Shown: positions 1 through 64,000 of the stretch, piece after piece
Layout: each line of letters starts with the position of its first letter
How positions within the stretch are numbered: the stretch's first letter is position 1
Assembly (NCBI GenBank): GCA_964035545.1
Contig: OZ037765.1
Coordinates: forward strand, 34,175,504 to 34,239,503
Direction of reading: 5' to 3'
Length of the DNA: 64,000 nt
Source: Bugula neritina
Lineage: Eukaryota > Bryozoa > Gymnolaemata > Cheilostomatida > Bugulidae
Translations under genes and position numbers: made by a program
Notes under the pieces: generated by a model
The model's database searches: none
What the model was told of the DNA's origin: nothing
What the model saw: only the letters and a program-made list of their open reading frames with translations

Positions 1-1473
1 AAACTGTGTCTATGATAAAGATATGGAACTACAGCAAAACACCAAGTAGAGGTGTCAAGGATTTTGCGGTGAGTTATCTCCTCTTCTCAATACTTGCTAT
101 ATCATATACTAGGGAGTTGTGTCCACACTACACCCTAAACTAGGGAGTTGTGTCCACACTATACCCTATACTAGGGAGTTGTGTCCACACTATATCCTAA
201 ACTAGGGAGTTGTGTCCACACTATATACTATACTGGGGAGTTGTGTCCACACTATATACTATACTAGGGAGTTGTGTCCACACTATATCCTATACTAGGA
301 AGTTGCGTCCACATTATACCCTAAACTAGGGCTTAGCTTTCTCTACTAGACGCAATGTATCAAGCATATTATGTCAGTTAAATCAGCTGTGAACCAATCT
401 CATTGGTTGCCTATCTCAGTGTTGATTGGCTGAGTTGTTCCACTTGTACTGGGCTGTATATTATCATTAGTAGTAAGAAATACTGTGATGTCAATTCCAC
501 CTCATGACATGAGTTGAGTCACTGTGCTACGGACTGACCTGTAATCTTAGTGCATTGACTTCTAGTTTGCATAACTATGAATTAGTATCTTACATCGTGA
601 ACAGTATGGAGAGGTTATTGCTGTCACAGGCATCTTCAGCTTTAAATAATTTCTATTCAACATGTTTAGTATTTGTATAGCTAGCAAGTTGGCTCATAAA
701 TTTCTATATTGTTTGACTATATACAGCTCCTAGTAGATGACTTACTTGTCTACAACGGAATGCTGGGTCCAGTGAGGTACGGCAAAGGGATATTACCCAA
801 TAGTTTAGGACCACAGTCTTTTCAAACTGTCCTCTTCACCAACAACAGGAAGATTAAAGACAAAGTCAAACACACCATAGTCAGGTATTTCACAAGAGTC
901 ATAGATTGTCAATAGCAAACGCTTTTAGCTGATGAGTCTATTTTGAAAGCTTCAAGAGTTATCATAGAACCTCACAAGCTACCAATATGCTGATACTTAG
1001 TCAGGGGATAAATTTCAACCTTTTGCATTTCTTAGTATTTTTTCTCTTTTGCAGTAACAAAACTGAAAACTTGGAGGTTCAACTAACTAATGACAATCAG
1101 GTTGTTTCTAAACCTTCTCAGAGTAAACTGCAGAAATCTGCAGATCAAGGTGGGGCTTCAGTAACTTTTCCACATATTATACTTGTTTTTTGATACTCAA
1201 CACGACACACTTTTATGACTGGAAGAATTCAACTACAATGCAACACTTAGAAACAGCATTCAACTAATTTGTTGTTTAAGTTGCAGTGTTAGCTGCTCCA
1301 CTATGGCAATCATATCAAATATTATGTATTGCAAGGCACTATTATGTCAGGTTATTAAAACATATCAAAGAAATTTGTTGAATCATTTTTGCTTATATAA
1401 AACTTGTTTGTATTTCACAGCTCTCCGTCCCAAGACTAGTGTACAGAAGAGACCTTTGGGGAAAAGGAGGTGA
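1..1473 (+). CDS. KATNIP: KATNIP (KIAA0556)-like protein, 3' end (partial)
   Basis: Four exons fit GT-AG splicing with matching phases: <1-68, 727-884, 1055-1149 and 1421-1473 (TGA). The first exon reads IWNYSKTPSRGVKDFA and the second begins LLVDDLLVYNG, the style of the repeated 'WNY.K...RGVK' / 'LLVDDLLVYNG' blocks of the C-terminal DUF4457 region of KATNIP. In other animals KATNIP is a ciliary-base and microtubule protein that binds katanin. The protein ends in a short basic tail (KRPLGKRR). The 5' part lies before the window. The family call rests on remembered motifs, not an alignment. The exon chain itself is well supported because all three junctions keep frame (phases 0, 2 and 1). 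Confidence 0.72.
110..335. repeat. Minisatellite in KATNIP-like intron
   Basis: About eight imperfect copies of a roughly 28-bp unit containing 'ctagggagttgtgtccacac' lie in the intron between the first two visible exons. No other feature is seen in that intron (69-726). Confidence 0.9.
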
Positions 1474-1632
1474 CCCTCTACCCCCCCCCCCCCCACTAGA
1501 ATATGTCCTTCACTACTGCATATATAGCCTCTGTATTCACACTTATTAGTTTTGTACAGTTTTAATTACCATGAAGATTTTTCAACACCGTCCAGCTATT
1601 ACATAATAGAATGTATCATTTGTTACACAAAA

Positions 1633-1656
1633 TTTATTTGTTATAAGTGAAATAAA
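1633..1656. other. Two opposed poly(A) signals, convergent 3' ends
   Basis: A plus-strand AATAAA at 1651-1656 lies about 180 bp after the KATNIP-like stop. A minus-strand AATAAA (plus TTTATT, 1633-1638) lies about 105 bp after the COX6B stop. The two genes are tail-to-tail, so their 3' UTRs probably overlap by tens of bases. Confidence 0.5.
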
Positions 1657-1741
1657 ATGATCTAATCTTAGCCTCAGATTTCAGCACATATAAATACAAC
1701 ACGTAGTATACTTTTAATAAACTAACTCCACAAAAATATGT

Positions 1742-4700
1742 TCATCCTTTAAGATTTCCAGCAAATGTTCCGGCTTCTATCTGCTCATCCCACTTGGTGT
1801 ACTACAATACAGATATCCAATGGGGATAGTTATAACAACAGAGATATCCAATGGGGATAGTTATAACAACAGAGATATCCAATGGGGATAGTTATAACAG
1901 CAGAGATATCCAATGGGGATAGTTATAACAACAGAGATATCCAATGGGGATAGTTATAACAACAGAGATATCCAATGGGGATAGCCAAAACTAGTTGAAG
2001 GCACAACCTACCCACTGAGGTGGACAGAGGTTCTTGTAGGCCCATTTGAAGTATTCACAGGGGGCGTGGTCTTCTCCATACTTCACATGACATCTGTGGT
2101 AGTCTACGAAGTTCTGGTAGCAGTTTCTATAACAGCATTAGTATATCAACATAATAGTTAGTATTAGTATATCAACATAATAGTTAGTATTAATATATCA
2201 ACATACTAGTTAGTATTAGTATATCAACATACTAGTTAGTATTAGTATATCAACATAATAGTTAGTATTAGTATATGGACATAATAGTTAGTATTAGTAT
2301 ATTAATTCATGCATACAATATACAGCCATTTTATTAGTATATATTATATATAAATTTAGTAGTATAGTCTGGCAGAAAAATGCCAATTTTTTACTTAGGT
2401 TCGCAATCCCGGATAAAGTTTTTTTCTCTCCTGATTATTTAAATATAGGGTCTAGGTAAATGTTTCCAGGTGGGTGTGGACTTCTCACCCTTGAGCATTT
2501 CGAAAAATTCAAGATGGCCGCCAGGCACCAGACAATTTTTTATAATTCAAATGTACCTACCCATCGGGGCTAAATTTAAGGTTCTAATGCTTTGAAATCT
2601 TTAGAAATTAATATAATGAAGATACATGTGCCTTTATCATGTGCATTATTGAGTGATAGGCAAATGATACCCAAAGGTAACTAAGCAAAGCCTTAATCAT
2701 TCATTTTTAAAGTTTAATCTAGCTTTGCTGTGTTTATAATTTCCTTGAATCTCTGCATCAGTTTGTTCTAAATTCATGAAAATTTACTGTACGGGGCAAT
2801 TTTTTATGCTGATTACAAATATGTCCACCAAATAAAGCTAAAAGGGGTTCTGCAAAATTAAAATGCAACGTCATTGTCATATGAGCTAAATGGCAATTTA
2901 TTTCAAACTAGCATGCCGATCAAAAAGGTTTGTTGAGCTGCCAATTTAATTGTTATTTTCAGTTTTAAAACCTTAGCTATGTTTTTTAGAGTTAGAAAAA
3001 GGAGTCAACAACCTTAATAACACCACACCATTTCTTCTTAACATAATTTAATTGCTTTATTATTGACACATAATTTATCTAAATATTGACACTTTTGCTT
3101 TCGAAAACTACTTATACAATCAGCACATTTGACTTTTCCTTCAAAAGCACCTGAAAACAGTTTTTTTATGAATAAGAATCTATTTCATGCTGAGGAAGTA
3201 ATACATCTATTAGAACAGTGGTTCCCTACGTTTTTCATACCAATTCCCTTTCATGAAAGTTTACTATTAATTTCTCCTCTTTTAATGACCTATTTTGAGT
3301 GCACTGGAACACTAATAGCTGAAACTGATTTGATAGAAGTAGTTAATTCTACTTTTGGTGGTTCCCCAAAATGCTAAATAGAAAAAGTTTCCCCAGAATG
3401 TACGAGGTCTGAGAATAGTGGTGGGAGAGCTGTTAAAGCCAGTCTTCGATGAAAGTGTAATCATTAGCATGTAGGACCTGGAAAATATGTTGACTAAGAT
3501 TTTAGAGAGCTCAAGAACAGCAAAACTGTGGGTCATGTGCTTTATTGGACCAATTTTTACCATCAACACCCACATCATAGCTGATAGAGGAGACTGGGCC
3601 TTGCACCTAGCAATGGAAGAGGAAATGCACTATCTGCATAGCATGAAGGTCATGCCACAAGATGTAAGGATTGAATTAGCGGCTGGTAACCACACAATGC
3701 ATCATGAACACGGCCAGCTTGATGGCATCTGGTCAGACATGACCATTGAGGTGACTTTCGTGAGATTTGGTCACAGCAAGGGGAATCATTGGCATCACCA
3801 CTAAGCCTGAAACTCAACGTGTGGGTGTACAGCACTTCTGCATGCAACAAGATACTGTAAGGCCCCAGTGACATCAGAGATGAGTCTGAAATAAATGCTT
3901 CCACTACTCAAAAGGATGAGATGCAATCAAGAATCCAATGTGATTCAAAGGACAGGGAGTCTGTCAAAAGGAAGATTGAACTCTGCAAAGACCCACTCAA
4001 AGAATGTTGTTCTTGTCAATATTGAAAGTCATCAGTTATTCAGCAGTTATTATTGAAAAATATTTTTGCTATATGTAAAGCATCTAGACAAGAATTTAAA
4101 GTGAACTGGTCAGAGGGGTTAAATACATCCCTGTCATCTAAAGTGAAGACAATGGTATCATCTCAAAAGCATATTAAGGTTTCTAATACATCTGTGTATG
4201 ATACTGCAGTCATATATGCCCTTGCCATTGCACTTAAGCAGACCAAGAATTTGGACGCGTACTCTTTAATGGCTCATAAACTTGCAACATTGTCACCTTC
4301 TACATTCAAGGAAGCAGAGGAAATAAGAGAAGCTAAGACCAAGTCAATTCTCAAAAAATCTGTGGAAATTGAGTTTTCAGAACAATCCTGGATAAGAAGA
4401 TAAGAAAATTCTCACCAATCTAGAGGTTCTGTTATACAAGACAGCAATAAAAACTACATTGGCGTATGGATATCAGATATGGCCACTGACTCAAAGACAA
4501 GAGGACAAGATAAGTGCAACTGAGATGAGGATGCTTCGACACGTTTACAATATAAATTGGAAGACCATGTAACAAATGATAATGTAAATGAAGAGGCCAA
4601 AATAGAAGCCATCGCAATAGGCATGAGGAAGAGACCTTCTCAATGATATAGACATGTGCGCAAAAGAGATAGGGAGAAGGATATTATAATGGTGGCTGAG

Positions 4701-6573
4701 ATGAAGTTACAGAGAAATAGAGGGAGACGGTTGATGGATACAGTGAAGAATGGCATACTGAAATGTGGTCTCTCAGATGAAGATGTTGACGACAAAATCA
4801 GATGACACTCTCTGATAGCACTTGGTGCCCTGCAAAACCGCCACCCATCCTGGACCACAGCGTATTACATAGGTGAGAAAGTCCGAGACAAAGCCCTATA
4901 ATGAGAAGTTTGCTGCTTTCCCATGGCCTCTCAAGTGTGATACAGTGGCAACAATGTAAAATATTAGAAAGGGAGTCATACTAAATGTCTTGGTAGAAGG
5001 AAAGTGTGATTTGGTGACACTAGCGCTTCTTTTCAGGATGACTATTCATACAAGCTACCAAGTTTATGCAATGTTGCTACAACTATGCAAAGTGCTCCTC
5101 GATGACATCTACAAGACAAAAGGCTTGGGAAACCAAAGTCAGCAATGCTATTTGTGATGTGTCTTTAACTTATGTACTTTGCCTCCTACAGATGAAGCTA
5201 TTGGAAAATGTCACCAGAGCATACCTCCAGGTAGCCATATGAAACTGCGGCATTAAACCCACTAGAACATTGGTGGGTGAAAGGGGATCTAACAGAATCT
5301 CTTTTCCCAAAAGGAGTAGGAAATGATGTTGTGCTTACACCAGAGAGTGTTATGAAATGGATCATTTTACTTAATTTGGTGTACACTCGATGACTCTAGT
5401 TTTTGGCAATTTTTTTACAATTTAGCTGCTATTGTATATAGATTTTTGCTTCAAACTACTAAGATTTTAACAAATAAAACTGAATAATTAAGGCTTTTCC
5501 AATTATGCATGATTTTCTATGTCTTTTCCTAATTTATTAGTACATCGAGATATTTTATGGGCCGTGATGGTTCATAAATTTATATATTTAGCTTGTATGC
5601 GCCGCGCTTAAATGTTGCAGGACTTCTTCCCAGTCTTTTTTTGCTATGCATAGATAGAATCGGCAAATTCTATTACCCCATATATAGTAAGTTTTCATGA
5701 ATTTTGAACAAACTGTAAAATTTTTGATCATAATCCGCTGATGTGTACTAAATAAAATAAAATGGTCCAAATTCATTAAATACTCCAGTGGAAGCCAACA
5801 ATCATGCAAAACAACGACATATGGCTGTTCTAGTACATCTATCCCATGCACAGAGCTCTGCCCTTGTGAAGCAGTAACAGGAGTGTGCTGCAATGAGCTA
5901 ACATTTCTAACAAATGCTAATGATGAAAAAATGAGAAAGTTGTTTAATATGAACATGAGCGAAAGTTTGTCGCATCTGTATGATTATATTATATATATTC
6001 CATTTTAAGTTTAGCTGAGCAATATGCCTCTGTATCTTTTTTCAATTTCTATTCACTGACAATAAGCCATGTTTTTCTTTATATATCTGTCCTGTGTCCA
6101 AACAATTATTCAAAATCCATGTATCATTTCTCTGTATCATATGTGATGTTTTATTGAAGCAATTCCGAGTTTTGAGCTGAGCAACATGTCTCTTGGCTCT
6201 TTACTTTGATTTCTTTTTTACTGGCATGGCACATATTCATTCCAAAAATGCACATCTATTTGAATCATCAAAAAATTTTTATTTTTGCAACATAATATAG
6301 ACTTTATGCCTACTAGATTACGATTTTTTCATAATTGGCGGCCATCTTGGATTTCTCGAAATGCTCAAGAGTGGCAGGTCCACACCCACCTGAAAACATT
6401 TACCTGGACCCTCAAGATAAATAATCAAGAGAGAAAAAAACTTTATCCGAGAATGCGAACCTAACCCCCAATTCTGCCAGACTAGTAGCTAACCTTGTTT
6501 GATTCTGGTTAGGAAATCTTGCATCAAATGGGGGAGTCCCCTTCCAGTTCTCTTCTGTTAGTTGTTCTGACAT
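1742..6573 (-). CDS. COX6B: Cytochrome c oxidase subunit 6B (COX6B)
   Basis: Three exons on the minus strand: 6573-6494 (ATG at 6573), 2126-2012 and 1801-1742 (TGA). They total 255 nt, or 84 residues, close to the 86 of human COX6B1. The protein contains [10 protein letters not shown] across the first junction and the twin cysteine pairs of the CHCH fold, C-x9-C then C-x10-C. It ends [13 protein letters not shown], matching the conserved family tail. In other animals COX6B sits on the intermembrane-space face of complex IV and bridges the dimer. Reading through the second donor would give a false short end (WVGCAFN-stop); splicing at TGG|gtaggt restores the conserved tail. Intron 1 (4.4 kb) carries a large transposon, and intron 2 holds a minisatellite. 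Confidence 0.93.
1803..1985. repeat. Minisatellite in COX6B intron 2
   Basis: About six copies of a 31-bp unit containing 'gagatatccaatggggatag' fill nearly the whole 210-bp intron between COX6B exons 2 and 3. Confidence 0.9.
2136..2300. repeat. AT-rich minisatellite in COX6B intron 1
   Basis: About six copies of a roughly 26-bp unit with core 'gttagtattagtatatcaac' lie just inside COX6B intron 1, between exon 2 and the transposon. Confidence 0.85.
2367..2524 (+). repeat. Left terminal inverted repeat of the COX6B-intron transposon
   Basis: Imperfect inverted match to 6335-6482. Small indels and substitutions between the two arms show the element is not very recent. Confidence 0.85.
3487..4403 (+). 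pseudogene. Decayed mobile-element protein fragment (GDW..LHL family)
   Basis: Two open stretches read as parts of one decayed protein. 3487-3804 contains [36 protein letters not shown] and [11 protein letters not shown]. 4053-4403 contains [22 protein letters not shown] and [15 protein letters not shown]. Between them another frame carries [19 protein letters not shown]. This order resembles a protein seen repeatedly near mobile elements in cnidarians, sponges and fish, with 'DW.LHL', 'G.W.D..IE' and 'HSKGG' blocks. It has frameshifts and stops, so it is not a working gene. Its biochemical role is unknown to me. It is probably cargo or the former protein of the surrounding TIR element. Confidence 0.55.
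4404..4861 (+). pseudogene. Non-LTR retrotransposon ORF2 C-terminal remnant
   Basis: The conceptual translation, interrupted by several stops, shows [44 protein letters not shown] and [13 protein letters not shown] followed by [11 protein letters not shown]. This is the usual order at the end of LINE reverse-transcriptase proteins: 'LYKTV..P...YG...W.L', 'EMRMLRW', 'W.GHV.RR', 'GRP..RW.D', 'L..EDA.DR..WR'. It is a dead fragment lying inside the TIR element, so either it was inserted there or the element carries a chimeric body. Confidence 0.65.
6335..6482 (-). repeat. Right terminal inverted repeat of the COX6B-intron transposon
   Basis: Imperfect inverted match to 2367-2524. It ends 11 nt inside the COX6B intron, just after the donor site (minus strand GTTAGC at 6493-6488). 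Confidence 0.85.
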
Positions 6574-9228
6574 TTTGTAGAACTCTGGCTAAATGAAAGC
6601 AAGTCCACAATAATCACGCTGTAAATTATACTCGTACTGTATTGCTGTACACAGATTAAATTTTCAGTGATTACTTGATAGCTCAAAACATGTGAAAATT
6701 TAGGACTTGAAAATTAAGGAAGAAAAACATCTGGGTGGAGTATTGTGAGAAAAAACTCTACATTCACATCACATATCTCAGTAGTGGTGCTATCCATCAT
6801 AACTATAACTATAGAATTATGTAACATTAACACACTTTGCCATAATTAACTTAATTTTATTATCAGATGGTGATGAGACAATCAGATTCTTTGCTCAAAA
6901 AATGCATATTATAATCATGTATTAGTATTACTATTACTTTAAAATTTCGTTCTACTAGTACTACTTGAAATTTATTAATATGAGAGTTATACTTGGAGTT
7001 GTTGTTAACTATTAGTGTTAATAAGTAATAACAGCTACACTTTGACTTACAGATGCTATAAGTATAAGCATAACAGTCATTTTACTTAATATCATAGTCA
7101 TACCCGTACTTGAACTTATACTTATAGTGATAAACTAATAGTTATACAGTTACACTTAATCTTATAGTATTAGTATTACTATAAGTTAATGTTATACTAA
7201 TAGTAATAGTAATACTTTTAGTTTAAGTTATGGGATCTAATGAGTAAATGACTAGGAATAACTTCAAGTTATTCCTAGTCAAGTTATTAACTTGTAAATT
7301 TAACAGTAACACTAACAGCAACAGTATAATACTAACTCTAACAACTAACAAGTAACTTTAAGTGTCACAGTACTGAGCTTAACTGAAACTCTAGCCATAT
7401 GCCGAAGCCAATTTAAGACTTTAAGTTTAACCCATTACTCAAATTTTAATTCAAATCTTTCAAGTCTAACTTTGAAATTTAAGGTTAACTTCAAGTTCAA
7501 CTTTAAGAATAACATTAACTAAAAGTATAACTAAATCAAAGACTAATGCTATAACCATAAGTATGGGATTAAGTGACCACACTAACACTCTCAGTCTCAC
7601 TCTGACTTTGAATTTCACTTCGACTTACAAATAAACTTCAACTTCATAATATTCAGTGCATATGACCCATTTACCAAATCATAAAATAAAACCAGTGCCC
7701 AAGGCAAAGAAATGACTTCAATAAATGTTATTACGGCACCTACAGGTGTGTGAGAGACAGAATCAAAGTGGAGATGAGGATTAAGAATTCTACTGGAAGT
7801 AGATCGTCTGGTTGGTTTGTGACGATAGCCAGGAGCCGGTGGTGCAGTTTTGTGTCTCCGGAACAAAAGCGTTATCAAGCCTCGAATTTGCTCCTACTTT
7901 GCAAAAAAGATAATTATACTGATAGCTTTAACAAACTACTGCACGCAACTTTTCTGATGAAAACCTACGATAAAATTTGTGAGTTAAACACATGTCAATA
8001 TTTATGCGCTTGGTTATATATTTAAGCATGGCTGCGTTTTTCGTTGAAGCATAATTGGCCTTGACACTACGTTTCTTTTCGAAGGAAAATCAAAGTCGTT
8101 ACTAATTTTCAAGGCGAAGGGAAAGAAAATTAGAAATATAAATAATAATTTAAATAATTTTACTATGTAGCAAATGTAATAATTATTATATTAGTTTTTA
8201 AACCATAAAAATAATTATGCGCAAATGAAATGTGTACCGCTACACGTGCTAATGCTTATAGTTATTCAGTTATTGTGGTTATGACACTCTGACTCTCACT
8301 CTGACTCTCACTCTGACATTCACATTGACAATCACCATGATGATGATAGTGACAATGTCAATTGAATTGTGAATTCAGAATTGACTGTTCACTCTATTGA
8401 CTTTCACTCAAACTTTGCGTCTCTCAGTCTGACTGCGGCAGCCCTTGAAATTGAACCTGAAGTTCAAGTTGATCATCATGATGATGATCATAATGATAAT
8501 ATTAAATTTAATGATAATGAGTTGACTCATGAACCCATGACTGATGACTGAGATGCCGCTTGTTTCGGGTTACACAGAATAACTATAAGAATGACAATCA
8601 GAATTTGAATGATAAATAATATAAAGTTGAATATCATTAACTGTACTATTAACTTTAGGTTGAGTATGACTTCACTGAATCACAATATTTAATTTTATTA
8701 ATGTGATAAAGAATATGATTAATAATATTAATCATGCTAATAATCATAATTTGATAATATAATAAATATTATTAATATAATTAAATATTAAATTTAACTA
8801 TAATCATAATGTGATAAAACTAAATCCATTGTATACATGTACACTTTACACTACAGTGTTATACTTTATTTTGAAAGAAAACAAGCTCTATTTTCAAATT
8901 CATAAATTTAACTTGAAGCTGTTTTAGATACAATTCAATCAAGAATTGATATAAGTTGAATGTCCAACATAGTACAAACTATACCTCATTTTCTTCTAAA
9001 GCTGCTTCACTGTTAAAAACTGTATATGTAAAGATATATCACATGCTTTCAGAATAATAATTTATCTGTGTAAGTTGAGTTTTCTCAAATGATAAGATCA
9101 GTTTTTAATCACATTCAATGTGTTTGAATGAAGTGACATTGGTGCTTGTCTTATGTAGGTAGCATTTCTTTGATATTTACAGATTCTCAGACCTGCCATA
9201 TTAACAATTTCGCTGAAACAGACCTGCC
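6574..9228. other. AT-rich intergenic region between COX6B and SNRNP200
   Basis: The divergent promoters of COX6B (-) and SNRNP200 (+) must lie here. Most of 6800-7600 and 8130-9000 is low-complexity AT-rich sequence with irregular 'actata' and 'taatatta' runs. Except for one small ORF (7615-7878) I see no supported gene. 'ctctgactctcactctgac' near 8290 is a simple repeat. Confidence 0.6.
7615..7878 (-). CDS. Possible small single-pass membrane protein, unrecognised
   Basis: An ORF of 87 codons with a basic N-terminal half (FRRHKTAPP, RHKPTRRSTSSR) followed by one hydrophobic segment (AVITFIEVISLPWALVLFY) that could span a membrane. I do not recognise it. Base composition is less AT-rich than its surroundings (GC-richer block 7740-7890), which is the main reason to list it. 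Alternatively the block could be an exon ending at a donor CCT|GTAGGT near 7746, or spurious. No splice partner was found. Confidence 0.2.
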   Translation of the reverse strand: MITLLFRRHKTAPPAPGYRHKPTRRSTSSRILNPHLHFDSVSHTPVGAVITFIEVISLPWALVLFYDLVNGSYALNIMKLKFICKSK

Positions 9229-25932
<16,704 letters not shown>

Positions 25933-26099
25933 ACGTCAGCGTGTTGTGGGGAGAAACCAGACTAACTCTTGCATAGCAAACGTGTAGCTATATTGTATAT
26001 ATACACACACATTATAAACATTAACTCAACATGTTTTAGTTGTAGAAATTGAAAAAGTGTAAAATATGTTAATATACTAATAACTGCAAAAAATGAAAA

Positions 26100-26702
26100 T
26101 CAGTCTTTTAGTTTACCAAATATATGATGAAACTGGTCCACGTTGTGTACACCGCCAAATCTGATTGGTAGATACAAGTTGACAGAACCATTGTAAGTCT
26201 TAATGTCGGTGTAGACATCCTTGTAGGATACATTGATCTCTGACAACGGCACTATATTTTCAACGGGCTCAATAATATTCCTACGATTGCCCCAAAAAGT
26301 CAGTCTACCTAACCGTACCAACTGTTTTTCTTCGTCTATTGAAATGATACACACTAGTTTTCTGCTGATGTTGCTCAAACAGAAAAGAGTTGCGAGTGCC
26401 AGGCAGCTGGCCGTTAGTACTGTCGTACCAACCTCGCTGTCTAGCTCGCCCTGACTCACGGCTGCTTGTATCAGTGGAGCGCAAGCTACAGTCACTAATG
26501 TTTGGTAAATTTTGAGCCGAGCCAAGAAGCGAGTTGGGCGGATATATGGAAATCTGTATACAAGTTGGTAGTTTGGTTCCGGGTCGTTATTGGTTGGCGC
26601 ATCATTTCCCTGGGTGGAGCTGAAGACTTGCTTGCTGAGATGTTTGAGGGCTACAGATGTTGATGGCAGGGTGCTGACTCTCTGCCTTGTCAATGTCAGC
26701 AT
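26100..26702 (-). CDS. TMEM186: TMEM186-like mitochondrial inner-membrane protein
   Basis: The reading frame is open from 26822. I choose the ATG at 26702 because it gives a basic, hydroxylated N-terminus (LTLTRQRVSTLPS) suited to mitochondrial import and leaves about 200 residues; human TMEM186 has 213. The order matches the family: YRFPYIRPTRFLARLKIYQT, then two hydrophobic segments (VTVACAPLIQAAV and LTASCLALATLFCL), then LTFWGNRRN, VPLSE and a C-terminal RFGG...FHHIFG. In mammals TMEM186 is part of the MCIA assembly complex for respiratory complex I. The upstream in-frame ATGs (26822, 26777, 26723) are possible but give an unlikely leader. The gene appears intronless here. It is convergent with SNRNP200, whose stop is 170 bp away. 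Confidence 0.85.
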   Translation of the reverse strand: MLTLTRQRVSTLPSTSVALKHLSKQVFSSTQGNDAPTNNDPEPNYQLVYRFPYIRPTRFLARLKIYQTLVTVACAPLIQAAVSQGELDSEVGTTVLTASCLALATLFCLSNISRKLVCIISIDEEKQLVRLGRLTFWGNRRNIIEPVENIVPLSEINVSYKDVYTDIKTYNGSVNLYLPIRFGGVHNVDQFHHIFGKLKD

Positions 26703-26981
26703 CTTTAAATATCTGGAAATCATGGATATTGAGTCAATGTAACAGCTCCACTTGTTTGAAACATTTTTTTGTGAAATCATGCATTTGCTTATAGCTCTTG
26801 ACAATATATAGATATAATGCAATTAAAGAAACAAAGGCGAATACATTTAGCTAAATTATTATTAGGCTCACAACAGCTCTTCACGAGAGCTGAAACACTA
26901 AGCAGTTGATATAAATTTATTAAAGGAAAAGCCTGAAACTATCGGCAATAAGTTTACCTGGTGAAGTCAACAGCACTGATA

Positions 26982-27026
26982 ATGGCCTCAGATCTTAGAA
27001 CATGGTTGGCACCAACTGATCTAAAA
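26982..27026 (+). CDS. Possible first coding exon of an unidentified gene
   Basis: ATG followed by MASDLRTWLAPTDLK and a strong donor AAA|GTAAGT, phase 0. It sits 280 bp upstream of TMEM186 on the opposite strand, as expected for a shared bidirectional promoter. No convincing second exon could be placed downstream. The short open block after an acceptor near 27800 (KKDTWKSLEATPSWGD, stop) is in the wrong phase for direct joining. It may be a chance match. Confidence 0.3.
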
Positions 27027-30000
27027 GTAAGTCAGTGCTTGTGAAAGAACAACTCTGATATATTCTGTTACAACATAATGGGCTAATGGCATACGGACTG
27101 TATTACTGACTCGATTTACAATTTGAATTAGTATTATAAATAGACGTACGAGTAGCTACAGAAAACCTCCACAGCTAGGTTTAAACCAATGTTATTACAA
27201 ACTCACCATTCAATAGAGAGTCAAGCTGCAGCACTAGTAACTGATTTCATTATGATTGTATCATCATTATGATTATGACAATTATTATCGAAAAAAAAAA
27301 CTTTTTTATTTTAGGTTTTAATTAACAATAAATCAATAAGTATAACATTAACTAAGGTTTAGGTTTATTCCTGCGAACTAATCAGCTGTACTTGTACTTG
27401 TAGCCGTATGATATTATCATTATTATTATTAATATTATAACTATTAATATTTATATTAATAATAATATTTATTTATATATATTTTAGTTTTACTATTAGA
27501 CTTAGAGTACTACTATCACTATTACTATTAATATTACTATTACTAATAGCAATAGTAATACTAATAGTAATACTAATATTAATAGTATTAGTATCACTAA
27601 TCAGTATCACATTCACTGCAATCATCATCATGCAATGCAATATTTTTTTAGAATTTAATGATCAAATTTAATCATAATTATTATTATTCGTTGTTATTAC
27701 TGTGACAATAATACTAATTCAGTAATTGTCATTTAAAACTGTTACGACCACTAGTTATTTAATTTAAATAGTGATATTCATATTGATATTGATATTGCAG
27801 CCTTACAACTTTTTCCTAAGTCTAGTTTGAAAAAAGACACATGGAAATCGCTAGAGGCAACACCGAGTTGGGGTGACTAAGTACACTACTATTTTCATCA
27901 AGTCGTGCAATACTTGCTCACCATAGGTGAGACTCTCGAGCATCAGTGCTGCTTTACGCGATTTTCATGAAAACCCAATTGGCAAAAGCACTCCAGCAAA
28001 CGTTCAGAGTTGTCTCCTCTAAACCGTATGACCATTGTTATCTTTTATAGTCCTCTACGAGTTCCACAACACTACAGTGTTACTATACGTATTCATTAGA
28101 ATATTATATGCATTTATCACCTACAAAACTATTTCACGTATGCATTATAATGCAATGATTTTATACATGCATGTCTAATACATCAATACCCTACTGCTTG
28201 CAATATTATTTCTTTTTCATGAGATTGCTCAGATCAAAGCCAGAACCTCGTAAGCAACACACACACACGCACACATGCGCGCGCACACATGCGGACACAC
28301 ACACACATGCACGCACACACGCGCACACACTCACACACACACTCACACACATGCACACGCACACACACATGCAAGCACACAATGAGCTGTCAAAAAAGTA
28401 GATGACTTCAGAATAGAAAAGAAGATTTTACTGAATGTTCTTCGAAATGTCATCAATAGCCAATGATGTTCTAGTATTCAAACTATCAGCCTATCACAAC
28501 ATTGGGGGCATCAAACAAGCACCTCCATCTACCCACAGGACCCCAGCTATTTCCTCTTAACAAATGAAGCCTTCTCAAAGTTATTAAACGTGATTGGTTT
28601 TTAATAAACAACAAAATGCAAATTATATCAATTTTACAAAAACATTAAAGCACTCTGGGACTGCTACACGACAATCAGAGGTTAAGATTATGTAAATTGG
28701 TTATATGAATAAATTTTATGTTAAATTAAAATATATTTGTTTACATGTTTGTTGCATCTGTTTGAGTAACTTTAAATTGCTGCTCCCTTGTTGGCAATTG
28801 TCAGTGAGATGTTGATTAGTATAATAATATGTCACAGTTATACTCTCTCAGTATGTCACAGTTACTGTGTCACTATGTCACAGTTACACCCTCACTATGT
28901 CACAGTTACACTCTCTCAGTACGTGTCACAGTTACTGTGTCACTATGTCACAGTTACACTCTCTCAGTACGTGTCACAGTTACTGTGTCACATACTGCTG
29001 GTGTAATATCAGTATACATTAGGGTTAAGTTGTTTATTATCTAAGTCATGGCACTAAACATCACGTGACAGATGTATCCCATGCAGTGAGATGACAAGCC
29101 ACTACAAGTACATCCATTATGACACCCACCCCATGTTCCCTAAGTGACCCTGGCTCCCTTTACATGTCAACAAAATATTATTTTTAATATCATATTTTCT
29201 ATCTAAGAAGGTTTCCTCTACTGTGTCAGACTACATCATTCAAATAGGATATTAATCAGATCTGGAAGGCTTCGTGTTACTGTAAAAGTTCTTCAAAACA
29301 GGGAGAATTTGACCAATGAGCAATGAATATTTAAGTTCACATTGCCACAGTTTTGGGAGGCGAAAGTGTAAACAAGACAAATTTTCTCACGTCAGGAGTG
29401 GAAATGAAGTAATCGGAGAGGTAATCCAATTAGCGGAGTAATAAACAAGATGAAGCTCTTCACCTGTAAGGAGATACTACACAACGTGTTGTGAAATCCT
29501 CCAACCAGCTGCCAGAAGCATAACAGTTCAGCTGCTGAGGCAGGAACCGTGAATACAGCTAGATAAAAACTGTAGCAAAAGAGGTGACATTCTACGGAGG
29601 TGTCAAGCTGCACCCGAGCTAAAAGTTGTTAAAATAATCAAAGAACTGAGGCTATTGAAGTTTCTCTGTTGCTGTACACACGCACGCACGCACGCACGCA
29701 CGCACACACAGCACCTCTTTCACTCACAGTATCCTCATTGAATGATCCAACATTTTAGTGTAAATGTATAAGCAGAATGGTAGAATGTTTTATAAGTTCT
29801 TCTCAGGTAGATTACTTTTACCTGGAGGTAGTTTGCAGAAGGGGGGAGGTAATGTCAGCTTAGCTACACGAGTGCCGTGCAATACAAGGAGAGGGCTGAG
29901 GAAGGGTGAGGGAGGGGTTCAAGTCTCCATTTGTAATTAGTTTTCACTTTATTTGTATTTTGCAGCACAATAATATCCCTTCACCCAGTGTTGCTGAATT

Positions 30001-31357
30001 CACTCAAATGGGTCCTCTGTATTGAGGTCAAAGGTCAAACTCACTCTGCTACACATTGGATGGTCTACCTTCAGACACCATATTTAAGTTTCTTTTCAAA
30101 ACAGCCTATTTTACTAAGAACTTGTAGCTGAGCTGAGTACAGCATATGATTAGTGATAAAGTAGTTAGATCTTGTTGTGTGGTGATATGGTTGGAGGTTG
30201 AATAATAATTAAACTATCATCTCCTGCAGAATATCTTTGTCTGCTGTTGATTCACTCTTGTCTTGACTATCACTTGGTGAATACCCCTTTCATGGCCATA
30301 AAAGAAATAAACAACCAACTGAACTTTTTTGTTTAGCTAGAGGCTAAAATATGATAAGGAGGTCAAACAGGGGTCAACCTCTGAATTATATAACTAGATA
30401 TTAATATTAGAGCCACTGAGGCTATATTTAAAGTTTATCAAACACCTAAAAATAGCTCAGCTATACTAAAAAGATTCCACTTCATTTGATATTCACATCA
30501 ACTACAACTAGATAATTATATATTCCAGTATTTTAATTCCACACAGCTGTTTATCTAGTTGCATGACATGATGAGCAACTGTGACAGTCAGGAATGCTGG
30601 ATCAAGACTAAAAGCTCAATGAATAATTTTAGTTCACTACAGAAAAACAATTTTTTGGTAGTAAAACTTGTTTTTCAGAGAGAATTGACACAATGTTTGG
30701 CAACAGGAAGCCCCGAGACAATCATCAGGTAGATAGGAGAGTAAATAACACCCATAGTTTAATTATGATTATGTGGTGATGTCAGAGACTCCTTGCCTGA
30801 AGCTATGAACTTCTGACAGACCAGTAACTGTATTACTATAATACATTATATGGTAATATATATTACTATAGTATATTATATGGTAATATATATTACTATA
30901 TAATATATTATATGATAATATATATTACTATATAATATATTATATGATAATGTATATTACTATATAATATATTATATGATAATATATATTACTATATAAT
31001 AATTATATTATATGATAATGTATATAATATCATGTATAAGATATTTATGATGTGGGAATGAGACTGCAGAGAAATAATATAATGACAAATTTCAGCAACA
31101 CATTTCTATTTTCATAAATGTAATATAATCTGAAACAAAGGCTGTGTGTTGTATAACCATGCAGTATATATTCACTAAGGGGAGATAAATTCTCACATCA
31201 CATCAACTGAAGAAATAAAAACAATGCAAAAATATATACAAACTACAAATCTTAGATTCATTAAAAAAATAAAAGTAAATACCACTCGAGGCCAGTATAC
31301 CTGTATTTCCTATATTACCTATATCTCTAATATATTTCTAGTATATTTCTTGTGTAT
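27027..31357. other. Largely featureless AT-rich region
   Basis: Apart from simple repeats (CA-rich microsatellite 28257-28380; 'gtcacagttac' minisatellite 28830-28990; 'cgcacgca' run 29681-29705; 'tatatta' array 30835-31030) I see no supportable gene. An ATG-containing mini-exon (30691-30729, MFGNRKPRDNHQ then GTAGAT) is flanked by acceptor-like and donor-like sequence but has no partner. Confidence 0.5.
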
Positions 31358-34300
31358 TTATGGTGTCGGAATCACAATGTCCTCTGATTCTGTTCCGTCG
31401 TATATTTTCAACTTCACTTCCTGTTTGGAGACCGAAACTAGCGCCCATGCTTTCTCACCAGGGGGCGTTTCAATAACTCCCCGTAAACCAATGTGATGTT
31501 GACCACTAGGGCTAATATTGTGAGAGTATTGATGTGTGTGGCCATGCAATATCAAGATGACAGAGGGGGATGATTCCAACATGGCTAACACCTCTTCATA
31601 GTTCCAGAGGAGAGACTTAGAGGTGGAAGCTGATGGGAGTATGGCGCAGTGGTCTACAATAATACATAATATAATATAATGTAATATTGTGCAAGATAAT
31701 ATAATATAATGTAATATAATATAATGTAATATAATATAGTGTAAGTTAATATAATGTAACAGAATATAATGTAATATAATATAATATAATGTAATATAAT
31801 ACATAATATAGTGTAAGATAATATAATATGGTATAATATAATAACATAATATAATAACTATAATATAGTATCATGTAATATAATATAATACAGTGCAATA
31901 TAATATAATGTAGCATAACATAATATAATTAGTGTATTATACGGAACAAATTATCTTGCTGCCCACAGACCATTATTGCGCAATATGCTGAAATGTCTAG
32001 CCTACGTTACCAGTTCAACAGAAATCTGGGTCACTTTATTTTACACCTCAAGTTACCAGCTTTAATGTCAGCTTAAAGTCTTGTGAAAGACTCAATAGCT
32101 GTCTGGTAGGAAAGTTGAGTGACTGTAGAGAATAAACCAGTGCTATAGGAGTTGAGTTATTACATAATGAGCTAGACAGGTAGAGATTCTGTAGCCAGGT
32201 AACTAAGGGATAATAAATCACCTTGGCCTGAGAAATTAATCAAATAATTACCAGAATTAAGTAATGAATCATTATTAGACTGGATACTGAAGCAATGACA
32301 ACGCATGGCCCAATCAACCAATCACAGTTGAGGAAATGAAGTGACTGTTTTTTGTGGACTATAAATGGGGAGTCCAGACCACAAGTATGACAGAAACACA
32401 CTGAAACAAGTCACAGTGCCAACACTTGGAGATAGAAATTGGTGAGTAGTTAATTACTTGGCTAACTGAGCTTTGGAATAAAGTGCACTTGATTAGTATT
32501 ATACTAAAGATATTGTATATAGTTGTAGGGGTGTACCCTCCTAGAGGTGTACCCTCCTGGAGGTGTACCCTCCTGGAGGTGTACCCTCCTAGGGGATACC
32601 CTCCTAGGGGTGTACCCTCCTAGAGGTGTACCCTCCTAGGGGATACCCTCCTAGAGGTGTACCCTCCTGGAGGTGTACCCTCCTAGGGGATACCCTCCTA
32701 GGGGTGTACCCTCCTAGAGGTGTACCCTCCTAGGGGATACCCTCCTAGGGGTGTACCCTCCTAGAGGTGTACCCTCCTAGAGGTGTACCCTCCTAGGGGT
32801 GTATTCTTCTAGGGATGTACCCTCCTAGAGGTGTAACCTCCTAGGGGTGTATTCTTCTAGAGGTGTACCCTCCTAGAGGTGTACCCTCCTAGGGGTGTAT
32901 TCTTCTAGGGGTGTACCCTCCTGGAGGTGTACCCTCCTAGAGGTGTACCCTCCTAGGGGTGTATTCTTCTAGGGATGTACCCTCCTAGAGGTGTACCCTC
33001 CTAGGGGTGTATTCTTCTAGGGGTGTACCCTCCTGGAGGTGTACCCTCCTAGAGGTACTGGTGTTATGAGGATTAAAACTCTTTTTTTAGCACCACCCAT
33101 TTTGCATAAATTTTCTTCAACTATTTGGAAATAAAGAAGTGTCAGAAATAAAAACTGATTTAAAGGTTTGGTGAGAAATAAGCAGGTCATGTTCAAATTA
33201 CACATGAATTAGGAAATGGAGTGAGAATAGTAAATCTAGTAGTATTAGTATTACTCATTTCTGTGACAGACTTATTAAGAGATGGAAATGTAGAAACTTG
33301 TGCAGTTGCTATCCAGAAGTTAACTTTGTGTTACAGTACCAATTATTTGCTTATTTACAGAATAATTAAAGATGGCTTCCACAAAAGTACAGCTTATAGT
33401 GCTAGCAGTAATAATGGCAGTGTTGGCTAGTCAATGCAATGCTTTTCCGTCCTGCAAACCAGACTACACTCCTGTAAGTATATCTGTTACACCCCTGTAA
33501 ACATAACTGTTACACCCCTGTAAGTATATCTGCTACACTCCTGTAAGTATATCTGCTACACTCCTGTAAACAACTGTTACACTCCTGTAAGCATAACTGT
33601 TACATCCCTGTAAGTAAGTATGCTACACCCCTGTAAGTATATCTGCTACACCCCTTCAAGTATATCTGTTACACCCCTGTAAACATATCTGTTACACTCC
33701 TGTAAGTATATCTGCTACACTCCTGTAAGTATATCTGCTACACCCCTGTAGTAAGTACAATATATTATTTAGACTTAATAATGCTGGTTTCTCACACAAA
33801 GTATAAATGGCGTCACAGGAAATGCCAACTTGGACACATGATGGTAGCTACCTTCATGTGTCCAGCAAAAATAGATATCAAGTTGGATGTCATGACGAGG
33901 GACCGTCAGTTTTGTGATTTTGTGAAATCAAAACCTTTCATCATCAAATTGAAAAACTTCCACCAGTTTAGTGTAGGTCCTAAGCAGTTGAAGATAGGAC
34001 TAGGAGGGGGGGGGGGGTTAACTTCTCAAATAGTTTAAAAACTAATTTAAGACAAACATTTGTTGATATTATGCTAGAGAGTGGGCTAGCTATCAAATAA
34101 TTAATAAAGTAACACATAGGGATATTATGTTCTCCATTGTATATGCTGTCATGACGTATCACACTGCTATAACTGGTCATTCATTCAATTACTGCGTGTA
34201 GATACCACAATGATGTAATAGTTATATTACATTCTACGGTGTATTAGATGACTGGTGGAGGCGCTGCCTCATTTCCCAGTAATTATGTAACAATTAGATG

Positions 34301-37300
34301 AGTCAGCGTGTAGCCATTGTTGTCAGCCAGGGAGGAGGTGTAATTGACACCAATAGGCTGAGAGTAACAAACCAATAGATTGTATATAAACATGCTAAGA
34401 CGTGACTAGGTGTGTGCGTGACATATTGAGTTGTAGTTCTACATATTTGTATAAACCTTACCACATGCATAGTATTATTGCATATGTGTTATATGACCCA
34501 TATATAACACATAATATGTATAAATATTATGTATAAATCATGTAATATATAAACAAGAAGATTGGGTATATTAGTATGGCTATTTCAACTAAACATCTTG
34601 TATTCAATCAATGAATTTATTTTCTATCGCAACTATTGTATACTGCAACGAATTACAGCATATTTCATTCTATTGCAATTTGCATTATGTTAGTGTATTG
34701 CATTCTATTGCATTGTGTTATTGCATTGTATTTTGTTGTATTGCAGTGCACTACACACGCCAGCTGCTGTAACGGAGCGTGTCTAACAGACGCCTTCTCT
34801 CCAAACACTAAAGTGTGCAGATTTGTCCCCTCAGTGCCTCCCCAGGCTGCCTGTAGAGCTAATGGAGTGCGAGTGAGTATATACTTTACTAATAGACTGG
34901 CAGCTAGGCAGCGTCTTAGGTTAGATGTGGCAGCATCAGGAAAGATTAGATGCGGTTAACCACAGAAATGTGTTCTCATAACAACTTGACATGTGGTTAG
35001 AGAGAGAGAGAGAGAGAGAGAGATAGGTTACAAATATAGTAGTAGTAGTTGTGTTGAAGAATGTAGCACAGATTATGGCAGGGAAGAGATACACAACTAA
35101 GAGCTATAGAGTATAGGATGATGTTAGAGTACTACTTGCAGTGCACTGTAGCCTTAGTGCCTACATAGTGTATCAGTACTGGTGGAGCCCCACACTTTGT
35201 GGCTAGCTCTAAGGCAAAGGAAGGAAAAGCACTCTAGTTTTCATCATTTAAATATCAATGATTTCACAAATTTTCCTGGTATTACAAGAAATTCATTAAA
35301 ATATTATTTCAAAAATGCACAAAAGCAGTTTTGAGTGAAATGTCTGCAATATTTGCATAGCAAAGAGGTTATTCAATGTACTGTCAATGGCGTGTTTCAT
35401 GTGGGCACATCCACTCATCATAAGTAAATAGTTGGGTACAGGAAGCTGGGTATATCATGTCATTTCCTTGTTTATATTATGTAGTCAGTATACACATGTA
35501 GTATACTGTAGTATATACATGTAGTATACTGTAGTATACACATGTAGTAGTATACTGTAGTATATACATGTGTATACTGTAGTATATACATGTAGTAGTA
35601 TACTGTAGTATACACATGTAGTATATACTGTAGTATACACATGTAGTATACTGTAGTATATACATGTAGTATACTGTAGTATATACATGTAGTAGTATAC
35701 TGTAGTATACACATGTAGTATATACTGTAGTATACACATGTAGTATACTGTAGTATATACATGTAGTAGTATACTACAGTATACACATGTAGTAGTATAC
35801 TGTAGTATACACATGTAGTACACTGTAGTATATACATGTGTATACTGTAGTATACACATGTAGTAGTATACTACAGTATACACATGTAGTAGTATACTGT
35901 AGTATACACATGTAGTAGTACACTGTAGTATATACATGTAGTAGTATACTACAGTATACACATGTAGTAGTATACTGTAGTATACACATGTAGTATACTG
36001 TAGTAGACTGTAGTATACACATGTAGTATACTGTAGTATATACATGTACTATGCTGTAGTATATACATGTACTATGCTGTAGTATATACATGTAGTAGTA
36101 TACTGTAGTATACACATGTAGTATACTGTAGTATATACATGTAGTATACTGTAGTATACACATGTAGTAGTATACTGTAGTATATACATGTAGTAGTATA
36201 CTGTAGTATACACATGTAGTAGTATACTGTAGTATATACATGTACTATGCTGTAGTATACACATGTAGTATATACTGTACACTCGAATTATATTACATAT
36301 TGTGTATTATTTATTTCAGTGTTCTAAGGATCGGGATTGTTGCTCCGCATACTGTGTATACAGTACAGGAAAGTGTGCATAGGCAATAGTAACACTAACT
36401 CATTCACCAAGAAGCCTTCAATGAATCTCTAGTTTAGAAGGAAGAATTACTAGTTCCCCTAACGCCATGGTTACTGATATTCACAACCACTATCTATTAT
36501 TTATAAATGGAGATACGTCACTCCCTTTACACCGTTAGCATGCCACGATCTCTACACTATTGGAAGTTGTCTCTCCACCCCACTTGTAATCATTTTGCCA
36601 AAGTTGTTATGCATTCTGATTTCTACTGTTACTATAATTTATTTCTGTTTTTGCATAATATTGCTGTAGCTTCAGATATCGCTATTTATAATTATTTTCA
36701 TCATATCAATACCTATTTTATATACTTTAGTCTATTCTTTTGTATGATTGCTCTTTGCGTATACAAATCAGATAATAAATTATAACACTCACTGAAAACC
36801 ACAACTCGTTGCTGACTTGAATCTGCCTCTTCCAGTTGCCGAGACAGCCACGCCAGCTGCTGTCGGCAGACACCACCGTTGTACTTGACCAGCTGCTGGG
36901 CTCCTTCCTCCAGCCCCTCTGAGCTGTTCTGGTCAGGGTTGGAGTTGGCCGCCATGTACTGTTGGCCTGCGAGGTACGCACTTTCATCCTCGGACCTGCC
37001 CAGCACCGAGACGTCGTACGAGTCGAGACATACGAGTCTTATGTTCCGGTATATTCTAGAATAATATCCAATGTCGGGAGATTCCCCGCCACTGGGCAGA
37101 ATGAACTGCTGGACGACCTGACGGTGGGAGAAGTTGTAGAGGTCATGGTTACCTAGCGTGTGATAGACAGGCACACCTGCCTTCGATATCTCCTCCAACA
37201 CCGTCTCCATGGCAACCTCACACTCGTCTTTACACTTGCCGTCAATAAAGTCACCTAGTTGAAGCACAAACTCGGCCTTAAAGTCCTTGAACTCTGCTAG

Positions 37301-37438
37301 AGCGTCTTTGATATGTTGGATGGAGTGACGGTAGAACCTCGGCGTCCCGGAGTACGACTTCGCGTCATCGTGATCAGCATACTGGATGTCCGAAATAACT
37401 CCAAATCGAAACACACTACTTTCAGTATGAGAGGTCAT
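31358..37438 (-). CDS. ADPRM: Mn-dependent ADP-ribose/CDP-alcohol diphosphatase (ADPRM)
   Basis: Two exons on the minus strand: 37438-36793 and 31653-31358 (TAA), 942 nt, 313 residues. The phase-1 junction is consistent. It is a calcineurin-like metallophosphoesterase with all metal-site blocks visible: GVISDIQYAD, LQLGDFIDG, LGNHDLY, the His of FNHC at the splice junction, and LHGHTHQYS. The N-terminal 'FRFGVISDIQYAD' and C-terminal 'LRGVIETPPGEKAW' blocks are typical of ADPRM. Family members hydrolyse ADP-ribose, CDP-choline and related compounds in immune and other cells. Human ADPRM has 342 residues, so this one is slightly short at the C-terminus. The single 5.1-kb intron contains a complete nested gene on the opposite strand (33372-36382). 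Confidence 0.92.
31660..31930. repeat. AT-rich 'taatataatg' repeat in ADPRM intron
   Basis: Irregular runs of 'taatataatataatgtaata' begin just upstream (in gene sense) of the ADPRM exon 2 acceptor. Confidence 0.8.
32359..32441 (+). promoter_or_regulatory. TATA box and 5' UTR exon of the knottin gene
   Basis: 'ctataaatgg' at 32359-32368 is a good TATA box. About 30 bp on lies the likely start site, and a short non-coding exon ends at 32441 before donor GTGAGT. The first intron (32442 to about 33360) is mostly a minisatellite, and the next exon holds the ATG at 33372. The start site is inferred. Confidence 0.5.
32525..33055. repeat. GC-richer minisatellite in knottin-gene intron 1
   Basis: About 32 copies of a 15-16-bp unit 'ggtgtaccctcctaga' with 'ggggata' and 'attcttct' variants arranged in a higher-order pattern. 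Confidence 0.92.
33372..36382 (+). CDS. Secreted double inhibitor-cystine-knot (knottin) protein
   Basis: Three coding exons, all phase 0: 33372-33473, 34747-34872 and 36320-36382 (TAG), 96 residues. The first exon encodes a clear signal peptide: a short basic start, a hydrophobic core (LIVLAVIMAVLA) and small residues before the cut. The mature part has two successive cysteine frameworks, C-x6-C-x5-CC-x3-C-x12-C and C-x6-C-x5-CC-x3-C-x6-C, each the knottin pattern (cysteines 1-4, 2-5, 3-6 paired in known members). Exon borders fall between cysteine 1 and 2 of each knot. Knottins include protease inhibitors, channel-blocking peptides and antimicrobials, and sponges make knottins such as asteropsins. 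The target here is unknown. The gene is nested in the ADPRM intron in the opposite orientation. A poly(A) signal AATAAA lies at 36774-36779. Confidence 0.85.
33465..33752. repeat. Donor-bearing minisatellite in knottin-gene intron 2
   Basis: About 12 copies of a 23-bp unit that reproduces the exon end and donor, TACACTCCT|GTAAGTATATC. The last nine exon bases and the splice donor are both repeated, most units keeping GTAAGT. Confidence 0.93.
35478..36285. repeat. Minisatellite in knottin-gene intron 3
   Basis: Several tens of copies of 'tagtatacacatgtagtata' and length variants end about 35 bp before the last exon. Confidence 0.92.
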
Positions 37439-38748
37439 TGCAAGCAGGGAATGTCTGCAATATCACACAGATGTTTACAAAATATAAGTGAGCAAAGTGC
37501 TAAATTTTGTTAGACATTTGTTCTAAAAACTGATTTTCAATAAAGTAATCAAATAAATAAAACATCGAATTAAGTTTTACTGAACTATATGATGCATAGA
37601 ATGATATGCAAAGTATTTGAGAGTTGAATTCCCTTGCTTTTAGAGGAGACTACTCCGAAATTATCAGATAATAGCCATGAAAAATATATACCAGCCTAAA
37701 TATTATACACTATACTATACACTACATATACTATATATTATACTATACACTATATACTATATATACTATATATTATACTCTACACTATATATACTATATA
37801 TTATACTATACACTACATACACTACATATACTATATATTATAATATACACTATATGCTACATATACTATATATTATATTATTCACTAATTCACTGATTAG
37901 GTGTAACCTAAAACTATAAAGTACAAGTTACACTCAAACACACTTTCAAATGGTATAAAATGAAGTATAATTATAACATTAACTGAACGAAAATAACTAT
38001 AAAATTAAATCCGCCACACTATCATTATGACTATTAGTGTTACTAAATGTAAATTATAAGAATAAGTATTTGACTTAGAGCTAGTATAGCTTTATTAAAC
38101 TTATACTAACGTTACAGCTATGACTTATAACTATAACTAATTAAGAGTATCAGTATAACTATTACTATGAGTCTGACAATGAGTATGACTATGAGTATCA
38201 GTATGATCATGTGTCAGTATGACATTCAGACTGAGTATAAGAATAACTATAAGTATAAATACTAGTGTTACTATTAGTATAACTATAAGTATAACTTATG
38301 TTCTTATAACTTACAACTTATAGTTTTAGTTATAAGATAATTAAGTATAGGCCTACTGTAGAAATCTAACTCTTACACTTGGAGTTATTGTTAATCGTAC
38401 AGTTACTGTTAGTGTTACACTTACAGTTACTGTTTTAATCTATCTCTAAAAATAACTACAAGTAAAAGCTAGTATAACTATTAGTATTACTTTAACTATA
38501 GTCTTAGCCTATAACTAAAAGTAATACTTATACTATAACTATAAAACAAAGAATAAGAGTCAATAATATTAATTGTAAACTCGAGTTTAAAGTATTACTA
38601 TTAGTATTACTATTAGTACTAGTAGTACAGTAGTAGTAGTACTATTAGTACTAATAGTGATACACTTACAGTTACAGTAAATGTAATACTAAGTCTAATA
38701 CTAATAGTAATAGTAATAGTAATACTGATAGTACTACTAGTAGTATAT
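37439..38748. other. AT-rich intergenic region upstream of ADPRM
   Basis: Contains the ADPRM promoter and a 'ctatatattatac' minisatellite (37690-37880). The rest is low-complexity 'agtataactat' sequence. No gene seen. Confidence 0.6.
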
Positions 38749-39055
38749 TGTTATGTTTTTCAGATTTAGGGTTGATATGCTATCCAGAGAGTCTATTTAT
38801 CTAGTATAGAACTGCACCAGGCTAAGTCGAGTGAACGAGTATATTTTATACACAACTATACATTATAAAAACACGATACATTATTTCCAAACAAGTTACA
38901 CATCTAATCTATCTCACACTCTAGCTTCGACTGCGTTAGCAGCGGGAAACTACAATTGCTGCTAACTATCAACTACGCTAATTGGCTATCCATTGTTCCG
39001 GGTCAATTACGCGACCCTACATGTTGTGCTGCTGGTAGTTCCACGAACCACCACA
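38749..39055 (-). repeat. 3' LTR (element sense)
   Basis: 307 bp, TGTTATG...CCACCACA on the plus strand. No mismatch to 45950-46256 was seen on reading through. Confidence 0.95.
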
Positions 39056-39067
39056 CCGCCCCCACCA
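39056..39067 (-). promoter_or_regulatory. Polypurine tract
   Basis: The minus strand reads TGGTGGGGGCGG immediately before the 3' LTR, a G-rich tract in the expected place for plus-strand priming. Confidence 0.6.
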
Positions 39068-39342
39068 GCAGAAAGCCATCTTTCTGATATATATATAAAA
39101 AAAACATTCAATAGTAATTGCATACATCAGTGGACAAATAATACATAATATACAGGAAGAGACATAATAATAGACAGAGTCATTATAACGATCCGTTGCA
39201 TACAATTGGCCAGCTGTAGATAGACGAGGAATACTAGCTAGCTGTGGTGTTAGACAGGGGATAACCTGTTAAGCAGTCAAACATTTACATGACATCTGGG
39301 CTTCTCCCGAGAGGCAGAGTTGGAGTACTCCGAGTAGTCTAA

Positions 39343-40419
39343 CTAGAGTCCTTGTTGGGCACGCCGGTGCTTGGCTTGGCATGTACGCAGTTTCCGTTTC
39401 ATACGGCATACGGATCCCTTGAGCTGGAAGAGTCCTGTTGTAGTGTTAAGTAGGTCTGGTGCCAGCTGGGTGAACTCTTCTTGTAATCGTAGGAGGCGTT
39501 CTTCTACTGTGGCTAGTCGTACCGGGTCGGGGGACGGTGTCCGTCTGCGGCGTAAGGGTGGACTGGGGGACCTGGTCCGTCTCTTCGCCATAGTAGGGGA
39601 GATCTCTCCTTCTTCTGGATACGTAGTCTCCTCGGGGGTGTATGTAATTTGAGGGCGGTCAGACACCAACGGGGATTGTTGGCGGGCGTTGTCTAACACA
39701 CGTTGGAACCCCGAGGATAGAACGGCTAGTAGCATGGCCTTCTTTACCAGAAGTCGTATATGTGTGAGGAACTCCGGGTACAGCTTAGCGTCGACCACAT
39801 AGTTTTCTCCAGGGAAACAGCCCGCCGCTCTGTGTCTGGTGACGGGGTAGGGATACACATCATTGTACCCGCAGGGGCAGAAGGTCAGTAGGAGATGAGC
39901 ATTGACGTGTAGTTTAAGGGAGCGGTGTGAGGCGCAATCTTCACCACAGATCTGGCATCTCGTCCGTCCTCTGGACCCCCAGGCTGTTTCTATTTCTTCT
40001 TCGGTTTGTGGAGACACCCACCGCCAACGGCGGCGTAGTGGCTCAGGCCGATCACCACTAGCATAGTCCTCCGGATACGGAGCGGGAAGTGTTCTATCCC
40101 GTACCCTGGTTGTAGCGGGTCGAGTGTAATCTGAAAAAGTTTCAACAGTGTTAGTACATTACACTGCTGTGTTGTCAGCTTGAACAGCTTGGCAACTCCT
40201 AATTCAGTTACCTCGTAGAGATTAATGATAGTGAATAGTCAGATAGAACCGTATTGCAACGAGATTATAAAAATCTCTAAGTCAAACTGAGTTCTTACTA
40301 CGGTATTTCACTAACCTATCTCCAGCTCGATTGACTCAGTGAGTCAGAGCTGAGCGATGCAATCTAGTTTCGTATTAAGATATAGTTAACTCACCCCACG
40401 ATCTGTTGTCGTAAGACAT
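39343..40419 (-). CDS. Retrotransposon ORF3, spliced zinc-finger protein
   Basis: Downstream of pol, where env sits in errantiviruses, a 224-codon frame from the ATG at 40017 carries CQICGEDCASHRSLKLHVNA, a C2H2 finger, then a second Cys/His cluster (CPCGYNDVYP...HRAAGC), an arginine/serine/proline-rich stretch (KRRTRSPSPP) and a basic C-terminus. The frame is open further upstream to a good acceptor (TTTTTCAG|AT, exon start 40130). A 25-nt exon, 40419-40395, with its own ATG and donor G|GTGAGT joins it in phase. So ORF3 is probably a spliced product of 270 residues. It has no signal peptide or transmembrane segment, so it is not an envelope protein. Its role is unknown; nucleic-acid binding is likely. 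Confidence 0.7.
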
Positions 40420-40443
40420 ACTGAATATGTGAAATGGTTTGAA

Positions 40444-43263
40444 CTACTGCTTAGAAACACGTCTACTCTTGACTGCATCAGCGTATGAAAAGATCGAGCA
40501 ACGTGGTTGGGGTGCGTGATTAAGACTTTGTGCACCCGGCGGATGGATTTTGTTTCTACTTCCGCCGATACAAAAGTTGATATTTCTGTGGTGTTGACAA
40601 CTCCCACATTTGCTCGATTCTTTTCTCGTACGGTTTTCCCCTAGACTTTCATGTGTGCCGCTTTTAACGCAGTCACATACGAAGTCCTTCAAGTATGCGG
40701 GGGGTTGCCTCGTACGCTGTCCCCTTTCTAGGGGGGGTGACACGCTTGCCGGTTCGTTAGTAGGGGCCTCTAATGGCGTCTCTACTTCACCGTCAGCAGT
40801 CACCTCTTCTTGTTCTCCGGATGGAGCCCCTCCCTCCGTGAGGGTTTGCACTTCCGGAACCGGCTCGGTTTCTGGAAGTGATGGAATTAGACTTGGCGGT
40901 GGCGGACACGCTTCTGTTGGTAGAAGCTGCCGCTCCTCTCTCACCAAGTTTTCTTCCCGCGGTATGACCACTTCGTATTCAGGTCCATGCCGCCGTCGCC
41001 CGCGCGTTGTTGTCTGCCTTCTGGGCTCTAACAACGGGGGGGCTTCTCCCACTCCGCCGGGGCTAGCCCAATATGGTTTCAAGCGAGACTCATTCTGGAT
41101 AGATACCTGTCCTGAGCGCTCGATCTTGTACGTATGATTGGGCATAGCCTCGACGACCACGTAGGGGCCTACGAACTTAGGCTTCAGCTTATCAGCCTGT
41201 CCGCGGCGCCTACGGTAATTGACCATCCACACCTTATCTCCTCTTTGATAGAGGGGTGGTTCATCGGAATCTTCGTGCCGCACCTTCCACTGCTGTTGAC
41301 GCAGTATCTCGTGTGCGGCCTTCATCCGTTCCACTAGTTCACTGGCATACTCATGGACTGAGTTATCCTGCTCTGGAACGTGATATGTGAGATGGTCAGG
41401 GACACGAGTCTCTCTCCCGAGCATCAAGAGGTTTGGGGTCTCACCAGTACTGGTGTGTGGGGTGCTACGGTATGCACGCATGACTTGCGGCAACACCGTA
41501 TCCCATTCCTCTTGACCTCGTCCAAGGAGGAGACTCCGGAGCGCATCACCTAGCATCCGGTTGTTGCGCTCCACCACCCCGTTACCTTGAGGGTGGTAGG
41601 GGGTGGTCCTGCTCTGATTTACTCCCCAGAGGTGGCAAAGGTCGCTCATCAGTTGAGACTGGAATTGAGCGCCTTGATCAGAGTGTATCTGTTCGGGAAG
41701 CCCAAAATAACAGAATACATGTTGGTCTAGTGCCCTGGCCACTGTTGGAGCTGATGTATCTGGGATAGCCAGAGCATCCGCCCACCTAGTAAAGTGGTCG
41801 GTTAGTACTAGGATCCAATTATTGCCTCTGGGGGTCAGGGGCATGGGTCCGACTAGGTCTACAGCGACTACTTGCCAGGGCCTACCAGCATATAGCCTCC
41901 GCCGTCCTGCTTCACCAGGGGGGCGGCTATGCTTACTGGCCTGGCAGATCTCACACTGTTTGACTCTGAGCCGGACATCACGCTCCATCTGCGGCCAATA
42001 CCACCGGAGTCGTAGTTTGGATATCACTCGCTTGACCCCTGCGTGGGCCTGCTTGTGAGTATCCCAAATCAACTCACGGCGGATGGCTGTGGGGCAGACT
42101 ACCCTCTTCCTTTCCGGGTGTCTGCCGCTGGCAGCTAGAGAGATGGTTAGCAACCCATCCTGCCCGATCCGCAGCGAGTCCCAACGCTGACAGTATAGCC
42201 GGAACTCGGCGCATCCCTGTCGTATGCGTTCCTCACTGGGTCGTCGCCCTTCCCTTTTGGCCCGGTAGATGTCTGCCACGACTCCAGGCAGCTCTTCTTG
42301 GAGCTTCTTCAGCTCTCGAACATTACCGGCCAGTACAGGGTTGGCGCGGAGGTTTTGTACATCCTCCGGGGACTCATCAACCCTTTGCCTGAGTTGACCT
42401 TGATCCCAGTCAAACGGCGCTCCGTGATGAGCCAGCGTCTCCAACTCACATCGTGGGGGACCTCCATCCCTCCTCTCGATGTTGAGACACTGTTTGCAAC
42501 CTCCGTCAGGTCGGCGACTCAACCCATCCGCATTGCTGTGTCTCTTGCCCGGCCGGTGTTCGATCCGGTACGAGAATTCAGCTAGGATTTCGAGCCACCG
42601 GGCGACCTGACTAGAGGGCTCTGCTCTCCTGCACAACCAGATCAGCGAGGCATGATCCGTACGCAGCCGGAACTTCCTGCCATACAGGTATGGTCTGAAG
42701 TGCTTCACTGACTTGATTACTGCCAGCAGTTCCTTGCGGGTAGTGCAGTAATTTCGTTCAGCGGGAGAGAGAGACTTGCTGTAGTAGGCTACTACTACTT
42801 CTCGGCCTTCCTGCACTTGTGACAGCACAGCGCCAACATTCTGGTCACTGGCGTCCGTGTCTAGGATGTACTCCAGAGTGGGGTCTGGGTAGGCCAAGAT
42901 GGGCGCCGTTAGGAGGCAGCCCTTGAGGCGGTCGAACGCTTCTTGTTCGACTGGGGTCCACTGCCACGTCACTCCCTTTGCGGTAAGCCGGTTTAAAGGC
43001 TGGGCTATGCCCGCAAAGTCTGGTATGTATTGTCTGTAATACCCTACCAGCCCCAAGAAAGCCCGGAGTCCGGTCAAGTCTTGGGGGGTGACCCAGTCTT
43101 CTACTGCCCGTACCTTTTCGGGATCCGTTGCCACGCCGTTCCGACCGACAACGTGCCCCAGGTACTTACTTGACCTCCGGCTGCAACAGAGCGCACTTGG
43201 AAGGCTTGAGCTTAAGACCGGCACCTCGGAGTCTCTCGAAAACCTCCTGCAGACGACTGACAT
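40444..43263 (-). CDS. pol: Retrotransposon Pol, second part (RNase H, integrase)
   Basis: True pol sense resumes at about 43165 (YLGHVVGRNGV); the codons before it, up to 43263, are out of the original frame. Then come RNase H (DTDASDQNVGAVLSQ, RTDHASL), the integrase zinc finger H-x-H-x-C-x2-C (HKQAHAG to CEICQ), the integrase core with D-D-E (VVAVDLVGPM, HSDQGAQF, GVVERNNR), and a GPY/F module (KFVGPYVVVEAM). A proline- and glutamate-rich tail of about 200 residues ends at 40444. Without the frame break this would be one protein with 43166-45076. Confidence 0.92.
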   Translation of the reverse strand: MSVVCRRFSRDSEVPVLSSSLPSALCCSRRSSKYLGHVVGRNGVATDPEKVRAVEDWVTPQDLTGLRAFLGLVGYYRQYIPDFAGIAQPLNRLTAKGVTWQWTPVEQEAFDRLKGCLLTAPILAYPDPTLEYILDTDASDQNVGAVLSQVQEGREVVVAYYSKSLSPAERNYCTTRKELLAVIKSVKHFRPYLYGRKFRLRTDHASLIWLCRRAEPSSQVARWLEILAEFSYRIEHRPGKRHSNADGLSRRPDGGCKQCLNIERRDGGPPRCELETLAHHGAPFDWDQGQLRQRVDESPEDVQNLRANPVLAGNVRELKKLQEELPGVVADIYRAKREGRRPSEERIRQGCAEFRLYCQRWDSLRIGQDGLLTISLAASGRHPERKRVVCPTAIRRELIWDTHKQAHAGVKRVISKLRLRWYWPQMERDVRLRVKQCEICQASKHSRPPGEAGRRRLYAGRPWQVVAVDLVGPMPLTPRGNNWILVLTDHFTRWADALAIPDTSAPTVARALDQHVFCYFGLPEQIHSDQGAQFQSQLMSDLCHLWGVNQSRTTPYHPQGNGVVERNNRMLGDALRSLLLGRGQEEWDTVLPQVMRAYRSTPHTSTGETPNLLMLGRETRVPDHLTYHVPEQDNSVHEYASELVERMKAAHEILRQQQWKVRHEDSDEPPLYQRGDKVWMVNYRRRRGQADKLKPKFVGPYVVVEAMPNHTYKIERSGQVSIQNESRLKPYWASPGGVGEAPPLLEPRRQTTTRGRRRHGPEYEVVIPREENLVREERQLLPTEACPPPPSLIPSLPETEPVPEVQTLTEGGAPSGEQEEVTADGEVETPLEAPTNEPASVSPPLERGQRTRQPPAYLKDFVCDCVKSGTHESLGENRTRKESSKCGSCQHHRNINFCIGGSRNKIHPPGAQSLNHAPQPRCSIFSYADAVKSRRVSKQ

Positions 43264-45076
43264 GTGTCTCGAAGTCTGGAGAGATTACGATGACATCATC
43301 GAGGTAGACCAGCAGTGTCTTCCAATGGAGTCCGCTAAGGACTTGTTCCATCAGCCTCTGGAAGGTGGCTGGGGCGGAGGTTAACCCGAAGGGCAGCACC
43401 TTCCACTTCCACAGACCGTCCCGTGTGATAAACGCCGCTTTCTCTTGGGCGTCGGGACTCAGAGGAACCTGCCAATAGCCGCTTAGCAAGTCTAACGTAC
43501 TGAAGTACTTGCTGCCGGCTAGGGCGTCCAATGACTCGTCAATACGAGGTAGAGGGTAGGCGTCCTGTATGGTTACGCTATTGAGTTTGCGGTAGTCCAC
43601 ACAGAACCGCCAACTGCCGTCTTTCTTCCGGACCAGTACGACTGGCGAGCTCCACGCACTATGGGCGGGCTCTATCAGTCCCCGGTCCAGAAGATCCCGT
43701 ACTTGTCGGCTAACCTCCTTCTCTTTCTCCGGCCCCAGCCTGCGTGTGGGCTGCCGGACAGGGACTGTCCCTGCAGTCAGCGGTATTTCGTGTCTGACAA
43801 TTCCAGTCAGTCCCACGTCATGCTCTCCGCTGCTGAACACATCACCGTAGTCGCGTAGTAACTTAGCCATAGCTTGGCGCTCTCTGTTACTCGCGCAGCC
43901 ACCACTGGCTGTTTCGTATAACTCCCGGAGATGTGTTGGGACTGCCCCTCGTCCCTGAATAGGGTGTCGAGGGAGTGCCTCTGTCGCATCACCCAGCGAC
44001 GGGCCTACGTCTCCCTCTTGAACAGAGTGGAAACGGCCCAGCATCGACCCAGCCGGGAGCTTGATAGGCTCGGTAAAGGGGTTGACGCACTGCACTAAGA
44101 TCTCCCCTTGCTCAGTCAGCTGATTCAGACTGCTGGCAAGTTGGATCTTTTCGTGCGCGCCTTCAACCACCCCGAGTCCAGAGATCCGGCTACTGTTCAC
44201 CCTGCAGTGAATGGTAGCCCGGGAGCGGCCTGGTATGGTACGGTTGCGTACCACTTGCACACCTCCCACTAAAGGGCAGCCGAACTTGTCGACGCAGGCG
44301 AGTTCCCGCCCGGACATCATCATTGCAGATCTGCTAAAATCTATGTGACATCCGTGCCGTTTAAGGAACGGCATCCCGAGGATAGCATCCTCCTTGAGCT
44401 GACTGACGATGAACGTCTCTTGGATCGTTTGATCGCGGACTCGTCCCGTCAGCTCAATTATACCATAGAAGGGAAGGCACGACCCGTCAGCTAGGGTGCC
44501 GTATTCCCCTTCGTATGCTTCCATCTCGCCCCTGACCCTAGCACTGAGGGTGTCGAAGAGTTGGCGGCTTAAGAGGTTTGTGGTACAGCCCGAATCAATG
44601 AGAAAAGTAACAGCTTTGCCTTCCAGTTTACCGGGCAAGAAATAGCTGTTCCCATGGGGCTGCACCTGAACTCTCCCTTCAGGCCTTACTCTCGCAGGGA
44701 GTACCTCCCTCGCTTTGGGTCGCGAAGGAGGTCTCTTGGGGCGGTGATAGGTAGGCCTCGGGGGTGCCGAGGCTGGATTCTCAGCTACCTTTGTGTGCTC
44801 CCATCCAGATTCTTGGACTTGTAGCCCTGTGAATCTGTTGTGAAGGGGCATAGAAAAGGTAGCCGCGGGGCGAAGCCCCTTGCTGGTCCGTCGCGGCTGT
44901 TGCCACTGTTGGTTGCCAGTACGCGGTACCCGTCTGGGTGACCTGCGTTTCTTCTTCCCTAGAGGTTTCGTCGGCCCGCGGAAGGTGGGAACATCTGCGG
45001 GCCGCGGTAGTTTAACCCCTGATTTAGGAAGGGACAATATCGGCGGAAATGTCCTTGATTTCCGCACTCCCAGCAA
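43166..45076 (-). CDS. pol: Retrotransposon Pol, first part (protease, reverse transcriptase), truncated
   Basis: 636 codons from the first ATG. A basic, proline-rich linker is followed by an aspartic protease with FLIDSGCTTNLLS, then reverse transcriptase with YPLPRIDESLD, LLSGYWQVPL, LPFGLTSAPATFQ and the catalytic YLDD box. The frame stops at 43166 in the reverse-transcriptase thumb because of a 4-bp tandem duplication (plus ACTTACTT, 43164-43171). The rest of pol continues in another frame. Confidence 0.93.
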   Translation of the reverse strand: MLGVRKSRTFPPILSLPKSGVKLPRPADVPTFRGPTKPLGKKKRRSPRRVPRTGNQQWQQPRRTSKGLRPAATFSMPLHNRFTGLQVQESGWEHTKVAENPASAPPRPTYHRPKRPPSRPKAREVLPARVRPEGRVQVQPHGNSYFLPGKLEGKAVTFLIDSGCTTNLLSRQLFDTLSARVRGEMEAYEGEYGTLADGSCLPFYGIIELTGRVRDQTIQETFIVSQLKEDAILGMPFLKRHGCHIDFSRSAMMMSGRELACVDKFGCPLVGGVQVVRNRTIPGRSRATIHCRVNSSRISGLGVVEGAHEKIQLASSLNQLTEQGEILVQCVNPFTEPIKLPAGSMLGRFHSVQEGDVGPSLGDATEALPRHPIQGRGAVPTHLRELYETASGGCASNRERQAMAKLLRDYGDVFSSGEHDVGLTGIVRHEIPLTAGTVPVRQPTRRLGPEKEKEVSRQVRDLLDRGLIEPAHSAWSSPVVLVRKKDGSWRFCVDYRKLNSVTIQDAYPLPRIDESLDALAGSKYFSTLDLLSGYWQVPLSPDAQEKAAFITRDGLWKWKVLPFGLTSAPATFQRLMEQVLSGLHWKTLLVYLDDVIVISPDFETHVSRLQEVFERLRGAGLKLKPSKCALLQPEVK

Positions 45077-45918
45077 AAACTGACTGTTTCTCCCTGTGGC
45101 GGCGCCGATGGCCGCATGGGCTCAGGGGCGGTACTCACTGGGTTTTGTGGTGTCAGTGTTGCTATCAGGTTGGCTAGCATGTCCGTCAGTTGAGTGACTT
45201 TTGATGCCGTCGCCAACTGGGACACGGCAGCCGCGGCGGGGGTTTCCTCCCCTTGTCCCGCGGCCGTGTCTGCGCGGTCTATCTCCACTTGGCGGGAGCT
45301 TCCGCGACTTTTATGCATTTGGTTAGCTAGGAGGTAAGCTTCCCCCTCAGTCAGAGCATCTTCAACGGTGGTGACTCCCCTAGCTAGAAACTGGTGGTGG
45401 AGACCCAGATCGTCGACAGATGCTATGAAAGCGTCGAGGGTGTACCTCTCGCGGTTGACTGGGGGCAAGTCGCTGTACGCGATCTGTGCCAGCTTCATGA
45501 CCGCGGCGGCATGCTCCCGCAGCGGGGTGCGGGGATCACGCCGCAACCTCTGTAATCGGGCCCTGGCATCTGTAGCCGAGAGGCCAAAGCGGGCCCGCAG
45601 AGAAGCAAAGATATTATCAATGTCTACGCCCAGCCCATAGGGCTTTGCTTTGTCCATCAATGCCATTCTAAGCTTCAGCAGGGCCACCCTAGGGGGCCAC
45701 TGAGCGACGTCCATTACGTCGCTAAACTCTTGAATAAATTGTTCCACCTCCTCTTCACCCGTGAAGGTGGGCGCCTTTAACCTGTAGCGGTCTTCAGCTA
45801 GTTCTCGCGGAACCCTTCGCTCTTCTACTACATGGTTAACAGGCATTGTCTCTACAGCATTGTCTCTACGCTCACCTTCGATTGCCGGTGGTTGAGTTTC
45901 AGCATTTTCAGTCTCCAT
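44959..45918 (-). CDS. gag: Retrotransposon Gag
   Basis: 319 codons. The N-terminal and middle parts have the helical, charged capsid-like region of Gypsy Gag (for example FTGEEEVEQFIQEFSDVM). Near the C-terminus is one CCHC zinc knuckle (CWECGNQGHFRRYC), which binds RNA. The 3' end overlaps the pol ORF by 118 nt, with pol in the -1 frame, implying programmed -1 frameshifting. Intact as read. Confidence 0.93.
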   Translation of the reverse strand: METENAETQPPAIEGERRDNAVETMPVNHVVEERRVPRELAEDRYRLKAPTFTGEEEVEQFIQEFSDVMDVAQWPPRVALLKLRMALMDKAKPYGLGVDIDNIFASLRARFGLSATDARARLQRLRRDPRTPLREHAAAVMKLAQIAYSDLPPVNRERYTLDAFIASVDDLGLHHQFLARGVTTVEDALTEGEAYLLANQMHKSRGSSRQVEIDRADTAAGQGEETPAAAAVSQLATASKVTQLTDMLANLIATLTPQNPVSTAPEPMRPSAPPQGETVSFCWECGNQGHFRRYCPFLNQGLNYRGPQMFPPSAGRRNL

Positions 45919-45930
45919 CTTGGATGCACT

Positions 45931-45948
45931 ATCCCACCGCTGCCACCA
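45931..45948 (-). promoter_or_regulatory. Primer-binding site, tRNA-Leu
   Basis: The plus strand reads ATCCCACCGCTGCCACCA, which is the 3' end of animal tRNA-Leu (AAG type) plus CCA. The minus strand is therefore complementary to that tRNA over 18 nt, one base inside the 5' LTR. Confidence 0.85.
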
Positions 45949-45949
45949 C

Positions 45950-46256
45950 TGTTATGTTTTTCAGATTTAGGGTTGATATGCTATCCAGAGAGTCTATTTA
46001 TCTAGTATAGAACTGCACCAGGCTAAGTCGAGTGAACGAGTATATTTTATACACAACTATACATTATAAAAACACGATACATTATTTCCAAACAAGTTAC
46101 ACATCTAATCTATCTCACACTCTAGCTTCGACTGCGTTAGCAGCGGGAAACTACAATTGCTGCTAACTATCAACTACGCTAATTGGCTATCCATTGTTCC
46201 GGGTCAATTACGCGACCCTACATGTTGTGCTGCTGGTAGTTCCACGAACCACCACA
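45950..46256 (-). repeat. 5' LTR (element sense)
   Basis: 307 bp, matching 38749-39055 throughout. It carries the element promoter. Confidence 0.95.
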
Positions 46257-48869
46257 ATATAAATATTTCAATGATAAATGTAGAGATGATCAGCTAAGTT
46301 TGAAAGCTAGGTTTCAGATGATAACAAATTAACAATCACAATCACAATGAGTATCAGTATGACTATCACTATGAGTATCAGTATGACTATGACTATGAGT
46401 ATGAGCTACCATGAATTTGAAAGGCCGAGCCTGATAACCAATTTATGAGCTTTGCGACATTACTTTGACTTTTAGCTACATAATTATTAATAATATTACT
46501 ATTAGCATTACTATTACAGTATTAGTATTACTATTAGATTCATACTCATATTCATATTGAACTTGAAGTACAATAATAATAATATAATTGCAGAAAATAA
46601 CTGAATTGCGAGACATTGCCTAGGTTTCTAAAATTAAAAAAGATTCAACTCACTGAATTGGAAAATGATATTCTGAGTTTATCGACTCAAACTATTGCAC
46701 ACCCGAAGAATATAGTCAAGAATATTTAGCCAACTCCTTCAACGATTCAACATTGCTAAATTTTTCGCTTTCGCTTATAGGTTTGCTAAATGCAGCACAG
46801 AATCGGAGACTGATTCGTGCAGCATTTGAATTTATCACATTATTCGAACTTTAAAACCGATAATCATCGCGTTCAGCGACCTTCCACACTCTGTGCTGCA
46901 TTAAGCGATCTCTCTTTACGATGATAAAAGGATTAATAGTTGTCACTACAGTGATCCCTCTTTATCTCACGAAGATACAGATCCTCAAAACCTCAATTCG
47001 AGAAGTAGCAAAACACCCGATTTAACTTGCAGGTCGTTAAATTCGACTATTTTGTTTTTGTACACACATACATCAGCATGTACACACACATATACACGTA
47101 CAGTAAGCCAAGGTCCAAATTCTTCTCGAGACCCATGGAATTTTGTGAGAAAGGATCCGTGAAATACGGAGGGAGGACTTGTTCAAGACTAAAATTTGTG
47201 TATTTGACACATCACTACATTCATTATGAAGTGCAGCCTCTTTCTAGTAGAGTAATAGCCTTTGTTTCATTCACAATTTGCAGTATATATGAACCTCAAC
47301 TATATTCAAGTGGTTAGCACATTATATATTCTATATACGGTACTCTTTCTTGTACACTGTGGACATGTAGGCATATGATGATGGGGCAGCCCCACAACCA
47401 TGTCAAACTGTCACAAGAGAAATCTTTAAGGAACTGAAGCTATCACAACACAACATAAATTGTGAAATACAGAAGTAAGAATGATAACATAGACCGAACA
47501 TTTCTCACTGTGGCACTTTTCTGCAACTTTATAGTATTTGAATATTATCTGTATAGCACAGAATACAAACATCTGTAGCCTATGTATCTTGCTAAAATAA
47601 CTCGGCCATTTTCTAGCAAGCTCTCTCATCCTAGCTAGAACTTCTTGACTCAACCCCAGAATAAATCTCTAGATCTGCCGTCTGAACTGAAGCCCAGTTG
47701 TAAGACTTACAGTCACTTCAGATTCAACTTACATACACTATACGTACATACATGATACGTACATACATACATGATACGTACTTACATACATGATATGTAC
47801 ATACATACATGATACGTACATACATACATGATACGTACATACATACATGATACGTACATACATACATGATACGTACATACATACATGATACGTACAGTGA
47901 GATATTTTGTTCCACAAAGACACCGATGATGAGACATGAGACATGAGACGCTTAGTACCAGCATGTCTTGTGTGATAGTAAGCGTGACTAGATCCAGATG
48001 GCACGCTGTACGACATTTTGCTCTGAAATATACAGACACCATGAGTCACCTTTAATACCAGCAAGTGTCCACTGTAGATATACGATGTTGCTGTTAGTAT
48101 TTAAGTGTTACTGTGCAATATCTACTCTACAAAAAGTAAAATATTTAGGCTATGTATTTTGTGATCTGGCACTATTACTATTAGTATTAGACTACTGGTG
48201 TTACTGTAACTATAAGTGTGTAACTATTACTATATTACTATTTCTAATAGTAATAGTAATACTCAAACTAAATATAATACTAATAGTAACTTATTATACT
48301 TCAATGTAATTAACCCAAGAGTTATAATTCACTGCGAGTATAATTTACTGCGAGTATAATTCACTGCGAGTATAATTCACTGCGAGTATATAAGGTCAAG
48401 ATGCCATCTTGCAGTTGCAAATTTTTCATCATATTATATCTATTCATTGATAGGAGCAATTTTCAGTCAGTTATGACTGGATAATGAGTCAGTATTCTGT
48501 AATAACTACACAATACTGTAATACAGTACTCTCTCCATAGTACTCTCTCCATAGGTCATGATCCATTCTCACAAGATTCCATATAGATCATGAAAAGGGC
48601 TTGGACCTTGTGTTATGTCTTTTTTCGTATGTTTACTTGTTTATGCATGTGTGTTTAGGGACAAAAATGGTAAATTCAAATATTAGGAATTATATTACAA
48701 ACAAGTTGAGCATAACTTGTGTATCACAGCTACAAAACTCTCACCATACGCTTATTCATCTATCCCTTATATAGCCATCGTCATATCAGCTAACAAAGCT
48801 TTGCATTATACCAGCATTTTCACATATCTTCACATTTCTCACTGGTTATAGGCAGTATAGCTAATTTGT
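46257..48869. other. Intergenic, repeat-rich, no gene seen
   Basis: Simple 'gagtatcagtatgactat' repeats (46340-46400), a 'tacatacatgatacgtacat' minisatellite (47735-47895) and a 17-bp 'ttcactgcgagtataat' repeat (48325-48390). Nothing here reads as coding. Confidence 0.6.
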
Positions 48870-50760
48870 CAACTGCAAAGGTACTATATAAACTAGAACT
48901 AATACCAAAGAGTATACATAGCTTGGGTGAATATCATTATTATAAAGGTGATGATAGCCAATACCAAAGAGCATACATTTCAACAACCTATCATATTATC
49001 ATATAAACACTATTACTTGCAGTGCAGCACTAACTAGCACACACTAAAAGGGAAGTCACTTATCCCTTCCTAGTCATAGTGAGAAGATAATCAAGTTAGT
49101 TTATGGAAGATATTATGTAACATATGCAGATAGTGAAGAGTATCTCAACTCACCTGCTGACTTCATTTTAATTCACTGTAAGTATAATTTATTTATTATA
49201 TACATGTAAGTGACTGAAAAGTTCCCTTTGGTATGTGTTAACATGGCAATGGGTGTTTAGGTTGACAATGAACACACCTAAAAGTGTCATTTTTACCTAA
49301 AATCCTATAAGTACATCACCTACCATAACAGGTGTTACTTGATTTTACATCCTTTCCAGAGTATATTATATGATATAACTATATGGCTGGCACATGGTAC
49401 CAGTAGAGATATGTTACAGAAATGTCAAAAGCTAGATTTAGTTTCTAGTACTCTACCATGTATATAGTTGTTACAGATGAGAATGAAGACTATTGAATAC
49501 AACGTTAGAGCTGTAACCAGTGACTACAGGATGGGTCAAAGTGAATCAAGTTAGTAAATCATATAAATACTACGTAACCATGGTAACTACAGGAATTTCA
49601 TACTTTATTTTTATGTGTTATGACATTCAGGTGCAGTAGTGATGAAGTTGAGATAGCCTAAGTCTTTATTGTTCATAACAAACTATACGTTGGTGTGCAG
49701 GTTTACATTCTCACGAGAACATAACTTCTTTTGCTACATTTCTGATCTAGAAACACATGTGATTTTCTTTTGTCATTGCATTGCACTATTTGGACCACAA
49801 CTGAGTAATATATTTCTCGTGTTTATTATATAATGTTATATATTATATAATATTACATACTGATTGTTAGTTATATAATGATTTAGTCTCACCCATTTAT
49901 TTCTATATACAGTGTTGAGTGAGATCTCTTCATTGAAATTCTCATGAGAACATAACTTCTTCTCTTACATTTCTAAACTACAGTCTCATTACTTTGCACC
50001 TAGCTCTGTGCTGATCATAGCTGAGTATTATATTGTTATAGTGTTTATATACTATAACTATTATACTATAACTATTATACTATAACTATTATACTATAAC
50101 TATTATACTATAACTCTTATACTATAACTATTATACTATAACTATTATACTATAACTGTTATACTATAACTATTATACTATAACTATTATACTATAACTA
50201 TTATACTATAACTATTATACTATAACTATTATACTATAACTATTATACTATAACTATTATACTACAACTATTATACTATAACTATCATACTATAACTATT
50301 ATACTATAACTATTATACTATAACTATTATACTATAACTATCATACTATAACTATCATACTATAACTATTATACTATAACTATTATACTGTAACTATTAT
50401 ACTGACTTATATCATGTTATATTATATTATATTATATTATATTATATTATATTATATTATATTATATTGTATTATATTATATTATATTATATTATAGTGG
50501 TGGTCACCTTTCACTGCCGTGTGGCCGGATCATATTATATTAAATTATGGTATAGTATGTTGTTTTATTATACTGACATATATATTATATTATATCACAA
50601 ATATGATGCTGACCTATACTATAACATGTTATTATTGTAACTATTATACTAACCTACATCATATTACAATGTACTATAATATATTATATTATATTAATAT
50701 ACCATAACACATACTGTACAGAGCTATAAACAACATGACCATGTTAATCCTTTACATACA
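48870..50760 (+). repeat. Segmental duplication copy A (promoter and first-exon region)
   Basis: Matches 51310-52660 over long blocks: 'aataccaaagagtatacata', 'cagtgcagcactaactagca', a 5' UTR exon ending at a donor near 49180, the exon with ATGGGTCAAAGTGAATC, and 'cattttaattcactgtaag'. The copies differ by point changes and by expansions of AT repeats in copy A (14-bp 'actataactattat', 50045-50400; 'attat', 50410-50495). Confidence 0.88.
49477..49549 (+). other. Duplicate first coding exon (copy A)
   Basis: Acceptor TTACAG, then an exon whose ATG at 49531 reads MGQSES and ends TCA A|GTTAGT, phase 1. This is the same phase as the exon at 51966-52054, so it could serve as an alternative start for the ROCO-caspase gene. 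It lacks the six codons inserted in copy B. Confidence 0.55.
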
Positions 50761-51309
50761 GTTTCACTTAGTGTACAGAATATACAGAGTAAAATATAAA
50801 TATATTATGTTATATTTTACTTTCCTTACATATCTGTGTTCTGTCAACAACTGAGTAACTATAGTAACCAGAGGGAGTAGTAATGTTGTCTGTATTATGT
50901 TGTTAGTGTTTATTATATATTATATTATTATATTATATTATACTGTATTATATTATATTATATTATATTATAACAGGATTTGGGATTTCTGATCACCTTG
51001 ACCTTTGACCGCTTTTGACATTTACAATAACTGTTGAGTGATTTTTCCTAAACCCCCCCAATCCAAACCTATACCCCCATCCCAACTCCCCAAACTCAAT
51101 ATTGTAAATGCGCCACCTATTAAATGCCATCAACTTTTTCACCGATAGTCTAAACACAATATTCTCCTAAATTCTGAGAATAGCATGTTTATTGTTATAC
51201 TCTAATGACTATACTGTAGTTATATTACATGTAAACTGTATACACTATCATAGCTACATCTATTACCAGTCACTATACAGCTATTCACATCTGTCACTAT
51301 AGTATGTCA

Positions 51310-52660
51310 ACTGCAAGTTTTCCTGTTGGCTGGCTGCCAAAAGTCTTCTATAAACTAGAACTGATACCAAAGAGTATACATAACTTGAGTGGGTATCATT
51401 ATTATAAATGTGTCTAAAGCCAATACCAAAGAGCATACATTTCAACAACCTATCACGTGATCATATAAACACTATTACTTGCAGTGCAGCACTAACTAGC
51501 ACACACTAAGAGGGAAGTCACTTATCCCTTCCTAGTCAGAATAAGAAGATAATCAAGTTAGTTTATGGAAGATATTATGTAACATGTGCAGATGGTGAAG
51601 AGTATCTCAACTCACCTGCTGACTTCATTTTAATTCACTGTAAGAATAATTTATTTATTATAAAAAATGTAAGTGACTGAAAGGTTAATTTACTTTAGTA
51701 CCTGTAATGGGAGAAATTACGTTGACAATGGTGACCTCTTACAGAGTTGATTAACCTTAAAATGAAGAGAATTTAACATTTATTTGGTGTTATAAAATCT
51801 CTCAGTACATAATCTTACAGGTGTTACTTGATTTTACATCCTTTCTAGAGTATATTATATGATATAACTATAAGGCTGGTACATGGTATCAGTAGAGATA
51901 TGTTACAGAAATGTCAAAAGCTAGCTTTAGTTTCTAGTATTCTACCATGTATATAGTTGTTACAGATGAGAATGGAGACTATTGAATACAACTAGAGCTG
52001 TAACCAGTGACTACAGAATGGGTCAAAGTGAATCTGTTCCTAAAGACGAATCAAGTTAGTAAATTATATAGATATAAATACTACCAGTTATAGCTGCAGA
52101 ATTTTTACATTATACGCTTTTATGAGTTACATGACATTCAGTTGCAGCACTAGAGAAATTGAGGTAGCCTAAGTTCTTTAATTCTCTTAAAAAGATTTGC
52201 ATTGGGGCGTGGTTAAAAATCTCACGAGAACATAACTCCATTTGTTACATTTCTGATGAATAAATACAAGCTTTTTTCAACTTTGTATTATATACTTTGC
52301 ACCTAACTTTGTGTTGACCACAACTGGGTGCATTATTGTATAATGTTATATACTGACTTATATTATATACTATAACTATTATACTGAAGCTTATATTATA
52401 ATACATCAAAGTATAATATATTGTTATACTGACATATATATTATATTATATCACAAATAAAGTGTTATTATTATTTTATATTATATTGTAGCTATTATAC
52501 TAACCTACATCATGTTACGTTACAATAATTGTAGTAACCTTAGTTAACTATTATAACATGCACATTTTACTGACCTATATTGCATTATATTACATTATAT
52601 TACACTAGAATACTATAACACATTATACTGTACAGAAGTATAAACAACATGGCTACCCTT
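51310..52660 (+). repeat. Segmental duplication copy B (promoter and first-exon region)
   Basis: The partner of 48870-50760, immediately upstream of the ROCO-caspase gene body. It contains the first coding exon used in the gene model (51966-52054). Confidence 0.88.
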
Positions 52661-55600
52661 TACCTGTCATCTGCTATAGTTGATGTCTGCGTCAGTTACA
52701 GGGATGAGTCATACTCTTATAGGTATAAACTGACAAAGTGGGCACAACTTGAATATACATTCAGATTTTATCACAGGATTTCAATTTAATTATCTGTAAT
52801 TTTAAGTAGTTAAAATGTAAAATGTTTATTGTGTAACTATTGCCAGTTATGGTTCTATGCATTGATGGTGTTTACAAACATTCTATTATTATAAACTTTT
52901 ATTTATAAAGTAGTGAATATCTTGTAGGGAAGTACAGTGTGTGGTTCAACACATCCAGTATAGATGGAGCTGATGATGAGTGGATGGAGAATGATATCAC
53001 ATCCTACACTATAGAAGAGATCAATGATATAAGTAGACATCATACAGTTATAACTCATGTTATACTGAAGCATGACATTCTTCCAAATATCAACAAACTG
53101 TTTCCCCATCTCACACATCTGAAGGTATCTGGAGTAGAGAGTGATGCTAACTGGACCAGGTATTATTTTATTATAATATGAAACTATATTAATAAGTGAG
53201 ATATTATCTTGTAGTAGAATGTGGAGTAATCTCCCTTCACAATAACACTAGCTTTAGTAACAATTTTTGTATTATTTACCTTATTTATTGTATTTCTATT
53301 TATGCTTCAATTTAAAGTGAGTTGGTGTCATTCAAACATAGTCTAAACATATAATAGTATAATAGTATGTGATAATTATGTAGAATTAAATATACTGTTA
53401 CACCTGTATATAATTATTATGTTACAGCATATCTTCACTGAAGAATCTTGAGGTATTGAATATGTCATTCAGTGACTTATCTAAAGGTCTACCAAACAAT
53501 ATATGCAGATCCTTACCATCATTGAGAGAATTGTACATGGAGGTCTGTCAACTTCCAACTCTACCAAACAGGTGTGTATTATATTATACATTATGAATTT
53601 ATCTGCACTATCTTTGTTGACTCAACTAGATTCTGTGTATATTATACGTCACAAGTCAATTATTGCATTCTATTCTATTAGATATGTACTCAGATAGAAA
53701 TGGTATGACAAATTCTCACTTATTACTCTAATAAATGTGGACAAGTAAATTATTTTGCAGTATAACTATATAACTATGTTGCATTAAATAGGTTATATTG
53801 AGAACAGGTGATAATACAGACCCTTTTCCAATGCCCCCCCCCCCCCCCCCCCCGGTACTCAATTTCAAGTTAGGAGTTGAGTCCTCTTCAACAGGGATTG
53901 AGTTAAACCATGTTTTAGAGAGAAAACTAATTACAACTTTAAAGTTTGACTGTTATTTAAAATCTCAACTATGCTATGGAATTGTTCTTACAGGAGATAG
54001 ATATTCTGGTATAGCACACATATTAGCAGTTCAAGAAATATTTTACAAACATTTCTTCATAATAAGTTTTGAAAAAAAGTAAATTTGAAAGCCTTTTCGT
54101 GATTTTGGTTATTGAGCAATGCTGAAGAGCAGTTGAGGTATGAATTCCTTTATTTATTTGTTGTGCTGGCTGTCACCACTTTGTTTAGATCTGTTAACCT
54201 TTCAATTCCTTGGAAAAGGGTCTACTGATATAAAATAAGCTATACTACTATTACATTGTTGAGTGAAATGTAGAGTGCTAATGATAATACCCAGGAGTTC
54301 AATAGACTTTGATGATTTTCTATACCCGTGTGTTATATGTTACAGCATATCTTCACTGAAGAATCTTGAGGTATTGGATATATCACATAACTACCTATTT
54401 GAAGCTCTACCTGACAATACATTCACATCCTTACTGTCACTGAGAAAGTTGTACATGATGGACTGTAACCTGCCAACTCTACCAAACAGGTGTGTATTGT
54501 TTAATTGTACATATATAATAATATAGAGTAGGAGAAACTCTACTAACTATACAATATTAATTCATGACTTGGCTGTTAAAATATTATTACTGGAGTGGTT
54601 TGTGCAGTACATGTGTACTTGATATTCAGGTAGATGACAACTCTCAATACTCTGTTAGTAAAAGTATATTTGATGTCATGTTTTTATGGGTTACATGCTG
54701 TGGTTATATTCTTACTAAAATATTATACAACATTTCATACCTGTATGTTATGTTACAGCATATCTTCACTGAAGAATCTTGAGGTATTAAATATATCATA
54801 TAATAACCTATCTGAAGGTTTACCTGACAATGTATTCACATCCTTACTATCATTGAGAGAGTTGAACATGGTGAGGTGTGAACTGCCAACTCTACCAAAC
54901 AGGTGTGTATTATATTAGCCAATCCAAAGATCAGCACCATGAAAGTCAGTCATATGTTGCTGCCTTTTTCTATCAAAACTAAATGCATAAACATTTTACT
55001 CACTAACATAGAGCCAAATTTTAACTGTATGTTTTTTGACATAATACACCCCAATATAGGGGGCAGGTTGAACTGCCCTGTGGGAAAGTTGAATCAGTGC
55101 GTTTATCCTATAATATAATTTGTTTTATCTATTTTGTAAGTTAAAAAATGACTTATTAAAAAGTAACAATAATAATCATTAAAAGAAATTAGAACAAATA
55201 ACAGAATTTCTGAATGTGATCTGTCATTGTAACCATTCAACATCTCAAAGTAGATACTTTAAAACCCAAGCAGCAGCAGCAGCAAGCTGGCAGGAAGCTC
55301 TTTTTGCAATTCATCCTTGAACAATGTATGCAGATATGAGATGGGGTCCTCTCATATGACATCAGAAAATACACAGTAGCATGGTTGAGCCTAACCAACG
55401 TCTTTCGTTGGCTGTTTGAAGGCTCTCAACTTGATGAATTACACTATCCTGCCTTGCTTTACCGTTATAGGTCATTGTCCAGCTTTGAAACTATGTTGAA
55501 AATATATTCTTGAACTTGACTGGTCTATTAAAACTTGAGAAGCTATGCAAGTTTTTATGAAAATGGCAAATTTTTAATTTGATCATTTTTATGCAAACAG

Positions 55601-58600
55601 TGTGAAAAAATCCTCTCTCACCTGAAAACTTCATTTCATACATTTCCATATGTTTGATAATGTTGTGAATTTATGCCGTTAAATCTCAATGTGTTATTGA
55701 GATTAGAGCATAAGCTGGTATATTGCGAGTGTAATATTCTATTTATCTGAAGCAAGATTTCATACCTGTATTTAATATGTTACAGCATATCTTCACTGAA
55801 GAATCTTGAGGTATTGAATATATTAGATAACTACCTATCTGAAGGTCTGCCTGACAATATATTCACATCCTTACTGTCATTGAGAATGTTGAGCATGGAG
55901 AACTGTACACTACCAACTCTACCAAACAGGTGTGTATTATATCATACATTATGAAGTTATCTGCACTATCTTTATTGAGTCAACTAGACTCTGTGTATAT
56001 TATACGTCACAAGTCAATTATTGTATTCTATTCTATTAGATATGTACTCAGATAGAAATGGTATGACAACTTCTCACTTATTACTCTAATAAATGTGGAC
56101 AACTCAATAGATCCCTTTCAGAGGTTCTCAAGATCTCCCTTACATTTAAGAGTTGTGTCCTCCCAAAAAGAAAATAGATTGAACAAAATAATCTTGAATT
56201 CCTTTTTGTGACTTTGGTTGCTGAGCAATGCTGAAGTGCCACTTCAGCATTGCTCAGTAATGAAAATCACAAAAAGGAATTCAAGTTTATTTTTTTCAAA
56301 ATTCTCTTGAAGAAATATCTTCAAAAAAAAATTTTCAACTGCTAATATGTGTGCATATACCAAAATATCCATCTCCTAAAAAAACAATTCTATAACATAA
56401 TTATAATTTTAAGTAGCAGCCAAATGTTAAATTTTGAATGAGTTTGCTCTTTATACAAAGGTTCAACCTACTGACTTTGGGAGGACACAACTCTTAAGTG
56501 TAAAAGAGATATCCGGGCACCTGAAAAGGGTCTATTATTTCAAATGAAATAAGTTATATTAAATTGAGTTACAAATATGTTACAATATTATGCAATGCTC
56601 ATATTGTTGAGCATAGAATGTACAGTAATATTAATAATAAATAGTATAGTTAAATTAACTTTGATTATTTTCTACCTGTATATTTTTATGTTACAGCATA
56701 TCTTCACTGAAGAATCTTGAGGTATTGAATATATCAGGTAATAACCTATCTGAAGGTCTACCTGACAATATATTCACATCCTTACTATCATTGAGAAAGT
56801 TGGGCATAAATAGTTGTAAACTGTCAACTCTACCAAACAGGTGTGTATCATTTAATTACATATATAATAATATAGAGTAGGAGAGACTCTACTAACCATA
56901 CAATATTTATTCATGACTTGGCTGTTAAAATATTATTATTGAAATGGTTTGTGCAGTACATGTGTACTTGATATTCAGGTAGAAGACAACTCTCAATACT
57001 CTGTTAGTAAAAGTAGATTTGATGTCATGTTTTTATGAGTTACATGCTGTGGTTATATTCTTACTGAAATATTGTACAACATTTCATACCTGTATGTTAT
57101 GTTACAGCATATCTCCACTGAAGAATCTTGAGGTATTGTATATGTCAGAGAATAACCTATCTGAAGGTCTACCTGACAATATACTCACATCCTTACTATC
57201 ATTGAGAGAGTTGAACATGAGGAACTGTAAACTGTCAACTCTACCAAACAGGTGTGTATTATATTACATTATGAAGTTATCTGCACTATCTACATCAGGC
57301 GCACTAAACGCTGTGTGTACGAGATTTCTTAAGGCAATTACTATATTGTATCAGATGTACACATATAGAAATGGTATGACAATTTCTCATTCATTACTCT
57401 GCTATATGTTGACAACTAAATTATTCCGCAGTGAAATATGTTATATTGAGACTAGGTATGAATATGTTGCAATGTAAAACTATACTAGAACATAAATGAG
57501 CTATTGAGTAAAATGTGGAGTATTAATACGTATTATAGCTAAATTGACTTTGATGATTTTCTACCTGTATTTTATAGCAGCATATCTTCACTGGAGAATC
57601 TTGAGGTATTGGATATATCAGATAATAACCTATCTGAAGGTCTACCTGACAATATATTCACATCCTTACTATCATTGAGAGAGTTGAACATGAAGAACTG
57701 TGAACTGTCAACTCTACCAAACAGGTGTGTATTATATTACATTATGAAGTTATCTGCACTATCTACATCAGGCGCACCAAACGCTGTGTGTACGAGATTT
57801 CTTAAGACAATTACTATATTGTATCAGATGTACACATATAGAAATGGTATGACAATTTCTCATTCATTACTCTGCTATATGTTGACAGCTAAATTATTCT
57901 GCAGTGAAATATGTTATATTGAGACTAGGTATGAATATGTTGCAATGTAAAACTATACTAGAACATAGATGAGCTATTGAGTAAAATGTGGAGTATTAAT
58001 ACGTATTATAGCTAAATTGACTTTGATGATTTTCTACCTGTATATATGTTATGTTACAGCATATCTTCACTGAAGAATCTTGAGGTATTGGATATATCAG
58101 AGAATAAGCTATGTGAAGGTCTACCTGACAATATATTCACATCCTTACTATCATTGAGAGAGTTGAAAATGGGTAGCTGTAAACTGTCAACTCTACCAAA
58201 CAGGTGTGTATTACATAATAGTGTAGAAAGATAATTATTGTAATAAATATAAATTATAAATATATTTTTACATGTGTTCATAAAACTCTAACAGATTTGC
58301 TACACTGAGATATATTATAATATTATACTGAGATACATTATAATGTTATACTGAGATATATTATAATACTATATATACTGAGATCTATTATCATGCTATA
58401 CTGAAATATATTATAATATTATACTGAGATATATTGTAATATTATAGGGGTAACAGGGGCACAACGGTCATAGGGGTAGAAAAAGCCGGCGTAAATTTTT
58501 TAGGATGTCGTTGAAGCCTTATAAATTTTTACACTCAAAGGCAAGAAGCCTAAATTTTACTAATATTGTTGCCATTGCTTGTCTCTACAATGCTTAACTA

Positions 58601-61600
58601 GTATAACAGCAAACACTGAAATAAATTTTCCTTGAGGCACATTTATTTTCAATTTGGCCACATGGGGCACAATGGGCCACCTGATTATTGCACCCTGATC
58701 ACTGTTATTAGTTTGTTTGCCCAAAAAGTTGGTTGAACTGTTACTAAAATCTATAAATATAGCCATTTCTGACCTTTTTGTAAAATATCAAAGACATCAT
58801 GGTAAGACTACAAACCTACAAGTTGAAGCTCCCCTAATACATACATCTGGTGAGGTTGAAGCTTTGCCATTTTATACATAATACAAAACACTCTGCTGTT
58901 GCTACTTGCTACTAGTAGATAGTCATGATAATCATTATATATTACACCATTGAGGGAATATACATGCATTTGACTGAAATAAATTGTGATTTGCTCATTC
59001 GCTCTCCCCTTTCCGTTCCGTACTCCAGTCACAAACCTCAGCCATGCATGCACCTTAGCTACAGTTCATTGAAAAAAGTTCACTCAGAATTTTTGTAGTA
59101 CATTTTAGTAAAGTTTCTTTTTAATAAACGTTGCTCTGAAGTGAAAATAACAAAACATTTTTAGTTCGAAACAGTAATGATAATGGCACTGCAGAATTGA
59201 GTGACGTGCGTTTGATTTTGCCTTCCTCTGCTATCCGTAGTGGCACAAACCGTACAGCTAAAACATGAATTTTGCTGTAGATCTGAAAGAGTATCTTTAT
59301 TTATTTGTATTATTAAATAAATAAAGATCAGATACAACAAAATACGCAAAACTTCAATATATTTGTTGTGTCCCACCCAGTGGCCCATTGTACCCCGGTA
59401 CCGGGGCACAATGAGCCAATTTTTTCAACATGAAAATTTCATTATTCTGAAAGTTGTGAAAGAGATAGAAACAAGAAACTGGTACCTGTAATAGATAACA
59501 GATGTAGCATTAAGACTAGAGATTATTGAACTAGTAACTTGAAAAACAGACCAATGAGAGCAACAAATGCAAAATTCGGCCGGTTGTGCCCCCCCCCTTT
59601 ACCCCTACTGAGATATAGTATAATGTTATACTGAGGTATATTATAACGTTATACTGAGATATAATATAATATTATACTGAGATATAATATAATGTTATAC
59701 TGAGATATATTATAATGTTATACTGAGATATATTATAATATTATACTGAGGTATATTATAATGTTATATACTGAGATATATTATAATGTTATATACTGAG
59801 ATATATTATAATGTTATACTGAGATATATTATAATGTTATACTGAGATATATTATAATAGTATACTGAGATATAATATAATGTTATACTGAGATATAATA
59901 TAATGTTATACTGAGATATAATATAATATTATACTGAGATATATTATAATAGTATAGTGAGATATATTGTAATGTTATACTGAGATATAATATAATATTA
60001 TACTGCGATATATTGTAATAGTATAGTGAGATATATTACAATGTTATACTGAGATATAATATAATATTATACTGAGATATAATATAATGTTATACTGAGA
60101 TATATTATAATGTTATACTGAGATATAATATAATGTTATACTGAGATATATTATAATATTATACTGAGATATAATATAATATTATACTGAGATGTATTGT
60201 AATAGTATAGTGAGACATATTATAAGGGTAATCAATAAACAGTTACTGTGTGATGCATTGTATAATTAACCTGCCTTATTCCATCAAATACCAGGGAGTG
60301 TAACTCCAAGCATCTATGAAATATAATTACTAAACAATAGAAATTGCAGAGAATCTTATATATTTACTACAGTGGTATTATATTACAAAGTATATTATGG
60401 AATTTTATTATTTATATGTTTATACAAAAGCCTTTTCAAAACAACAATTGTATTTTTGTCTGCGTACAGATTCTACAGAAGTTAGAGGAACTGGACATAT
60501 CGTCAAGTAACTTCACCAATTTACCATCTCCTGTGTACACACTGAGTAGTCTGCAAGAACTGAATATATCTTCCAATTACTCTTTGACATCCTTAGATTC
60601 TGAGATATTACAGCTAACTCAACTTCGTACACTGTATGTTAGAAATTGTGATGCTCTCACCTCTCCTCCACTGGAAGTATGTCAGAGAGGAGTAGATGCT
60701 GTGAAACAATACTACACAGACTTGGCTAAAGGAGTTGGTAGAAGTCTGCCATTTGCTACTATAGCTGTGCTGGGTAATACGATGGCTGGGAAGACCAGTC
60801 TAATCAGAACATTACAGAATGCTGACAGAAAGAGAGTTCTGACCGACAGAGGACCAGATGCTGTGAGAGATGAGGCAACAAAGGTGTTTAATGTTGAAGA
60901 GGTGGAGGTGGATAGTACAGTACTCCGTCTCATTGATATGGGAGGCCAGGAAGTCTATCATATCACTTATCAACTAACACTGAGACAAAATTGCATTCCA
61001 GTCATAGTAGTCAACATGGAACAGTACGAAGAGGTTTCAAATGAATCAACACACAGAGAAGCTGTTAAAAGATTAGCCTTTAATTACATGTCTCACCTCT
61101 ACCTGGCTAACCCAACCCTGGGTGCTCCAAAACTTATCTTCACACATAAAGATAAGTTTCAAAATGTGGAATTCCAAGAGCTTCGAACGAACTTTCTAGA
61201 CACTTCCAATCAGCTGTGTGAGGAGATGATTAAAGAAGAGAAAGCATTGGGTGGAGAATTTGCTCAAATCAAACATTTTAGTGAATCAACTAAAGGAGTC
61301 TTTCTTGGTGAAGACATTTATGAGGTGGGGAAAGATGATAAGTATGAAGTGTTTGACCTGATCAGGGAGTCTTTTCTTCAAAGCAGTCACCATTTTGTGA
61401 AACCATTACCTTTGGTCTGGGAGGAAGTAAATGAAAAAGTGCTGTCTATTCCCTCTGTGTACAGCACCTTTGATGAGATACTGAAATACGTGCAAACCGA
61501 ACTTCAACAAATCGAATCGAGTCAGCTGGACATAATCCTCACATACATGCATGACTGCGGCAAAGTCTTGTGGTATAAAGATATCAGCTCTCTCCGGCCA

Positions 61601-64000
61601 TACATATTCCACAAGATTTCACAAGTCACCAAACTTCTCTGCGTCTTGTATCATCATGATCCTGACATTTGGCAGAGTAGAGTTGACAAGTTCCAGCCAT
61701 ATTTTTCAGAGGATGGGATGCTTGTTGAAAAAGAAGACTTTGAAAGATTTGTTAATCATTTCACTAAGACGGGTTTAATGATGCAATGCCTTCTCACTCA
61801 TCTGGTTAAACAAGAAACACCATTTACTGGTCTGGAAGATGTAAAAGTTGCTGTTTGCTTGCTCCTCACATTCCGTTTGTTATATGGTCCTTTACCTGCT
61901 GATTTCAAAGAGCCCTGTTTTATTGTTCCTCAGTTTGCTAATGACCTCTTTGATACCTCTTACTCTTCGCCAAAGAATATGCTTCTTCGAGTTGAAACCC
62001 AATTCAAGGGCTTAGCGCTACCACAATATGTCTACCAGCAGATGAATGTTGGTTTGCTAGAGTTGTTTTCCGATGAATTTGCTGTGATTAAAGTGAAGAA
62101 AAATGGCGCCAATGTCTATCAAGATGGAATCTACACACAGCTGGTACACGACTACAAATCTAGAAAAGTGTCACTCCACGTGTCATCTAATGCTGCCAAC
62201 ATCAGCAGAATGTGGGAGAGACTCATCACCACCAACAACAACATCCTTAGACATGTTCTAGAAACTTGGAAAGCGAGTAGACCAGTCACTACATGCTACT
62301 GTGCTCACTGTCTTCTGCTAGGACTTCCTTGTCCTAATAAAGTGCTGAATCCTCTGTGGTGCAGTCTTCGCTCCTTGAAACATTCCACACCAACAAGTCC
62401 CAGACTGTGCAGCGGATCTTCAACAACCCTGTGTGGTGATGAGGAGATACCCAGTGCTCTTCTGTATCCATGTACGTGTAATTTTATTTCAAAAAATAGT
62501 TGATTTCTCTGTGGTTTATTTATCAACTTCTATTATTGGAATAATTTTTGTGGTAACTGACAGTTTTTCATTCTCCAGGCAGTCCTCTTTCTCCAGAAGA
62601 AGCTGATAACATAAAAAAATGTGTCAACAAACTGAGATCTGCAAGAGAAGAAACTGCTTCAACTGTCCCTGGTAGGATCAGTTGTCTATCATAAACTGTT
62701 ACTGTTAGAAGTAACATCCTTTGCCTGAGCTCAGTCATATGTAAACAGCAAAGGACAAAAACTCATGACCCTCAGTTATATAGGCTCTCTGCAAAAGCTC
62801 ACACACCTTCAATTGTTTTAATTTATTTGTATATTTATTGACTGAAAAACACTCAAGTACTGATTCGATTCATTGTTTATAGTCCTTTTGATACTTAGTA
62901 TCTGTTACTTAGCACTGAATATATCTCTTTTTCGTTTTATTTTAGAGATGGGTAGAGAAAAGAATTGGTTAACTCAAACTACCTCAGTCCTTGTTGAAAA
63001 CGACAACATCAGTGAATGCTCTGATGTTGAAGAGGAAGGATATGCTGACTTCACTAAAGATGACCTTGAACCTTTCATATCTCTAGTTGAGGGTATGCAG
63101 CTGAAACCTACCAACAATGAACCAGTGAAACAGCTGTTTGACAACGACCGACAGGTAAAACAAGTTTTTTGATTTCTTATTAGATCATTGATTAATATTT
63201 TTTTGATATTATGGCTCTTCATCTAATTTCTATTACATTTCATACTTGATTTGATTAATCCATTTTCTGTTGTCTACTTTTAGTAATATAAAATTGATTG
63301 GTTTGCAGGTTTATGCGATGAGTGACCCTGTTAGAGGTCGTGTCATGATCATAAACAATGAGAGATTCTTTAGAGATGATGGCAGTGAACTGACTGAGGC
63401 AACCCGAGATGGTTCATACATCGACTATGTTAACATCAAAACTCTGTTGAAAGACATGGGATTTGTTGTAGCCAATGAAGATGATCCTCTGTTTGACCTG
63501 AGTAAACAGGTTACTGTATCAATTTCTTATCTTTTCCTGTAGTTTATTCTCCCCAGGCTGTAGCTAGCTGTGATATAGCCTATAGCAAGTATTTTTACTG
63601 CAGAACCGAGGCATTGTATTCCAACAAATCTACAATAATATATTGTTAAATTGTATTCAAATTATTAGTTTTTCTCAGTTCTGAGTTTTAGTTTAGAAAC
63701 AGCAGCACTACTTAATAGTTCATCTTTGTTATAAATGTTTTAGTGTAACTTTGAAGCAGCTTTTGCTCGTGCGTAGAAACATTTACTTATCCAAACTTGA
63801 TTTTACACACCATTATATACTTTTATTTTGCCAGGAGATATTATCAGAAGTGAGGAAGGAGACCACCGACAAAGACCACAAAGATCTTGGCATGTTCATT
63901 CTAGTCATCATGTCACACGGAACTTCTGGAAACATCTTCTATGACAAATACTGTAAACCTGTCAACTTGTCAGAAGTCAAAGATTTACTCTCAGCTAGTA
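52018..64000 (+). CDS. LRR-ROC-COR-caspase fusion protein, 3' incomplete
   Basis: Exons: 52018-52054 (MGQSESVPKDES), 52928-53159, eight 144-nt LRR exons (53428-53571, 54346-54489, 54759-54902, 55786-55929, 56697-56840, 57108-57251, 57581-57724, 58060-58203), 60470-62471, 62579-62671, 62946-63154, 63309-63509 and 63835->64000. The N-terminus fits the MG-x3-S myristoylation pattern. About 16 LRRs come first. The large exon adds more LRRs, a ROC GTPase (P-loop GNTMAGKTS 60773-60799, DMGGQE 60935-60952, THKD 61142-61153) and a COR-like region, then a Cys pair (CAHCLLLGLPC). The final exons open a caspase domain: RGRVMIINNERFF, RDGSYIDYVNIKTLL, and the catalytic-His motif MSHG (His 63916-63918). 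The active-site Cys lies beyond the window. All phases agree except 58203 to 60470 (see findings). The ROC-LRR part resembles MFHAS1-type ROCO proteins. Confidence 0.82.
53818..54223. mobile_element. Small TIR element (MITE-like) in LRR intron
   Basis: The ends AGACCCTTTTCCAA and TTGGAAAAGGGTCT are inverted copies. TA flanks are compatible with a TA duplication. The interior includes a C19 run (53835-53853) and 'gtgattttggttattgagca', shared with the element at 56106-56536. Confidence 0.6.
56106..56536. mobile_element. Foldback MITE in LRR intron
   Basis: The arms 'aagagttgtgtcctccc' (left) and 'gggaggacacaactctt' (right) belong to terminal inverted repeats of about 57 bp ending in GATCCCTTTCAG / CTGAAAAGGGTC, flanked by TA. 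Inside, a second inverted repeat (cttgaattcctttttgtga / tcacaaaaaggaattcaag) would form a long hairpin. It is related to 53818-54223. Confidence 0.75.
58285..60235. repeat. 'tactgagatatattataatgt' minisatellite, split by a transposon
   Basis: A roughly 23-bp AT-rich unit containing TATACTGAGATATATTATAA occupies 58285-58446 and 59606-60235. The two parts were one array before insertion of the 1.16-kb element between them. Confidence 0.9.
58447..59605. mobile_element. 1.16-kb nonautonomous TIR transposon
   Basis: The ends GGGGTAACAGGGGCACAACGG and CCGGTTGTGCCCCCCCC...TTTACCCC are inverted copies with a TA on each side, restoring the surrounding minisatellite when removed. Sub-terminal 'ggggcacaatgggcc' motifs recur inside (about 58665 and 59385-59415). 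No transposase ORF is recognisable. Confidence 0.82.

What the first reader, a model, noticed from the sequence alone, without database searches (positions are those of the whole stretch)
52018..64000. A ROCO (LRR-ROC-COR) protein fused to a caspase domain
One chain of consistent exons joins a GTPase module (P-loop GNTMAGKTS, DMGGQE, THKD) to a caspase fold (RGRVMIINN, RDGSYIDYV, MSHG with the catalytic His). Seen directly: motifs and phase-consistent junctions from 60470 to 64000. Known: ROC-COR is a nucleotide-dependent dimerisation switch, LRRs sense ligands, and caspases are activated by induced proximity. Inferred: a self-contained sensor-switch-protease, analogous to NLR/apoptosome logic but in one polypeptide. 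I know ROCO proteins with kinase or death domains, but not an animal LRR-ROC-COR-caspase as a described class.
Basis: partly seen in the sequence, partly recalled or inferred. Interest (0 to 1): 0.92.

Follow-up and report, generated by a model that had tools for sequence, protein, structure and literature searches.

The report
Bryozoan sensor-switch-caspase gene family

Summary
Window 52018-64000, plus 1 kb beyond, holds an 18-exon gene model: a Met-Gly start, an LRR cap, eight 144-bp LRR cassettes, ROC-COR, a linker, then caspase p20 (His and Cys present) and p10. The genome is very likely Bugula neritina, a bryozoan, not a sponge or cnidarian. The gene belongs to a large family: 92 of 95 ROC/COR exons examined have a caspase p20 exon within 8 kb downstream on the same strand. 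Another bryozoan, Watersipora subatra, has predicted proteins with LRR, ROC-COR-like and caspase parts. The nearest paralog reads through intact. The window copy lost a splice acceptor and has an in-frame stop in p10, the only stop among 93 matches to that p10 exon. ROC-COR looks constrained. Exposed LRR positions are hypervariable, and similar ROC-COR modules carry very different caspases. Best reading: membrane-tethered, NLR-like non-self or damage receptors with their own caspase. Sensing, switching, protease activity and expression are untested. My paper searches listed no description of a ROCO-caspase fusion.

The parts
52018..52054 (+). Predicted first coding exon, MGQSESVPKDES(R): Met-Gly start fitting an N-myristoylation pattern (pattern recalled)
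   Evidence: paralog MGQRKS..., Watersipora MGAKSSK, MGCSLSR, MGNGQSR
52928..53159 (+). LRR N-terminal cap exon, ends phase 2
   Evidence: resembles by eye the N-terminal region of Watersipora P0019
53428..53571 (+). LRR cassette exon 1 (144 bp, phase 2/2, two LRRs)
54346..54489 (+). LRR cassette exon 2 (144 bp)
54759..54902 (+). LRR cassette exon 3 (144 bp)
55786..55929 (+). LRR cassette exon 4 (144 bp)
56697..56840 (+). LRR cassette exon 5 (144 bp)
57108..57251 (+). LRR cassette exon 6 (144 bp)
57581..57724 (+). LRR cassette exon 7 (144 bp)
58060..58203 (+). LRR cassette exon 8 (144 bp)
60461..60462 (+). Acceptor dinucleotide of the ROC-COR exon: TG here, AG in the 99% paralog (lesion 1)
60463..62471 (+). 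Last LRRs + ROC GTPase + COR in one exon
62579..62671 (+). Linker exon 1
   Evidence: conserved in L012, L015, L018
62946..63154 (+). Linker exon 2 with the acidic stretch SECSDVEEEGYAD (Watersipora e.g. SDLSDVEEEGYCD)
63309..63509 (+). Caspase p20 exon a (RGRVMIINN, RDGSYIDY)
63835..64000 (+). Caspase p20 exon b (MSHG; runs on to base 64057 outside the window with KPKLIIFHACSG). p10 exons follow at 64326-64526, 64688-64797 and 64885-65043, with an in-frame TGA at 64756-64758

Best explanation
The window holds one, probably impaired, copy of a large bryozoan gene family whose exons encode leucine-rich repeats, a ROC-COR GTPase and a caspase, and intact members are predicted to be single proteins that would likely sense a non-self or damage ligand and fire their own caspase. 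Shown: exon order and phases, the intact reading frame of the nearest paralog, and conservation of the catalytic His and Cys in the loci read. Also shown: linkage in 92 of 95 loci, hypervariable exposed positions of the repeats, and predicted proteins of like architecture in Watersipora. Inferred: a lipid-tethered N-terminus (myristoylation motif) holds the protein at a membrane; the LRR arc binds a ligand; GTP/GDP cycling of ROC-COR changes its dimer state, as in CtRoco and LRRK2; the attached caspase domains are brought together, autoprocess (perhaps in the conserved acidic linker) and start cell death or inflammation. Tandem duplication, gain and loss of 144-bp LRR cassettes, and exchange of the caspase part between copies would supply new specificities and outputs.
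For: 92 of 95 ROC/COR exons linked to a p20 exon downstream, controls 1 and 0. Intact 18-exon paralog, 1,541 codons with the stop, GT-AG at every intron; with a ninth cassette found it would be 1,589. 70 of 75 ROC exon matches have no stop inside. 15 relatives named Watersipora, 9 with Pfam Peptidase_C14 precomputed, 8 of these also with LRR. His and Cys kept in 20 of 21 loci read (His by script; Cys by script in 6, by eye in 14). p10 exon b found in 20 of 21 loci; the 21st has one just outside the fetched stretch. Predicted fold of the window exon matches LRR-Roc-COR over residues 1-667. ROC-COR dN/dS 0.23-0.35 in six pairs. LRR exposed positions pN/pS 0.354/0.116 against 0.050/0.074 elsewhere. 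142 of 150 scored cassettes exactly 144 bp, 122 of 150 within 20 kb 5' of a ROC exon.
Against: No RNA or protein evidence was available; splicing is predicted. The window copy has a lost acceptor and a p10 stop. One of 21 loci lost the catalytic residues (L024). 6 of 15 Watersipora models show no Pfam caspase, so split genes or isoforms are possible. Roc is below the Pfam cut-off in the three Watersipora proteins scanned (20.4-26.2 of 27 bits), and COR-A is below it in the window copy (16.4 of 35.3); there ROC-COR rests on the predicted folds. Caspase dN/dS in two of three pairs is only 0.47-0.59, on few changes. Myristoylation, GTP binding, dimerisation, proteolysis and ligand are all untested.
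Confidence: 0.62

Rival explanations
1. Two neighbouring genes: a ROC-COR receptor and a separate caspase that travel together in tandem duplications.
For: The ROC exon can be read past its donor to a stop at 62503. Six of 15 Watersipora models show no Pfam caspase (P0043, P0046, P0049, P0050, P0051, P0082).
Against: Exon phases match across all linker junctions in the window and in L012. Linker exons are conserved in near paralogs. 8 of 15 Watersipora models carry both LRR and caspase by precomputed Pfam. The linkage holds in 92 of 95 loci, including ROC exons 38-50% identical to the window's.
Confidence: 0.07
2. The window copy is a decaying pseudogene or a decoy without caspase output, while the family works elsewhere.
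For: TG in place of AG at the ROC acceptor and an in-frame TGA in p10. It is the only one of 93 p10 exon-b matches with a stop. The 99% paralog is intact.
Against: ROC-COR and p20 frames are open; window-L012 dN/dS is 0.23 (ROC-COR) and 0.10 (caspase, four changes). A fixed lesion cannot be told from one allele: one assembly was read.
Confidence: 0.6
3. The family serves programmed tissue turnover (polypide regression, larval metamorphosis) rather than non-self recognition.
For: Caspases are linked to metamorphosis in other invertebrates (titles and abstract starts of PMC10967218 and PMC7617490). Bryozoans regularly resorb polypides (recalled).
Against: About 95 copies, a cassette number that differs between near-identical copies, and replacement-rich exposed LRR positions point to recognition of varying targets.
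Confidence: 0.2
4. The caspase part acts mainly as a scaffold or regulator, not as a protease.
For: L024 lost the catalytic residues; the residues around the catalytic Cys vary (HACSG, VVACRS, LEVCSG) from the QACxG of the finding.
Against: 20 of 21 loci keep His and Cys; 8 of 15 Watersipora models carry QACSG.
Confidence: 0.1

Closest known systems
LRR-ROC-COR ROCO proteins (CtRoco, LRRK1/2, MFHAS1)
   Different: Output domain is a caspase, not a kinase or none; about 95 copies; the window exon is only 12-17% identical to the solved ones. MFHAS1 was not compared here beyond its use in NCBI names
Brown-algal LRR-ROCO candidate immune receptors (PMC11378527, abstract and passages read)
   Same: Expanded family; LRR exons are in-phase phase-2 cassettes with diversifying selection (72 bp there, 144 bp = 2 x 72 here)
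   Different: The word caspase does not occur in the text. Three members have a C-terminal peptidase of IPR009003, recalled as a trypsin-like family
ROCO proteins of the placozoan Trichoplax (PMC4104024, passages read)
   Same: Expanded animal ROCO set with cell-death adaptor domains
   Different: CARD or death domains, which would recruit partners; no caspase domain in the passages read
CARD/DED initiator caspases on the apoptosome, PIDDosome or NLR inflammasome (recalled; caspase prodomains in PMC10967218, passages read)
   Same: Sensor or switch oligomerises and activates a caspase by proximity
   Different: There several proteins joined by adaptor domains; here one predicted polypeptide, and ROC-COR in place of a NACHT/NB-ARC switch

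Membership tests
ROCO (LRR-ROC-COR) GTPase | ROC GTPase motifs with P-loop | tested here: met
   Pfam Roc above cut-off in the window copy; 39 of 41 members of A2 match at E <= 0.01. Below cut-off in three Watersipora proteins
ROCO (LRR-ROC-COR) GTPase | COR domain directly after ROC | tested here: met
   COR-A only 16.4 bits in the window copy, below cut-off, but 30 of 41 members of A2 match at E <= 0.01; predicted fold aligns to CtRoco and LRRK2 through COR
ROCO (LRR-ROC-COR) GTPase | GTP binding and nucleotide-dependent dimer switch | not testable with these tools
   needs protein
Caspase (Peptidase_C14) | p20 with catalytic His and Cys | tested here: met
   20 of 21 loci read, window copy included; Pfam E 4.2e-28 for joined L012 caspase
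Caspase (Peptidase_C14) | complete p10 subunit, in the window copy | tested here: not met
   in-frame TGA in p10 of the window copy; p10 without stops in L012, L015 and L018
Caspase (Peptidase_C14) | cleavage after Asp | not testable with these tools
   needs assay
NLR (NACHT/NB-ARC-LRR) | NACHT or NB-ARC switch domain | tested here: not met
   Pfam scans of the window ROC-COR exon list Roc, no NACHT/NB-ARC (NACHT at E 0.0041 in 1 of 41 members of A2)
NLR (NACHT/NB-ARC-LRR) | works like an NLR: ligand-induced oligomer activating a caspase | not testable with these tools
   inferred from architecture only
N-myristoylated protein | Met-Gly start fitting the myristoylation pattern (pattern recalled) | tested here: met
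   window, L012 and 3 of 15 Watersipora models fit; 11 of 15 do not start Met-Gly and 1 does but does not fit; the modification itself is untested

The most novel reading that the evidence does not exclude
Bryozoans evolved their own class of cell-death immune receptor: a membrane-tethered ROCO protein that is sensor, GTP switch and caspase in one chain, present in about a hundred germline copies whose LRR cassettes and caspase modules are exchanged between copies, serving as the animal's main pathogen- or allo-recognition repertoire in place of multi-protein inflammasomes.
Probability: 0.45. Interest if true: 0.95.

Novelty: new variant of a known kind. Interest (0 to 1): 0.87.

Why it matters
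Animal caspase initiation is known to need a platform of several proteins held together by CARD, DED or NACHT domains (recalled). A family that places ligand recognition, a GTPase switch and the protease in one chain would be a simpler solution, directly testable by forced dimerisation. It would give a function to an expanded animal ROCO family outside LRRK2 biology. It would also parallel the exon-shuffled LRR-ROCO receptors of brown algae, and offer a candidate recognition repertoire in a phylum for which two searches listed no paper on immune receptors by title. The window copy also warns that single loci of such a family can be broken.

Tried and rejected
Sponge or cnidarian origin: rejected. 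C295 COX1 reads sensibly with AGA as Ser and ATA as Met (table 5, judged by eye); a COX1 copy of near-equal score sits in chromosome C6; the lengths of C1, C6, C7 and C295 match Bugula neritina tzBugNeri2.1. Against an exact match: the held copy has 215.85 Mb in 295 contigs, the paper gives 216.00 Mb in 320 scaffolds.

A 2,363-residue open frame around one ROC exon seemed to join LRR and ROC in one exon; it was a run of N. Dropped.

A VIA second look with the full Watersipora model was filled by matches to its LRR part (residues 1-253), so it says nothing on ROC-COR or caspase there; the window exon alone answered for ROC-COR. The full model had moderate pLDDT (74.4) and its caspase part was not searched alone. 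NCBIfam gave LRR effector families far below their cut-offs and a weak small-GTPase hit.

Other phyla: three protein searches listed 41, 39 and 120 (of 341) proteins; PF00656 was precomputed in 3, 7 and 3 of these, each time Watersipora. The searches need shared 5-residue words and scored about 8,000 candidates each, so absence elsewhere is not shown. No hit listed was named Bugula.

Rows dropped and limits: one search scored 75 of 112 candidates, so 75 is a lower bound. One search used all 75 ROC matches and 20 of 23 COR hits (two short frames and one already left out). One search used 48 of the 75 rows, among them all 28 with at least 77% identity, and part of the p20 list. One search used the first 31 of 75 ROC exons, so 122 of 150 is a lower bound. 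One search used 22 cassettes from three loci (a fourth, L017, gave none), several near-identical between window and L012, and the exposed positions were named after I had seen some cassettes. The L012 model leaves out a ninth cassette found (its exon ends AAG, not CAG).
Full report
WHERE THE WINDOW COMES FROM. The window is G000:C1:34175504-34239503 of a 215.8-Mb, 295-contig genome. C1, C6, C7 and C295 measure 35,640,107, 16,049,455, 15,813,509 and 15,248 bases. The published Bugula neritina assembly tzBugNeri2.1 lists chromosomes 1, 6 and 7 at 35.64, 16.05 and 15.81 Mb and a mitochondrial genome of 15.25 kb (PMC11480708, abstract and passages read); its 216.00 Mb in 320 scaffolds differ slightly from the held 215.85 Mb in 295 contigs. 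COX1 of C295 reads sensibly with the invertebrate mitochondrial code (judged by eye). The animal is therefore very likely this bryozoan; the sponge/cnidarian guess is not supported.

THE GENE. The window plus the next kilobase give an 18-exon model, 52018-65043: a 37-base first exon MGQSESVPKDES; an LRR cap exon; eight LRR cassettes of exactly 144 bp, each phase 2/2 with two repeats; one 2-kb exon with the last repeats, ROC and COR; two linker exons; two p20 exons; three p10 exons. The near-identical paralog 68 kb downstream on C1 (L012/L013) has the same 18 exons, GT-AG at every intron and one open frame of 1,541 codons including the stop. A ninth cassette with a different exon end was seen later.

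LESIONS OF THE WINDOW COPY. The ROC exon acceptor reads TG where the paralog has AG. In p10 there is an in-frame TGA at 64756-64758. Of 93 matches to this p10 exon in the genome, only this one has a stop. The catalytic Cys is present. The copy is probably impaired; with one assembly read, fixation cannot be judged.

A FAMILY, NOT A SINGLE FUSION. The ROC-COR exon has at least 75 matches in the genome, 70 of 75 without a stop inside; a p20 exon has 133. Of 75 ROC exons, 72 have a p20 exon within 8 kb downstream on the same strand; of 20 further COR exons, 20 do. The three misses have one at 10.6-15.4 kb. Controls: 1 upstream, 0 on the opposite strand; about 0.0025 expected per exon at random. 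41 of the 133 p20 matches lie within 8 kb of no listed ROC exon, among them the three just named. The LRR cassette query had 801 candidates, of which 150 were scored: 142 are exactly 144 bp, and 122 lie within 20 kb 5' of one of 31 ROC exons.

RELATIVES ELSEWHERE. Three protein searches found 15 proteins named Watersipora subatra (a bryozoan), 9 of them with Pfam Peptidase_C14 precomputed and 8 of these also with LRR; P0019 and P0031 cover 99% of the ROC-to-end query at 36% and 31% identity, P0021 86% at 35%. Scanned again, P0019, P0021 and P0031 pass the Pfam caspase cut-off by far, but Roc stays just below its own; for P0044 the predicted fold places ROC-COR. The Watersipora genome note says that the Ensembl annotation rests mainly on transcript alignment (PMC12902671, passages read); whether these particular models do was not seen. 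No other named organism with both domains appeared in the lists. Unnamed metagenome proteins at up to 89% identity cover the ROC-COR exon alone.

EVOLUTION. ROC-COR dN/dS is 0.23-0.35 in six pairs; caspase values in three pairs are 0.10, 0.47 and 0.59 on few changes. In 22 cassettes the ten positions taken as the exposed strand have pN 0.354 and pS 0.116, against 0.050 and 0.074 elsewhere; mean entropy is 1.77 against 0.28 bits, and none of 20,000 random position sets reached it. These cassettes are not independent and the position set was chosen with some cassettes in view. Of 27 loci with ROC-COR at least 77% identical to the window and a linked p20, 12 have a p20 at least 80% identical and 15 below 60%, with overlapping ROC identities (81-100 and 77-90); one locus with 71% ROC has a 92% p20. 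L012 and L015 differ at dS 0.22 in ROC-COR but 0.035 in the caspase. The caspase and ROC-COR parts thus have different histories, which I read as exchange or conversion between copies.

HOW IT LIKELY WORKS. All of this paragraph is inference. The Met-Gly start fits a myristoylation pattern (pattern recalled) in the window, L012 and three Watersipora models, suggesting a membrane tether. LRR cassettes would bind varying ligands. ROC-COR would pass this on as a nucleotide-dependent dimer change, as in CtRoco (recalled). The attached caspases would then be activated by proximity. An acidic linker stretch, SECSDVEEEGYAD in the window and SD-x-SD...GYCD-like in 10 of 15 Watersipora models, is a candidate self-cleavage or docking site.

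WHAT IS KNOWN. Ten paper searches listed no paper whose title or shown abstract start describes a ROCO-caspase fusion, and the passages read (no passage matched) do not either. Only the best-ranked papers of each search were listed, and only open-licence PMC papers are held. Closest are brown-algal LRR-ROCO genes with 72-bp phase-2 LRR exons and SAR ROCO proteins with a C-terminal peptidase domain (PMC11378527), and Trichoplax ROCO proteins with CARD or death domains (PMC4104024). The window protein meets the ROCO definition by architecture and fold, and intact members meet the caspase definition by sequence; it is not an NLR, though it may work like one.

Noticed in passing
window 40447-45121, - strand: Retrotransposon open frames (aspartyl protease, reverse transcriptase, RNase H, integrase by Pfam); an adjoining frame at 44962-45951 had no Pfam match. 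Described only.
   Followed up: no
window 16541-16978, + strand: Exon of an SNRNP200 (Brr2) helicase gene (Pfam SNRNP200_wHTH). Long open frames in nearby stretches (17.9-18.9, 21.3-22.4, 23.6-24.5 kb) are largely short tandem repeats.
   Followed up: no
window 36716-37462, - strand: Metallophosphoesterase exon (PF00149).
   Followed up: no
G000:C6:11174072-11175412: Nuclear copy of mitochondrial COX1, scoring almost like the C295 gene (433.3 and 435.4 bits); C17, C196 and C65 carry further COX1 genes that may belong to other organisms in the sample.
   Followed up: no
41 p20 exons without a listed ROC exon within 8 kb, e.g. clusters on C9 at 9.32-9.41 Mb and C2 at 30.51-30.55 Mb: Further caspase-like exons in tandem without a listed ROC-COR neighbour: a wider caspase expansion.
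   Followed up: no
window 62946-63154 (linker exon 2): Acidic stretch SECSDVEEEGYAD, resembling SDLSDVEEEGYCD of Watersipora, between COR and caspase; function unknown.
   Followed up: partly
L024 (G000:C6:15221449-15231448): A diverged member with the catalytic His and Cys lost (SQG): possible pseudo-caspase.
   Followed up: no
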